A DNA stretch of 64,000 bases from Pseudomonas rubra (GTDB taxonomy: Bacteria; Pseudomonadota; Gammaproteobacteria; Pseudomonadales; Pseudomonadaceae): assembly GCF_028656935.1 (NCBI RefSeq), contig NZ_JAMDGZ010000018.1, positions 62,001-126,000 of the forward strand, in the 5' to 3' direction. Made by a program: the position numbers and the translations under genes. Position 1 is the stretch's first letter. Every line of letters begins with the position of its first letter. Under the pieces are notes generated by a model. The model made no database searches, had not been told where the DNA came from, and saw nothing but the letters and a program-made list of their open reading frames with translations. This document shows positions 1 to 64,000 of the stretch, piece by piece.

Positions 1-1167
1 GTGAACTGCCATATGCCGAGCAAGACCTATATGGAGGTGGACCCGCGGCGTGACCACAGCCTGCGTATCCCGCGCCCGGACCTTGCCGCGCAGACCGCCA
101 GCCCCGACGCCTGCACCGGTTGCCACCAGGACCGCCAGCCGGCCTGGGCGGCCAGTGCCATCGAGCAGTGGCTGACCACGCCCAAGCGCCCGGTGCATTA
201 CGGGCAGGCCTTGCAGGGCGTGCGCGCCGACCCCGCGACTGCTCTCAGCCGCTTGGGCTACGTGCTGAACGACCCGGCCAACCCGGCAATCGTCCGCGCC
301 ACCGCCGCCGACCAGTTGGCCGACCTGGGCCCGGCAGCCAGCAGCCAGTTGCGCTGGGCGTTGCAGGACCCGGAGCCATTGGTCCGCGCCTACGCGGTAG
401 CGGGCTTTGCCAGCGTGCCTGCCGAGCAACGCCTGCAGCCACTGTTGCCGCTGCTCGAAGACCCGCGCCTGGCGGTCCGCGATGAAACCGTGCGGGCCCT
501 GGCCGACATCCCGGTAACGCAATTGCCCCAGGCCAACCAGGCCATGTTCCAGGCTCTGCTGGCCGACTACGAGCGGCGCCTGCGCGGCAATGCCGACCTG
601 CCCGGCGGGCGCCTGAACCTGGCCGTTCTGCTGTCGCGCCAGGGGCGTGACGAGCAGGCCATGGAGCAGTACCGAAAGGCCCTGGGCATGGACCCGTATT
701 TTGTTCCGGCACGGGTCAATCTGGTCACTTTGGCCAATGCCGCGCAGCGCCCGGACGAGGCCGAACGGCTGCTGCGCGACGGTGTGGCACTGGCGAAGAT
801 GCCGGTGGCCGACCGTGGCAACCTGGCCTACATGCTTGCCCTGTTGCTGGTCGAGCGCGGCCAGGCCGAAGAGGCCCTGGGCTGGATGGAGCAGGCTGCC
901 GAGGCCGTGCCAGGCAACCCGCGCATCCGCTACAACCAGGGCTTGCTATTGTCACGCATGCAGCGGCGCGACGAAGCCTTGCAGGCATTGCGTAGCGGTT
1001 TGCAGCAGTCGCCGGATGACCCTGACCTGCTGTACTCACTGATCTACCTGCATGCCCTGGCCGGCGAGCGTGAGCAAGCATTCGGCTATGTGCAGCACCT
1101 GCGTGAAGTGGCCCCGGACGACCCGCGCCTGCAAGCAATCGAGCCCTATTGGCGCAACGGTCAGTAA
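1..1167 (+). CDS. TPR/HEAT-repeat multihaem cytochrome c-like protein, 5' end missing
   Basis: The frame is open at the left edge, so the true start lies outside the window. The first residues read (V/M)-N-C-H-M-P, which looks like the tail of a CxxCH haem site whose first Cys is cut off. A complete CTGCH haem c motif follows near residues 39-43. The middle (about 75-180) has short helical HEAT-like repeats with the pattern AVAGFASVPAEQRL. From about 190 to the end there are TPR-like repeats such as EQAMEQYRKALGMDP and EEALGWMEQAAEAVPGNP. Proteins of this layout are usually periplasmic multihaem cytochromes with a scaffolding half. It ends 85 bases before the MoxR gene and runs in the same direction. 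The family assignment is good; the electron-transfer role is inferred. Confidence 0.75.
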   Translation: MNCHMPSKTYMEVDPRRDHSLRIPRPDLAAQTASPDACTGCHQDRQPAWAASAIEQWLTTPKRPVHYGQALQGVRADPATALSRLGYVLNDPANPAIVRATAADQLADLGPAASSQLRWALQDPEPLVRAYAVAGFASVPAEQRLQPLLPLLEDPRLAVRDETVRALADIPVTQLPQANQAMFQALLADYERRLRGNADLPGGRLNLAVLLSRQGRDEQAMEQYRKALGMDPYFVPARVNLVTLANAAQRPDEAERLLRDGVALAKMPVADRGNLAYMLALLLVERGQAEEALGWMEQAAEAVPGNPRIRYNQGLLLSRMQRRDEALQALRSGLQQSPDDPDLLYSLIYLHALAGEREQAFGYVQHLREVAPDDPRLQAIEPYWRNGQ

Positions 1168-1252
1168 CAGCGCCTTGCAGCGCAGGTCATGGCAACTATT
1201 GTTAGCGAACCGCCAATGAGTAGAACAACCGATACAACATAGGAGCGCAGGG

Positions 1253-2227
1253 GTGAACATTCATGCACAGGTCATAGGGCTGCAAGCGTCTGTTGCCGAG
1301 AAGGTCCTCGGCCAGGCGGACACCATTGCGCACATCGTCCTGGCCCTGCTTGCCAACGGCCACGTGCTGCTGGAAAGCCTGCCGGGGCTGGCCAAGACAC
1401 GCACGGTCAAGGCACTGGCCACTCACCTGGATGCGCAAATGCGCCGCATCCAGTTCACCCCCGACCTGTTGCCCTCGGACGTGACCGGTGGCGAGATTCT
1501 GCAACAGAGCAGCGAAGGCAACAGCATAAAGTTCCAGCCTGGCCCGCTGTTTGGCAATGTGATCCTGGCCGACGAGATCAACCGGGCGCCGGCCAAGGTC
1601 CAGGCGGCGCTGCTGGAGGCAATGGAGGAACGCCAGATCACCGTGGCCGGGCGCAGCTATCCGATGCCGGGACTGTTCATGGTGCTGGCGACCCAGAACC
1701 CGATCGAGCAGGAAGGCACCTACCCGTTGCCCGAAGCGCAGATGGACCGTTTCCTCATGAAGCTGCAGCTCGACTACCCGCAGCCTGAGGACGAGGCCCA
1801 GGTGTTGCGCTTGGTGCGCGGTGAAGACCAGGCCGCTGGCAGCGCAGCCCCAGAGCCGACGCGCCTGGCCCAGGAGGTGATCTTCGCGGCCCGCCAGGAG
1901 GTGGCGCGGGTGCACGTGTCGCCGGCCATCGACCGCTACCTGATCGACCTGATCAACGCCAGCCGTCACCCCGAAGCCTATGACGCCGATCTCAGACGCT
2001 GGATTCGCATCGGTGCCAGCCCCCGTGGCGGCATCAGCCTGGACCGCGTGGCACGCGCCCACGCATGGCTGAACGAGCAGGATTTCGTTTCCCCGGACAA
2101 CGTGCGTGCCATCGTCCACCCGGTGTTGCGTCACCGCCTGCAGTTGTCCTACGACGCGATCAGCGATGGGGTCGGCGCCGATCAGGTGATCGACCGTTTA
2201 TTGGACAAAGTCGCTATTGCGACCTGA
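1253..2227 (+). CDS. MoxR-family AAA+ ATPase
   Basis: This is a 324-residue AAA+ ATPase of the MoxR group, a family that acts as a chaperone for VWA-domain partners. The Walker A loop is SLPGLAKT (about residues 42-49), Walker B is ILADEINRA (about 103-111), and the sensor region reads LATQNPIEQEGTYPLPEAQMDRF, the MoxR hallmark. The GTG start at 1253 was chosen because AGGAG lies 7 bases upstream (1241-1245). It heads the order MoxR, DUF58, DUF4381, VWA, VWA-TPR, BatD, the classical MoxR/Bat arrangement. The genes overlap or nearly abut, so a single operon is likely. What the complex matures or protects in this strain cannot be read from sequence. Confidence 0.93.
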   Translation: MNIHAQVIGLQASVAEKVLGQADTIAHIVLALLANGHVLLESLPGLAKTRTVKALATHLDAQMRRIQFTPDLLPSDVTGGEILQQSSEGNSIKFQPGPLFGNVILADEINRAPAKVQAALLEAMEERQITVAGRSYPMPGLFMVLATQNPIEQEGTYPLPEAQMDRFLMKLQLDYPQPEDEAQVLRLVRGEDQAAGSAAPEPTRLAQEVIFAARQEVARVHVSPAIDRYLIDLINASRHPEAYDADLRRWIRIGASPRGGISLDRVARAHAWLNEQDFVSPDNVRAIVHPVLRHRLQLSYDAISDGVGADQVIDRLLDKVAIAT

Positions 2228-2238
2228 CGGGGCTGTCC

Positions 2239-3189
2239 ATGGCAAGCAACCACGTGACCGCAGATGGCTATGTCTACATTGCGCTCGAGCAACTGATGGC
2301 GCTGGAGCCCCGTGCCCGAGGCCTGAGCTTTGTCGCCCGGCAGCCGCTGTCGAGCATCTTGTCGGGCAACCATGGTTCACGTTTGCGCGGGCGCGGGCTG
2401 AGTTTCGATGAACTGCGCCACTACCAGCCCGGCGATGACCTGCGCCACCTGGACTGGCGCGCCTCGTTGCGCTTTGGCAAACCCTTCGTGCGAACCTTCA
2501 ACGAAGAACGCGACCGGCCGACCTTGCTGTTGGTCGACCAGCGCATGAGCATGTATTTCGGTTCGCAGCGCTACTTCAAATCGGTGACTGCCGCGCAGCT
2601 GGCGGCCCTGTGCGCCTGGATGGCGTTTCATGCCGGTGATCGCGTCGGCGGCCTGGTGATGGGCAGCGACGGGCTGGCCCAGGTACGCCCCCTGCGCAGC
2701 CGCAGCCGGGTACAGGCCCTGTGCGCGGCGGTGACACGGGCCAACCACGGTTTGTCGGCGCTGGGTGAAGACCCGCACAACGATGCGCAATTGGACCAGG
2801 CCCTGCGCACCTGCGTGGCGCTTGCCGGCCATGACCATCTGATCTGCATCATCAGTGATTTTGCCGGCGCGAGCCCACAGACCTTGCCATTGCTCCGCCA
2901 ATTGCGCGAGCACAACGACGTGATCGCCATTCAGGTCTACGACCCGCTTGCCCTGAACGTGCCGGATAAGGGGCACGTGACCATCACCCAGGGCGTTCTG
3001 CAGGTCGAGCTGCAAATGGGCCAACGCAAGGTCAACCAGCCCCTGGGCGAGTTTCTGTCCGGACGCTTGCGCGATGTTGCCGAACTGTTGCGGCGCAGCC
3101 AGGTACCGTTGCTGATGATCAGCACGGGCCAGGACAGCCTGGAGCAGTTGCGCAAGGAGCTGGGCCGCCTGGCCCAGGTGATGCAATGA
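2239..3189 (+). CDS. DUF58 domain protein of the MoxR/Bat operon
   Basis: This 316-residue protein carries the DUF58 signature RGRGLSFDELRHYQPGDD followed by LRHLDWRASLR (about residues 50-80). The rest resembles a degenerate VWA fold, with TLLLVDQRMSM where a metal site would be. The open frame extends further upstream inside the MoxR gene. The ATG at 2239, eleven bases after the MoxR stop, is preferred because it avoids a long overlap and gives the usual N-terminus. DUF58 proteins are standard MoxR partners. The stop overlaps the next start in an ATGA arrangement (3186-3189), which implies translational coupling. Confidence 0.9.
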   Translation: MASNHVTADGYVYIALEQLMALEPRARGLSFVARQPLSSILSGNHGSRLRGRGLSFDELRHYQPGDDLRHLDWRASLRFGKPFVRTFNEERDRPTLLLVDQRMSMYFGSQRYFKSVTAAQLAALCAWMAFHAGDRVGGLVMGSDGLAQVRPLRSRSRVQALCAAVTRANHGLSALGEDPHNDAQLDQALRTCVALAGHDHLICIISDFAGASPQTLPLLRQLREHNDVIAIQVYDPLALNVPDKGHVTITQGVLQVELQMGQRKVNQPLGEFLSGRLRDVAELLRRSQVPLLMISTGQDSLEQLRKELGRLAQVMQ

Positions 3190-3686
3190 CGACCCCCGTG
3201 CAACCGGCCATCGACCAGCTTCAGGAGCTGGCGAGCGGCGCGCCGCCGTTCAGCTATTGGCCGCAGACCTGGGCCTGGGGCGCGGTGCTGGTGGTGCTGG
3301 TGCTCAGCCTGGGGGCCTGGGGCGCCTGGCGCTGGCGCCAGTGGCGGCGCGACCGCTACCGTCGCCAGGCGCTGCTGCGCCTCGATCAGTTACGCGCAAT
3401 GCCTGCCGAGAAACGCCTGGCGGCCTTGCGCGAGTTGCCCGAACTGCTCAAGCGCGTGGCGCTGTCGATGCCTGGCGCCCCCCCGGTGGCCAGCCTTGGC
3501 GGGGCGTCCTGGCAGACGTTTCTCGCCGCCCATGCGCCGCACCCGCTGCCAGCCGGCTTTGCCTTTGATCTGCAGCAGGTCGCCTACGCGCCGGACGCCC
3601 AGTTGCAGGCGCTGGATGAAGCGGCGGTGGCTGCGTTGTTCACTACCAGCCGGCGCTGGATCGAGACCCACCATGTGGCGGTTTGA
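3186..3686 (+). CDS. DUF4381 membrane protein
   Basis: This is a small 166-residue protein with one clear transmembrane helix near residues 30-48 (WGAVLVVLVLSLGAWGAW), followed by a strongly basic stretch (RWRQWRRDRYRRQ) that should be cytoplasmic. Size, topology and position between a DUF58 gene and a VWA gene fit DUF4381, a constant member of MoxR/Bat operons with no defined biochemical role. It starts on the ATGA overlap with the DUF58 gene and its 3' end overlaps the next gene by 14 bases. Confidence 0.85.
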   Translation: MTTPVQPAIDQLQELASGAPPFSYWPQTWAWGAVLVVLVLSLGAWGAWRWRQWRRDRYRRQALLRLDQLRAMPAEKRLAALRELPELLKRVALSMPGAPPVASLGGASWQTFLAAHAPHPLPAGFAFDLQQVAYAPDAQLQALDEAAVAALFTTSRRWIETHHVAV

Positions 3687-4656
3687 GTACCCGTGGGTGT
3701 TCCTCCTGCTACCGCTGGCGTGGGCGGTTTACCGCTGGGCACGGCCCTATCATGAAGCCCGCAGCGCCCTGCGCGTGCCGTTCTTCTCGGCCATGAGCCG
3801 GGCGCTGGGCAAACGTCCTGAAAGCAGCGGGGCACTGTCTGCGGGGTGGCAATTGCCGCTCAACCTGTTGGTCTTTGCCCTGCTGGTGGTCGCCTGTGCA
3901 CGGCCGGTGCTGGTCGAGCGGCCGATTACCCATCAGCAACCGACCCGCGACCTGATGCTCGCCCTCGACATCTCGCAATCCATGCAGGCCCGCGACTACA
4001 CCAGCGCCGATGGCCAGCGCAGTGACCGGTTGACAGCCGTCAAGGCAGTGGTGCGCGACTTTATCGCCCGGCGCAAGGACGATCGTATTGGCTTGATCCT
4101 GTTCGGCACCGGCGCCTATCCGCAAGCACCCTTGACCCTTGACCACGCCAGCCTGCTGTTGTTGCTGGACGAGGCGGGGATTGGCATGGCCGGCCCCAAC
4201 ACCGCATTGGGTGACGCCATCGGCCTGACCATCAAGTTGCTGGCGGGGGCCAAGGAGCGGGAGAAAGTGCTGATCCTGCTCACGGACGGCAATGACACCG
4301 GCAGCGCTATCACTCCTGAGCACGCGGCGCGGCTCGCCCGCCAGCATGGCATCGTGGTGCACACCATTGGCATTGGCGACCCCGAGGCCAGCGGCGAGGA
4401 CAAGGTCGACCTGCAAACCCTGGAAAGTATCGCCCGCACCACCGGGGGACGCTTTTGGCGCGCCGACGACAGCAACAGCCTGCAAGCCGTTTACCTGACC
4501 CTTGATCGCATCACCCCGCACGCGGTGACCACCCTCAGCCACCAACCACGGCGCGACCTGTTCTACTGGCCTCTGGGCGCTGCACTGTTGGCGTTGCTCG
4601 CCGGCCAGGCCCTGGCCTGGCTGCTGGCACAACGCGCTTCGGCGACGGAGCCCTGA
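3673..4656 (+). CDS. BatA-like VWA-domain membrane protein
   Basis: The 327-residue product starts MWRFEYPWVFLLLPLAW. The open frame extends further upstream, but this start gives the usual BatA N-terminus and a short overlap with DUF4381. It has membrane helices at about 8-20 and 62-77 and a third near the C-terminus. Between them lies a VWA domain with an intact MIDAS motif, LALDISQSMQARD (D99, S101, S103), a downstream Thr in NTALGDAIG and an Asp in LLTDGNDTGS. An intact MIDAS implies metal-dependent ligand binding. It pairs with the next VWA-TPR protein, as BatA pairs with BatB/BatC. Confidence 0.9.
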   Translation: MWRFEYPWVFLLLPLAWAVYRWARPYHEARSALRVPFFSAMSRALGKRPESSGALSAGWQLPLNLLVFALLVVACARPVLVERPITHQQPTRDLMLALDISQSMQARDYTSADGQRSDRLTAVKAVVRDFIARRKDDRIGLILFGTGAYPQAPLTLDHASLLLLLDEAGIGMAGPNTALGDAIGLTIKLLAGAKEREKVLILLTDGNDTGSAITPEHAARLARQHGIVVHTIGIGDPEASGEDKVDLQTLESIARTTGGRFWRADDSNSLQAVYLTLDRITPHAVTTLSHQPRRDLFYWPLGAALLALLAGQALAWLLAQRASATEP

Positions 4657-4658
4657 AC

Positions 4659-6242
4659 ATGGACATCGACCTCAGCGCTGTACACTTTCTACGTCCCTGG
4701 TGGTTGTTGCTGCTGCTGCCGGGTGTGCTGCTGCCACTGGCCTGGTTGCGCCGGCATGACCTGAAGCGGCAACTGACCGGCATTATTGCCCCGCACTTGG
4801 TCGAGCACCTGGTAATCCGCCCCGAGGATACCCAGCGCTTGCGCCCGGCTCACCTGCTCGGCGCCGTGCTGGTTATCGGCGGGTTGGCTGCAGCAGGGCC
4901 GACCTGGACCCAGGATCTGCCGGACTTTGTCGACAACCGCGCAGCGCTGATCCTGGCCGTGGACTTGTCGCCCAGCATGGACGCCGATGATGTCCCGCCC
5001 AGCCGCCTGACTGCCGTGCGGCATACCTTGCATGACCTGGTCCAACGCCGCGCCGGGGCACGTACGGCGCTGATCGCCTATGCCGGCAGTGCCCACCTGG
5101 TGTTGCCCGCCACCGACGATCCGGACCTGCTCGACACCTTCATCCAGGCACTGAGCACCGACCTGATTGCCCAGCCTGGCAAGGACGTGCTCGCGGTGGT
5201 GGGTATTGCGCGCAAGCTGCTGGAGGCTGAAAACACCCCGGGCACCTTGGTGTTGCTCACTGACGGCGCCGACCCCGGCCAGTTCGATGCCCTGGGCCAG
5301 CGCCTGACCGACAGCGACCTGCAAGTGCTGGTGCTGGCCGTCGGCAGCCAGGACACCGGAGTGCTGCACGATGCCAAGGGCATGCCGCGCCTGGATACCG
5401 AAGGGCGCCCGGTACAGGGCCGCTTCGATGCCGGCGCGCTCAAGGGCCTTGCCGCAGCGAGTGATGCGCCGCTGGGCAGCCTGACCTTGAACGATGATGA
5501 CCTGGACTGGATCGAGCTGCATGCCCAGCAGCATTTCCAGGCGGCCCAGGGCGATGGCGCAAGCGTGCACTGGAAGGATGCCGGCTACTGGCTGTGCTGG
5601 CCGCTGGTGCTGCTGGCGCTTTACTGCGTGCGCCGCGGCTGGCGGGTCAACTGGCTGGCCGGCGTGCTCGCGGTGACCCTGCTGGGCAGCTTGCCCGCGC
5701 CTGCGCGAGCCAGCAGCCTGGCCGATGCCTTCTTTACCGCTGACCAGCAAGGGCGCTGGGCGTTCGAGCAGGGCCGCTACGGGCAAGCCGCTGCGCGCTT
5801 CGAAGACCCTTACTGGAAAGGGGTGGCCGCTTATCAGGCGTCTGACTACCCGTTGGCGCTGGCGAGCCTTGCCCGGTTGGACACAGCCTCGGCGTGGTTC
5901 TATCAGGGCAACAGCTACGTGCGCCTGTTCAAGTTCACCCAGGCGATCAGCGCCTACCGCCAGGCACTGCGCCTGCAACCGCAATTCGCCGAGGCCACGG
6001 CCAACCTGGCGCTGGCTCAGGCGCTGCTCAAGGACTACCAGGCCCAGCAGCAGGACAACCCCGAGCTCAAGCCCGACAAGGTGATTGAAGACCAGACGCC
6101 GGTCGAGGGCGGAAAATCCCAAGCTCAACCCACGCCTGTGGCAGCCTCCGATCAGGTATGGCTGGAAAACCTGGGCACTTCACCGGCGCAGTTCCTCAAA
6201 CGCAAGTTCCAACTACAGCAGGCAGGGGAGGGTCAACGATGA
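4659..6242 (+). CDS. VWA domain protein with C-terminal TPR repeats (BatB/BatC-like fusion)
   Basis: This 527-residue protein begins with two hydrophobic segments (about 14-30 and 66-80). A VWA domain follows with the MIDAS motif AVDLSPSMDADD (D102, S104, S106) and the motif LLTDGADPGQ. A further transmembrane pair lies around 310-350. The last part (about 370-470) is periplasmic TPR sequence, for example SAYRQALRLQPQFAEATANLALAQALLKDY, followed by a Gln/Pro-rich tail. In many bacteria BatB (VWA) and BatC (TPR) are separate; here they are one polypeptide, a common arrangement in proteobacteria. The start is two bases after the previous stop. Confidence 0.9.
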   Translation: MDIDLSAVHFLRPWWLLLLLPGVLLPLAWLRRHDLKRQLTGIIAPHLVEHLVIRPEDTQRLRPAHLLGAVLVIGGLAAAGPTWTQDLPDFVDNRAALILAVDLSPSMDADDVPPSRLTAVRHTLHDLVQRRAGARTALIAYAGSAHLVLPATDDPDLLDTFIQALSTDLIAQPGKDVLAVVGIARKLLEAENTPGTLVLLTDGADPGQFDALGQRLTDSDLQVLVLAVGSQDTGVLHDAKGMPRLDTEGRPVQGRFDAGALKGLAAASDAPLGSLTLNDDDLDWIELHAQQHFQAAQGDGASVHWKDAGYWLCWPLVLLALYCVRRGWRVNWLAGVLAVTLLGSLPAPARASSLADAFFTADQQGRWAFEQGRYGQAAARFEDPYWKGVAAYQASDYPLALASLARLDTASAWFYQGNSYVRLFKFTQAISAYRQALRLQPQFAEATANLALAQALLKDYQAQQQDNPELKPDKVIEDQTPVEGGKSQAQPTPVAASDQVWLENLGTSPAQFLKRKFQLQQAGEGQR

Positions 6243-7534
6243 AACCGCTGCTGGCCGCTCTGCTGGTCTGCCTGTCGCCCCTGGCGCTGGCTGGCGATCC
6301 CCAGGTGCGGGTGGAGCAGCGACTGGTGCCGGATACCCCGGTCCTGGTCGGGGCCACCGTCAGCCTTGAAGTCGATCTACTGGTGGACACCTGGTTCACC
6401 GACGCGCCGGTGTTACCCACCCTGGAACTGCCTGATGCGGTGGTCGGGCCGCCCGGTGGCGAGGCCCAGCACCTGAACCAGGACATCGCCGGCAAGCGCT
6501 TCTTCGGCTTGCGCTACCGCTACCAGATCATCCCGCAGGTGGCCCGGCGCTTCGAGATCCCGGCGCTGGCTTTCAAGGTCACGCCGGGGCAGGGCAGCGG
6601 CGCGCTGATGGTCAGCAGCCAGCCCTTGGCATTCCAGGCGCGGGGTGGTGCGGGCAATGCGGGTGAGGCGCAACCGGTCGCGCGAACCCTGACCTTGACC
6701 CAAGACATCCAGCGCTCGCACACACCGCTACGGGCCGGCGACAGCATTACCCGCCGGCTGCGCATCGAAGCGCCCGGGGCGCAGGCCATGCTCTTGCAGG
6801 CGCCGGAGCTGGCCGAGGTCGAGGGACTCAAGCGTTACGTGCAAGCGCCCAGGGTCAAGCCTCTGAGCGATGGCCGCGGAGGCACCCTGGGCGGCGAGCG
6901 CGAGGACACGGTGAGTTATGTGATCGGCGCTGCCGGCCATTACCGCTTGCCGGCGATCGTCTATTCCTGGCGCGATGCGGCAAGTGGCGAGGTGCATCAG
7001 GTCCGGGTGCCTGCGGTCGATTTTGACGCGGGTGCACTGAGTTACCAGGCACCGTTCTCCATCAGCGAAGACCTGCGCGCCCTGGGCCACCAGGCCAGGA
7101 TCAGGGTCGGCGAGCGCTGGTTGCTGCTGGGTGGATGCCTGCTGGCTTTTGCGGCGCTGGCATGGCTGGTGCGGGCCAAGCTGGTCGCGCTCTGGCGGCA
7201 ATTCCAGCGTTGGCGGGCACGCCGGCAACAAGCCTGGCACGACTCACCGGCCTATGCCTGGAAACTGGCCCGGCGCCAATGTGGCCAGCAACCGGCTCGG
7301 CTCGATGCCCTGTACTTGTGGGCGCGCCGCAGCAGTGGCAGGTACACGCTTGCGTCGGTGCGCACGCAATTATCCGGCGCAGCCGAGAATCGTTTGCTAG
7401 CCTTCTTCAAGTCCCGATACGGCAACGATCCCGCGCCTGGGCTCGTCACCATCACCTTGCAACGCTTGCCGCCACCTGGGCAGCGCCGGCAGATGGTCGC
7501 GGCCCATCACGGTCTCAAGCCACTGAACCCTTGA
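6239..7534 (+). CDS. BatD-like protein
   Basis: The 431-residue product starts MKPLLAALLVCLSPLALAGDP, a clear signal peptide cleaved around residues 18-20. A beta-rich periplasmic region follows with the BatD pattern of protein-protein interaction sheets. A transmembrane helix (about 295-315, WLLLGGCLLAFAALAWLV) and a basic cytoplasmic tail come next. The start overlaps the preceding stop (ATGA at 6239-6242). A longer frame opens at 6158, but that part lies inside the previous gene and lacks a secretion signal. It closes the MoxR/Bat operon. The family is identified by topology, length and context; biochemical role unknown. Confidence 0.85.
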   Translation: MKPLLAALLVCLSPLALAGDPQVRVEQRLVPDTPVLVGATVSLEVDLLVDTWFTDAPVLPTLELPDAVVGPPGGEAQHLNQDIAGKRFFGLRYRYQIIPQVARRFEIPALAFKVTPGQGSGALMVSSQPLAFQARGGAGNAGEAQPVARTLTLTQDIQRSHTPLRAGDSITRRLRIEAPGAQAMLLQAPELAEVEGLKRYVQAPRVKPLSDGRGGTLGGEREDTVSYVIGAAGHYRLPAIVYSWRDAASGEVHQVRVPAVDFDAGALSYQAPFSISEDLRALGHQARIRVGERWLLLGGCLLAFAALAWLVRAKLVALWRQFQRWRARRQQAWHDSPAYAWKLARRQCGQQPARLDALYLWARRSSGRYTLASVRTQLSGAAENRLLAFFKSRYGNDPAPGLVTITLQRLPPPGQRRQMVAAHHGLKPLNP

Positions 7535-7575
7535 TCTAAGCAAGTGGGCAAACGCCAGATGGCAAGGACGGTCCC

Positions 7576-8580
<1,005 letters not shown>

Positions 8581-8685
8581 CAGCCACACCGAAACCGCAG
8601 AGCACTGGGTCCCAGCCAGCAGTCGGAATCAAGCGTGCACGGAGTCGCGGACCTTGCGACAGTAACGTGAACGGAGAGCAACGTC

Positions 8686-10254
8686 ATGAAGTCCAGTAGA
8701 ACGTGGTTGTCGGCAGTCGCGCTCGCGACCTCGGCGACCCTGGCTGCCGGCATTGCCGGCGCGGCCGAGAAGCCGAACATCCTGGTGATCTTTGGCGACG
8801 ATATCGGCCAGACCAACATCAGCGCCTATTCCAAGGGCGTGGTCGGCTACCAGACACCGAACATCGATCGGATTGCCAAGGAAGGCATGATGTTCACCGA
8901 TTACTATGCCGAAAACAGTTGCACGGCCGGACGCTCGACGTTCATCACCGGGCAGGTGGCCAAGCGTACCGGGTTGTCCAAGGTCGGCATGCCGGGGGTC
9001 CCGGTAGGCTTGCAGGCGCGTGATGTCACCATTGCCCAGGCCCTGAAAGCGCAGGGTTATGCCACCGGGCAGTTCGGCAAGAACCACTTGGGCGACCGCG
9101 ACGAGTACCTGCCGACCAACCATGGCTTTGACGAGTTCTTCGGCAACCTCTACCACCTCAACGCCGAAGAGGAACCGGAGCGCCCATACTGGCCCAAGGA
9201 CGACCCGGAGTTCCTCAAGTCGACCACGCCCCGGGGGGTAATCAAATCCAGTGCCGACGGCAAGATCGAGGACACCGGTGCGCTCAACAGCAAGCGTATG
9301 GAAACCATCGATGACGAAACCACCCAGGCCGCGATCAACTTCATCGAGAAGCAGGCCAAGGCCGACAAGCCGTTCTTTGTCTGGATGAACACCACGCGCA
9401 TGCACGCCTTTACCCACGTGCGTGAGTCGATGCGCGGGCAGAGCGGCATGCTCGGCAACGAATACGCCGACGGCATGCTGGAGCACGACGGCGACATCGG
9501 CAAGCTGCTCAAGACCCTCGATGACCTGAAGATCACCGACAACACCATCGTCGTCTACACCACCGACAACGGCCCTAACCAGTGGTCCTGGCCGGACGCG
9601 GCGACGACGCCGTTTCGCAACGAGAAAAACTCCAACTGGGAAGGCGCCTACCGGGTCCCCGCCATGGTTCGCTGGCCGGGCAAGATCAAGGCCGATACGG
9701 TGAGCACGCAGATGTTCTCCGGGCTGGACTGGTTCCCGACCTTGCTCGCCGTTGCCGGTGACACCGATATCAAGGAGCGCCTGCTCAAGGGCGCCGATGT
9801 CGGCGGCAAGAACTTCAAGGTGCACCTGGATGGCTACAACCAGCTGGACTACCTGACGGGCAAGGCCAACAAGAGCGCACGTAGCGAGTTCTACTACTTC
9901 AACGATGACGCTGAACTGGTGGCCATACGCTTCAACGACTGGAAGGTGGTGTATTGCGAACAGCGCGCACCGGGTGGCTTCCCGGTCTGGAGCGAACCGT
10001 TCACCTGCCTGCGCGCGCCCAAGCTGTTCAACTTGCGCATGGACCCGTACGAGCGTGCAGACATAGTTTCGGACCAGTACTACGACTGGCTGACGAAGAA
10101 CGACTACCTGTTCTTCCAGGGCACCCAGAAGGCCGCCACGTTTCTTCAGACCTTCATCGAGTACCCACCCAGCCAGCGTCCCGCGAGCTTCAGCATCGAC
10201 CAGATCGAGTCTGACGTGAACAAGAAGATCGAAGAAAAAATGAAAGCCAAGTAA
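8686..10254 (+). CDS. Secreted type I sulfatase (arylsulfatase family)
   Basis: The 522-residue protein has an N-terminal signal peptide ending near AAGIAGA (residue about 26). The type I sulfatase core follows, starting KPNILVIFGDDIGQTNI, with metal-binding Asp near residues 38-39. The motif CTAGRS at Cys79 is the CxAxR site whose Cys is converted to formylglycine. Later metal/active-site elements are FGKNHLGD and VVYTTDNGPNQ. Substrate is not predictable; members hydrolyse sulfate esters, or in some cases phosphonate or phosphodiester bonds. GGAGAG near 8673 is the ribosome binding site. Transcription ends at a strong terminator 11 bases after the stop. A formylglycine-generating enzyme is not in this window. 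Confidence 0.92.
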   Translation: MKSSRTWLSAVALATSATLAAGIAGAAEKPNILVIFGDDIGQTNISAYSKGVVGYQTPNIDRIAKEGMMFTDYYAENSCTAGRSTFITGQVAKRTGLSKVGMPGVPVGLQARDVTIAQALKAQGYATGQFGKNHLGDRDEYLPTNHGFDEFFGNLYHLNAEEEPERPYWPKDDPEFLKSTTPRGVIKSSADGKIEDTGALNSKRMETIDDETTQAAINFIEKQAKADKPFFVWMNTTRMHAFTHVRESMRGQSGMLGNEYADGMLEHDGDIGKLLKTLDDLKITDNTIVVYTTDNGPNQWSWPDAATTPFRNEKNSNWEGAYRVPAMVRWPGKIKADTVSTQMFSGLDWFPTLLAVAGDTDIKERLLKGADVGGKNFKVHLDGYNQLDYLTGKANKSARSEFYYFNDDAELVAIRFNDWKVVYCEQRAPGGFPVWSEPFTCLRAPKLFNLRMDPYERADIVSDQYYDWLTKNDYLFFQGTQKAATFLQTFIEYPPSQRPASFSIDQIESDVNKKIEEKMKAK

Positions 10255-10265
10255 CGGCATGACCC

Positions 10266-10295
10266 GCGTCCGCCTACGGGCGGACGCCCTTTTTT
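10266..10295 (+). terminator. Rho-independent terminator after the sulfatase gene
   Basis: A perfect 9-bp stem, GCGTCCGCC (10266-10274) with GGCGGACGC (10279-10287), encloses the loop TACG. It is followed by CC and six T residues (10290-10295). It sits 11 bases after the sulfatase stop. It also shows that an upstream ATG at 10259 of the next frame is not a real start, because that stretch encodes the hairpin. Confidence 0.92.
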
Positions 10296-10318
10296 CACAC
10301 CTCGCCCAGGTATCGACA

Positions 10319-12850
10319 ATGGCTTCAGCCGCCAGGCCCAGCGCTGCGAATGCTGCGTGTAGCACCGACTCCCCGGCACGCCTGGCGCTGTGGCTGCCCG
10401 CCGCCTTGTTGCTGCTGTCGGGCGCTGCGGCGCTGGTTTATCAGGTGTTGTGGATCAAGCAGCTGTCGCTGGTGGTGGGCGTGGAAGTACACGCGGTGAC
10501 TGCCGGTATCAGTGCGTTTTTTGCCGGGCTCGCCTTGGGCGGGTTGCTCTTCGGGCGCTGGGCTGATCGCCTGCGCAGGCCGGTTCGCCTGTATGCGATG
10601 CTGGAACTGGCGGTGGCATTGCTCGGTGTTGGCAGCACCCTGGCCCTGGCGGCTTGCGCGCCACTGTTTGCTCGCATGGAAGCCGCCAGCGGCTGGCTGG
10701 CCTGGTGCTTGCCGTTTGCCCTGGTGGGGTTTCCCGCGCTGTTGATGGGCGGCACCCTGCCGGTGCTGGTAAGGGCCCTGGCCCCGGGCGACGGCCAACT
10801 GGCGCAGGCCAGCGGGCGGTTGTATGCGGCCAATACCGCCGGGGCCATTGTCGGCACCTTGCTCAGCGCTTTTGTGCTGTTGCCGCAGTTGGGGGTGACC
10901 GGCAGCGCCTTGGCCGCCGCCGCAATGAACTTGCTGGCCGGGTTGGGCGCCTGGCTGGCCCGGCGCAACGACCAGGTCGCGGTGCGCACAGTTGCGCCGA
11001 CAGCCCGCGCGCGTACACCCCAGGCGCGCCTGGCCATTGCCCTGTACTGCCTCGCCGGTGGCGTAGCTCTTGGGTACGAGCTGGTCTGGAGCCAGTCGAT
11101 CGTGCAATTCATGAGCACCCGCGCCTATGCCTTTGCTGTGGTCCTGGCCACTTATCTGTGCGGCCTGGTTGTCGGTAGTGCCCTTTATGCGCGGCGCGCC
11201 GACCGCTTGCGCGACCCCTGGGGCCTGTTTGGCGTGCTGATCGCCTGCGCAGGGCTGCTGGCACTGTTACAGGTCGCGGGCCTGGGGCGCTGGCTGGTGC
11301 TGGCCCAGACCCAGGCGGAGTTGATCGTTGTGCAGGCCACCGGCAATGAACTGGCCGGCATGTGCGCGCGTTTCGCCACGGCGACCCTGAGCATGGTGTT
11401 CCTGCCTACCGTGCTGCTGGGCGCGGCGTTCCCGCTGGCGATCCGGCTGGGGGTGGATGGCGCCCATGTCGGCCGTGACGTTGGCCGGGTGGTGGCGCTC
11501 AATACCCTGGGTGGTATCGCCGGTGTTGCGCTGACGGGTTTCGTGCTGGTGCCGGGGCTCGGCCTGGTGCGCACCCTGGCGCTGCTGGCCGGGCTTGCGG
11601 CGCTGATCGGTCTGCTGGCGGTATGGCGCGGTCACGGCGTGAGGCGTGGGGCGCAGGTAGCGGTGGTGGCCGTGGCGCTGGCCAGCGCCTTGACCGGTAT
11701 CCTCACACCGCCCCAGCGCCTGGCCGAACTGCTGCCCGGGGCCCGCAATGGTGCACTGACCTATTACCGCGAAGGCAAGGGCGGTACCGTGGCGGTTGTC
11801 CGCCAGCAACGCCAGGGCCAAGCCTTCAACCGTCTGTATATCCAGGGTGTATCCAACACCGGCGATGCTATGCCGTCTTTGCGCTATATGCGCCTGCAGG
11901 CGTTGCTGCCGTTGTTGATCCATGCCGGCGAGCCGCGTTCGGCACTGGTGATCGGCTTTGGTACCGGGATCACGGCGGGCGCCATGCTGCGTTACCAGGG
12001 CCTGGAACGCCCGGTGGTGGCCGAGCTGTTGCCCGAGGTGCTGGAGGCCGCGCCGCTGTTCAAGGGTAATTTCGATGCTGTGCACGACCCGCGCCTGGAC
12101 ATCCGCCTGCGTGATGGCCGCCGCGAACTGTTGCGCAGCGCCGAGCGCTATGACCTGATCACCCTGGAGCCACCACCACCGTCTGCCGCTGGGGTGGTCA
12201 ACCTGTACTCACGGGATTTCTACCAGTTGGCCGCGCAGCGCCTGCAACCTGCCGGGCTGGTGGCGCAGTGGTTGCCGCTGCCGACCCAGAACGACCAGGA
12301 CAGCCGCTCGCTGGTGCGCAGCTTTATCGACGTGTTTCCCCATGCGTCGCTGTGGACCACGGAATTCCACGAGATGTTGCTGATCGGTTCGCTGCAACCC
12401 TTGCAACTGGATGTACCACGCATCGCCCGGCGGTTTTCCCAGCCGGCCGTGGCCTCGGCGCTGGCCGAGGTGGGGGTGGATTCGGTGCAAGCCTTGCTGG
12501 CCACCTGGGTCACCGACCGCACAGGGCTTGAGCACTACGCCGGCACTGCAGCACCGGTGACCGACGATCAGCCGCGCATCGAGTACTCGGCGTGGGTGCG
12601 GCCGGGGGAAATTACCCGGGTACTGCCAACCTTGCTGGCATTGCGTCAGGCGCCGCCACTGCTGAGCGCCGACCCTGGCGTTGCGGGGGCGGTGAATGAT
12701 CAGTGGCTGACCTTGCAGCGCTTTTACAGCCTGAGCCTGCACGCCTATAACGGTAACCGCCAGGCCTGGGCACGCGAGGCCGGAGCGCTGCAGCGCAGTG
12801 ACGGCAACAACCCCTATTTTCGCTGGTTCCTCGGTAACCCGCAGCCCTGA
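10319..12850 (+). CDS. Fused multi-TM transporter-like / spermidine synthase-like protein
   Basis: The 843-residue product has about a dozen hydrophobic helices in the first 470 residues, e.g. LWLPAALLLLSGAAALVYQVLWIKQL, typical of fused MFS/spermidine synthase proteins. A Rossmann methyltransferase/aminopropyltransferase-like domain follows, with the nucleotide-binding loop ALVIGFGTGITAG near residues 541-553 and LITLEPPPPSAAGVVNLYS. The catalytic acidic pair of true spermidine synthases is not obvious, so polyamine synthesis should not be assumed. The ATG at 10319 was chosen because the frame's earlier ATG lies before the terminator hairpin. The stop abuts the stop of the opposite-strand porin gene (convergent, no gap). 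Confidence 0.83.
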   Translation: MASAARPSAANAACSTDSPARLALWLPAALLLLSGAAALVYQVLWIKQLSLVVGVEVHAVTAGISAFFAGLALGGLLFGRWADRLRRPVRLYAMLELAVALLGVGSTLALAACAPLFARMEAASGWLAWCLPFALVGFPALLMGGTLPVLVRALAPGDGQLAQASGRLYAANTAGAIVGTLLSAFVLLPQLGVTGSALAAAAMNLLAGLGAWLARRNDQVAVRTVAPTARARTPQARLAIALYCLAGGVALGYELVWSQSIVQFMSTRAYAFAVVLATYLCGLVVGSALYARRADRLRDPWGLFGVLIACAGLLALLQVAGLGRWLVLAQTQAELIVVQATGNELAGMCARFATATLSMVFLPTVLLGAAFPLAIRLGVDGAHVGRDVGRVVALNTLGGIAGVALTGFVLVPGLGLVRTLALLAGLAALIGLLAVWRGHGVRRGAQVAVVAVALASALTGILTPPQRLAELLPGARNGALTYYREGKGGTVAVVRQQRQGQAFNRLYIQGVSNTGDAMPSLRYMRLQALLPLLIHAGEPRSALVIGFGTGITAGAMLRYQGLERPVVAELLPEVLEAAPLFKGNFDAVHDPRLDIRLRDGRRELLRSAERYDLITLEPPPPSAAGVVNLYSRDFYQLAAQRLQPAGLVAQWLPLPTQNDQDSRSLVRSFIDVFPHASLWTTEFHEMLLIGSLQPLQLDVPRIARRFSQPAVASALAEVGVDSVQALLATWVTDRTGLEHYAGTAAPVTDDQPRIEYSAWVRPGEITRVLPTLLALRQAPPLLSADPGVAGAVNDQWLTLQRFYSLSLHAYNGNRQAWAREAGALQRSDGNNPYFRWFLGNPQP

Positions 12851-14149
12851 TCAGAAGCGCCAGGTGGCGCCACCACCAAGAATGTGCAGCGCCGCATCAC
12901 GGTAGGTTCCAGACAGCGTCGTGCCGGAGCGCGCCTTGGTCTGCGCGACGTCCATGTCGCCCAGCCAGACCAGGGTGTAGGCCATATGCAGGTCCAGCCC
13001 CTCGCGCAGTTGGTAGTTGACTCCGGCCGCCAGGCGCCAGGTCGCGGCCATCGGGTTGTCGACGGTACGGTCGCTGTCGTCCACTGCCGAGGTGTCGTAG
13101 CCGACCCCGGCGCTCCAGCGCAGGCGCGGTGTGGCCTGGTACTGCGCACCGAGGGAGGCGTGCCAGGTGTCCTTGTAGTGGCGGTCGACGCTGCGGCTGA
13201 CGTTGCCAAGTGAATCGGCATCGACCTCCACGCCAATATCGCCGAACTCGCTCCAGTCCTGCCAACCGAGGCTGGCCAGCAGTTTCCATTGTGGGTCAAG
13301 GTCATGGGCAACGCTCAGCAGCACGGTTTGCGGGACGTTCATGTCCAGCTCCAGGCTGTTGACGTCCAACTGGCGCAAGGCCAGGTTGAGCAGCGGGTTG
13401 CTGATGTCGCTCAGGTGCGGTTTGTCCTCGAACTCGAGCTTGACCTTGCTGGTGTAGGCCAGGCCCAACTGGGTGGCCGGTGACAGGCGATAGTGCAGGC
13501 CCAGGTTGACGCCGACGCCGACGTCGGTGTCCTTGTACTCGAGCTGGCCGTCTGGCCGCTCGGTGAGGCCGAGCAGGTTGTTGTTGACCGCCATTTCGGT
13601 GCGGTAGTAGCCGTAGAGAATGCGCGGGCCGATGCCGAACGAAAGATCGTCGGTGATCTTGTAGGCGATCGTCGGTTGCAAAGACACACCAATCACCGCT
13701 GCTTCCTGGGTGAAATAACGCCCGGCCCAGTCATCGTCGTAGTCCAATGCCAGGCCAAAGTTGCCGTACATGCCAAAGCCGATGGCGGTGCGTTCGTCGA
13801 GCCGGTGGCTGATGAACAGGCTCGCGCCGGGCAGGTACTGCAGGGCATTGCCACCTTCGTTGCCGTCGAACTGATTGGTGCTGTCGCGAGAAAAGCCAAT
13901 GTCGCCGAGAATCAGCTGGCCGTTGGCGCTGATCTGGGTGCCTGCCAGCTGGGTCAGGCCTGCCGGGTTGCTCATCAGCACGCTGGGGTCAGTGGCAAGG
14001 GCTGCGGCGCCGGCGTTGGCCAGGCCATTACCTTCCTGGCCAGCCTCGTAGATGAGGATGCCACCGGCCCAGGCGTTGCCGGTGAATACAGCCCCGCACA
14101 ACAGCAGCGAGGGGAGTGTACGGGCAGGAAGGCGAGCGTGTCGGTTCAT
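12851..14149 (-). CDS. OmpP1/FadL/TodX-family outer-membrane transport protein
   Basis: The 432-residue protein starts with a signal peptide (PSLLLCGAVFTGNAWA, cleavage near 28). The mature N-terminus GGILIYEAGQEGNGLANAG continues into ATDPSVLMSNPAGLTQL, the conserved N-terminal plug region of FadL proteins. The rest has alternating beta-strand character and ends on an aromatic residue (GGGATWRF), as beta-barrels usually do. Family members import hydrophobic compounds such as long-chain fatty acids. It lies next to a lipopeptide cluster, where a link to the acyl substrate is possible but unproven. It points away from the regulator downstream of it. Confidence 0.9.
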   Translation of the reverse strand: MNRHARLPARTLPSLLLCGAVFTGNAWAGGILIYEAGQEGNGLANAGAAALATDPSVLMSNPAGLTQLAGTQISANGQLILGDIGFSRDSTNQFDGNEGGNALQYLPGASLFISHRLDERTAIGFGMYGNFGLALDYDDDWAGRYFTQEAAVIGVSLQPTIAYKITDDLSFGIGPRILYGYYRTEMAVNNNLLGLTERPDGQLEYKDTDVGVGVNLGLHYRLSPATQLGLAYTSKVKLEFEDKPHLSDISNPLLNLALRQLDVNSLELDMNVPQTVLLSVAHDLDPQWKLLASLGWQDWSEFGDIGVEVDADSLGNVSRSVDRHYKDTWHASLGAQYQATPRLRWSAGVGYDTSAVDDSDRTVDNPMAATWRLAAGVNYQLREGLDLHMAYTLVWLGDMDVAQTKARSGTTLSGTYRDAALHILGGGATWRF

Positions 14150-14257
14150 TGTGACGTCCCGGATGAGTGATCAGGCTGACACCAGTTGCCTTTCAAACTA
14201 GCCCGCCTTGCTGTAATGCAGGATGCTGCTGGTCGGATTCTGCAAGCAAAGGCTAAC

Positions 14258-14297
14258 CACGCCGCTCGCACAGGCCATGGCCTGTGAGAACGGCGTG
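14258..14297. repeat. Large inverted repeat between the luxR 3' end and the porin gene
   Basis: The centre is a perfect 18-bp palindrome, CACAGGCCATGGCCTGTG (14269-14286). Symmetric outer arms CACGCCG (14258-14264) and CGGCGTG (14291-14297) are separated from it by 4-nt internal loops. It lies 53 bases past the stop of the minus-strand luxR gene and upstream of the minus-strand porin gene. It could end luxR transcription (no U-tract is present) or be a protein site before the porin gene. Confidence 0.6.
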
Positions 14298-14349
14298 CTC
14301 AGCCTTGGTGCAAGGCGCGAGTGCGCTGATACCCATGCATCGAGAACGC

Positions 14350-15120
14350 TCAGGCGCCGGCCATCCATTTCGACAGGCCATGGCGGCCACTGACCCCCAG
14401 CTTGGCGGTGGCGCGCTTGAGGTAGGTCTCGATCGAACTGGTCTTCAGGTTCAGCCGTTGTGCCAGTTGCGGTACCGTACCGCCGGTCAACAAGCCCATG
14501 CACACTTCCTGTTCGCGGACCGAGAGATTGATCGAACCTTGTGCCAGGCGTTCACCGAAGGCGTGGCGCAAGGAGCCGGCGTCCAGTTCCGTCAGGGCGC
14601 ATCCGGCGCCTTGCTCAAGAAGCTGGCCATGGTGCTCGACCAGCGGCAGCAAGGTGTCGGACAGGCTTTTGAGCTGCGACAGTTCGCTCAGGGAAAAGCC
14701 GCGCTGGCTGGGCAGGCGATGAAAGCAGATCACCCAGCGGCGGTTGCCACTGCGTGAAACCAGGTTGCACTGGTGGGCGCTGTGGGGCTGCTGGCGGGCG
14801 TTGGGCGGGGCCCTGAACTCGATCAGTAGCGGGTCCTTCATTTGCATGATCGATTGCAGCAGCGGGTGGTGCAGGTAGTCCATGCTCGGCAGATCCTGTT
14901 CAAGGCCGGCACTGCCCAGCACCTTGATGCGGCTGACACTGGCCTGGCGCAAGTCCAGGGTCCACTCACTGAGGTCAAGCTTGTGGATCGGCACCTGGGC
15001 ATCGACCAGGCGCAGCATCTGCTGGGCAAAGGCTTGGGCGCCGGTGCTGGCGATCAATTCGCCCAGTTGCAGGTACAACTGCGGGTCGGGGCGGTAGGCG
15101 AGGCTGTCGGTCTGCTTCAT
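14350..15120 (-). CDS. LuxR-family regulator of the lipopeptide locus (upstream regulator)
   Basis: This 256-residue protein has a C-terminal LuxR/GerE helix-turn-helix (about 193-250: LSVREQEVCMGLLTGGTVPQLAQRLNLKTSSIETYLKRA). Its N-terminus is unlike the acyl-homoserine-lactone-binding domain. This type, divergent from the first NRPS gene, is the standard pathway activator of Pseudomonas cyclic lipopeptides. It shares 304 bases of intergenic DNA with the first NRPS gene. The ribosome binding site is embedded in a perfect RsmA/RsmE consensus, so translation is probably held back until the Gac system acts. Its closest relative in the window is the second LuxR gene (61950-62591), especially in the HTH tail (GVSGRHGLSKWM versus GISGRHGLLRWM). 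Confidence 0.92.
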   Translation of the reverse strand: MKQTDSLAYRPDPQLYLQLGELIASTGAQAFAQQMLRLVDAQVPIHKLDLSEWTLDLRQASVSRIKVLGSAGLEQDLPSMDYLHHPLLQSIMQMKDPLLIEFRAPPNARQQPHSAHQCNLVSRSGNRRWVICFHRLPSQRGFSLSELSQLKSLSDTLLPLVEHHGQLLEQGAGCALTELDAGSLRHAFGERLAQGSINLSVREQEVCMGLLTGGTVPQLAQRLNLKTSSIETYLKRATAKLGVSGRHGLSKWMAGA

Positions 15121-15424
15121 ATCCTGGTCATCCTTGAGTCAAAGCATCACGGCGGGTATCTCGCGGTCGAGTTCTCCGAGGGCTGTACGAAGGGTGAGGG
15201 TATTCAAGCCCGCGTGTTGCTGATGCGTCTGTAATGGAAAACAGGGACAGAAAATGCCACTTATTCCTACTCAGGCAATGGCGAATGTTGGCGGATGGCC
15301 AATCTCCTACGCGATTTTCAGCAGCCGTCATCAGGCCTGTGCCTGTCCGGGTTTAAGGGGTCATGCACGCTGGCAGGGCAGTGCTTGAATCGGCAGATGA
15401 TCAACCATCAGGATCCGCCGACCC
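15121..15424. promoter_or_regulatory. Divergent promoter region between luxR and the first NRPS gene
   Basis: This 304-base intergenic stretch holds no credible gene. It must contain the promoters of luxR (left) and of the NRPS operon (right). A small inverted repeat, TTGGC-N5-GCCAA (15288-15302), lies about 120 bases before the NRPS start and is a candidate operator, but short palindromes are common in GC-rich DNA. The NRPS ribosome binding site is AGGA at 15410-15413, within ATCAGGAT, an incomplete Rsm-like motif. No convincing sigma-70 boxes were identified. Confidence 0.5.
15128..15137 (-). promoter_or_regulatory. RsmA/RsmE-type binding site on the luxR ribosome binding site
   Basis: On the minus strand the sequence reads TCAAGGATGA, matching every position of the published consensus (A/U)CANGGANG(U/A). 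The GGA core is the likely Shine-Dalgarno element, 10 bases before the luxR ATG. Occupancy by RsmA/E would block translation. Confidence 0.7.
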
Positions 15425-18400
15425 ATGCCCGCCGCCCACACCTTTGCCCTTACCGCCTCCCAGCGTGACATCTGGCTGGATCAGATCAGCCATGGCGACT
15501 CGCCGCGGTACAACGTTGGCGCCTATGTCGACTTCGACGGTGATATCGATGCCGGTCGGCTACGCCAGGCGCTGGTGCACCTGATGGGCCTGCACGAAAG
15601 CCTGCGCACGGTGCTGGTGGCGCAGGGCGAGGACAACGGTGTGCCGCGCCAGTGTTTTACCGATGCGCTGGCAGTTGACCTGAGCGAGCATGATCTGCGC
15701 GCCAGCCCCGAGCCGTTGGCCGCTGCGCAGGCCTTGATGAAGGCCCGGCTGCAGCGCCCCTATGCGCTGGAGGTGTCACCCTTGTGGGGGACGATGCTGA
15801 TTCGCCTGGCTGAGCGGCGCTACCTGTTTGCCGTGCATACCCACCACCTGATCCTCGACGGCTGGGGGATAGACCAGATGTTCAAGCAGACCGTCGACTG
15901 CTATCGCTTGCTTGAACAGGGCCAACCCTTGCCGGATACGGCGCCGTCCTACCGCGACTTCATCGATGACGACGCCCACTATCAGCAGTCGACGCGTCAG
16001 GCCCGTGATCGTGACTACTGGCTGGCCAAATACAAGCAGTTGCCGGATCCTTTGCTGGCACCTCGCGAGCGTGGCGTATTGGTCCAGGCCGAGCCCACGG
16101 CGGCCCTTGAACTGCCCTTCGATGCCGGGCTGCTGACGCGCATGCGGCAACTGGCGCAGGACCTGCAGGCCTCCGCGTTTCATGTGTTGCTGGCGGCCTT
16201 GCATGTGTGTTGCGCACGTACCTGGCAACGTGACGAGTGGGTGCTCGGCCTGCCGGTGCGCAACCGCAGCAACGCACGGTTCAAGGCAACCATGGGTTTG
16301 TTCAGTCAGGTCAGCGCCTTGCACATGGACTTTGGCCGCAGCCAGTCGTTTGCAGCGCTTGTGCGCGCCATTGGCGACACCCTCAAACAGGACTTTCGTC
16401 ATCAGCGCTTCTCGTTGAGCGACCTGAACCGGGCGCTGGGCGCGCAGCGCGAGGAGCGCTCGCAGCTGTTCGAACTGATGCTGTCCTACGAAGAAGACGA
16501 CAATGAGCTGCGCTTTGGCCAAACGGCCAGCCATTCCGTGATGATCTGCAACGGCCATGGTCCGACGCCCCTGAGTATTCACCTGCGCAGTAACAGTCAC
16601 AGCGCCAAGGCCTGCCTGCACCTGGTTTACAGCCACGCCTGGTTCAGTGCCGAGGAGGTCCAGGCGCTGGCCGAGCGTTTGCTTTGTGTGCTGGAGCAGG
16701 GTTTGCAACGACCGGAACTGAGCATTGCTGCCTTCGACCTGCTGACCGACAGCGAGCACGCACGCTTGCATGCCTGGAACGCCACCTCGGTGCCCGCCGC
16801 GTGCCAGGCGCTGATCCATCGGCGGATCGAGGCTCAGGCGGGGGCCTGGCCGCACGCAGTGGCGGCCCTGCACAACGGCCAGCAACTGAGCTATGGCGAG
16901 TTGAACCGCCGGGCCGATATCCTTGCCCGGCACCTGATCGCTCTGGGCACTCAGCCTGAGCAACGTGTCGCGGTGGTCGCCCGGCGCGGGCTGGACACCC
17001 TGGTTGGCTTGTTGGCGGTGCTCAAGAGCGGCGCTGCTTACGTACCGATCGACCCTGCGCAACCCCGTGAGCGCCTGGCCTACTTGCTCGATGACAGCGC
17101 GCCGCAGGTGGTGCTGACGCAGGCTTCGCTGAGCGAGCGCCTGCCTGCCCATGGTCGGCCACAGATCGAACTCGATTGCTGTGACTGGAGCGAGGCGCTG
17201 GACAGTCGCCTGGTGACGGTGGCCCAGAGCGCCAACAACCTGGCCTATGTCATCTACACCTCAGGCTCCACCGGCGAGCCGAAAGGGGTGATGGTCGAGC
17301 ATCGCATGCTCGCCAACCTGGTCGACTGGAGTTGCAGTGCCTTTGAGCTGGGCCCCGGCCGCCAGCAGTCGTGCCTGGCCGGTTTCGGCTTCGATGCCAT
17401 GGCCTGGGAAGTCTGGCCGGCACTGTGCAGCGGCGCGACCCTGCACCTGGCGCCGGTACGCGACGGCGCCGAGGATATCGAGGCCTTGCTGCGCTGGTGG
17501 CGTGCCCAGCCGCTGGATGTGAGCTTTCTGCCGACGCCGGTGGCTGAGCATGCCTTCGCCCAGGGAGAGTTGCATCCGACCCTGAAAACCTTGCTGGTCG
17601 GCGGTGACCGCCTGCGCCGTCTGGGCCGTGAGCAGCGCTACCGGGTGATCAACAACTACGGCCCCACCGAAGCCACGGTGGTAGCCACTGCCGGGCAGGT
17701 TCAGGCAGGCCAGCCGCTGCATATCGGTGCGCCAGTGGCCAACACCCGTGTCTACGTGCTCGACGGCCAGCATCGGTTGTTGCCAATCGGCGCAGTCGGT
17801 GAGCTCTACATCGGCGGTAGCGGCGTAGCCCGTGGCTATCTGAACCGCCCGCAGCTTACGGCCGAACGCTTTCTCAACGACCCGTTCAGCGACGCTGCCA
17901 ATGCGCGGATGTATCGTACTGGCGACCTGGTGCGCTGGAACGCCGACGGCAACCTGGAATACCTTGGGCGCAACGACGACCAGGTGAAGATCCGTGGCGT
18001 ACGGGTCGAGCTTGCAGAAATCGAGGCGGCCCTGGCTAGCCATCCCCGGGTGCGCGAGTGCGTGGTGCTGCTGCGCAACGGCCAGTTGCAGGCCTGGTTC
18101 ATTGGCGATGCAGCGGCTACCCCGCTGGAGTTGCACGAGCACCTGCGCCAGCGCCTGTCGGCGGCATTGCTGCCGGGTGCCTACACCCACCTGAGGGCCT
18201 GGCCGCTGACCGCCAACGGCAAGCTGGATCGCCGCGCGCTACCTGTGGCCGATGATGCAGCCAAGGTTCGGCGGGTGCATGAGGCGCCGCAGGGTGAGGT
18301 CGAGCAACGCCTGGCGGCCTTGTGGGCCGAGTTGCTGAAGGTCGAACGGGTAGGGCGCCAGGACCATTTCTTCGAACTGGGCGGCCATTCGCTGCTGGCG

Positions 18401-21400
18401 GTGCAACTGATCGGACGCATGCGCCAACAGGGCCTGCAGGCTGATGTGCAGGTGCTGTACGGCCAATCGACCCTGGCCAGTCTGGCCGCCGCCGTGGTGG
18501 TTGGCGAGGCCGCGCAGGTCCCGGCCAACCGGGTCCCGGTCGACTGTCAACACATTACCCCCGAGCTGCTTGTGCTCACCGAGCTTGACCAGGCGGCCAT
18601 CGAGCGCATCGTCGCAACGGTGCCCGGGGGTGCCGCCAACGTGCAGGAGATCTATCCGCTGGCGCCGCTGCAGCAGGGCCTGCTCTACCATCATGTCACC
18701 GATGCGCGCGACCCTTACCAACAACAGGTGTTGTTCGCCTTTGCCGACCCGCACTGCCTGGCAGCCTTTGCCCAGGCCCTGCAGCGGGTAATCGAGCGCC
18801 ACGACATCCTGCGCACGAGCCTGGTCTGGGAGGATCTTGAACAGCCTCAGCAAGTGGTATGGCGCAAGGCTCACCTGCAGGTCGAAACCTGGAACCAGGT
18901 TGCCCAGGCGGGCGACGTCGGCGCGCAACTGCGCAGTGATTACGATCCGCAGCAACGGCCGCTGGACCTGCGCCGGGCGCCGATGATGGCGCTGGTCACC
19001 GCCGAAGATCGCCAGCAGGGGCGCTGGCTGGGGTTGCTGCGGTTCCATCACCTGGTCAACGACGCGGTGTCCATCCAGGTACTGCTGGGCGAACTCGAAG
19101 CGTTCATGGCCGGGGGTGGTGAGCAACTGCCTGAGCCGGTGGCGTACCGTGACTATGTTGCGCTCAGTGGCGCTGCCGAGCGCCAGGCCCGTCACCAGGC
19201 GTTCTTTCGCGAGCAACTGGCCGGCGTCGAGGCGCCTGTGCCCATCCCGGGCCTGGGCGGTGCGGTGGTTGATGAGGATCAACTGCACACCTGCAGCGAG
19301 CACCTCGATGACGTGCTGACCGCCACCTTGCGCACAATGGCCCGCCAGCAGGGCGCCAGCCTTGCCAGCCTCCTGCACCTTGCCTGGGCCCAGGTGCTCG
19401 GTACCCTGGCGGTGGTCGACGAGGTCACCGTCGGCACGGTACTGCTGGGGCGGGCCATGGCCGGCAAGAACGCCGATCGCGCCATGGGCATGTTCATCAA
19501 CAGCCTGCCGCTGCGGGTCAACCTCGCCGGGCAATCGGTCAGCCAGGCCCTGGTGGCAACCCATGGGCGCCTGGCTGCACTGCTGGGCCATGAGGATGCG
19601 CCTTTGCTTCTGGCCCAGCGCTGCAGCGGCCTGGCGGCGGGCACGCCGTTGTTCAACAGCCTGATCAACTACCGCTATGGCGCGGTGGTGCAGGGCCAGG
19701 TACTGCCGGGGGTGACCCTGGTCGAGGCCAGCGAAGTACTCAGCCATGGCCTGGTGCTGACCGTGGATGATCAGGAGCAGACCCTGCAGTTGGCCGTCCG
19801 TGCGCCACGGGCGATCGGTGCGCAACGGCTGCTGGACGCGCTGTCGAGTACCTTGCGGCAACTGGGCCAGGCCTTGGCCGAGGGCGGGCATGGCGCGCTG
19901 GAGGCGCTGTGCAGTGTGCCTGCCGCGGAGTTGCAGTGCCTGTTACACGGTTTCAACAACACCGACGACCGCAAAAGCCCGCTGGATCAGACGCTGCCGG
20001 CGCTGTTCGAGGCCCAGGTGCGGCGCACGCCACAGGCCATCGCGCTGCAGAGCGAGGAAGCCAGCCTCGACTACCAGACCCTCAATGCCCAGGCCAATCG
20101 CCTGGCTCATCGCCTGCTGAGCCTTGGCGTCGGTCCCGATACCCGGGTGGCGGTCTGCGTTGAGCGTGGGGTGGCAATGATGGTCGCCTTGCTTGGAGTG
20201 CTCAAGGCCGGTGGCGCCTACGTGCCCCTGGACCCTGGTTACCCGGCCGAGCGCCTGCAGTTTTTGCTGGCTGACAGCGCGCCCCAGGTACTGTTGGTGC
20301 ACGGTGCCACCCGCGGCCTGTTCGAGCCGTCGCGGGTAACGCTTCTGGACCTGGACCAGGACGCTTGGCAAGTCGGCGCTGATCAAAATCCACAGGTCCC
20401 GGGGCTGGGCCCGGCGCAGTTGGCCTACGTGATGTACACCTCGGGCTCCACGGGCACGCCCAAGGGGGTGATGATCGAGCATCGCGGCCTGTGCAACCTG
20501 ATGCACTGGGGCTCGCAGATCTGCCCGCCACGGCCGGGCGATGCCTTGCTGCAACGGGCGCCGTTCACCTTCGATGGCTCGGTGTGGGAGCTGTTCTGGC
20601 CGCTGACGGCGGGCCTGCGCCTGGTCCTGGCGCGGCCGGACGGGCACCGCGATCCGGCCTACCTGGTGCAATTGATCCAGGCACGCCAGGTGACGCTGAT
20701 CAAGTTCGTGCCGGCACTGCTGCACCAGTTTCTCGAGGAGCCAGGCGTCGAGTACTGCACCAGCCTGACTGACATCTTCTGCGGCGGTGGCGAGCTGACC
20801 CTGGCATTGCTGGCCAGTGTGCGCCAGCGTCTGCCTAAGGTGCGCTTGCACAACGTCTATGGTCCTACCGAGGCCACCGTGGACAGCACGGCCTGGACCC
20901 TGCGGGCCGATGAACCGCTGCCGCTACAGGTGCCGCCAATCGGCCGGCCGATCGCCAACACCCAGCTGTATGTGCTCGATGCCCATGACCGCCCGGTGCC
21001 GCTGGGTGCGGTGGGGCAGTTACACATCGGTGGCGTCGGCGTGGCGCGTGGCTACCTGGGGCTACCGGACTTGCAGGCGCAACGTTTTATCGCCAGCCCC
21101 TTCGTTGACGGCGATCGCTTGTACCGTACCGGCGATCTGGTGCGCTACCGCCAGGACGGCCAGCTCGACTTTCTCGGCCGCAACGATTTTCAGGTCAAGC
21201 TGCGTGGGCTGCGGGTCGAGCTCGGCGAGATCGAGGCATTGCTGGTCGCGCACCCGGCGATCAGCCAGTGCGTGGTGCTGATGCGCGAAGAGCGTCTGGT
21301 GGCCTATTTCACCTGTTGCGAAGGTGCCCGTACGCCGGCCCTGGAAGTCCTGCGCAACCACTTGCTGGCGCGCATGCCCGAATACATGGTGCCGTCGGCG

Positions 21401-21787
21401 TACGTGGCGCTGGCGCAACTGCCGCTGAGCAGCAATGGCAAGGTCGATCGCCAGGCGCTGCCGGCCCCCGGCGCCGAAGCGGTGATCAGCCGCACCTACC
21501 AGGCGCCGCAGGGCGAGCTGGAAACGGCGCTGGCAGACATCTGGACCCAGGTGCTGAAAATCGAGCAAGTCGGTCGCGACGACAACTTCTTCGAACTGGG
21601 GGGCCATTCGCTGCTTGCCGTCAACCTGGTGGCGCGCATGCGCCAGGCCGGGTTGCATGTCGATGCACGGACCTTGTTCAGCCAGCCGACCCTGGCGGGC
21701 CTTGCGGCCAGCACCCAGCGCCAGCCGCTGCAGGTGGCCATTCCCGAGACGACCATCCCGAGCCTGGGCACGCGGCGGCGTCTGTGA
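15425..21787 (+). CDS. Lipopeptide NRPS 1: starter C-A-T, C-A-T (modules 1-2, Leu and Glu/Gln)
   Basis: The 2120-residue synthetase has the order C1-A1-T1-C2-A2-T2. C1 (about 1-450) lacks a preceding docking domain, has HHLILDG near 140 and starts FALTASQRDIWLDQISHG, as in lipoinitiating starter C domains. A1 core motif [11 protein letters not shown] is near 655, with pocket code DAWFLGNVVK (Leu). T1 ([10 protein letters not shown]) is near 981. C2 is of the dual C/E type, starting [15 protein letters not shown] near 1075; its active-site motif is HHLVNDA near 1207, where most other dual domains here have HHxxxDH. A2 core FDGSVWELFW is near 1715, code DGWKFGVVDK; the Lys in place of the Gln of the Gln modules suggests an acidic side chain, so Glu is favoured. 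T2 is near 2055. Because C2 and C3 are dual domains, Leu1 and Glu2 should be D. Confidence 0.95.
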   Translation: MPAAHTFALTASQRDIWLDQISHGDSPRYNVGAYVDFDGDIDAGRLRQALVHLMGLHESLRTVLVAQGEDNGVPRQCFTDALAVDLSEHDLRASPEPLAAAQALMKARLQRPYALEVSPLWGTMLIRLAERRYLFAVHTHHLILDGWGIDQMFKQTVDCYRLLEQGQPLPDTAPSYRDFIDDDAHYQQSTRQARDRDYWLAKYKQLPDPLLAPRERGVLVQAEPTAALELPFDAGLLTRMRQLAQDLQASAFHVLLAALHVCCARTWQRDEWVLGLPVRNRSNARFKATMGLFSQVSALHMDFGRSQSFAALVRAIGDTLKQDFRHQRFSLSDLNRALGAQREERSQLFELMLSYEEDDNELRFGQTASHSVMICNGHGPTPLSIHLRSNSHSAKACLHLVYSHAWFSAEEVQALAERLLCVLEQGLQRPELSIAAFDLLTDSEHARLHAWNATSVPAACQALIHRRIEAQAGAWPHAVAALHNGQQLSYGELNRRADILARHLIALGTQPEQRVAVVARRGLDTLVGLLAVLKSGAAYVPIDPAQPRERLAYLLDDSAPQVVLTQASLSERLPAHGRPQIELDCCDWSEALDSRLVTVAQSANNLAYVIYTSGSTGEPKGVMVEHRMLANLVDWSCSAFELGPGRQQSCLAGFGFDAMAWEVWPALCSGATLHLAPVRDGAEDIEALLRWWRAQPLDVSFLPTPVAEHAFAQGELHPTLKTLLVGGDRLRRLGREQRYRVINNYGPTEATVVATAGQVQAGQPLHIGAPVANTRVYVLDGQHRLLPIGAVGELYIGGSGVARGYLNRPQLTAERFLNDPFSDAANARMYRTGDLVRWNADGNLEYLGRNDDQVKIRGVRVELAEIEAALASHPRVRECVVLLRNGQLQAWFIGDAAATPLELHEHLRQRLSAALLPGAYTHLRAWPLTANGKLDRRALPVADDAAKVRRVHEAPQGEVEQRLAALWAELLKVERVGRQDHFFELGGHSLLAVQLIGRMRQQGLQADVQVLYGQSTLASLAAAVVVGEAAQVPANRVPVDCQHITPELLVLTELDQAAIERIVATVPGGAANVQEIYPLAPLQQGLLYHHVTDARDPYQQQVLFAFADPHCLAAFAQALQRVIERHDILRTSLVWEDLEQPQQVVWRKAHLQVETWNQVAQAGDVGAQLRSDYDPQQRPLDLRRAPMMALVTAEDRQQGRWLGLLRFHHLVNDAVSIQVLLGELEAFMAGGGEQLPEPVAYRDYVALSGAAERQARHQAFFREQLAGVEAPVPIPGLGGAVVDEDQLHTCSEHLDDVLTATLRTMARQQGASLASLLHLAWAQVLGTLAVVDEVTVGTVLLGRAMAGKNADRAMGMFINSLPLRVNLAGQSVSQALVATHGRLAALLGHEDAPLLLAQRCSGLAAGTPLFNSLINYRYGAVVQGQVLPGVTLVEASEVLSHGLVLTVDDQEQTLQLAVRAPRAIGAQRLLDALSSTLRQLGQALAEGGHGALEALCSVPAAELQCLLHGFNNTDDRKSPLDQTLPALFEAQVRRTPQAIALQSEEASLDYQTLNAQANRLAHRLLSLGVGPDTRVAVCVERGVAMMVALLGVLKAGGAYVPLDPGYPAERLQFLLADSAPQVLLVHGATRGLFEPSRVTLLDLDQDAWQVGADQNPQVPGLGPAQLAYVMYTSGSTGTPKGVMIEHRGLCNLMHWGSQICPPRPGDALLQRAPFTFDGSVWELFWPLTAGLRLVLARPDGHRDPAYLVQLIQARQVTLIKFVPALLHQFLEEPGVEYCTSLTDIFCGGGELTLALLASVRQRLPKVRLHNVYGPTEATVDSTAWTLRADEPLPLQVPPIGRPIANTQLYVLDAHDRPVPLGAVGQLHIGGVGVARGYLGLPDLQAQRFIASPFVDGDRLYRTGDLVRYRQDGQLDFLGRNDFQVKLRGLRVELGEIEALLVAHPAISQCVVLMREERLVAYFTCCEGARTPALEVLRNHLLARMPEYMVPSAYVALAQLPLSSNGKVDRQALPAPGAEAVISRTYQAPQGELETALADIWTQVLKIEQVGRDDNFFELGGHSLLAVNLVARMRQAGLHVDARTLFSQPTLAGLAASTQRQPLQVAIPETTIPSLGTRRRL

Positions 21788-21791
21788 AATA

Positions 21792-21816
21792 CCCGGGGCC
21801 GCCTGGCGGCCCCGGG
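21792..21816 (+). repeat. Perfect 12-bp-stem hairpin between NRPS 1 and NRPS 2
   Basis: The arms CCCGGGGCCGCC (21792-21803) and GGCGGCCCCGGG (21805-21816) are separated by one base, starting four bases after the NRPS 1 stop. No T-tract follows, so it is not a standard intrinsic terminator. It could stabilise the upstream mRNA end or tune NRPS 2 expression. The spacer to NRPS 2 is 127 bases. Confidence 0.7.
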
Positions 21817-21914
21817 CTAGAGCGGCCTTGTCCCGGCTTCCCATGTCAGACCGGCCGGTCATGATCCATTAGCGTGTCGACGATTTCCCTTTTGGCAAAG
21901 CAGGATGCTTACCG

Positions 21915-23153
21915 ATGCTCTTCAGCGAACTGATGGCTGCGCTCTCCACCCATGCAATCCGACTCCAGCGTGAAGACCAGGACCTGATTGTCCTGGGCGA
22001 TGACGAAACCCTGGACGACAGCCTGTGGGAGGCGCTGTCGCGGCACAAGCCAGCGTTACTGGCCATGCTCGCTGAACAGGATGACGACTGGTTGAGCCCG
22101 GCGTTTCGCATCACCCCGGACATGCTGCCGCTGGTCGACCTCGACCAGGCCGCGATCGACCGTATCGTCGCAAGCGTCCCCGGTGGGGCGGCGAACGTCC
22201 AGGATATCTACCCGCTGGCGCCGCTGCAGCAGGGCATGCTCTACCATCACCTGTCGGCCGACGACGGTGATCCGTACCTGTCGCAAGTGCAACTGCGCTT
22301 TGCCAGCCGCGAGCACCTGGAGGCTTTCGCCGCCGGACTGCAGTGGGTGATCCAGCGTCATGACATTCTGCGTACTGCGCTGCACTGGGAGTGCCTCGAT
22401 TCGCCGGTGCAGGTGGTCTGGCGCGAGGCGCAACTGATGCGCGAGGCCGTTGCCGTGGACGGCGCCGAGGCGCTGGCGCAGTTGTGCCGCCGTTTTGACC
22501 CCCGGCACTACCGCCTGGACCTGCACCAGGCGCCGTTGATGCAACTGATGCACGCCCGTGGCGAAGGTCAGGCGTGGGTGGCATTGCTGTCGTTCCACCA
22601 CACCGTGATGGACCACACTGCGCTTGATATTGTGCGCCGCGAAATTCACGCGCACCTGACCGGCGAGACTGCCCAGCTGGCCGCACCGGTGGCGTTTCGC
22701 AATGTGCTGGCCGAGGCGCGCCTGGCCCTGGATGAGCAAGCCCACGAGAACTTCTTCACCCAGATGCTCGCCGACATCGACGCGCCGACCCTGGCGTTCG
22801 GCCTGCAGGACAAGGGCGATCAGGCGCTGGAAGAGGCGCGCCTTACCCTTGCACCGTCGCTCAGCCGCCGCCTGCGCGAGCAGGCGCGGCAACTGGGGGT
22901 GAGCCCGGCAAGTGTGCTGCACCTGGGCTTCGCCCGCCTGCTGGGGCAATTGTCGGCCCGCCAGAACGTGGTATTCGGCAGCGTGCTGCTGGGGCGCATG
23001 AGCGCCGGCGCGCATGAGCGCCGGCGCCGGTGGCGACCAGGCGTTGGGCATGTTCATCAATACCCTGCCGCTGCGCGTCGACCTGGGCCAGCACGGCGCA
23101 CGCGATGCCCTGCTGGCGACCCACCGGCGGCTCAGCACCTTGCTCGGCCATGA
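21915..23153 (+). CDS. NRPS 2 fragment 1: docking domain and most of C3
   Basis: This open frame has 412 residues. Residues 1-55 form a TubC-type docking domain (MLFSELMAALSTHAIRLQRE). C3 begins at about 60-95 ([25 protein letters not shown]) and its active-site motif is HHTVMDH near 228. Sequence is normal through GSVLLGRMSAGA (about 365) and then turns into an Arg/Pro-rich nonsense tail (HERRRRWRPG...) because of the 16-bp duplication. The stop at 23153 lies within what should be C3. A natural truncated product of this kind has no expected activity. Confidence 0.8.
   Translation: MLFSELMAALSTHAIRLQREDQDLIVLGDDETLDDSLWEALSRHKPALLAMLAEQDDDWLSPAFRITPDMLPLVDLDQAAIDRIVASVPGGAANVQDIYPLAPLQQGMLYHHLSADDGDPYLSQVQLRFASREHLEAFAAGLQWVIQRHDILRTALHWECLDSPVQVVWREAQLMREAVAVDGAEALAQLCRRFDPRHYRLDLHQAPLMQLMHARGEGQAWVALLSFHHTVMDHTALDIVRREIHAHLTGETAQLAAPVAFRNVLAEARLALDEQAHENFFTQMLADIDAPTLAFGLQDKGDQALEEARLTLAPSLSRRLREQARQLGVSPASVLHLGFARLLGQLSARQNVVFGSVLLGRMSAGAHERRRRWRPGVGHVHQYPAAARRPGPARRTRCPAGDPPAAQHLARP
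22995..23026 (+). repeat. Exact 16-bp tandem duplication causing a frameshift
   Basis: The unit CGCATGAGCGCCGGCG occurs at 22995-23010 and again at 23011-23026 with no gap. The homologous site in C5 (around 29264-29290) has the unit once, followed directly by the CCGG(C/T)GGCGACC continuation. Sixteen extra bases shift the frame by +1. Removing either copy restores the conserved protein sequence GRMSAGAGGD. Confidence 0.95.
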
Positions 23154-26100
23154 ACAGGCCTCGTTGGCACTGGCCCAGCGTTGCAGCGCCGTCGCGGCGC
23201 CGACGCCGCTGTTCAACAGTTTGCTCAACTACCGCCATAGCGCTGTCGGCGATGCCGCCGAGATCATCCCGGTGGCACCGGGCATCGATATCGTCGGGGC
23301 CCAGGAGCGCACCGACTATCCCTTGACCGTGAGCGTCGATGACCTGGGCGAAGACTTCCGGCTGAGCGTGCAAGCGCTCGCCGAATGGGGCGCCCAGCGC
23401 CTCTGTGAGTTGCTGGAGCAGACATTGGCCAGCCTGGTCGAGGCCCTGGAACACACGCCTTCGCTGGCCACTCAGGCGCTTGTAGTCCTGCCGGCACAAG
23501 AGCGTGAGCGGCTTGTGCACGATTTCAATGCCACGGCCCAGGCTTACGCGCAGGGGCGCACCGTGCATGCCTTGGTTGAGGACCAGGCGCGCCGTGCCCC
23601 CGAGGCCGTGGCGCTGACCCAGGATGGCCTGGCCCTGAGCTATGGCGAGCTGAACCGGCGTGCCAACCGCCTGGCCCACGGCTTGATCGCACGCGGTGTG
23701 CAACGGGGCGACCGGGTCGCCCTGTGCCTGCCGCGCAGCGCCGAGCGGGTCATTGGCCTGCTGGCCGTGCTCAAGGCCGGTGCTGCCTATGTGCCGGTGG
23801 ACCCGAACTACCCGGCCGAACGTATCGCCTACCTGCTGGCCGACAGCGCACCGAGCCTGGTGCTGGCCGATTCGCGCATCGCCGGGTTGGCGAGCAACGT
23901 GCCACGCCTCGACCTCGACCAGCCGGGCGCCTACCACCAGGCCGATACCAATCCGCAGGTGCCAGGGCTCAATGCGCAGCAACTGGCCTACGTGGTCTAC
24001 ACCTCTGGTTCTACCGGCCAGCCCAAGGGCGTGATGATTGAACACCATGCCCTGGCCAATCTGGTGCACTGGCATTGCCAGGCCTTCGACGTGGCGGCCG
24101 GTACGCACACCTCAAGCGTTGCAGGCTTTGGTTTCGACGCCATGGCCTGGGAAGTCTGGCCAGCGTTGTGCGCCGGCGCCACGTTGCACCTGCCGCCTGT
24201 GCACATCGGCAACGAGCATGTCGATGAGCTGCTTGACTGGTGGCTGGAACAACCACTGGCGGTCAGCTTCCTGCCCACGCCGGTGGCCGAGCAGGCCTTG
24301 CGCCGCGAACATCAACATCCAACGCTACGCACCTTGCTGATCGGCGGCGACCGCCTGCGCCAGTTCGAGCGTGATCCAGGCTTTGCCGTGATCAACAACT
24401 ACGGCCCGACCGAGACCACAGTGGTTGCCACTTCCGGACGCGTAATGCCGAACGGCGCGCTGGATATCGGCCGCCCCATTGCCAATACCCGCGTATATGT
24501 TCTCGACGAGGGCCTGCAGCCGGTACCAGTAGGTGTCACGGGCGAGCTGTACATCGGCGGCGCGCAGGTAGCGCGGGGCTACCTGAACCGCCCCGAACTG
24601 ACGGCAGAGCGTTTCCTCGACGACCCGTTCAGCGATGCACCGGGCGCACGCATGTACCGCAGCGGCGACCTGGTGCGCTGGAATGCCGACGGCACCCTGG
24701 ACTATCTGGGCCGTAACGATGATCAGGTGAAAATCCGCGGCGTGCGGGTCGAGCTGGGCGAGGTCGAGGCGGCACTGGCTGTGCAGCCGGGCATTGGCGA
24801 CGCTGTGGCACTGGTGCGCGGCGAGCGGCTGCTGGCCTGGTTTACCGAAACCGCGCCGGTCGACCTTGATTCGCTACGCCATGCCCTGCAAGCCAAGCTG
24901 CCGGCGCACCTGGTGCCGCAAGCATTTATGCGCCTGGAACAGTGGCCGCTGACCAGCCACGGCAAGTTGGACCGCCGCGCGCTGCCGGACCCGGACCCGA
25001 TGGCGCTGATCAGTCAGGTGTATGAAGCGCCGCAAAACGATGCCGAAGCCACCATGGCGGCGGTGTGGGCCGAGGTGCTGGGCGTTGAGCGGGTAGGGCG
25101 TCACGACAACTTCTTCGAGCTGGGTGGCCACTCGCTGTTGGCGGTGACCCTGGTCGAGCGCCTGCGCAAGGCTGGCCTGGTCATTGATGTGCGGGTACTG
25201 TTCGCCCAACCGACCCTGGCCGCGCTTGCCGGTGCGGCTGGCGGCAGCCGCGAGGTGGCGGTGCCGGCCAACCGGGTGCCGGACAATGCCGAGCGCATCA
25301 CTCCGGACATGCTCAGCCTGATCGAGCTGAGCCAGGCCGATATCGAACGCATCGTTGCCACAGTGCCGGGCGGTGCTGGCAACGTGCAGGAGATCTACCC
25401 GCTGGCGCCCCTGCAGGAAGGCGTGCTCTATCATCACCTGAGTGCCGAGCACGGCGACCCCTACCTGTTGCAGACCCGCCTGGCCTTCGACAGCGTCGAG
25501 CGCTTGCTGGCCTGGGCCGGTGCCTTGCAGCAAGTGATCGATCGCCATGACATTCTGCGCACCGCAGTGCTCTGGAAAGGGCTGGCACAGCCGGTTCAGG
25601 TGGTCTGGCGCAACGCCGAGCTGGCCGTGATCGAAACCGACACGCTGCCGGACGAGCCGAGCCTGGACCTGTCCCAGGCACCGCTCACGCGCCTGTACTA
25701 CAGCCTGGACCCGGCCAACCATCAGGTGCTGGCGATCCTGCTGTTCCATCACCTGACCCTCGATCACACCGCCATGGACGTGGTCGCCGGCGAAATGCGC
25801 GCGCTGCTGTTCGGCCAGGCGCAGACCCTGCCGGCCGCCGTGCCTTATCGCAACTATGTGGCCCAGGCGTGCCTGGGCGATCAGGCGGGCCACGAAGCGT
25901 TCTTCCGTGAAATGCTTGGCGACGTCGATGAGCCGACCTTGCCGCTGGGCCTTGCCGATGTGCAGGGCGACGGTCGCAGCATCGACACTGCTTTTCAGGC
26001 GCTCGACGTCGAAGTTGGCCTGCGCCTGCGCAGCCAGGCGCGTCAGCTCGGGGTCAGCGCCGCGAGCCTGATGCACCTGGCCTGGGCGCGTGTGCTCGGG

Positions 26101-29100
26101 GTACTTGCCAACCGTCGCGACGTGGTCTTCGGCACCGTGCTGATGGGCCGTCTGCAAGGCGGCGAAGGCGCCGACCGCGCGCTGGGCATGTTCATCAATA
26201 CCTTGCCGTTGCGGGTCGATACCGGGGCCGCAGTGCGCTCGGCGGTACGCGCGACCCACCGCAGCCTGTCGGCATTGCTCGGCCACGAGCACGCGCCCCT
26301 GGCCCTGGCCCAGCGCTGCAGCGGCGTGGCGGTGTCCTCGCCGCTGTTCAGCGCCTTGCTCAACTACCGCCACACTGCCGACGATGCGCCGCGCGAGGGT
26401 GAGGGCATCTGGGCGGGCGTGCGCCTGCTCGGTGGCCAAGAGCGCAGCAACTACCCACTGACCCTGAGCGTTAACGACCTGGGTAAAGGTTTCAGCTTCA
26501 ACGTACTGGCGGTGCCAGGTATTGGCGCGCAGCGGGTGGCCCAGTGGATGGCCAATGCTGTGGTTCAACTGCTGCAGGTATTGGAGCAGGGGCTGGAGAC
26601 GGCAGTCGATGGCTTGCCGATCCTCGCTGGCGCTGAACGCCGGCAATTGCTGGAAAACTTCAACCCAACGGCTCAGGTATTCCCCAAGGGGCACACCGTG
26701 CACGCCTTGGTCGAAGCCCAGGCTCTGCGTGCCCCCGAGGCCGTGGCATTGACCCAGGATGGCCTGGCCCTGAGCTACGGCGAGCTGAACCGGCGCGCCA
26801 ACCGCCTGGCCCACGGCTTGATCGCACGCGGTGTGCAACGGGGCGACCGGGTCGCCCTGTGCCTGCCGCGCAGCGCCGAGCGGATAATCGGCTTGCTGGC
26901 CGTGCTCAAAGCCGGTGCTGCCTACGTGCCGGTGGACCCGAACTACCCGGCCGAACGTATCGCCTACCTGCTGGCCGACAGTGCGCCGAGCCTGGTGCTG
27001 GCCGATTCGAGTATCGAAGGGTTGGCGGCCAGCGTGCCGCGGCTCGACCTCGACCAGCTGGGCGCCTACCACCCGGCCGATGACAACCCGCAGGTGCCAG
27101 GGCTCAACGCACAGCAGTTGGCCTACGTGGTCTACACCTCCGGCTCCACTGGCCAGCCCAAGGGCGTGATGATCGAGCACCATGCCCTGGCCAACCTGGT
27201 GCACTGGCATTGCCAGGCCTTCGACGTGGCGGCCGGCACGCACACCGCAAGCGTCGCAGGCTTTGGCTTCGACGCCATGGCCTGGGAAGTCTGGCCAGCG
27301 CTGTGCGCCGGGGCCACGTTGCACCTGCCGCCTGTGCACATCGGCAACGAGCATGTCGATGAACTGCTCGACTGGTGGCTAGCACAACCACTGGCCGTCA
27401 GCTTCCTGCCCACGCCGGTGGCCGAGCAGGCCCTGCGCCGCGAGCGTCAGCATCCGACCCTGCGGACTCTGTTGATCGGCGGTGATCGTCTGCGTCAGTT
27501 CGAACGCGATCCAGGCTTTGCCGTGATCAACAACTACGGCCCGACCGAGACCACAGTGGTTGCCACTTCTGGCCAAATCCTGGCCAATGGTGAACTGCAT
27601 ATTGGCCGGCCCATCGCCAACACCCGCGTGTATGTCCTCGACGAGAGCCTGCAACCGGTACCAGTAGGTGTCACGGGCGAGCTGTACATCGGCGGCGTGC
27701 AGGTGGCGCGGGGTTACCTGAACCGCCCCGAACTGACGGCAGAGCGTTTCCTCGACGACCCGTTCAGCGATGCACCGGGCGCACGCATGTACCGCAGCGG
27801 CGACCTGGTACGCTGGAATGCCGACGGCACCCTGGACTATCTGGGCCGCAACGACGATCAGGTGAAGATCCGTGGTGTGCGGGTTGAATTGGGCGAGATC
27901 GAGGCGGCCCTGGCCGCGCAACCGAGCATTGACGACGCTGTGGTACTGGTACGCGGCGAGTGGCTGCTGGCCTGGTTTACCGAAACTGCGCCGGTCGACC
28001 TCAATTCGCTACGCCAGGCCCTGCAAGCCAAGCTGCCAGCGCATTTGGTGCCGCAGGCGTTCGTGCGCCTGGAGCAGTGGCCGCTGACCAGCCACGGTAA
28101 GCTGGACCGCCGCGCACTACCGGACCCGGACCCGACGGCGCTGCTTGGCCAGGTGTATGAAGCGCCGCAAAATGATGTCGAAGTGACCATGGCAGCGGTG
28201 TGGGCCGAGGTGCTGGGGGTCGAGCGGGTAGGGCGTCACGACAACTTCTTCGAACTGGGCGGTCATTCGCTGCTGGCCGTGACCCTGATCGAACGCCTGC
28301 GTCAGCAAGAGCTGCCCACCGATGTGCGGGTGCTTTTCAACCAACCGACTGTCGCTGCGCTGGCGGCGGCGCTGGGCCAGGGGCGTCAGGTCGTGGTACC
28401 GGAGAACCGTATCCCGGCCGCGTGCTCACACATTACCCCCGACATGTTGCCGCTGGTGACGCTGAGCCAGGCCGATATCGATCGAATCGTCGCCACGGTG
28501 CCGGGCGGTGCTGCCAACGTACAGGACATATACCCGTTGGCGCCGTTGCAGGAAGGCATCCTCTATCACCACCTGAGCGCCCTCGGCGACGACCCCTACC
28601 TGCTGCAATGGCGTCTGGCCTTTGACAGCCAGGCGCGTCTGCACGCCTTCGCCAGCGCCCTGGACCAGGTCATCGCCCGCCATGACATCCTGCGTACCGC
28701 CGTGCTCTGGGACAGCCTGCCACAACCGCTGCAAGTGGTCCTGCGCAACGTCCCCTCAGTGGTGAGCGCGGGCGCGGTACTAGACCTGAGCACCGCCCCC
28801 CTGATCCGCCTGCTCTACACCCAAGCCACCAGTGCTTCGCAGATCGAAGCCACCCTGCAGTTCCACCACATCGCGCTTGACCAAACCGCCATGAAGGTCG
28901 TGCTCGAAGAGATCCGCGACCACCTGCATGGCCAGACGCCGCAACATCCGCCGGTGCCGTTCCGCAACTATGTGGCCCAGACGCGCCTGGGCGATCAGGC
29001 CAGCCACGAAGCGTTCTTCCGTGAAATGCTCGGCGACGTCGATGAGCCGACCTTGCCGCTGGGCTTTGCCGATATACAGGGCGATGGCCGCAGCATCGAC

Positions 29101-32100
29101 ACTGCGCACCAGGTCCTCGACGGCGAAGTCGGCCTGCGCCTGCGCAGCCAGGCACGTCAGCTCGGGGTCAGCGCCGCGAGCCTGATGCACCTGGCCTGGG
29201 CGCGGGTGCTCGGCGTACTTGCCAACCGGCGCGACGTAGTCTTCGGCAGCGTTCTACTGGGACGCATGAGCGCCGGCGCCGGCGGCGACCGGGCGCTGGG
29301 CATGTTCATCAATACCTTGCCGTTGCGGGTCGACACCGGGGCCTGCGCGCGGGAGGCAGTACACGCGACCCACCGCAGCCTGTCGGCATTGCTCGGCCAC
29401 GAGCATGCGCCCCTGACCCTGGCCCAGCGCTGCAGCGGCGTGGCAGTGTCCTCGCCGCTGTTCAGCGCCTTGCTCAACTACCGCCACAGTGCCGACGATG
29501 CGCCGCGCGAGGGTGAAGGCATCTTGGCGGGTGTGCACCTGCTGGGTGGGCAAGAGCGTAGCAACTACCCGCTGACCCTGAGTGTGAACGACCAGGGTAA
29601 AGGCTTCAGCTTCAGCGTACTGGCGGTACCGGGTATTGGTGCGCAACGGGTGGCCCGGTGGATGGCCAATGCTGTGGTCCAACTGCTGCTGGTGCTGGAG
29701 CAGGGGCTGGAGACTGCGGTCGATTGCCTGCCGATCCTCGATGGCGATGAACGCCGGCAACTGCTGGAGAATTTCAACCCAACAGCCCAGGCATTCCCCA
29801 AGGGGCACACCGTGCACGCCTTGGTCGAGGCCCAGGCCCTGCGTGCCCCCGAGGCCGTGGCGCTGACCCAGGACGGCCTGGCCCTGAGCTATGGCGAGTT
29901 GAACCGGCGCGCCAACCGCCTGGCCCATGGCCTGATCGAGCGCGGTGTGCAATTGGGCGACCGGGTTGCCCTGTGCCTGCCGCGCAGCGCCGAGCGGGTC
30001 ATCGGCCTGCTGGCGGTGCTCAAGGCCGGTGCTGCCTATGTGCCTGTGGACCCGAACTACCCGGCCGAACGTATCGCCTACCTGCTTGCCGACAGCGCAC
30101 CCACCCTGGTGCTGGCCGATTCGTGCATCGACGGGCTGGCGAACAATGTGCCACGCCTCGACCTCGACCAGCCGGGCGCCTACCACCAGGCCGATACCAA
30201 TCCGCAGGTGCCAGGGCTCAATGCGCAGCAACTGGCCTACGTGGTCTACACCTCCGGTTCCACCGGCCAGCCAAAGGGCGTGATGATCGAACACCATGCC
30301 CTGGCCAACCTGGTGCACTGGCATTGCCAGGCGTTTGAAGTGACGGCCGGCACGCACACCGCAAGCGTCGCAGGCTTTGGCTTCGACGCCATGGCCTGGG
30401 AAGTCTGGCCGGCGTTGTGCGCTGGGGCCACATTGCACCTGCCGCCTGTGCACATCGGCAACGAGCATGTCGATGAACTGCTCGACTGGTGGCTGGAACA
30501 ACCACTGGCGGTCAGTTTCCTGCCCACGCCGGTGGCCGAGCAGGCCCTGCGCCGCGAACGTCAGCATCCGACCCTGCGGATTCTGTTGATCGGTGGTGAT
30601 CGCCTGCGCCAGTTCGAGCGCGATCCGGGCTTTGCCGTGATCAACAACTACGGCCCGACCGAAACCACAGTAGTCGCCACTTCTGGCCAGATCCTGGCCA
30701 ATGGTCCACTGCATATTGGCCGCCCCATCGCCAACACCCGCGTGTATGTCCTCGACGAGGGCCTGCAACCGGTGCCGGTGGGTGTCACGGGCGAGCTGTA
30801 CATCGGCGGCGCACAGGTGGCGCGGGGCTACCTGAACCGCCCCGAACTGACGGCAGAGCGTTTCCTCGACGACCCGTTCAGCGATGCACCGGGCGCACGC
30901 ATGTACCGCAGCGGCGACCTGGTGCGCTGGAATGCCGACGGCACCCTGGACTATCTGGGCCGTAACGATGATCAGGTGAAAATCCGCGGCGTGCGGGTCG
31001 AGCTGGGTGAGATCGAGGCGGCACTGGCTGTGCAGCCGGGCATTGGCGACGCTGTGGCACTGGTGCGCGGCGAGCGGCTGCTGGCCTGGTTTACCGAAAC
31101 CGCGCCGGTCGACCTTGATTCGCTACGCCATGCCCTGCAAGCCAAGCTGCCGGCGCACCTGGTGCCGCAAGCATTTATGCGCCTGGAACAGTGGCCGCTA
31201 ACCAGCCACGGCAAGCTGGACCGCCGCGCGCTGCCGGATCCAGACCCGGCGGCGCTGCTTGGTCAGGCCTATGAAGCACCGCAAAACGATGCCGAAGCGA
31301 CCATGGCGGCGGTGTGGGCCGAGGTGCTGGGTGTCGAGCGGGTAGGGCGTCACGATAATTTCTTCGAACTGGGCGGCCATTCGCTGCTGGCCGTCAGCCT
31401 GACCGCGCGCCTGCGCCTGGAAGGTTTGCAAATCGATGTGCGTACCCTGTTTGGCCAGCCGACCGTGGCCGCACTGGCCGCAACCCTGGGTAATGATCGT
31501 CAGGTGACGGTGCCCGAGAACCGTATCCCTGACGCCTGTACCCGGATCACCCCGGACATGCTCAGCCTGATCGAACTCGACCAGACGGCCATTGCCCGTA
31601 TTGTCGCCAGCGTTGCTGGCGGCGCCGCCAACATCCAGGACATCTACCCGCTGGCACCGCTGCAGGAAGGCGTTCTTTATCACCACCTGCGTGCGCCGGA
31701 GCACGATCCCTATGTGCTCTACTCGCGGCTGAAATTCGACAGCCTGGAACGTCTGCAGCGCTTTGCCGCAGCCCTGGACCGGGTCATCGCCCGCCATGAC
31801 GTGCTGCGCACCGTAGTGCTCTGGGACAGCCTGCCGCAACCGCTGCAAGTGGTCCTGCGCAATGTCCCTTCAGTAGTGGAATCAGGCTTGGTGGGAGCGG
31901 GCTTGCCCCGCGATAGCTCCACCTCGCCAATGGACCTGAGCACCGCCCCCCTGATCCGTCTGTTCCACACCCAGGTTCCCGGCGCCACACACATCGAAGC
32001 CACCCTGCAGTTCCACCACATTGTCCTCGACCATACCGCCCTGGAGGTGGTCGGCGAGGAACTCAATGCTTACCTGCAGGGCGCCGCAGCACCGGCACAT

Positions 32101-32553
32101 GCCCCGGTGCCTTACCGCAACTATGTGGCCCAGGCGCGCCTGGGTATCAGCCAGGCCGAGCATGAGGCCTTCTTCCGCGAGCAACTGGCCGACATCGATG
32201 AACCGACCCTGGCCTATGGGTTGAGCGATGTCCAAGGCGATGGCTGCAACTTACAGGAAGTGAAGGTGCAACTGTCGACCGAGCTTGCCGCGGGCCTGCG
32301 CCGCCAGGCGCGGCAGCTGGGCATCAGCGTCGCTAGCCTGTTTCACCTGGCCTGGGCGCGCCTGCTGGGTGCGGCCAGCGGCAAGCACAGCGTGGTCTTC
32401 GGCACCGTGCTGCTCGGTCGCCTGCAAGGTGGCGAGGGCGCCGAACGGGCGCTGGGCATGTTCATCAACACCTTGCCGTTGCGGGTCGACCTGGCAGGGG
32501 TAAGCCTGTATGACGCGGCCCATGCACCCACCAGCGCCTCAGCGCGCTGCTGA
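23014..32553 (+). CDS. NRPS 2 fragment 2: end of C3, then A3-T3, C4-A4-T4, C5-A5-T5, start of C6
   Basis: This frame carries 3179 residues from [20 protein letters not shown]. The ATG at 23014 is the second copy of the ATG inside the duplicated 16 bp and has no Shine-Dalgarno sequence, so independent translation is doubtful. Landmarks by nucleotide: A3 core near 24130, T3 near 25111, C4 HHLTLDH near 25748, A4 core near 27268, T4 near 28247, C5 HHIALDQ near 28863, A5 core near 30380, T5 near 31361, C6 HHIVLDH near 32016. All three A domains read DAWFLGNVVK (Leu) and are near-copies of each other. C6 contains a translated REP element (31886-31920). The frame ends in nonsense ([14 protein letters not shown]) after a missing base at about 32525. 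Confidence 0.85.
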   Translation: MSAGAGGDQALGMFINTLPLRVDLGQHGARDALLATHRRLSTLLGHEQASLALAQRCSAVAAPTPLFNSLLNYRHSAVGDAAEIIPVAPGIDIVGAQERTDYPLTVSVDDLGEDFRLSVQALAEWGAQRLCELLEQTLASLVEALEHTPSLATQALVVLPAQERERLVHDFNATAQAYAQGRTVHALVEDQARRAPEAVALTQDGLALSYGELNRRANRLAHGLIARGVQRGDRVALCLPRSAERVIGLLAVLKAGAAYVPVDPNYPAERIAYLLADSAPSLVLADSRIAGLASNVPRLDLDQPGAYHQADTNPQVPGLNAQQLAYVVYTSGSTGQPKGVMIEHHALANLVHWHCQAFDVAAGTHTSSVAGFGFDAMAWEVWPALCAGATLHLPPVHIGNEHVDELLDWWLEQPLAVSFLPTPVAEQALRREHQHPTLRTLLIGGDRLRQFERDPGFAVINNYGPTETTVVATSGRVMPNGALDIGRPIANTRVYVLDEGLQPVPVGVTGELYIGGAQVARGYLNRPELTAERFLDDPFSDAPGARMYRSGDLVRWNADGTLDYLGRNDDQVKIRGVRVELGEVEAALAVQPGIGDAVALVRGERLLAWFTETAPVDLDSLRHALQAKLPAHLVPQAFMRLEQWPLTSHGKLDRRALPDPDPMALISQVYEAPQNDAEATMAAVWAEVLGVERVGRHDNFFELGGHSLLAVTLVERLRKAGLVIDVRVLFAQPTLAALAGAAGGSREVAVPANRVPDNAERITPDMLSLIELSQADIERIVATVPGGAGNVQEIYPLAPLQEGVLYHHLSAEHGDPYLLQTRLAFDSVERLLAWAGALQQVIDRHDILRTAVLWKGLAQPVQVVWRNAELAVIETDTLPDEPSLDLSQAPLTRLYYSLDPANHQVLAILLFHHLTLDHTAMDVVAGEMRALLFGQAQTLPAAVPYRNYVAQACLGDQAGHEAFFREMLGDVDEPTLPLGLADVQGDGRSIDTAFQALDVEVGLRLRSQARQLGVSAASLMHLAWARVLGVLANRRDVVFGTVLMGRLQGGEGADRALGMFINTLPLRVDTGAAVRSAVRATHRSLSALLGHEHAPLALAQRCSGVAVSSPLFSALLNYRHTADDAPREGEGIWAGVRLLGGQERSNYPLTLSVNDLGKGFSFNVLAVPGIGAQRVAQWMANAVVQLLQVLEQGLETAVDGLPILAGAERRQLLENFNPTAQVFPKGHTVHALVEAQALRAPEAVALTQDGLALSYGELNRRANRLAHGLIARGVQRGDRVALCLPRSAERIIGLLAVLKAGAAYVPVDPNYPAERIAYLLADSAPSLVLADSSIEGLAASVPRLDLDQLGAYHPADDNPQVPGLNAQQLAYVVYTSGSTGQPKGVMIEHHALANLVHWHCQAFDVAAGTHTASVAGFGFDAMAWEVWPALCAGATLHLPPVHIGNEHVDELLDWWLAQPLAVSFLPTPVAEQALRRERQHPTLRTLLIGGDRLRQFERDPGFAVINNYGPTETTVVATSGQILANGELHIGRPIANTRVYVLDESLQPVPVGVTGELYIGGVQVARGYLNRPELTAERFLDDPFSDAPGARMYRSGDLVRWNADGTLDYLGRNDDQVKIRGVRVELGEIEAALAAQPSIDDAVVLVRGEWLLAWFTETAPVDLNSLRQALQAKLPAHLVPQAFVRLEQWPLTSHGKLDRRALPDPDPTALLGQVYEAPQNDVEVTMAAVWAEVLGVERVGRHDNFFELGGHSLLAVTLIERLRQQELPTDVRVLFNQPTVAALAAALGQGRQVVVPENRIPAACSHITPDMLPLVTLSQADIDRIVATVPGGAANVQDIYPLAPLQEGILYHHLSALGDDPYLLQWRLAFDSQARLHAFASALDQVIARHDILRTAVLWDSLPQPLQVVLRNVPSVVSAGAVLDLSTAPLIRLLYTQATSASQIEATLQFHHIALDQTAMKVVLEEIRDHLHGQTPQHPPVPFRNYVAQTRLGDQASHEAFFREMLGDVDEPTLPLGFADIQGDGRSIDTAHQVLDGEVGLRLRSQARQLGVSAASLMHLAWARVLGVLANRRDVVFGSVLLGRMSAGAGGDRALGMFINTLPLRVDTGACAREAVHATHRSLSALLGHEHAPLTLAQRCSGVAVSSPLFSALLNYRHSADDAPREGEGILAGVHLLGGQERSNYPLTLSVNDQGKGFSFSVLAVPGIGAQRVARWMANAVVQLLLVLEQGLETAVDCLPILDGDERRQLLENFNPTAQAFPKGHTVHALVEAQALRAPEAVALTQDGLALSYGELNRRANRLAHGLIERGVQLGDRVALCLPRSAERVIGLLAVLKAGAAYVPVDPNYPAERIAYLLADSAPTLVLADSCIDGLANNVPRLDLDQPGAYHQADTNPQVPGLNAQQLAYVVYTSGSTGQPKGVMIEHHALANLVHWHCQAFEVTAGTHTASVAGFGFDAMAWEVWPALCAGATLHLPPVHIGNEHVDELLDWWLEQPLAVSFLPTPVAEQALRRERQHPTLRILLIGGDRLRQFERDPGFAVINNYGPTETTVVATSGQILANGPLHIGRPIANTRVYVLDEGLQPVPVGVTGELYIGGAQVARGYLNRPELTAERFLDDPFSDAPGARMYRSGDLVRWNADGTLDYLGRNDDQVKIRGVRVELGEIEAALAVQPGIGDAVALVRGERLLAWFTETAPVDLDSLRHALQAKLPAHLVPQAFMRLEQWPLTSHGKLDRRALPDPDPAALLGQAYEAPQNDAEATMAAVWAEVLGVERVGRHDNFFELGGHSLLAVSLTARLRLEGLQIDVRTLFGQPTVAALAATLGNDRQVTVPENRIPDACTRITPDMLSLIELDQTAIARIVASVAGGAANIQDIYPLAPLQEGVLYHHLRAPEHDPYVLYSRLKFDSLERLQRFAAALDRVIARHDVLRTVVLWDSLPQPLQVVLRNVPSVVESGLVGAGLPRDSSTSPMDLSTAPLIRLFHTQVPGATHIEATLQFHHIVLDHTALEVVGEELNAYLQGAAAPAHAPVPYRNYVAQARLGISQAEHEAFFREQLADIDEPTLAYGLSDVQGDGCNLQEVKVQLSTELAAGLRRQARQLGISVASLFHLAWARLLGAASGKHSVVFGTVLLGRLQGGEGAERALGMFINTLPLRVDLAGVSLYDAAHAPTSASARC
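23560..31480 (+). repeat. Three near-identical tandem Leu modules (A-T-C units of about 3.1 kb)
   Basis: The same sequence (ACCGTGCA(T/C)GCCTTGGT) begins A3 at 23560, A4 at 26695 and A5 at 29809, giving unit lengths of 3135 and 3114 bases. Long stretches of A and T sequence are identical or differ at scattered third positions. This is tandem duplication with homogenisation, and it also makes the region hard to assemble from short reads. Confidence 0.85.
31886..31920 (+). repeat. REP element inside the C6 coding sequence
   Basis: The sequence GTGGGAGCGGGCTTGCCCCG followed by CGATAGC (31891-31917) matches the common Pseudomonas REP palindrome, here translated in frame as LVGAGLPRDSS. It replaces a short variable loop between VVLRNVPSV and MDLSTAPLIRL. 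The C5 counterpart is about 12 residues shorter. REPs normally lie between genes. Confidence 0.8.
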
Positions 32554-35500
32554 CCCATGAGCACGCCTCGCTGGCCCTGGCCCAGCGTTGCAGCGGCGTT
32601 GCTGCGCCGCTGCCGCTGTTCAGCGCCATGCTCAACTACCGCCATGGCGCACTGGCCAGCGCAGAACAGCGCCAGGCCTGGCAGGGCATCGAGGTACTCG
32701 AGGGCCAGGAGCGGACCAACTATCCCCTGAGCCTTAACGTGGACGATCTGGGCGAAGATTTCCGCCTGGTGGCCATGACCCCTGCACAGGTGGGCGCGGC
32801 GCGGATCTGCGCGCAGATGGTCCAGGTGCTCGAGGCCATGGTCACGGCCCTGGAGCAGCAACCGCAGTTGCCGGTGCAGCAACTACCGGTGCTCGAGGCA
32901 GCAGAACGGCGCCGGGTTTTGCTGGCCTTCAACAACACTGAGGTGAACTACGACCTCAGACAGACCCTGCACGGTCTGATCGAGGCCCAGGTCGAGCGCA
33001 CCCCGGACGCCGTGGCGGTGCGTGGTGAAGAAGGCGAGCTGAGCTATTGCCAGCTCAACCAGCAGGCCAACCGTCTGGCCCATCACCTGATCGGTTTGGG
33101 GGTCAAACCCGATGACCGTGTAGCGATTTGCGTTGAACGCGGGTTGTCGATGGTGGTGGGGCTGTTGGCGATTCTCAAGGCCGGTGCGGCCTATGTGCCG
33201 GTGGACCCGGATTATCCGGCTGAGCGGATCCGTCACATGCTCGGTGACAGCGCGCCTGTGGCTGTCCTCGTACAGGCGGCCACATGTCATGTAGCGCAAG
33301 GCACTGCGGTCATTGATCTGGACCTGCCGACCTGGCATGAACTGCCAGAAAGTAACCCACGCGTCGAAGGCCTGACCGCCAAACATCTGGCTTATGTGAT
33401 CTACACCTCCGGCTCGACCGGCTTGCCTAAAGGCGTGATGAACGAGCATGCCGGCGTGGTCAACCGCCTGCTGTGGATGCAGGACGCCTATCACCTGGGC
33501 GCCGATGACGTGGTGCTGCAAAAGACCCCGTTCAGCTTCGACGTTTCGGTCTGGGAATTCCTCTGGCCGCTGCAAACCGGGGCCCGGTTGGTCATGGCCC
33601 GCCCCGGCGGCCATCGCGACCCGCAGTATCTGCGCGAGATTATCCGCAACCAAGGGGTCACTACTTTGCACTTCGTGCCGTCGATGCTGGATGTGTTCCT
33701 GGCGGACGGCCAGGTAGCAGCTGAGCGTCTGAAGCGGGTGCTGTGCAGTGGCGAAGCCTTGCCGGGTAGCCTGGTGCGGCGTTTCCATGAGCAATTGCCA
33801 ACGGTCGAGTTGCACAACCTCTACGGCCCAACGGAAGCTGCGGTGGACGTCAGTGCCTGGCAGTGCATCAGCGCAGCGGACAGCACGCCAATCGGCAAGC
33901 CGATCGCCAACACCACCTTGTATGTGCTGGATGATCAACTGCAGCCGGTACCTCAGGGCGTGGCTGGCGAGTTGTATATCGGTGGCGTGCAGGTTGCCCG
34001 TGGCTACTTGAACCGCGACGAACTCAGCGCCGAGCGCTTTATCGATGACCCGTTTGGCACCCGGCCCGGCGCCCGGCTGTACCGCACCGGTGACCTGGCC
34101 CGGCACTTGGCCGACGGCAATCTGGAGTACCTGGGCCGTAACGATGACCAGGTGAAAATCCGTGGCCTGCGCATCGAGCTGGGCGAAATTCAGGCCGGCC
34201 TGACCCGCCTGCCGGGCATCAAGGAAGCCGTGGTGATCGCCCGCGAGCAGCGCTTGATTGGCTATTACACCGGCGAACAACAGCCGGTAGAAACCTTGCG
34301 TGGCGCACTGCTCGCGCACCTGCCGGAGTTCATGGTGCCAGCGTTGTTCATGCATCTGGACGCATTGCCGCTAAGCCCCAACGGCAAGCTAGACCGCAAG
34401 GCATTGCCACAAGCAGATATCGAAAACCGCGCCTTCGAGGCCCCCGAGGGCGAGACCGAAACCCTGCTGGCCGGCCTCTGGAGCGATCTGCTGGGGGTGG
34501 AGCGAGTAGGGCGCCACGACAACTTCTTCGAACTGGGCGGCCATTCGCTGCTGGCGGTGAGCCTGACCTCGCGCTTGCGCCAGCTCGGCCTGCAGGCCGA
34601 TATACGCGTACTGTTCGGGCAACCGACCCTTGCGGCCCTGGCGGCAGCGGTGGGGCGCGAGTCCGGGGTGCAGGTCCCGGCCAATCGCATCCCGGCGCAC
34701 TGCACGCAAATTACCCCGGACATGCTGCCATTGGCCGACCTGTCCCAGGAGGCCCTCGATGGCCTGATGGCACAGATCCCCGGTGGCGTGGCCAATGTCC
34801 AGGACATCTACGCCCTGGCGCCATTGCAACAGGGCATCCTATACCACCACTTGGCCAGCGACGGCGCCGACCCCTACGTGCTGCAGGCGCGCTTCGCCTT
34901 TGCCGGGCAGGCCGAGCTGGATGCCTTTGCTGCGGCCCTGGACCGGGTCATCGCACACCACGACATATTGCGCACCAGCTTCCATTGGCAAGGCCTGGAC
35001 GAAGCCGTGCAAGTGGTCCAGCGCAACGTCCCCTCGGTAGGAGAGGCCTTGCGCCGCGATCAATACCCTGCGGTCCTGAACCTCAACCAGGCGCCGCTGA
35101 TCCGCCTGCTGCCAACCCAGGCCAACGGCCGTCTTGAGGCAACGTTGCTGCTGCACCACATCATCCTTGACCACGCCGCCGTCGAGCAGTTGGTGGCGCA
35201 CATCAGCGCGGTGCTGCAAGGTCAGGCTCTGCCCGACGACAGCGTGCCTTACCGCAACTACGTGGCCCAGGCCCGCCTGGGTGCCAATACTCAAGCGGAT
35301 GAAGCCCTGTTCCGCGAACTGTTGGGCGACATCGACGAGCCCACCGAGGTGTTCGGCCTGCGCGACGCCCAGGGTGACGGCACGGCGGTGCTCGACAGCC
35401 GCCAGGCCCTGGCGCCAAGCCTGGCCAGGCGCTTGCGTGCCCAGGCGCGCAAGCTGGGTGTCAGCCTTGCCAGCCTGGTGCACCAGGCTTGGGGCCAGGT

Positions 35501-38500
35501 GCTGGGGCAACTGTCCGGGCGCGAGGAAGTGGTGTTCGGCACGGTGCTGCTCGGCCGCCTGCAGGGCGGCGAAGGGGCTGAACGCGCCTTGGGCATGTTC
35601 ATCAACACCTTGCCATTGCGGGTCAGCGTCGGCGCTGCCGCAGTGGCCGAGGGTGTGCGCCTGACCCATCAGCGCCTGGCCCGCTTGCTGGCCCGTGAAC
35701 AGGCCTCCCTGGCTCTGGCCCAGCGCTGCAGCGGTGTAGCCGCCTCGCAGCCACTGTTCACCAGCCTGCTCAACTTTCGCCACAGCGCGCCGGCCAAGGC
35801 GCCACTGCACGAGGCTTGGCAAGGCATCGAACAACTGAGCGCGCACGAGCGCAGCCACTACCCTCTGGTGGTCAACGTTGACGACCTGGGCGAGGGGCTG
35901 GTCCTTACCGTCCAGGCCGTAGCCAAGGTGGATGGCGAACAGGTCTGTCAGTTGCTGGGCTGCGCGCTCGACAACCTGGCACGGGCCCTTGAACAGGCCC
36001 CCGACACGGCCCTGCACGGCATCAGTTGCTTGGCGCCGGATGAGCGTGAACGGGTGTTGCAGGGCTTCAACGCTACCCAGCGCGACTACCCGCGCGAGCA
36101 TGCCCTGCACACGCTGTTCGAGGCATACGCCGCGCTCAGCCCCGACGCCACGGCAGTGGTTCAGGGCTCGGTGCAGTGGAGTTACCAGCAGTTGGATCAG
36201 CACGCCAACCGCTTGGCGCATTATCTGTTGGCGCTGGGCGTGCGCCCCGGTGATTGCATTGCGCTGCTGTTGCCACGCGGTGTCGACCTGCTGGCCGCGC
36301 AACTGGCCGCGAGCAAATGTGCAGCGGTGTACGTGCCGCTGGATATCAACGCACCGGTCGAACGTCAGGCGTTCATGCTCCAGGACAGCCAGGCACGGGT
36401 GCTGCTGACCCACAGTGGCGAGCCGCAGGTTGGCGCAACGCAACGCATCGAACTCGACGGCCTTGTACTCGACGGCTATCGGCACACCTCGCCGGGCCTG
36501 ATGGTCGAGGCTGGCAGAGCGGCATACATCATGTACACCTCCGGTTCCACCGGCACGCCCAAAGGCGTGCAAGTGCCGCACCGGGCCATCGTGCGCCTGG
36601 TGATCAACAACGGCTTCGCCGATTTCAACAGCCAGGACCGGGTAGCCTTCGCCTCCAACCCGGCCTTCGACGCCAGCACCCTGGAAGTCTGGGCGGCGCT
36701 GCTCAATGGCGGCGCCCTGGTGGTGATCGATCAGGACCAGGTGCTGTCGTGTCAGGAGCTGGGCGCTGCCCTGATTGAGCACAGGGTCTCGGTGCTGTGG
36801 CTGACGGCCGGTCTGTTCCATCAATTCGCCGATGCCCTGTTGCCGGCACTGCGTAACCTGCGCTACCTGCTGGTCGGCGGCGATGTTCTCGACCCTGCGG
36901 TGATCGAGCGTGTACTGCGCGGCGGTGCCCCGGCGCATCTGCTCAATGGCTACGGCCCGACCGAAGCCACCACCTTCAGCACCACCCACGAAATCACCGC
37001 AGTGGGCGCGGGCAGCATCCCCATCGGCAAGCCGATCGGCAACAGTCGCTGTTATGTCCTCGATGCCCACCAGCAAGCGCTGCCGGTGGGCGCCGTGGGC
37101 GAGCTGTACATCGGCGGCGAGGGGGTTGCCCTGGGTTATCTGGGCCAGCCGCAACTGAGCGCTGAGCGTTTCCTCGATGATCCTTTCAGTGCCGAGCCCG
37201 GTGCGCGCATGTACCGCAGCGGCGATCGGGTGTGCTGGCAGGCGGACGGCACCTTGCTCTACCTGGGCCGTAGCGACCAGCAGATCAAACTGCGCGGGTT
37301 CCGTATCGAGTTGGGCGAGATCGAAGCCCGCCTTGGTGCGTGCCAGGGGGTAGGCGAAGTGGCCGTGGTGCTGCGCGAGGACACGCCGGGCGACAAGCGC
37401 CTGGTGGCCTACTACAGCGCCGTTGACGGCACGCTGAGCATCAACGAACTGCATGCCCAGTTGCAAGGACAGTTGCCGGACTACATGCTGCCGGCGGCTT
37501 ATGTGCGCCTGGCCGCGCTGCCGCTTACCGCCAATGGCAAGCTTGACCGCCAGGCGCTGCCGCAGCCAGACAGGGATGCCGTGCTCAGCCGGACGTTCGA
37601 GGCGCCCCAAGGCGAGGTGGAAACCGCACTGGCGGCGATCTGGGCAGAGCTGCTCAAGGTTGAACGCATCGGTCGCCATGATCATTTCTTCGAGCTGGGC
37701 GGCCACTCACTGCTGGCGGTTACTTTGATCGAGCGCATGCGCAAGGCCGGCTTGAGCGCCGACGTACGCGTGCTGTTCGCCCAGTCGAGCCTGGCGGCGC
37801 TGGCGGCGGCAGTTGGCAGCAGCCGTGAAGTGCAGGTGCCCGCCAACCGCGTGCCGGTCGATGCCCGGCACATCACCCCGGCCATGCTCAGCCTGATCGA
37901 GCTGGACCAGGCCAGCATCGAACGCATCGTCGCCACGGTGCCGGGCGGGGCGGCCAACGTGCAGGAGATCTACCCGCTGGCACCGCTGCAGCAAGGCATC
38001 CTTTATCACCACCTGAGTGCCGAGCAGGGCGACCCTTACCTGCTGCAGTCACGTCTGGCATTCGACAGCCTGGCGCGCCTGCACACCTGGGCCGCAGCCT
38101 TGCAGCAGGTTATCGACCGCCATGACATCCTGCGTACGGCGGTACTCAGCGAAGGCCTGGTGCAGCCGGTACAGGTGGTCTGGCGCACGGCGCGCATGGC
38201 CGTGACAGCCGTCGCCGGGCTCAGCGGTGCTTCAGTCGTCGATGCCCTGCAGGCGCGCTTCGATGCCCGCCACCAGCGCCTGGACCTGTCGCGTGCGCCG
38301 CTGATGCGCCTGGTGTACGCCGAAGATCCGACCAACCAGCGCGTGGTGGCGATCCTGCAGTTCCATCACCTGGCCATCGACCACACCGCCATGGCAGTGA
38401 TCGCTGGCGAAATGCAGGCACTGTTGGCAGGCAACGCCCAGCGACTGGCGCCGCCGGTGCCGTACCGCACCTACGTGGCCCAGGCCCGGTTGGCTGCGGA

Positions 38501-41500
38501 TGATGGCGGGCATGAGGCGTTCTTCCGCGACATGCTCGGCGACCTTGACGAACCGACGCTGCCATTGGGCCTGGTCGACGTGCAGGGCGATGGTCGCGCC
38601 ATCGAAGAAGCTCACTTGAGCCTCGATGCGGCAGTTGCCCGGCGCCTGCGCGAGCAGGCACGGCAACGCGGGGTCAGCGCCGCAACCCTGGCCCACCTGG
38701 CCTGGGCGCGGGTGTTGGGGGTACTGGCCAATCGCAGCGACGTGGTCTTCGGCACGGTGCTGATGGGCCGCCTGCAGGGCGGTGAAGGCGCCGACCGGGC
38801 CCTGGGTGTGTTCATCAACACCTTGCCCCTGCGCATCGACCTCAGCGCCCCGGTGGCGCAAGCCGTGGCCCGTACGCATCAGCGGCTGTCGGCATTGCTG
38901 GGCCATGAGCATGCCTCGTTGGCCCTGGCCCAGCGTTGCAGTGGCGTGGCGGCGGCATTGCCGTTGTTCAGTGCGCTGTTCAACTACCGCCACAGCGCGC
39001 TCGGCACACCTGCCGAGGAGGACGCCAGCATGCAGGGCGTGCGTCTGCTGGGCGGCGAAGAACGCAGCAACTATCCGCTGACCTTGAGCGTTGATGACCA
39101 GGGTGAAGGTTTTGCCTTGAGCGTACTGGCGCAAGAGGGCATCGGTGCCGAGCGGGTCGCACAGTGGATGAGCGAGGCCCTGGCGCAGTTGGCCCTGGCG
39201 CTTGAGCAGGCGCCGCAGACAACGGTGGATGCGTTGCCGATTGTTGATGAACTGGCACGCCAGCACGTGCTCGATGGCTTCAATGCTACCCGTCAGGCCT
39301 ACCCCCGTGGGCAGACGCTGCAGGCAAGGGTCGAGGCCCAGGCGCGGCGTGCTCCGCAAGCGCTGGCTGTGACCCAGGATGGCCAGGCCCTGAGCTATGG
39401 CGAACTGAACCGCCGTGCCAACCAACTGGCCCATCACCTGATCGGCCGTGGCGTGCGCCTCGGGGACCGGGTCGCACTGTGCCTGCCGCGCAATCTGCAG
39501 CGCGTGGTCAGCCTGCTGGCCGTGCTCAAAGCCGGCGCCGCCTACGTACCGGTGGACCCGGCATACCCGGCCGAGCGCATTGCCTACCTGCTGGCCGACA
39601 GCGCCCCTGCGCTGGTGGTGGCCCAGGCCAGTACGTCGGCCTTGCTCGGCGCTACCCCGCAGGTCGAACTGGACCGCGACGCCTGGCAGGACGAAGCCGA
39701 TCACAACCCGCAGGTTGCCGGGCTGGATGCCCAGCAACTGGCCTATGTGATCTACACCTCAGGCTCCACCGGCCAGCCCAAGGGGGTGATGGTCGAACAC
39801 CAGACCCTGGCCAACCTGGTGCACTGGCATTGCCAGGCATTTGCAGTGGTGGCCGGCACGCATACCTCCAGTGTTGCCGGTTTTGGTTTCGACGCCATGG
39901 CCTGGGAAGTCTGGCCAGCCCTGTGCGCCGGGGCCACGCTGCACCTGCCGCCTGCGCACATCGGTAACGAGCTGGTTGATGAGCTGCTCGACTGGTGGTT
40001 GGCGCAACCGCTGACGGTCAGCTTCCTGCCCACGCCGGTGGCCGAGCAGGCCCTGCGCCGCGAACGCCAGCATCCGACCCTGCGCACGCTACTGATCGGC
40101 GGTGATCGCCTGCGGCAGTTCGAGCGCGATCCGGGTTTTGCCGTGATCAACAACTATGGCCCCACCGAAACCACCGTGGTCGCCACCTCCGGGCACTTGC
40201 AGCCCGGCGCTGTTCTGCACATCGGCCGACCCATCGCCAATACCCGTGTGTATGTGCTCGACGAGCGCCGCCAGCCGCTACCGATCGGTGCGGTGGGCGA
40301 GTTGTACATCGGTGGCGCGGGGGTCGCCCGTGGCTACTTCAACCGTCCTGAACTGACCACAGAGCGTTTCCTGGCTGACCCGTTCAGCCGCGAGCCGGGC
40401 GCACGGATGTACCGCAGCGGCGACCTGGTGCGCTGGAATGCCGACGGCACGTTGGAGTACCTGGGGCGCAACGATGACCAGGTGAAGATCCGTGGTGTGC
40501 GGGTCGAGTTGGGCGAGATCGAAGCGGTGCTTGCGGCCCAGCCAGGTGTAGCCGATGCGGTGGTACTGGTACGTGGCGAGCGTTTGTTGGCCTGGTTCAC
40601 TGCAACCGCTGCGGTCGACCTTGAGCAACTGCGCCAGGCCCTGCGAACCACGTTGCCGGCGCACCTGATGCTGCAGGCGTTCCTACGCCTGGAGCAGCTG
40701 CCATTGACCAGCCACGGCAAGCTGGACCGCCGTGCACTGCCCGATCCCGATCCGGCTGACCTGGTCACACACGGCTATGAAGCGCCGCAAAACGATACTG
40801 AAGCGGCGATGGCCGCCGTGTGGGCCGAGGTCCTGGGCGTTGAGCGGGTAGGGCGTCACGACAACTTCTTTGAGTTGGGCGGCCATTCGTTGCTGGCAGT
40901 CACCCTGGTCGAGCGCCTGCGCCAGCAAGGCCTGCAGTCCGACGTGCGCGTGTTGCTGAGCCAACCGACGGTGGCCGCGCTGGCCGCAGCGCTGGGCACC
41001 GGCCGGCAGGTAGCGGTGCCGGATAACCTTATCGCACAGGGCTGCACCCGTATCACCCCCGACATGCTGCCGCTGGTGGCGCTGAATCAGGCGGCCATCG
41101 AACGGATCGTCGCCACCGTGCCGGATGGTGCAGCCAACGTGCAGGACATCTACCCCCTGGCACCGCTGCAGGAAGGTATCCTGTTCCACCACCTGAGCGC
41201 CGTAGGAGCGGATCCGTACCTGCTGCAATGGCGCATCGCCTTTGACAGCCCGGCACGTCTGCAAGCCTTCGCCGGCGCCCTGGACCAGGTCATCGCCCGC
41301 CACGACATCCTGCGCACCGCAGTGCTCTGGGCTGGCCTGCCACAACCGGTACAAGTGGTATGGCGCACCGTCCCCTCTGTGCTGGGAGCGAGCCATGTGG
41401 GAGAGGGCACTGTGGGCGCGGCGGTGCGGCGACCCGACTTGCCCCGCGATGGCGTCCCCCCGGCTATGGACCTGAGCGCCGCCCCTCTGATCCGCCTGCA

Positions 41501-44231
41501 CTACACCCAGGCCACCAACACCCCGCGCATCGAAGCCACCCTGCAGTTCCACCACATCGCCCTCGACCACACCGCAATCAAAGTAGTGCTCGAAGAAATC
41601 AGCGAGCACCTGCGTGGCCAGGCGCCGCAACATCCGCCGGTACCGTACCGCAACTATGTAGCCCAGGCGCGCCTGGCCATCAGCGAGGCCGAGCACGAGG
41701 CGTTCTTCCGCGCCCAATTGGCGGATATCGACGCGCCAACCCTGCCGTTCGGCCTTAGCGACATCCAGGGCGACGGCAGCGCCTTCGACCAGGCTTCGAT
41801 AGCGCTGGATGCCGGGCTGTATCAACGCCTGCGGCGCCAGGCCCAGCAATTGGGCGTCAGCGCCGCCAGCCTGGTGCACCTGGCCTGGGCGCGGCTGGTG
41901 TCTGCCGCCAGCGGCCAGACCTGCGTGGTGTTCGGCACCGTCCTGCTCGGCCGCTTGCAAGGCGGCGCCGGGGCAGACCGGGGCCTGGGCATGTTCATCA
42001 ACACCTTGCCGCTGCGCCTGGACCTCAAGGGCATGACTGTCGTGCAAGGGGTGCGCGCGACCCACCAGCGCCTCAATGCATTGCTCGCCCATGAACACGC
42101 GTCGCTGGCCCTGGCCCAGCGGTGCAGTGGCGTGACCGCACCCGCACCGTTGTTCAGTGCCATGCTCAACTACCGGCACGGTATCAACGCACAACAGGCG
42201 CAGCATCAGGCGCTCGAAGGGATCGAGTCGTTGCCCGGTGGCGGGCACGGCAACTACCCGTTCAGTGCCAACGTCGACGATTTCGCTGATGGCATGCGCC
42301 TGTCGGTCCAGGTGCCGGCGCGGATTGGCGCGCAGCGGGTCTGCGGGCAACTGGCGACGTTGCTGCAGAGCCTGGTGCAAGCCCTGGAGCAGGAACCTGG
42401 GCGACAGCTGTCGCAGTTGCCGGTACTGGCAGATGAAGAGCGGCGCCGTGTGTTGCTGGACTTCAACGACACCAACGAGGGCCACGACCTCACCCAGACT
42501 CTGCACGGTTTGATCGAGGCCCAGGCCGACCGCACACCGGATGCTGTGGCAGTGTGTGGCGAAGAGGGCGAGCTGAGCTATCGCCAGCTCAACCAGCAGG
42601 CCAACCGCCTGGCCCATCACTTGATTGAACTGGGGGTCGGGCCTGATCAGCGCGTGGCGATTTGCGTCGAACGTGGACTGTCGATGGTGGTGGGGCTGCT
42701 GGCCATTCTCAAGGCCGGTGGCGCCTATGTGCCGCTCGACCCGAGTTACCCGCCCGAGCGTATCGCCCACATGCTCAAGGACAGCGCGCCGCTGGCGGTA
42801 CTGGCCCATGCTGCCAGCCGTGAGGTGTTGCAGGCCTGGCCAGGGCAACTGATCGACCTTGATCAGTCCGTCTGGGAGCAGCAGCCCACCAGCACACCAC
42901 TGGTCCCGGCGCTGAGCGCCCGGAGCCTTGCGTACGTGATCTACACCTCCGGCTCCACCGGCCTGCCCAAAGGTGTGATGGTCGAGCACCGTAACGTGGT
43001 CAACCTGGTGCGCTGGAGCGCGCGAGTGTTCCCGGCATTGCCAGGCACAGCGGTGCTGCACAAGACCCCGAGCAGTTTCGATGCCTCGGTCTGGGAGCTG
43101 TTCTGGCCGCTGTGCACGGGTGTGCGCCAGGTACTGGCGCGGGCTCAGGATTCGCACGATCCGCAGTACCTGGCAGAGTTGATCGAAGCGCGTCAGGTCA
43201 GCGTCGTGCAGTTCGTCCCGGCCTTGCTGCAGCAGTTCCTGGAGTCACCACAGAGTGCCTGCTGCACCGGCCTGAGCGACATCGTCTGCGGCGGTGGCGA
43301 GCTGACCGCGGCGCTGGTCGCCCAGGTGCGCCAACGCCTGCCCGGGGTGCGCCTGCACAACGTCTATGGCCCCACCGAAGCCACGGTCGACTGCAGCGTG
43401 TGGACCCTGGCGCCCGGCGAGCCGTTGCCGCCAGGCCCACCGCCGATCGGCAAGCCGATCGACAACACCTGCCTGTACGTGCTGGACGATCAGTTGCAGC
43501 CGGTGCCCCAGGGCGTGGCCGGCGAGCTGTACGTCGGTGGCGTACAGGTGACCCGTGGCTACCTGAACCGCGACGAACTGACCGCCGAGCGCTTTGTCGA
43601 TGACCCGTTCGGCACCCGGCCCGGCGCGCGGTTGTACCGCACCGGCGACCTGGCCCGCCACTTGGCCGACGGCAATCTGGAGTACCTGGGCCGTAACGAC
43701 GACCAGGTCAAAATCCGTGGCTTGCGCATCGAACTAGGAGAAATCCAGGCGTGCCTGGGCCGTGTTGCCGGCATCAAGGACGCCGTGGTGATCGCCCGCG
43801 AGCAGCAGCTGATTGCCTATTACACCGGCGAACCGCAAGCGGCTGAGGCCCTGCGTGCCGCACTGCTCGAGCACCTGCCGCAGTTCATGGTACCTGCGTT
43901 GTTCATGTACCTGGACGCAATGCCGCTGAGCCCCAACGGCAAGCTTGATCGCAAGGCACTGCCACACATCGAGGTCGAAAGTCGCGTTTTCGAGGCCCCC
44001 GAAGGCGAGACCGAAACCCTGCTGGCCAGCCTCTGGGCTGAGTTGCTGGGGCTGGAACGGGTAGGGCGCCAGGACAACTTCTTCGAACTGGGCGGCCACT
44101 CGCTGTTGGCGGTGAGCCTGACCTCGCGCTTGCGTGACCATGGCCTGGATGCCGATGTGCGCGCGCTGTTCGATTACCCCACCTTGGCCGGCTATGCAGC
44201 CATCACAGACAGAATGGAGATCGTCCTGTGA
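32526..44231 (+). CDS. NRPS 2 fragment 3: end of C6, A6-T6, then modules 7-9 (Ser, Val, Leu, Gln)
   Basis: After the missing G the correct frame resumes at 32526 ([24 protein letters not shown]); the first in-frame ATG is at 32628 and is not a real start. Landmarks by nucleotide: A6 core FSFDVSVWE near 33535 (code DVWHLSLVDK, Ser), T6 near 34523, C7 HHIILDH near 35156, A7 core FDASTLEVW near 36667 (DALWLGGTFK, Val), T7 near 37687, C8 HHLAIDH near 38363, A8 core near 39886 (DAWFLGNVVK, Leu), T8 near 40864, C9 HHIALDH near 41551, A9 core SSFDASVWE near 43075 (DAWQVGVVDK, Gln), T9 near 44080. Ser6 is the only residue with a side-chain hydroxyl in the predicted peptide, so it is the likely ring-closing residue. 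REP-derived sequence is translated in C7 and C9. Confidence 0.88.
35033..35062 (+). repeat. Degenerate REP-like sequence inside C7
   Basis: The segment GGTAGGAGAGGCCTTGCGCC then GCGAT resembles the REP class that reads GTAGGAGCGGCCTTG...CCGCGAT, with one internal change. It is translated as VGEALRRDQ at the same loop that holds the REP in C6. Identification is weaker than for C6. Confidence 0.5.
41378..41456 (+). repeat. REP-derived insertion inside C9
   Basis: The stretch includes GCTGGGAGCGAG, GTGGGAGAGGGCACTGTGGG and CGACTTGCCCCGCGATGG, all typical of Pseudomonas REP or REP-flanking DNA. It is translated as [25 protein letters not shown] between RTVPS and [11 protein letters not shown]. 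It adds roughly 20 residues to a loop that is short in C4 and C10. It keeps the reading frame. Confidence 0.65.
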
Positions 44232-47200
44232 GTATCAATGAGCTACTGCAAACACTTTCAGCCAACAATGTGCAACTGGCGCTCAAGGATGGGCAGCTGG
44301 CGGTACAAGGCAACCGTCAGGTATTGACGGATGCCGCACTGGTGGCGCAACTGCGTGAACACAAGGCCGACCTGGTGGCGATGATCGCACGTGGCGAGTA
44401 TGTGGCGCTCAAACAGGGCGCGGTGCAGGTGCCGGACAATCTGATCCCACCCGGTTGTACGCGCATTACCCCGGCCATGCTCAATCTGGCCAGCGTTGAC
44501 CAGGACAGTCTGGACGGTATCGTCGCCTGTATCCCCGGGGGGGCAGCCAACGTTCAGGACATCTACCCCCTGGCGCCGTTGCAGCAGGGCTTGCTGTTCC
44601 ACCATGTCAGTGCCACCGAGCACGACCCCTACGTGTTACGCCTGCGCTTCATGTTTGCCGATGAGGGGAGGCTGCAGGCCTTCGCGGCAGCATTGCGCGG
44701 GGTCATCGCACGCCATGACATCCTGCGCACGTCGGTGCACTGGAAAGGGCTGCAGAGCCCCCTGCAAGTGGTCTGGCGCCATGCCGAACTGCAGTTGCTG
44801 GATCTGCCGATCGACGATCCGCGCCGCGACGGCTTCGATCTGACCCAGGCACCGCTGATCCGCCTGCTGCGCGAAGCGCCGCAAGCCGATGGCAAATTGG
44901 TCGCGACCTTGCAGTTTCACCATATCGCCCTGGACCACAGTGCGCTGGAAGTCGTCCAGCATGAGTTGGTCGCGCTGCTCAGCGGCGAAGCTGAACGCCT
45001 GGGCGCGCCGGTGCCGTTTCGCAACTATGTGGCCCAGGCGGTGCTGGGGATCAACGAGGCCGAGCATGAGCGGTTCTTTCGCGACATGCTCGGTGAGGTC
45101 GACGAACCGACCCTGGCCTACGCGATTCAGGACATGCAGGGCGACGGCCTGGTGCACAACGAACACAGCGTGGACCTGCCCGATGCACTATGCCAAGGCC
45201 TGCGCGCCCTGGCGCGCAGCCACGGGGTGAGTGTCGCCAGCCTGTTTCACCTGGCCTGGGGGCGGGTGCTGGGCGGCCTGACCGGGCGCGACCGGGTGGT
45301 GTTCGGCACGGTATTGATGGGGCGCCTGCAGGGCGCCGAAGCCATCGATCGTGCCTTGGGGATTTTCATCAATACCTTGCCGCTACGGGTGGATCTGGAC
45401 GACGTTGACCTCGCGGCGGCGATCAAGGCCAGCCACCAGCGCCTGAGCGCACTGATGCGCCACGAGCACGCGTCACTGGCACTGGCCCAGCGCTGCAGCG
45501 GGGTGAGGGCAGGGGTGCCGCTGTTCAACGCCTTGCTCAATTATCGCCACAGCGCGGTGGCTGCCGAGCAACCGCGGCGCGCCGCCCTGGCCGGCATCGA
45601 GGTGGTGCAGGCGGTGGAGGCGACCACTTATCCGCTGACCCTGAGCGTCGATGACCTGGGCCAAGGGTTGCGCCTGACCCTGCTGGCCAGTGCCCAGGTG
45701 CCGGCGCAGCGGGTATGCGGCTACCTGCTACAGACCCTGGAGAGCCTGCTGCAGATGCCGCAGGTGGCGGCCAACGCCCTGGAGATGCTGCCGCACAGCG
45801 AGCGCCACGAATTGCTGGAAACCTTCAACGACTACCCGGCCGTGCACAACGGCATGTTGCCGCTGCACCGGCGTATCGAGGAGCACGCCCGGCGCTACCC
45901 CGATGATACTGCGGCCACCCAGGCTGGCCAGGCGCTTGGCTACGGTGAGCTGAATGCACGGGCCAATGCCTTGGCCCATCACCTGATCGGGCTGGGAGTG
46001 CAGCCCGAAGACCGGGTTGCGGTGCTCGCCCGGCGCGGCCTGGAAACCCTGGTCGGCTTGCTGGCGGTGCTCAAGGCCGGTGCCTGCTATGTACCGGTCG
46101 ATGCGGCCCATCCGGATGAACGCATACGCTACCTGCTCGAAGACAGTGCGCCCAGGGCGGTGCTGACCCAGCATGCGCTGCGTGCGCGCCTGGATGCTGT
46201 CGAGGTACCGTTGCTGGTGCTCGACCGCCCGCACTGGCCGGCGCGTAATGACGATCTGCAGGTGCCCGGGCTGGGGGCGAACACCCTGGCCTATGTGATC
46301 TACACCTCAGGCTCCACCGGCCAGCCCAAAGGGGTGATGGTCGAGCAGCAGACCCTGGGCAACCTGGTCGACTGGCATTGCCGTGCTTTTGACCTGTGCC
46401 GTGGCCGCCAGACTTCGAGCCTGGCCGGCTTCGGCTTCGATGCCATGGCCTGGGAGATCTGGCCCGCCCTGTGTGCCGGCGCCACTGTGCACCTGGCACC
46501 TGTGGCCGAAGGCAATGAGGACCTTGATGCAATGCTGCAGTGGTGGTGCGCACAACCGCTGGATGTGAGTTTCCTGCCGACACCGGTAGCCGAGTACGCC
46601 TTCAGCCAGCAGACCGAGCACCCGACCCTGCGCACCCTGCTGGTCGGCGGCGATCGCTTGCGCCAGTTCAGCCGCAACCAGCGCTTTGCCGTGGTCAACA
46701 ACTATGGCCCCACCGAAACCACCGTGGTGGCCAGCTCCGGTGCCGTGGAGGCAGGCGCTGTGCTGCACATCGGCCGGCCCATGGACAATGCCCGCCTGTA
46801 TGTCCTCGACGCACAGCTGCAGCCGGTAGCGCTGGGCGTGCCGGGCGAGTTGTACATCGGCGGCGCCGGGGTTGCCCGTGGCTACCTGGGCCGCCCGCAG
46901 CTCACTGCCGAACGTTTTCTTGCCGACCCGTTCTGCGTAGTGCCCGGCCAACGCATGTACCGCAGCGGTGACCTGGTGCGCTGGCTGGCGGACGGTACGC
47001 TGGAGTACCTGGGCCGCAACGACGATCAGGTGAAGATTCGCGGCGTGCGCATCGAGCTGGGCGAAATCGAAAGCCGCCTGGGTAGCTTGGCGGGGATCAA
47101 CGAGGCCGTGGTGGTGGCCCGTGAGGACCAGCCCGGGCAACCGCGGCTGGTGGCTTATTTCACTGCCCAGGCGGACGTCGAGCCCCTCGATCCGCAAGGC

Positions 47201-50200
47201 CTGCGTGCCCAGTTGCAGGCGCATCTGCCTGAGTACATGGTGCCGGTGGCCTTTGTCGAACTGGCAGCATTGCCGCTCACAGCCAATGGCAAGCTGGACC
47301 GCCGTGCATTGCCCCGGCCTGAGCGCTCGGCACTGATCGAACAGGGCTACCAGGCGCCCGAAGGCGAGCTGGAACACAGCCTGGCGCAGCTCTGGGCAGA
47401 GCTGCTGGAGGTTGAGCGGGTAGGGCGCCATGACCGTTTCTTCAGCCTCGGCGGTCACTCGTTGCTGGCCATGCGCATGGTCTCGCAGGTGCGCCTGCGC
47501 CTGGGGGTGGAACTGCCCCTGACCGACCTGTTTGCCAACGACGAACTGGCGGCGGTGGCCACGGCGCTGGGCAATGCCGGGCGCAGTGAACTGCCGCCGA
47601 TCCTGGCGACGCCGCGTACCACACACCTGCCGATGGCGTTTGCCCAGCAGCGCCTGTGGTTTCTGGCGCAGATGGAGGGCGGTAATCAGGCCTACAACGT
47701 GCCCCTGGCCCTGGGCCTGCGCGGCCCTCTGGATGCCGGCGCACTGGAGTGCGCCTTGCTACGTATCGTCGAGCGTCATGAGACTTTGCGCAGCGGTTTT
47801 GTGCCCCACGAGGACAGCGCCGAGGTGGTGATTGCCGCAAGCGTCAGGGCCGGCTGGTTCAGGCGTGAAGAGGTAACCGCGCAGACGCTTGCCGAGCGCC
47901 TGCGCGCCGAAGCCGAAACACCCTTCGACCTGGTCCACGGGCCGCTGCTGCGGGCCCGTCTGTTGCGCCTGGGCGCTGAGCACCATGTGCTGGCGTTGAC
48001 TGTGCACCACATCGTGGCTGACGGCTGGTCGCTGGGGGTGTTGACCGCTGAACTGAGCGCGCTTTACCCCGCTATGCGCGATGGCCGCGAAGATCCGCTG
48101 CCGGCCTTGAACCTGCAGTACGGCGATTATGCCGTGTGGCAGCGGCGCTGGTTGGCCGGAGAGCAGTTGCAACGCCAGGCCGACTACTGGCGCGGCGCCC
48201 TTGAAGGTGCGCCGGCCCTGTTGAAGCTGCCCGGCGATCGGCCGCGCCCGGAGCGCCAGGATTTCGCCGGAGCCAGCCTGCCCGTGCAGCTGGACGCGCG
48301 TCTTGTTGCCGGCCTGCGCATGCTCGCCCAGCGTCATGGGGTGACCCTCTATATGACTGTTCTGGGCGCCTGGGCTGCGCTATTGGCGAGACTTTCCGGG
48401 CAGGACGAAGTGGTGATTGGCTGCCCGGTAGCCGGGCGGATACGCGCCGAGCTTGAGCCGTTGCTGGGGTTGTTCGTCAACACCCTGGCCATTCGTATCG
48501 ATACAGCCGATGTCGGTGCAGAGTCCTTGTTGCAACAGGTCAAGGGCCAACTGCTGGAGGCCCAGGCGCATCAGGACCTGCCGTTCGAGCAAGTGGTGGA
48601 AATCGTCCGCCCGGCACGCAGCCTGAGCCATACGCCGTTGTTCCAGACCACGCTGAACTGGCAGGCCACTAGCGGAGCGGCCCTGGCTCTGGAGGGTTTG
48701 CAACTGGAAGCGGTGGCGCACAGTGCCCAGGTGGCCAAGTTCGACCTGGCCCTGACCCTGGGTGAGTATGCCGACACCCTGGTCGGCGCCCTGGAATACG
48801 CGACTGCGCTGTTCAATGAAGACACCATGCGCCGCTACCTGGGGTACTTTGACACCCTGCTGCCGGCCATGGTCGGCAATGATCAGACGCCACTGGCGCA
48901 CATTGATCTGGTCGGTGCGGATGAGCGTCAGCGCCTGGTGCACACCTTCAACGCCACGGATCAGGGCCCTGCCCAGCGGCAAACCGTCCATGGCCTGATC
49001 GAAGCCCGCGCGGCGCAGGCGCCCCAGGCCTGTGCGGCCCAGGCCGGTGCCCGGTCGCTGAGCTATGGCGAACTCAATGCCCAGGCCAACGCCCTGGCCC
49101 ACCATCTGATCGGGCTTGGCGTGCGCGCCGACGACCGGGTCGTGGTGGTTGCCCGGCGCGGCCTGGAAACCTTGGTGGGATTGCTTGCGGTGCTCAAGGC
49201 CGGTGGCGCCTACGTGCCGGTGGATCCGGCCCAGCCGGACGAGCGCCTGCACTATCTGCTGGGCGACAGCGCACCGACCGTGGTGCTGACCCAGGCAGCA
49301 TTGCGCGAGCGCCTGGGCGTAGTCGACGCTCCACTGTTGTTGCTGGATCAGCCGAGCTGGCCGGCGCGTCACGACAACCCAAGGGTGCCAGGCTTGACTG
49401 CCGATAACCTTGCTTATGTGATCTACACCTCAGGCTCCTCGGGTTTACCCAAGGGCGTGATGGTCGAGCACCATTGCCTGGTCAATCTGGTGCAATGGCA
49501 CTGCGCCGCGTTCGACCTTGCGCCAGGCGATCACAGCGCAAGCCTTGCCGGTTTCGGCTTTGACGCCATGGCCTGGGAAGTCTGGCCGGCCTTGTGCGCC
49601 GGCGCGCAGTTGCACCTGCCGCCGGAGCACCTGGGCAACGAACAGCTCGATGAACTGCTTGAATGGTGGTGTGCGCAGCCACTGAAAGTGGCCTTCTTGC
49701 CCACACCGGTGGCCGAATACCTGTTCAGCCGCGATCTGCGCCATCCGACCTTGCGCACGCTGTTGATCGGCGGTGATCGCCTGCGTCAGTTCAACCGCGA
49801 TCCGGGCTACAGGGTGATCAACAACTATGGCCCCACCGAAGCGACGGTGGTGGCGACTTCAGGCCAGGTCATGCCTGGCGGAGCCCTGGATATCGGCAAG
49901 CCGATCGGCAAAGCCCGGGTATACCTGCTGGATGAGCAGCGCCAACTGGTGCCGTTTGGTTGCGTCGGTGAGCTGTACGTCGGCGGTGCCGGGGTTGCCC
50001 GCGGCTACCTGGGCCGCGCCGACTTGAGCGCCGAGCGCTTCCTCGAAGACCCGTTCAGCGAGGTGCCTGGCGCACGGATGTACCGCAGCGGCGACCTGGC
50101 CCGCTGGCAGGCCGACGGCACCCTGGAGTACCTGGGGCGTAACGACGATCAGGTAAAAATTCGCGGCATACGTATAGAACTGGGGGAAATTGAGGGCCAA

Positions 50201-53200
50201 CTGGCCCAGCTAGAAGGTGTTGAAGAGGTATTGCTACTGGCACGCGAAGACCAACCGGGCCAGCCAAGGCTGGTGGCCTACTACCAGGGGCACGGAGCGG
50301 CGCTGTCGGCCGCCACATTGCGCCAGGGCTTGCAGCAGCGCTTGCCCGCTTACATGGTGCCAGCGGCCTTCGTTCATTTGGACGCCTGGCCGCTGACCGC
50401 CAATGGCAAGGTCGATCGCCGGGCATTGCCGGCGCCTACACGCGAAGCCCTGGCCAGCAGCGCCTATGAAGCACCGGCGGGCGAGCTGGAATGTACCCTG
50501 GCCGAGGTCTGGCGCGAGCTGCTGCAGGTTGAACAGGTGGGCCGCCAGGACCGCTTCTTTGACCTGGGTGGCCATTCGCTGTTGGCCATGCGCTTGCTGG
50601 CCCGCGTGCGTCAGCGCCTGGGCCTGGAACTGTCGCTCGGCGAGCTGTTCGCTGACGACAGCCTGGCGGGGGTTGCCGCAAGTCTTGGCAGCAGTACCCG
50701 CACCCTGCTGCCGCCTATCGAGATAGCGCCCCGTGGCGATGCCTTGCCGCTGTCGTTCGCCCAGCAGCGTTTGTGGTTTCTGGCCCAGTTCGAGCAGGCC
50801 AGTGCTGCCTACCACATACCGCTGGTGCTGCAACTGCAGGGTGACTTGCAGCGGCCGGCACTGGCACAGGCGCTACGCCGCCTGGTCGAGCGGCATGAGA
50901 GCCTGCGCAGCCACTTTGTCGAAGTGGACGGCCAGCCTTGTGTGCGGCTGGCCGATGCCGACGCTTTTGAACTGGTCTGGGAACAGCACAGTGACGGCGA
51001 CGAGCCGTCGCTGGCTACCCTGATCCAGAACCACGCCCAGCAGCCGTTCGCCCTGGATCAGGCGCTGCCGCTGCGTGCTTGCGTCGTGCAACTGGCGCCG
51101 CAGCGGCACCTGTTGCTGCTGACTTTGCATCATATCGCCGCCGATGGCTGGTCGATGGGGGTGTTGTTCCGCGAGCTGAGCGCGCTTTACCAGGCCTTTG
51201 CGTGCGGCCAGGCTGATCCGTTGCCGGCATTGGCGGTGCAGTACATCGACTATGCCGTGTGGCAACGCCGCTGGCTCAGTGGCGAGGCCTGGCAGCGCCA
51301 GGCCGACTACTGGCTCAAGGCCCTGGCTGGCGCCCCGGAGCTGATCAGCTTGCCGTGTGATCGGCCACGACCGCAACGCCAGGACTACCGTGGCGCGAGT
51401 GTCGAGTTGAGCCTGGATCCGCACCTTTGTGACGCATTGAAAGGCGTGTGCAGTCGCCACGGCGTGACCCCGTACATGGTCTTCATGGCCGCCTGGGCGG
51501 TACTGCTGGCACGGCTGTCTGGCCAGCACGAGGTGGTCATCGGCTCGGCGGTCGCCAACCGGCGGCTGGCTGAGCTGGACGGCTTGATCGGAATGTTTGT
51601 CAATTCCATCGCCTTGCGTATCGACACCGACGGCGCGCCTGACGTGGCAACCCTGCTGGCCCGGGTCAAGGCCGTGGTGCTGGCGGGCCAGGAACATCAG
51701 GACCTGCCGTTCGAGCAGGTGGTGGAGCTGCTGCGGCCCGGCCGAAGCCTTGCGCATACGCCGCTGTATCAGGTGTCTATGGATTGGCAGGGCGGCAGCG
51801 AGCAGCAGACGCTGCGCCTGGGCGAGCTGTCGGTGAGCGCAGTCGGCGGGCAATCCTCCATTGCCAAGTTTGACCTGGGCTTGAGTGTAGGCGAGCAGGG
51901 TGACGGCTTTGCCGGCGCGCTGATCTATGCCACGGCGCTGTTCGAGCGAGCGACCATCGAGCGTTATGTGGGTTACCTGGAACAACTGTTATGGACGTTT
52001 GCCAGCAGCGACGCTGCCATTCCCGCGCATGTCGGCCTGATCAATGGGCTAGAGCGCCAGCGCTTGTTGCTGGACTTCAACGCGACAGCCGTAGGCTACG
52101 ACCTCACCCAGACCCTGCACGGTTTGATCGAGGCCCAGGCCGAACGCAAACCGGATGCTGTGGCGGTGTGTGGTGAAGAGGGCGAGCTGAGCTATCGCCA
52201 GCTCGACGAGCAGGCCAACCGCCTGGCCCATCACTTGATTGGCTTGGGGGTAAAACCGGACGACCGTGTGGCAATCTGTGTCGAGCGCGGGTTGTCGATG
52301 GTGGTCGGCCTGCTGGCCATTCTCAAGGCCGGTGGCGCCTATGTGCCACTCGACCCGAGTTATCCGCCCGAGCGTATCGCCCATATGCTGGCTGACAGTG
52401 CCCCGTTGGCGGTGCTGGCCCATGCCGCCACCCGTGAGGTGTTGCAGGCGTGGCCAGGGCAACTGATCGACCTCGATCAGCCCGTCTGGGAGCAGCAGCC
52501 GGGCAGCACACCACAGGTCCCGGCGCTGAGCGCCCAAAACCTGGCCTACGTGATCTACACCTCCGGCTCCACTGGCCTGCCCAAAGGCGTGATGGTCGAG
52601 CACCGCAACGTGGTCAACCTGGTGCGCTGGAGCGCGCGGCTGTTCCCGGTATTGCCAGCGGCAACGGTGTTGCACAAAACCCCGAGCAGCTTCGACGCCT
52701 CGGTCTGGGAGCTGTTCTGGCCGCTGTGCAGCGGTGTGCGCCTGGTCCTGGCGCGGGCCCAGGACTCGCACGATCCGCAGTACCTGGCGCAGTTGATCGA
52801 AGCGCGTCAGGTCAGCGTCGTGCAGTTCGTCCCGGCCTTGCTGCAGCAGTTCCTGGAGTCACCACAGAGTGCCTGCTGCACCGGCCTGAGCGATATCGTC
52901 TGCGGCGGTGGCGAGCTGACCGCAGCATTGGTCGCCCAGGTGCGCCAACGCCTGCCCGGTGTGCGCCTGCACAATGTCTACGGCCCCACCGAGACCACGG
53001 TCGATTGCAGCGTCTGGACCCTGGCGCCCGGCGAGCCGTTGCCGCCAGGCCCACCGCCGATCGGCAAGCCGATCGACAACACCTGCCTGTACGTGCTGGA
53101 TGATCAGTTGCAGCCGGTGCCCCAGGGCGTGGCTGGCGAGCTGTACGTCGGCGGGGTACAGGTGACCCGTGGCTACCTGAACCGCGACGAACTGACCGCC

Positions 53201-56200
53201 GAGCGCTTTATCGACGACCCGTTTGGCACCCGGCCCGGCGCGCGACTGTACCGCACCGGTGACCTGGCCCGCCACGTGGCCGACGGCAACCTTGAGTACC
53301 TGGGCCGCAACGATGATCAGGTGAAAATCCGTGGCTTGCGCATCGAGCTGGGGGAAATCCAGGCCGGCCTGAGCCGTGTCGCTGGCATCAAGGACGCCGT
53401 GGTGATCGCCCGCGAGCAGCAACTGATTGCCTACTACACCGGCGAGCAGCAAGTAGTCGAGACCCTGCGTGCCGCACTACTCGCGCACCTGCCGCAGTTT
53501 ATGGTGCCTGCGCTGTTCATGCACCTGGACGCAATGCCGCTCAGCCCCAACGGCAAGCTCGATCGCAAGGCACTGCCGCAAATCGAGGTCGAAAGCCGCG
53601 TTTTCGAGACTCCCGAGGGCGAAACCGAAACCCTGCTGGCCAGCCTCTGGGCCGAGCTGCTGGGGGTGGAACGGGTAGGGCGCCAGGACAACTTCTTTGA
53701 ACTGGGCGGCCACTCGCTGCTGGCGGTAAGCCTGGTAGCCAAGTTACGCGCCGCAGGGTTGCAGGCAGACATCCAGGTGCTGTTCACCACGCCAACCTTG
53801 GCCGCGCTGGCCGCAACCCTCGGGCAGTATCAGCGTCTGCAGGTGCCGGCCAACCGTATCGAGGCCGATTGCCAACACATCACCCCCGACCTGCTGCCCC
53901 TGGTGGCATTACCCCAGGAGGCCATCGACCGTATCGTGGCCAGTGTTCCCGGTGGCGTCGCCAACGTACAGGACATCTATCCGCTGGGGCCTTTGCAGGC
54001 CGGGATTCTCTTTCATCACCTGGCCAGCGAGGGCGAGGACACTTACCTGCTGCGAGCACGCTTTGCAGTGGCTGATCGCCAGCGCCTGAGCGCGCTGCAA
54101 CAGGCACTTGACCAGGTCATCGAACGCCACGACAGCCTGCGCACGTCGCTGTACTGGGAGGGGCTTGTGCAACCGTTGCAGGTGGTCTGGCGCAAGGCAC
54201 CGCTGCAGGTCGAGGCGGCAAGCGCTGCGCAGCTGCAGCGTCTGGACCTGACCCAGGCGCCGCTGCTGCGCCTGGTTTATGAGGAGCAGGCCGACAGCGG
54301 CAAGCTCATCGCCACGCTGCTGTTTCATCACGCGGTCATGGACCATATCGCCCTGGATGTGCTGCGCGCCGAGTTGCAAGCGATCTTGCTGGGGGCGCAG
54401 CAGCAGTTGCCAAGCCCGGTACCGTACCGCAACTACATCGCCCACGTGCTGCAAGGTGACGGTGAGCAGGGGCACGAAGCGTTCTTTCGTGAGCAGCTCG
54501 GCGACATTGATGAGCCGACGGTGCCCTATGCCCAGTATCCCGCCCCGCACCCGCAGGCGCAGGCCGAGCTCAGTCGCTGGGTCGACGCCGACCTTGCTCG
54601 CCAGGTTCGTGAGCAGGCCCGGCAACTGGGTGTCAGCGCTGCCAGCTTGATGCACCTTGCCTGGGCCATGGTGCTTGGGCAACTCAGTGGTCGCGACAGC
54701 GTGGTGTTCGGCACCGTGCTGCTGGGGCGCATGCACGGCGGTGAAGGGGTGGAGCGGGCCTTTGGCGTGTTCATCAACACCCTGCCGCTGCGCATCGACC
54801 TGGGCGCCTTGCCGGTACGTGAAGCGCTGCTCGACGCCCATCGCCGGCTGGTCGGCCTGCTCAAACACGAGCATGCGCAGCTGGCCCTGGCTCAACGCTG
54901 CAGTGCCTTGCCGGCCGGTGCGCCGTTGTTCAGCGCCTTGCTCAACTATCGACACAGTGCCACAGCACAGGCTGTCGACAACCAGACTCAGCAAGCCTGG
55001 CAAGGCATCGAATTGCTACACGCCGAAGAACGCAGCAACTACCCGCTGGCACTGAGCATCGACGACCTGGGCGAAGGTTTTGTCTTAACGGCGCAATGCG
55101 CCCCGGGGGTGGATGCACGGCGTATCTGCGCTTACCAGGAGCACGCCTTGCAAAGCCTGGTCGACGCCTTGCGCCAGGCACCGGAGCAGGGGCTGGAACT
55201 GCTGTCGGTGCTGCCCGATGATGAGCACGAGCAAACCGTGCGGGCCTTCAACGCCGGCCATCGGCAGGATTATCCGCAGGCACCGGTGCAGCGCCTGTTC
55301 GAGCAGCGGGTGGCGCGCCACCCTTCGGCCCTGGCCGTCGTAGAAGGCGAGCAGCGCCTGAGCTACGGTGAACTCAACGAACAGGCCAACCGCCTGGCTC
55401 ACCACTTGCTCGGCAAGGGTGTGCAGCCCGGTGATCACGTAGCGATACTGCTGCCGCGTTCGATCACCTTGCTGGTCGCCCAACTGGCCATTGTCAAATG
55501 CGCGGCGGTGTATGTGCCGCTGGACGTCCATGCCCCGGCCGAGCGCCAGCTGTTCATGATCCAGGACTGCCAGGCCGTGCTCGTGCTGACATTGCGCCAC
55601 TTCGCGCTTGAGCAGGGCGTACGCCGCATTGACCTGGATGCCGTGGCAGTCGATACCCAGCCCAGGTACAACCCGAACCTGACCCAGGGCGTCGATGCCG
55701 TGGCTTATGTGATGTACACCTCGGGCTCCACCGGTACGCCCAAAGGCGTGCGCGTGGCCCATCGTGGTATTGCCCGCCTGGTACTCAACGACGGCTATGC
55801 TGACTTCAACCCACAGGATCGTTTCGCTTTTGCTGCCAACCCGGCGTTTGATGCCAGTACGATGGAGGTCTGGGGCGCGTTGCTCAATGGCGGCCAGGTA
55901 CGGGTGATCGATCACCCGACGCTGATCGATCCGCTGCGCTTTGCCACAGCCTTGTGCGAGCAGGGGGTAACGGTGCTGTTCCTGACCACGGCATTGTTCA
56001 ATCAGTACGTGCAGTTGCTCCCCGACGCCCTGGCAGGCTTGCGGGTGCTACTGTGCGGCGGTGAACGCAGTGACCCGGCAGCCTTCAGGACCCTGCTGGC
56101 GCACGCCCCGGATTTGCGCCTGCTGCACTGCTACGGGCCCACCGAAACCACTACCTTTGCAACCACCAGCCGGGTGCGGGCCGTTGCCGAAGCGGCCAGC

Positions 56201-58735
56201 AGTGTGCCGATCGGCAAACCGATCGGCAGCACCCAGGTGTACGTGCTTGATGCGCACCTGCGGCCGGTGCCCCTGGGGGTGGTCGGTGAGCTGTACATCG
56301 GTGGTGATGGCGTCGCCCAGGGCTATCTGCATCGCCCGCAATTGACCGCCGAGCACTTTATCGACGACCCGTTCAACGAGCGTCCCGGGGCCAAGCTGTA
56401 CCGCAGCGGCGACCTGGCCTGCTGGCGTGAAGACGGCCAGCTCGAATGCCTGGGGCGCAACGACGATCAGGTCAAGATCCGTGGCTTTCGCATTGAGCTG
56501 GGTGAAATCGAACAGCACCTGGGCCACTGCCCGGGCATCAGCGAGGCAGTGGTCATGGCCTTGCGCCTGGATTCGGGGCCGCTGCGCCTGGTGGCCTGGT
56601 TCACCCGCCAGGATCCTGCACTGCAAGCGGCAACCGTACGTGGGTTTCTGAGTGAGCGTCTACCGCCGTACATGGTGCCGAGCGCCTATGTAGGCCTTGA
56701 GGCGTTACCGCTGAACAACAATGGCAAGATTGATCGCAAGGCCTTGCCACTGCCGCTGGAGCAGGACCTGGCCGTGACGGCCTATGAAGCACCGGCGACG
56801 GAGCTGGAACAACGCCTGGCCGATTGCTGGGCGCAGGTGCTGGACGTGGCCCGGGTCGGGCGCCATGACAGCTTCTTCGAACTGGGCGGGCATTCGCTGC
56901 TGGCGATCCGCCTGGTCGCCGAGATGGCCAAGGTTGATGCCCAGGCCACCCTGGTGGAGCTGTTCCAGCACCCGAGCGTGGCCCAGCTGGCCGCATGCCT
57001 GGAGACGCGTGAAGCACCGCCTGAAGAAACTGGGTTGGTCACCGTGCGCGCCGCTGGCAGCCAAGCGCCGCTGTTCCTGGTGCATGAGTTCAGTGGCTTT
57101 GATCTGTACTTCCCGGCGCTGGGGCGACACATCGACGGTGACTTCCCGATCTACGGCCTGCCGGGTATCGCCGCCGGCCAGGCGCAACTGCGCACCATGG
57201 AGTGCCTGGCGGCGCGCCTGCTGCTGCAGATCCGCACGGTGCAGCCGCATGGCCCGTATCGGCTGGCAGGCTGGTCGTTCGGCGGGGTGCTGGCCTACGA
57301 AATCGCCGCCCAGTTACTGGGGGCCGACGAGCAGGTAGCCTTTATCGGGCTGATCGACACCTATGTGCCGCGCCTGACCGACCGCGGCAAGGCGCGCTGG
57401 CAGGGCGCACATCTGCTTGAGCGGCATCTGTTGGCGTACTGTCACGACTATTGGCAAGCCCAGGGTGAGACTGGCAGCGAGCAACTGGCCAAGGTGGAGC
57501 GTTTGCGGCCCCAGGTGCAGGATTTCGAAATGTTGTTGGCCTATTGCCGGGCCGAGCAGCTGATACCGAACCTTGCGCAATCGAGTGACCAGCAGTTGCG
57601 TCATTATTTCGAACGTGAACTGGCCCATGGTCACGCCCTGGCCCACTACCGCGTGGCGCCGTTGGCGCTGCCGGTGCAGTTGTTCTGCGCGCAACAGGTT
57701 AACCCGCTGCTGCGCCATGCCGGCCCGACGCTGGGCTGGGCCGAGGTGTTGCCGGCTGAGCAGTTGCGGTGTGTCGCGGTCCCGGGAGACCACCAGAGCA
57801 TGCTGCAGGCGCCCCAGGTACAGGTGCTGGGGCAGGCGCTCAGCCAGGCGCTGCAACAGGTCACGGTGCAAGGCGCAGCGCCGGTGCCGGTGCCGGTGGC
57901 GATCCAGAGTGGGCATGGCGCCCATGCGCCGCTGTTCTGCGTGCCGGGAGCGGGTGACAGCATCACCAGCTTTATCGGCCTGGCCGAAGCGCTGGGCGCG
58001 GACTGGCCTGTGTATGGCCTGCAGTCGCGCGGGCTGGATGGCAGCGCGGTGCCGCACAGTTCGGTGGAAGCGGCCGCCGAGTGCCATGTGCAGGCCATCG
58101 AGGCGCTGTATCCGCACGGGCCGCTCAACCTGCTTGGGCATTCGTTCGGTGGCTGGGTGGCCCATGCCATGGCCGCCAGGTTCCAGGCCATGGGCCGCCC
58201 GGTGCATTCGTTGACCCTGGTCGACAGCGAAGCGCCAGGAGAGGGCAGTACCTGTGGCCGGCCCTACACCCTGACCGAAGCGCTGGAGCGGCTGATCGAG
58301 GCGCTGCAACTGTCCAGCGGCAAAGCCCTGGGCATCGAGCCATTGGCCTTTGCCGAGGCCAGTGACGATGACCAGTTACGCCAACTGCATGGCGCCATGG
58401 TCCGCAGCGGGTTGTTGGCGCCGCGCTCCAGCCCACGGGTACTGGACGGCACTGTGCGCACCTTCGCCACGGCGCTGCGCACCGCTTACCGGCCGCTGTT
58501 GCGTTATAGCGGCCCGGTAGGCCTGGTGCTGGTGGACGACCCGAGCCTGGATGAAGCCGGCAACGCCCGTGAACATGCCGCCATGCAGGTCGGGTGGCAC
58601 ACGCTGCTGCCGCAGTTGGCGCTGTGGCAGGGACCGGGCAACCACTTCAGCATCCTCAAGGTGCCGGATGTGTTCAGCCTGGCGGCGTGGTGGCACGACG
58701 GCCAGGCACTGGCGACCAAGGCGACACTGTCATGA
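44228..58735 (+). CDS. Lipopeptide NRPS 3: four modules (Leu, Leu, Gln, Ile) and tandem thioesterases
   Basis: The intact 4835-residue synthetase starts at GTG 44228 (GGAG 7 bases upstream), overlapping the NRPS 2 stop. Residues 1-60 are a TubC-like docking domain. C10 (HHIALDH near 233) is dual type; C11 (HHIVADG near 1260) and C12 (HHIAADG near 2300) start FAQQRLWFLAQ and are LCL type; C13 (HHAVMDH near 3367) is dual. A cores lie near 735, 1776, 2821 and 3874: A10 and A11 read DAWFLGNVVK (Leu), A12 DAWQVGVVDK (Gln), A13 DAMFLGCTFK (Ile, Val possible). T domains are near 1073, 2112, 3156 and 4216. TE1 has GWSFGG near 4348, TE2 GHSFGG near 4637; tandem TEs are usual in Pseudomonas lipopeptide NRPSs. 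Predicted: D-residue 9, L-Leu10, L-Leu11, D-Gln12, L-Ile13. Confidence 0.95.
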   Translation: MSINELLQTLSANNVQLALKDGQLAVQGNRQVLTDAALVAQLREHKADLVAMIARGEYVALKQGAVQVPDNLIPPGCTRITPAMLNLASVDQDSLDGIVACIPGGAANVQDIYPLAPLQQGLLFHHVSATEHDPYVLRLRFMFADEGRLQAFAAALRGVIARHDILRTSVHWKGLQSPLQVVWRHAELQLLDLPIDDPRRDGFDLTQAPLIRLLREAPQADGKLVATLQFHHIALDHSALEVVQHELVALLSGEAERLGAPVPFRNYVAQAVLGINEAEHERFFRDMLGEVDEPTLAYAIQDMQGDGLVHNEHSVDLPDALCQGLRALARSHGVSVASLFHLAWGRVLGGLTGRDRVVFGTVLMGRLQGAEAIDRALGIFINTLPLRVDLDDVDLAAAIKASHQRLSALMRHEHASLALAQRCSGVRAGVPLFNALLNYRHSAVAAEQPRRAALAGIEVVQAVEATTYPLTLSVDDLGQGLRLTLLASAQVPAQRVCGYLLQTLESLLQMPQVAANALEMLPHSERHELLETFNDYPAVHNGMLPLHRRIEEHARRYPDDTAATQAGQALGYGELNARANALAHHLIGLGVQPEDRVAVLARRGLETLVGLLAVLKAGACYVPVDAAHPDERIRYLLEDSAPRAVLTQHALRARLDAVEVPLLVLDRPHWPARNDDLQVPGLGANTLAYVIYTSGSTGQPKGVMVEQQTLGNLVDWHCRAFDLCRGRQTSSLAGFGFDAMAWEIWPALCAGATVHLAPVAEGNEDLDAMLQWWCAQPLDVSFLPTPVAEYAFSQQTEHPTLRTLLVGGDRLRQFSRNQRFAVVNNYGPTETTVVASSGAVEAGAVLHIGRPMDNARLYVLDAQLQPVALGVPGELYIGGAGVARGYLGRPQLTAERFLADPFCVVPGQRMYRSGDLVRWLADGTLEYLGRNDDQVKIRGVRIELGEIESRLGSLAGINEAVVVAREDQPGQPRLVAYFTAQADVEPLDPQGLRAQLQAHLPEYMVPVAFVELAALPLTANGKLDRRALPRPERSALIEQGYQAPEGELEHSLAQLWAELLEVERVGRHDRFFSLGGHSLLAMRMVSQVRLRLGVELPLTDLFANDELAAVATALGNAGRSELPPILATPRTTHLPMAFAQQRLWFLAQMEGGNQAYNVPLALGLRGPLDAGALECALLRIVERHETLRSGFVPHEDSAEVVIAASVRAGWFRREEVTAQTLAERLRAEAETPFDLVHGPLLRARLLRLGAEHHVLALTVHHIVADGWSLGVLTAELSALYPAMRDGREDPLPALNLQYGDYAVWQRRWLAGEQLQRQADYWRGALEGAPALLKLPGDRPRPERQDFAGASLPVQLDARLVAGLRMLAQRHGVTLYMTVLGAWAALLARLSGQDEVVIGCPVAGRIRAELEPLLGLFVNTLAIRIDTADVGAESLLQQVKGQLLEAQAHQDLPFEQVVEIVRPARSLSHTPLFQTTLNWQATSGAALALEGLQLEAVAHSAQVAKFDLALTLGEYADTLVGALEYATALFNEDTMRRYLGYFDTLLPAMVGNDQTPLAHIDLVGADERQRLVHTFNATDQGPAQRQTVHGLIEARAAQAPQACAAQAGARSLSYGELNAQANALAHHLIGLGVRADDRVVVVARRGLETLVGLLAVLKAGGAYVPVDPAQPDERLHYLLGDSAPTVVLTQAALRERLGVVDAPLLLLDQPSWPARHDNPRVPGLTADNLAYVIYTSGSSGLPKGVMVEHHCLVNLVQWHCAAFDLAPGDHSASLAGFGFDAMAWEVWPALCAGAQLHLPPEHLGNEQLDELLEWWCAQPLKVAFLPTPVAEYLFSRDLRHPTLRTLLIGGDRLRQFNRDPGYRVINNYGPTEATVVATSGQVMPGGALDIGKPIGKARVYLLDEQRQLVPFGCVGELYVGGAGVARGYLGRADLSAERFLEDPFSEVPGARMYRSGDLARWQADGTLEYLGRNDDQVKIRGIRIELGEIEGQLAQLEGVEEVLLLAREDQPGQPRLVAYYQGHGAALSAATLRQGLQQRLPAYMVPAAFVHLDAWPLTANGKVDRRALPAPTREALASSAYEAPAGELECTLAEVWRELLQVEQVGRQDRFFDLGGHSLLAMRLLARVRQRLGLELSLGELFADDSLAGVAASLGSSTRTLLPPIEIAPRGDALPLSFAQQRLWFLAQFEQASAAYHIPLVLQLQGDLQRPALAQALRRLVERHESLRSHFVEVDGQPCVRLADADAFELVWEQHSDGDEPSLATLIQNHAQQPFALDQALPLRACVVQLAPQRHLLLLTLHHIAADGWSMGVLFRELSALYQAFACGQADPLPALAVQYIDYAVWQRRWLSGEAWQRQADYWLKALAGAPELISLPCDRPRPQRQDYRGASVELSLDPHLCDALKGVCSRHGVTPYMVFMAAWAVLLARLSGQHEVVIGSAVANRRLAELDGLIGMFVNSIALRIDTDGAPDVATLLARVKAVVLAGQEHQDLPFEQVVELLRPGRSLAHTPLYQVSMDWQGGSEQQTLRLGELSVSAVGGQSSIAKFDLGLSVGEQGDGFAGALIYATALFERATIERYVGYLEQLLWTFASSDAAIPAHVGLINGLERQRLLLDFNATAVGYDLTQTLHGLIEAQAERKPDAVAVCGEEGELSYRQLDEQANRLAHHLIGLGVKPDDRVAICVERGLSMVVGLLAILKAGGAYVPLDPSYPPERIAHMLADSAPLAVLAHAATREVLQAWPGQLIDLDQPVWEQQPGSTPQVPALSAQNLAYVIYTSGSTGLPKGVMVEHRNVVNLVRWSARLFPVLPAATVLHKTPSSFDASVWELFWPLCSGVRLVLARAQDSHDPQYLAQLIEARQVSVVQFVPALLQQFLESPQSACCTGLSDIVCGGGELTAALVAQVRQRLPGVRLHNVYGPTETTVDCSVWTLAPGEPLPPGPPPIGKPIDNTCLYVLDDQLQPVPQGVAGELYVGGVQVTRGYLNRDELTAERFIDDPFGTRPGARLYRTGDLARHVADGNLEYLGRNDDQVKIRGLRIELGEIQAGLSRVAGIKDAVVIAREQQLIAYYTGEQQVVETLRAALLAHLPQFMVPALFMHLDAMPLSPNGKLDRKALPQIEVESRVFETPEGETETLLASLWAELLGVERVGRQDNFFELGGHSLLAVSLVAKLRAAGLQADIQVLFTTPTLAALAATLGQYQRLQVPANRIEADCQHITPDLLPLVALPQEAIDRIVASVPGGVANVQDIYPLGPLQAGILFHHLASEGEDTYLLRARFAVADRQRLSALQQALDQVIERHDSLRTSLYWEGLVQPLQVVWRKAPLQVEAASAAQLQRLDLTQAPLLRLVYEEQADSGKLIATLLFHHAVMDHIALDVLRAELQAILLGAQQQLPSPVPYRNYIAHVLQGDGEQGHEAFFREQLGDIDEPTVPYAQYPAPHPQAQAELSRWVDADLARQVREQARQLGVSAASLMHLAWAMVLGQLSGRDSVVFGTVLLGRMHGGEGVERAFGVFINTLPLRIDLGALPVREALLDAHRRLVGLLKHEHAQLALAQRCSALPAGAPLFSALLNYRHSATAQAVDNQTQQAWQGIELLHAEERSNYPLALSIDDLGEGFVLTAQCAPGVDARRICAYQEHALQSLVDALRQAPEQGLELLSVLPDDEHEQTVRAFNAGHRQDYPQAPVQRLFEQRVARHPSALAVVEGEQRLSYGELNEQANRLAHHLLGKGVQPGDHVAILLPRSITLLVAQLAIVKCAAVYVPLDVHAPAERQLFMIQDCQAVLVLTLRHFALEQGVRRIDLDAVAVDTQPRYNPNLTQGVDAVAYVMYTSGSTGTPKGVRVAHRGIARLVLNDGYADFNPQDRFAFAANPAFDASTMEVWGALLNGGQVRVIDHPTLIDPLRFATALCEQGVTVLFLTTALFNQYVQLLPDALAGLRVLLCGGERSDPAAFRTLLAHAPDLRLLHCYGPTETTTFATTSRVRAVAEAASSVPIGKPIGSTQVYVLDAHLRPVPLGVVGELYIGGDGVAQGYLHRPQLTAEHFIDDPFNERPGAKLYRSGDLACWREDGQLECLGRNDDQVKIRGFRIELGEIEQHLGHCPGISEAVVMALRLDSGPLRLVAWFTRQDPALQAATVRGFLSERLPPYMVPSAYVGLEALPLNNNGKIDRKALPLPLEQDLAVTAYEAPATELEQRLADCWAQVLDVARVGRHDSFFELGGHSLLAIRLVAEMAKVDAQATLVELFQHPSVAQLAACLETREAPPEETGLVTVRAAGSQAPLFLVHEFSGFDLYFPALGRHIDGDFPIYGLPGIAAGQAQLRTMECLAARLLLQIRTVQPHGPYRLAGWSFGGVLAYEIAAQLLGADEQVAFIGLIDTYVPRLTDRGKARWQGAHLLERHLLAYCHDYWQAQGETGSEQLAKVERLRPQVQDFEMLLAYCRAEQLIPNLAQSSDQQLRHYFERELAHGHALAHYRVAPLALPVQLFCAQQVNPLLRHAGPTLGWAEVLPAEQLRCVAVPGDHQSMLQAPQVQVLGQALSQALQQVTVQGAAPVPVPVAIQSGHGAHAPLFCVPGAGDSITSFIGLAEALGADWPVYGLQSRGLDGSAVPHSSVEAAAECHVQAIEALYPHGPLNLLGHSFGGWVAHAMAARFQAMGRPVHSLTLVDSEAPGEGSTCGRPYTLTEALERLIEALQLSSGKALGIEPLAFAEASDDDQLRQLHGAMVRSGLLAPRSSPRVLDGTVRTFATALRTAYRPLLRYSGPVGLVLVDDPSLDEAGNAREHAAMQVGWHTLLPQLALWQGPGNHFSILKVPDVFSLAAWWHDGQALATKATLS

Positions 58736-58770
58736 GCCGTGTAGTGCCCCCCCTTGAACAGCAGGTAGTC

Positions 58771-59928
58771 ATGAAAACCAGCAAAATGCGCAAGATCAGC
58801 CTCGCCATCGCCGCAGCCCTGGTGCTCGGCATCACCCTGTATGCCGTCCAGGCCCCGGCCAAACCGCCGCAGTACATCACTGCGGTGGTTGAGCGGGGCG
58901 ACATTGAAAATGCCGTGCTCGCCAGCGGCATGCTCGAAGGCGTCAAGCAGGTGGATGTCGGCGCCCAGGTCTCCGGGCAGTTGAAGTCGCTCAAGGTCAA
59001 GCTGGGCGACAAGGTCAGCGAGGGCCAGTGGCTGGCCGAGATTGACCCGCTGGTGCTGCGCAATACCCTGCGCCAGGCCGAGGTCGACGAAGAAAAGCTG
59101 CAGGCCGAGCGACGTTCGGCCCTGGCCCAGTTGACCCAGGCCAGAAGCGTCTACGAGCGCTACCGGGAACTGCAGAGCGACGAGGCGATCTCGCGCCAGG
59201 ATTACGAGAACTCCGAGTCCGGGTACCTGGTGCAGCAAGCGGCGGTACGCTCACTGGATGCGCAGATCAAGAGTGCGCGGGTCGAGATCGACACGGCCAG
59301 GGTCAACCTGGGCTACACCCGCATCAACGCACCGATCAATGGCCATGTGGTCGGCATCGTCACCCAGGAAGGCCAGACGGTGATTGCCAACCAACTGGCG
59401 CCGGTGCTGCTCAAACTGGCTGACCTGGACACCATGACCATCAAGGCCCAGGTCTCGGAAGCCGATGTGATCCACATCAGCCCCGGGCAACCGGTGTACT
59501 TCACCATCCTGGGCGAGGACAAGCGCTACCATGCCACGCTGCGCGGCACTGAGCCGGCCCCCCAAGGCTATGCGCAAAGCGCCGACAAGAACGCCAGCGG
59601 GGGTGGCAAGCAGAGCAGCGCGGTGTTCTACAACGCCTTGTTCGAGGTGCCCAACCCGGAGCATCGCCTACGCATCTCGATGACCGCCCAGGTGCATATC
59701 GTCCTCGACACCGCCGAGGGCGTGTTGACTGTGCCGGTGGCGGCGCTGGGTCCGCGCAACGGCGATGGCAGCTACCCGGTGAAAGTCCTCGACGACAAAG
59801 GCTTTGCCCAGGTGCGTAACGTCCAGGCCGGGATCAACAATAACGTCAAGGTGCAGATCCGCCAGGGCCTTGCCGAAGGCGACCGGGTAGTGATCGGTGA
59901 TCCGGTCACGCAGGAGGCGGGCGCATGA
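58771..59928 (+). CDS. macA: MacA-like periplasmic adaptor of the lipopeptide exporter
   Basis: This is a membrane fusion protein of 385 residues from MKTSKMRKISLAIAAALVLGITLYAVQ, with one N-terminal membrane anchor. It has a lipoyl/biotinyl-like half (GDIENAVLASGMLEGVKQVDVGAQVSGQLKSLKVKLGDKVSEGQ), an alpha-helical hairpin (about 100-180) and beta-barrel segments with VTQEGQTVIA. The start at 58771 follows AGG at 6 bases and gives a normal N-terminus. An in-frame ATG at 58732, overlapping the NRPS 3 stop, would add 13 residues and is the main alternative. Adaptors of this type act with MacB downstream of Pseudomonas lipopeptide NRPS genes. The stop overlaps the MacB start. Confidence 0.92.
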   Translation: MKTSKMRKISLAIAAALVLGITLYAVQAPAKPPQYITAVVERGDIENAVLASGMLEGVKQVDVGAQVSGQLKSLKVKLGDKVSEGQWLAEIDPLVLRNTLRQAEVDEEKLQAERRSALAQLTQARSVYERYRELQSDEAISRQDYENSESGYLVQQAAVRSLDAQIKSARVEIDTARVNLGYTRINAPINGHVVGIVTQEGQTVIANQLAPVLLKLADLDTMTIKAQVSEADVIHISPGQPVYFTILGEDKRYHATLRGTEPAPQGYAQSADKNASGGGKQSSAVFYNALFEVPNPEHRLRISMTAQVHIVLDTAEGVLTVPVAALGPRNGDGSYPVKVLDDKGFAQVRNVQAGINNNVKVQIRQGLAEGDRVVIGDPVTQEAGA

Positions 59929-61934
59929 GCATGGACATGACCGCTGAGTTGCGCCCGCACACTGCTGCTGCGGCAAAGGCCGCAGAGCCGCTGCTGCGCT
60001 TGCAGGGCGTCAGCCGCAGCTTTCGCGCAGGCGACCGGGAGTTCCTGGCGCTCAAGGACATCGACCTGCAGATCGACAGCGGCGAGCTGGTGGCGATCAT
60101 CGGTGCCTCCGGCTCGGGCAAGTCGACCCTGATGAACATCCTCGGTTGTCTGGATCACGCCAGCAGCGGCAGCTACCAGGTCGGCGGCCAGGAAACCCGC
60201 GCCCTGGACAGCGATGCCCTGGCGGCGCTGCGGCGCGACCATTTTGGCTTTATCTTTCAGCGCTACCACCTGCTGGCGCACCTGGACGCCCTGCATAACG
60301 TCGAGATTCCCGCCGTGTACGCCGGCACACCGCCGGCCCAGCGCCACCAGCGCGCCCGTGACCTGCTGACCCGCCTGGGCCTGGCCGGGCACCTGGCACA
60401 CCGGCCCAGCCAGTTATCGGGTGGGCAACAGCAGCGGGTGAGTATCTGCCGGGCGTTGATGAACGGCGGCCAGGTGATCCTCGCCGACGAGCCCACCGGG
60501 GCACTGGACAGCCACAGCGGCAAGGAGGTGATGAACATCCTCCTGGAACTGCACGCCGCCGGGCACACGGTGATCCTGGTGACCCATGACCCCAAGGTCG
60601 CCGCCCACGCCGAGCGAGTGATCGAGGTCAGCGACGGGCAGATTGTCGCGGACCGGCGCACGGTTCGCCCGCCTGCAACCGCCTCGGTCAGCGAGCCTGC
60701 GGCGCAGGCACATGCAGGGCGCCGCCTGGTGGCCAGCCTGGGGTTGTTTCGCGAAGCCTTCAAGATGGCCTGGATCGCCTTGCTCTCGCACCGTATGCGG
60801 ACCTTGCTGACCATGCTCGGGATCGTCATCGGCATCACCTCGGTGGTCTCCATCTCGGCCATCGGCGAGGGCGCCAAGGGCTACGTGCTCAAGGACATCC
60901 AGGCGATCGGCAGCAACACCATCGATATCTTTTCGGGGAGCAACTTCGGCGATAGCCGGGCCAAGGCCATCGAAACCCTGGTCCCGGCGGATGTGGTCGC
61001 GCTCAACGCGCTGTATTACGTCGACAGCGCCACCCCGGTGATCGGCCAGAGCACCCTGGTGCGCTATCGCAACCTGGATGTCGATGTACAGCTCAACGGC
61101 GTCAGCGAGCGTTATTTCCAGGTGCGCAACATTCCCCTGGCCGCCGGTATCGTCTTCAGTGCCGAGGATGCCCAGCGCCAGGCGCAGGTGGTGGTGATCG
61201 ACCACAACACCCGCAAGCGTCTGTTTGGCCAGGGTGTCGACCCGCTGGGGCAGGTGATCCTGGTCGGCAACCTGCCGTGTACGGTGATCGGCGTGACCGC
61301 GCTGAACAAGAACCTGTTCGTCGCCAGCAACACTCTGAACATCTGGCTGCCCTACGAGACGGCTGCGGGCCGGGTGCTGGGCCAGCGCCACCTGGACAGC
61401 ATCAGCGTGCGGGTCAAGGACGGTGTGCCGAGCAAACGGGTGGAGGAGGAAGTGACCAAGCTGATGCTGCAGCGCCACGGCACCAAAGACTTCTTCACCA
61501 ACAACCTCGACAGCATCATGCAAACGATGCAAAAAACCAGCCGCTCGCTGACCCTGCTGCTGTCGTTGATCGCGGTGATTTCGCTGGTGGTGGGTGGCAT
61601 CGGGGTGATGAACATCATGCTGGTCTCGGTGACCGAGCGGACCCGGGAGATCGGCATCCGCATGGCGGTGGGTGCGCGCCAGTCGGATATCCGCCAGCAG
61701 TTCCTGGTGGAGGCGGTGATGGTCTGCCTGTTCGGCGGCGTGGTCGGCATCGCCTTGTCGTACGGGATCGGTTACCTGTTCGAGTTGTTCGTCAAACAAT
61801 GGGAGATGGTGTTTTCGCCGGGCTCGATCGTCATGGCCTTTGCCTGTTCGAGCCTGATCGGGGTGCTGTTCGGCTTCGTGCCGGCGCGCAATGCCGCGCG
61901 CCTGGACCCGATCGAGGCACTGGCGCGCGATTGA
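59925..61934 (+). CDS. macB: MacB-like ABC transporter (ATPase plus permease) for lipopeptide export
   Basis: The 669-residue fusion has an N-terminal ABC ATPase with Walker A GASGSGKST (60-68), the signature QLSGGQQQRV (near 165) and Walker B VILADEP. It has MacB-type topology: one helix after the ATPase (near 290-310), a large periplasmic domain, and three C-terminal helices containing SLIAVISLVVGGIGVMNIMLVSVTERTREIGIRMAVGAR. It starts on the MacA stop (ATGA). With MacA it should pump the lipopeptide from the periplasm through an outer-membrane channel, which is not encoded in this window. In-frame Met codons at residues 3 and 5 are possible alternatives. Confidence 0.94.
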   Translation: MSMDMTAELRPHTAAAAKAAEPLLRLQGVSRSFRAGDREFLALKDIDLQIDSGELVAIIGASGSGKSTLMNILGCLDHASSGSYQVGGQETRALDSDALAALRRDHFGFIFQRYHLLAHLDALHNVEIPAVYAGTPPAQRHQRARDLLTRLGLAGHLAHRPSQLSGGQQQRVSICRALMNGGQVILADEPTGALDSHSGKEVMNILLELHAAGHTVILVTHDPKVAAHAERVIEVSDGQIVADRRTVRPPATASVSEPAAQAHAGRRLVASLGLFREAFKMAWIALLSHRMRTLLTMLGIVIGITSVVSISAIGEGAKGYVLKDIQAIGSNTIDIFSGSNFGDSRAKAIETLVPADVVALNALYYVDSATPVIGQSTLVRYRNLDVDVQLNGVSERYFQVRNIPLAAGIVFSAEDAQRQAQVVVIDHNTRKRLFGQGVDPLGQVILVGNLPCTVIGVTALNKNLFVASNTLNIWLPYETAAGRVLGQRHLDSISVRVKDGVPSKRVEEEVTKLMLQRHGTKDFFTNNLDSIMQTMQKTSRSLTLLLSLIAVISLVVGGIGVMNIMLVSVTERTREIGIRMAVGARQSDIRQQFLVEAVMVCLFGGVVGIALSYGIGYLFELFVKQWEMVFSPGSIVMAFACSSLIGVLFGFVPARNAARLDPIEALARD

Positions 61935-61949
61935 GGCCGGCGCCCTTGC

Positions 61950-62591
61950 TCAGGCGTCGGCATACATCCAGCGCAGTAACCCATGGCGGCCACTGATTCC
62001 CAGCTTGATCGCCGCCCGGCGCAGGTAGCTTTCCACCGTGTTGACCTTGAGTTCCAGGCGCTCGGCCTGCTCCGGTGCGGTATGCCCGGCCAGCAGGCCG
62101 AGGCATACCTGGCACTCGCGTTGCGACAGCACCAGGGCCGACTGGCTCAGGCGCTCGAGAAAACGCTGCTGCAGCCGCTCCGGCCCGCTGCGCTCGGTGG
62201 CAGTGGGCTGCAAGGCATTGATGTGCTTGTCCAGCATGGGCAGCAGCAAGGGCGAGATGTCTTCCAGATGGCCGCGTTCGCGCGCCGAGAACCCGTGAGC
62301 GGCGCGCAACACACGGATCTCGTGGCTATGGCCGTCCTTGCGGCGAATCAAGTGCAGGCGTGACGGGTCGCTGAAGTCGCCGTCGGGACACGGCTCGGAG
62401 GAAAACACCGTTTCACTGATCAGGTTAGCGTCGCCGTTGTAGGCGCAAGAGGTGACGCAGAGCGGGCGGATCTGCATGGCGTCGATGGTCAGATGGGCCT
62501 GGATCAGGTCGTGCAACATGCGCGGGAACTGGCGGCTGCCGGTGCTGGCAATGACTTTGCCGATCTGCGGGAAGAGCAAGTGCGAATTCAT
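61950..62591 (-). CDS. Second LuxR-family regulator, downstream of the lipopeptide operon
   Basis: This is a 213-residue LuxR-type protein with a C-terminal HTH (about 150-205: LSQRECQVCLGLLAGHTAPEQAERLELKVNTVESYLRRAAIKLGISGRHGLLRWM) and no recognisable autoinducer-binding domain. A pair of LuxR genes flanking the NRPS and macAB genes is typical of several Pseudomonas lipopeptide loci. The ATG at 62591 was preferred because GGA lies 7 bases upstream, inside an RsmA/E consensus. An upstream in-frame ATG at 62603 (adding MDDT) has no ribosome binding site. It is convergent with MacB (15-base gap) and follows the LysR gene on the same strand by about 150 bases. Confidence 0.9.
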   Translation of the reverse strand: MNSHLLFPQIGKVIASTGSRQFPRMLHDLIQAHLTIDAMQIRPLCVTSCAYNGDANLISETVFSSEPCPDGDFSDPSRLHLIRRKDGHSHEIRVLRAAHGFSARERGHLEDISPLLLPMLDKHINALQPTATERSGPERLQQRFLERLSQSALVLSQRECQVCLGLLAGHTAPEQAERLELKVNTVESYLRRAAIKLGISGRHGLLRWMYADA

Positions 62592-62595
62592 CGTG

Positions 62596-62605
62596 TCATC
62601 CATGA
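62596..62605 (-). promoter_or_regulatory. RsmA/RsmE-type binding site at the start of the second luxR gene
   Basis: The minus strand reads TCATGGATGA, again a full match to (A/U)CANGGANG(U/A). Its GGA is the only plausible Shine-Dalgarno element for the ATG at 62591. It also overlaps the alternative ATG at 62603. Confidence 0.65.
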
Positions 62606-62751
62606 GGTTCGGTGGTGCAGTGACCCGCCGGCGTCTGGGGCTCCATCCTGGGCCTGCGGCGGGTGGTGCTAGCTATCCTAGTACAAGGATTGGGTGACGG
62701 TAGGGTGAATGGCGGTAATGGCGTAATAATGGCCACTTTGCGGTAAAGCGC

Positions 62752-63636
62752 CTACTGGGCAAACAGCAGCTCGGCGAAGCGGTCGGCCATGGTTGGCTTG
62801 GACTGGGCAGGCCAGATGGCACTGAGTTCGAAATGCGGCAAGTCGGCGCCATCGCGGATCTCGCTGTATTTCATGCCATCGAACTGCAAGGCCTGCACCG
62901 TTGCCGGCAACAGTGAAACCCCACGGCCGGCAGCAACGTAGGCGACGACTGTCAGGGTGCGGTTGGCCTCCTGGATAATCTGGATCGGGTGCCCGAGGCG
63001 GCGAAACGTGGCCAAAATGGCATTTCGAATCAAGGGCAACTGCTGTTCCGGAAACCACACCAGGCCTGTTGCGGCAAGCTGCTCCATGCTTACCCTGCCG
63101 TCATCGCCCACGGCATAGCCACTGGGTAGCACGGCAATCAACGGGTCCTGGCTGATGAGCTTCTCGCGCATGTTGCCCTGGATCGACACGGGGGTATGCA
63201 GCAGGCCGATATCAATTTCGCCCCGTTGCAGAGCAAGGCCCTGCTCGGCATTGCTCATCTCTCGTAGCACGACCTCGACACCTGGATAGCTTGCCTGCAT
63301 GCGGTCAAGCGCACGGGGCAGGGCGCCGAACAATGCCGTGGAGACAAAACCAATGATCAGGCGACCCGCGCGTTTGGCACCGATGGCGCGTGCGCGCTGG
63401 GTGGCTGAGTCGATCCTGGCCAGGCTCACGCGGATGTCATCGATGATCGCAGTGGCGGCCGAGGTCAACTGTGCACCGCGCCGCGAACGTTCGAACAGCT
63501 TGACCCCCAGCTCCTTTTCCATGCGCACCAGGGCCTGGCTCAGCGCAGGCTGGGCGATGCCCAGATGTTCGGCGGCGCGGGTGATACTGCCAGTGTCGGC
63601 AATCGCCAGGAAATAGCGCAGGTGACGGTTTTCCAT
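62752..63636 (-). CDS. LysR-family transcriptional regulator
   Basis: The 294-residue protein has the LysR winged HTH at residues 1-62 (MENRHLRYFLAIADTGSITRAAEHLGIAQPALSQALVRMEKELGVKLFERSRRG). A periplasmic-binding-protein-like effector domain follows (about 90-290). It is divergent from the amidohydrolase gene at the right edge, the usual arrangement for a LysR regulator and its target. The effector is unknown. A link to the lipopeptide locus is not indicated. Confidence 0.92.
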   Translation of the reverse strand: MENRHLRYFLAIADTGSITRAAEHLGIAQPALSQALVRMEKELGVKLFERSRRGAQLTSAATAIIDDIRVSLARIDSATQRARAIGAKRAGRLIIGFVSTALFGALPRALDRMQASYPGVEVVLREMSNAEQGLALQRGEIDIGLLHTPVSIQGNMREKLISQDPLIAVLPSGYAVGDDGRVSMEQLAATGLVWFPEQQLPLIRNAILATFRRLGHPIQIIQEANRTLTVVAYVAAGRGVSLLPATVQALQFDGMKYSEIRDGADLPHFELSAIWPAQSKPTMADRFAELLFAQ

Positions 63637-63647
63637 AAGCTCACGAT

Positions 63648-63694
63648 ATGAAAATAGATCGTTGACATAATAGATGTCAATCCAAGATTTTCAT
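63648..63694. promoter_or_regulatory. Nested symmetric operator between lysR and the amidohydrolase gene
   Basis: The inner inverted repeat TTGACATAATAGATGTCAA (63662-63680) and outer arms ATGAAAAT (63648-63655) and ATTTTCAT (63687-63694) share the same centre at 63671. The inner arms are also TTGACA -35 boxes on both strands. On the minus strand TTGACA is followed 18 bases later by TATTTT, a good sigma-70 pair for lysR. This suggests autoregulation and control of the divergent gene from one site. Confidence 0.65.
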
Positions 63695-63759
63695 AGGATG
63701 ACGTCATGGATCGGATCCAATAAGCCTTGCACACAGGCAGGCAGTAAAAAGGAAGTGCA

Positions 63760-64000
63760 ATGACCAGGGATGGCGAAACAACGATCAGCCAGGATCAAGC
63801 AGCCGAGGGGTTTGCCGATCGTTGGTGCGTTCAAGACGCGCCTGCGGCGGTCGCGATAGACAGCCACGCTCACGTCTTCATCCAGGGCTTGCCTCTGGCC
63901 CGGGAACGGCGGCATACGCCGGACTACAACGCCAGCGTGGATGACTATGCGCAACAGCTGGCGGCCAACCGGATTTCCCATGGTGTTTTGGTGCAGCCGA
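63760..64000 (+). CDS. Amidohydrolase-family (TIM-barrel metal-dependent hydrolase) protein, 3' end missing
   Basis: An open frame runs from ATG 63760 off the right edge (80 codons visible). AAAGGAA lies just upstream. After a short N-terminus it reads VAIDSHAHVFIQGLPLARERRHTPDYNASVDDY; the HAH is the HxH metal site of amidohydrolase-2 proteins. The LARERRHTPDYNAS context resembles lactone hydrolases of aromatic degradation such as 2-pyrone-4,6-dicarboxylate or sulfomuconolactone hydrolases, but the substrate cannot be assigned from this piece. It is probably controlled by the divergent LysR protein. Confidence 0.75.
   Translation, partial: MTRDGETTISQDQAAEGFADRWCVQDAPAAVAIDSHAHVFIQGLPLARERRHTPDYNASVDDYAQQLAANRISHGVLVQP

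Follow-up and report, generated by a model that had tools for sequence, protein, structure and literature searches.

The Pseudomonas rubra cluster described here appears to be one more lipopeptide cluster under probable direct Gac/Rsm translational control, exerted via both of its LuxR-type regulators. The window, which is the whole stretch of 64,000 nt that was analysed, carries on its minus strand at 15128-15137 a decamer that is very probably a functional RsmA/RsmE operator in the leader of the luxR1 mRNA, where bound protein would occlude the ribosome-binding site. The second regulator gene, luxR2, also carries a strict site, and both cluster regulators are therefore probable Rsm targets. 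The mechanism itself is established already and the P. rubra locus is probably a further case of it. The case for an Rsm site rests on position and conservation and not on the decamer itself. The features of the window to which we refer are the following:

14350-15120, minus strand: luxR1, encoding a 256-aa LuxR-type regulator with GerE as its sole Pfam match; transcribed divergently from the first NRPS gene (NRPS1)
15122-15124, minus strand: second GGA, 1 nt 5' of the luxR1 ATG; not a full consensus
15128-15137, minus strand: RsmA/E consensus site TCAAGGATGA, strict; its GGA (15131-15133) is the likely luxR1 Shine-Dalgarno sequence
15425-58735, plus strand: NRPS genes of a cyclic-lipopeptide-type cluster, with 13 A-domain stretches
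58594-61934, plus strand: macA/macB-type export genes (pleA/pleB of lipopeptide clusters), the macA start being that of the ORF finder
61950-62591, minus strand: luxR2, the second LuxR-type regulator gene; convergent with macB
62596-62605, minus strand: second strict RsmA/E consensus TCATGGATGA, the likely luxR2 Shine-Dalgarno sequence, with 7 nt from GGA to ATG

Read along the minus strand, positions 15137-15128 are TCAAGGATGA, followed by CCAGGAT and then by the ATG at 15120-15118 with which luxR1 is predicted to start, a start codon that is backed by the alignment of homologues. A preliminary description of this DNA had proposed a perfect RsmA/E consensus on the first luxR gene, with GGA as its likely Shine-Dalgarno sequence, and both points are borne out: TCAAGGATGA matches WCANGGANGW at 10 of 10 positions (the RsmA/RsmE consensus is quoted as A/U-CANGGANG-U/A in the part of PMC4353343 used here), and the motif overlaps the ribosome-binding site AAGGA, whose GGA at 15133-15131 lies 10 nt 5' of the ATG at 15120. 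The second GGA, close to the ATG, is also found in some homologue leaders. GerE, the LuxR-type DNA-binding domain, is the only Pfam match of the luxR1 reading frame at E <= 0.001; it is C-terminal and unaccompanied by an autoinducer-binding domain, and with the divergent orientation relative to the first NRPS gene this makes the product a LuxR1-type lipopeptide regulator. The divergent arrangement of luxR1 and NRPS1 recurs in every one of the 89 loci whose NRPS1 start could be used. At the other end of the cluster, the luxR gene at 61950-62591 (minus strand) follows macB at 59925-61934 (plus strand) in the opposite direction, which is the luxR2-type layout. Its start was placed at 62591 by homologue alignment and Shine-Dalgarno spacing, and not at the ORF-finder start of 62603; TCATGGATGA, read from 62605 to 62596 on the minus strand, stops 4 nt short of that ATG. 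The preliminary description is silent on this second site, and its overall reading is partly supported, being right in kind and incomplete in scope, with a mechanism that was already known.

That Gac/Rsm control of lipopeptide LuxR regulators is established in other pseudomonads, as had also been stated beforehand, agrees with what is reported in the parts used here of PMC13187841, PMC4353343 and PMC5635164. Like the P. rubra cluster, the orfamide cluster of P. protegens Pf-5 has two LuxR-type genes beside it, each with an Rsm GGA site, and an NRPS operon that does not appear to be a direct Rsm target (PMC13187841, in part). In that 2026 study, EMSA and MST assays showed RsmA and RsmE to bind the leaders of luxR1 and luxR2, a change of the GGA abolished binding and regulation, the latter followed with GGA-mutant GFP fusions, and the leader of the ofa operon, described there as lacking GGA, was unbound by Rsm; LuxR2 activates luxR1, and LuxR1 activates ofaABC (PMC13187841, in part). 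The control is thus proven in Pf-5, whereas the P. rubra case is known from sequence alone, and the NRPS1 leader of P. rubra differs from the ofa leader in that it does contain GGA, outside any consensus. In a 2024 review, the finding that Gac/Rsm directly controls the translation of orfR1 and orfR2 is attributed to Sobrero et al. 2017 (PMC10928948, in part). In P. fluorescens (lactis) SS101, massAR was put forward in 2014 as a predicted Rsm target on the strength of sRNA and rsmA/rsmE mutants together with the motif, and similar motifs were aligned for other lipopeptide luxR genes; the site has the same consensus as in P. rubra and sits likewise in the ribosome-binding site of a luxR gene, here upstream of massA, although the lipopeptide made by SS101 is massetolide (relevant part of PMC4353343). 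In Pseudomonas sp. CMR12a, Rsm sites upstream of ofaR1, ofaR2 and sesR were found in 2017 by motif search only, and the alignment also took in the sites of further producers, P. putida PCL1445 and P. entomophila L48 among them; here too the sites precede luxR genes at the borders of lipopeptide clusters, although the clusters differ (PMC5635164, in part). The divergence of luxR1 from the first NRPS gene is shared with xtlR of the xantholysin system in P. putida BW11M1, where, unlike in P. rubra, the cluster is split and luxR2 is absent downstream of xtlBC; the portion of that paper used here makes no mention of Rsm control (PMC3656897).

The genome of P. rubra itself encodes a GacA-family regulator that scores above its curated cut-off, three CsrA-family genes, RsmY and RsmZ, and the presence of these components, like the motif, its position and its conservation, is observed in our own data. 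With GacS/GacA inactive, RsmA/E dimers would occupy the GGA, which doubles as the ribosome-binding site, and LuxR1 translation would be blocked, as would that of LuxR2 through its own site; with GacA active, RsmY and RsmZ would titrate the Rsm proteins, LuxR2 and LuxR1 would be made, and LuxR1 would activate the divergent NRPS operon. For binding, repression, the LuxR2-to-LuxR1 order and activation of the operon, we infer from work on P. protegens and P. fluorescens.

The conservation of the two sites was examined in a sample of 298 genomes drawn from the genus Pseudomonas, 134 of which have luxR1 matches (E <= 0.001, weak ones counted). For luxR1, 110 loci, our own included, were taken among the matches listed and 104 were kept, six being left out for a called start more than 12 nt off (L161, L168, L171, L174, L175 and L181); for luxR2, 30 loci, again with our own, were taken from a longer list of matches. 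Both sets were also thinned to leaders that differ by at least 35% over positions -60 to -21. Among these listed matches, the P. rubra locus counted, the strict consensus is present in 66 of 104 luxR1 leaders (27 of 45 after thinning) and CANGGANG in 83 of 104; for the luxR2 loci from the longer list, again with ours, the figures are 29 of 30 and, thinned, 21 of 22. As a control, 575 starts of open reading frames of at least 150 aa were sampled from 0.8 Mb of the P. rubra genome, the starts here and in the homologue leaders being picked by a simple Shine-Dalgarno-and-ATG rule and not by a gene finder; only 2 of the 575 have the strict consensus within 30 nt, and it occurs in 2 of the 241 sampled starts that have both ATG and GGA. 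Fisher tests of the thinned sets against 2/575 give 5e-33 for luxR1 and 2e-35 for luxR2, values which are indications only, as the rows are still related. The NRPS1 leaders, which serve as a same-locus control, are strict in just 7 of 89 cases even though GGA is present in 85 of 89. On conservation across homologues, a functional Rsm site is much more likely than a chance fit. In eight loci that include P. capeferrum WCS358, P. vlassakiae, P. reidholzensis and P. wayambapalatensis, 7 of 8 luxR1 leaders and 8 of 8 luxR2 leaders are strict, with duplicates in the set (the leader of L229 is that of L007, and the leader of L247 that of L067).

The luxR1 site is less well conserved in the nearest homologues and in the remotest ones. 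Of the seven rows with at least 70% identity, our own included, three are strict, while the other four deviate at one position (two rows) or at two (two rows); 3-5 mismatches are seen in 6 of the 24 rows with 60-70% identity and in 8 of the 9 with less than 50%, so that the site is not universal. The pattern of substitution in the thinned luxR2 leaders is informative: both W positions and the C, G, G, A and G are invariant in all 22 rows, the A before N is kept in 21 of them, every one of the four bases occurs at the N before GGA, and T or C stands at the N that follows it. G directly after GGA, which is found in 51% of the Shine-Dalgarno sequences of the P. rubra genome (n=241), occurs in 2 of 45 luxR1 and 0 of 22 luxR2 leaders (thinned sets). 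Because the flanks are fixed while the N positions vary, and because G after GGA is avoided, these leaders seem to have been selected for more than ribosome binding, and such selection beyond the Shine-Dalgarno role across the homologue set supports the earlier proposal that this control is general among lipopeptide producers.

The same counts bear on the possibility, which we regard as unlikely and which is compatible with a functional luxR1 operator, that Rsm binds but that luxR1 is a minor target, the main control passing via luxR2 or, in some relatives, via the NRPS1 mRNA. The higher share of strict luxR2 leaders (29/30 vs 66/104, in a luxR2 set that is smaller and less diverged), the strict site in 7 of 89 NRPS1 leaders and the activation of luxR1 by LuxR2 in P. 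protegens (PMC13187841, in part) favour it; the NRPS1 leader in the window is without the consensus, however, and in the P. protegens luxR1 fusion a change of the GGA abolished Rsm control (same source).

The preliminary description had also held that the luxR1 site would gate the whole 43-kb operon post-transcriptionally. The first NRPS gene, at 15425, is a two-module gene whose leader in the window, ATCAGGATCC, contains GGA, and a scan of that leader for the Rsm consensus found none; a direct gate is thus not upheld, and the operon would be gated indirectly, by way of LuxR1. The gated product may itself be non-functional: the middle NRPS gene is broken up into three plus-strand open reading frames (21915-23153, 23014-32553 and 32628-44231), the frame changes from each of them to the next, and the first covers just part of a condensation domain. 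It seems doubtful to us, though, that the cluster is decaying and that the operator, intact and idle, is a relic. The counterpart of the middle NRPS gene in a relative (G143) is one open frame over two adjoining stretches, which together with the split favours decay; against it, the assembly is a draft of 104 contigs, so that the break may be an assembly error as well as a real one, and NRPS1, the last NRPS gene, macA, macB, luxR1 and luxR2 are all open in the window.

The decamer by itself is not clearly above chance, because the degenerate consensus has 826 matches in the genome compared with 782 for the reversed pattern used as control. The exact sequence TCAAGGATGA occurs twice in the 64,000-nt window, where 0.04 copies are expected, the other copy lying at 35161-35170 (minus strand), antisense within an NRPS gene. 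All six matches to the degenerate consensus in the window are on the minus strand, and those away from the luxR starts are at 12948, within a sense open reading frame, and at 25901, 29015 and 35161, antisense in NRPS genes. With an ATG required 1-10 nt downstream, the genome has 151 matches vs 72 for the reversed control, an excess that partly reflects the likeness of the consensus to a Shine-Dalgarno sequence. It is nevertheless highly improbable that the decamer is an ordinary Shine-Dalgarno sequence (AAGGA) whose match to the Rsm consensus is accidental, with no Rsm protein acting: the overlap in content, the slight genomic enrichment, the loss of strict positions in some near homologues and the groups without the site speak for that view, but the flanking C, A, G and W are kept across diverged leaders while the N positions vary, G after GGA is avoided, unlike in the control Shine-Dalgarno sequences, and the site is on both luxR genes of the cluster.

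The probable operators on luxR1 and luxR2 may have a wider bearing on clusters described as lacking luxR2. Xantholysin and entolysin clusters are described as lacking luxR2, all such clusters being of the P. putida group and the reason being left unexplained in the part of the 2024 review used here (PMC10928948), and the corresponding part of PMC3656897 states that xtlBC has no viscBCR-like gene downstream of it. We compared the position of the lipopeptide-type macB (83-89% identity) with that of the luxR2 orthologue in 18 genomes. The two are less than 1 kb apart in 11 of the 18 and about 3 kb apart in one (G305, P. wayambapalatensis RW3S1); in the remaining six, luxR2 lies 40-551 kb from macB (G103, G109, G126, G101 and G189) or the two are on separate contigs (G173). 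The leaders of these six displaced luxR2 genes are all strict for the Rsm site. The loci that bear on the displaced luxR2 are these:

L068, L071, L072, L073, L074, L075; L234, L236, L237, L238

In all four of the six whose luxR2 surroundings were retrieved (G103, G109, G189 and G101), a helicase gene and an inositol monophosphatase gene are found near luxR2, and the inositol monophosphatase gene adjoins luxR2 also in G199 and G133, both of which have macB beside luxR2; these common surroundings suggest that luxR2 stayed in place and that the NRPS and transporter genes moved. The seven loci with a strict site on the NRPS1 leader (L009, L010, L012, L013, L015, L016 and L020) belong to the six displaced-luxR2 genomes and G199, a hint that in this subgroup of seven genomes the synthetase mRNA may itself be under direct Rsm control. 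The xtlR cloning primer printed in PMC3656897 (consulted in part) contains TCAAGGAAGA, a strict consensus, and the luxR1 leader of G173 (L013) matches that primer, so that G173 is probably a xantholysin-type genome. We infer, in one case from the primer match, that the six are xantholysin-, entolysin- or WLIP-type producers. It is conceivable, and we put it forward tentatively as something short of an even chance, that some P. putida-group clusters taken to be without luxR2 (those for xantholysin and entolysin and certain ones for WLIP) have kept the gene elsewhere, next to an inositol monophosphatase gene and with a strict Rsm site, and that a two-tier LuxR2-LuxR1 cascade, twice gated by Rsm, may be general. 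Our reserve has two grounds. In G109, luxR2 has NRPS-like sequence about 7 kb away and may thus still border a lipopeptide operon on its other flank; in the P. rubra window, luxR2 stands next to a LysR gene and not to the phosphatase gene. No printed account of a displaced luxR2 was found in the literature covered, which was mostly without subscription journals. A displaced luxR2 would be a testable explanation for the apparent absence of the gene from some clusters of the P. putida group, which the part of PMC10928948 used here leaves unexplained.

The remaining observations concern the luxR1 leader itself. Structural work on CsrA and RsmE has the GGA presented in the loop of a hairpin. A conserved hairpin that presents the luxR1 GGA was considered and finds no clear support in the P. 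rubra leader: the fold of the leader has a z-score of 0.78, with no stable local hairpin around the motif, and the mean unpaired probability of the P. rubra luxR1 GGA, 0.34, equals the control median of 0.34. Across the luxR1 leaders the median is 0.51 (n=104, related rows) vs 0.34 in the control (n=255), and across the luxR2 leaders it is 0.41 (n=30, p 0.06, related rows), the P. rubra luxR2 value being 0.68; the more open GGAs of the luxR1 set are given no weight, since the rows are related and our own luxR1 site is ordinary. A tiny upstream reading frame (ATG in GGATGA, 4 codons, its stop overlapping the luxR1 start) is treated as incidental, because leaders with GGAAGA, which are without that ATG, keep similar spacing as read off the alignment. 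Scans of 15080-15460 for a sigma-70 promoter, by consensus, and for terminators found none, and Rfam gave no match at gathering score over the whole window. In close relatives GGAG-ACTCGACCGCGAG is conserved in the luxR1 leader at about 15160-15177 (minus strand), some 40-57 nt 5' of the ATG; it was weighed as a second Rsm site or a hairpin, and its arms are without covariation by eye. Further 5' of luxR1, at about 15201-15258 (minus strand), the same close relatives share a conserved block, GGCATTTTCTGTCCC...CCATTACAGACGC and CTTGAATA, which is possibly a promoter or a regulator site.
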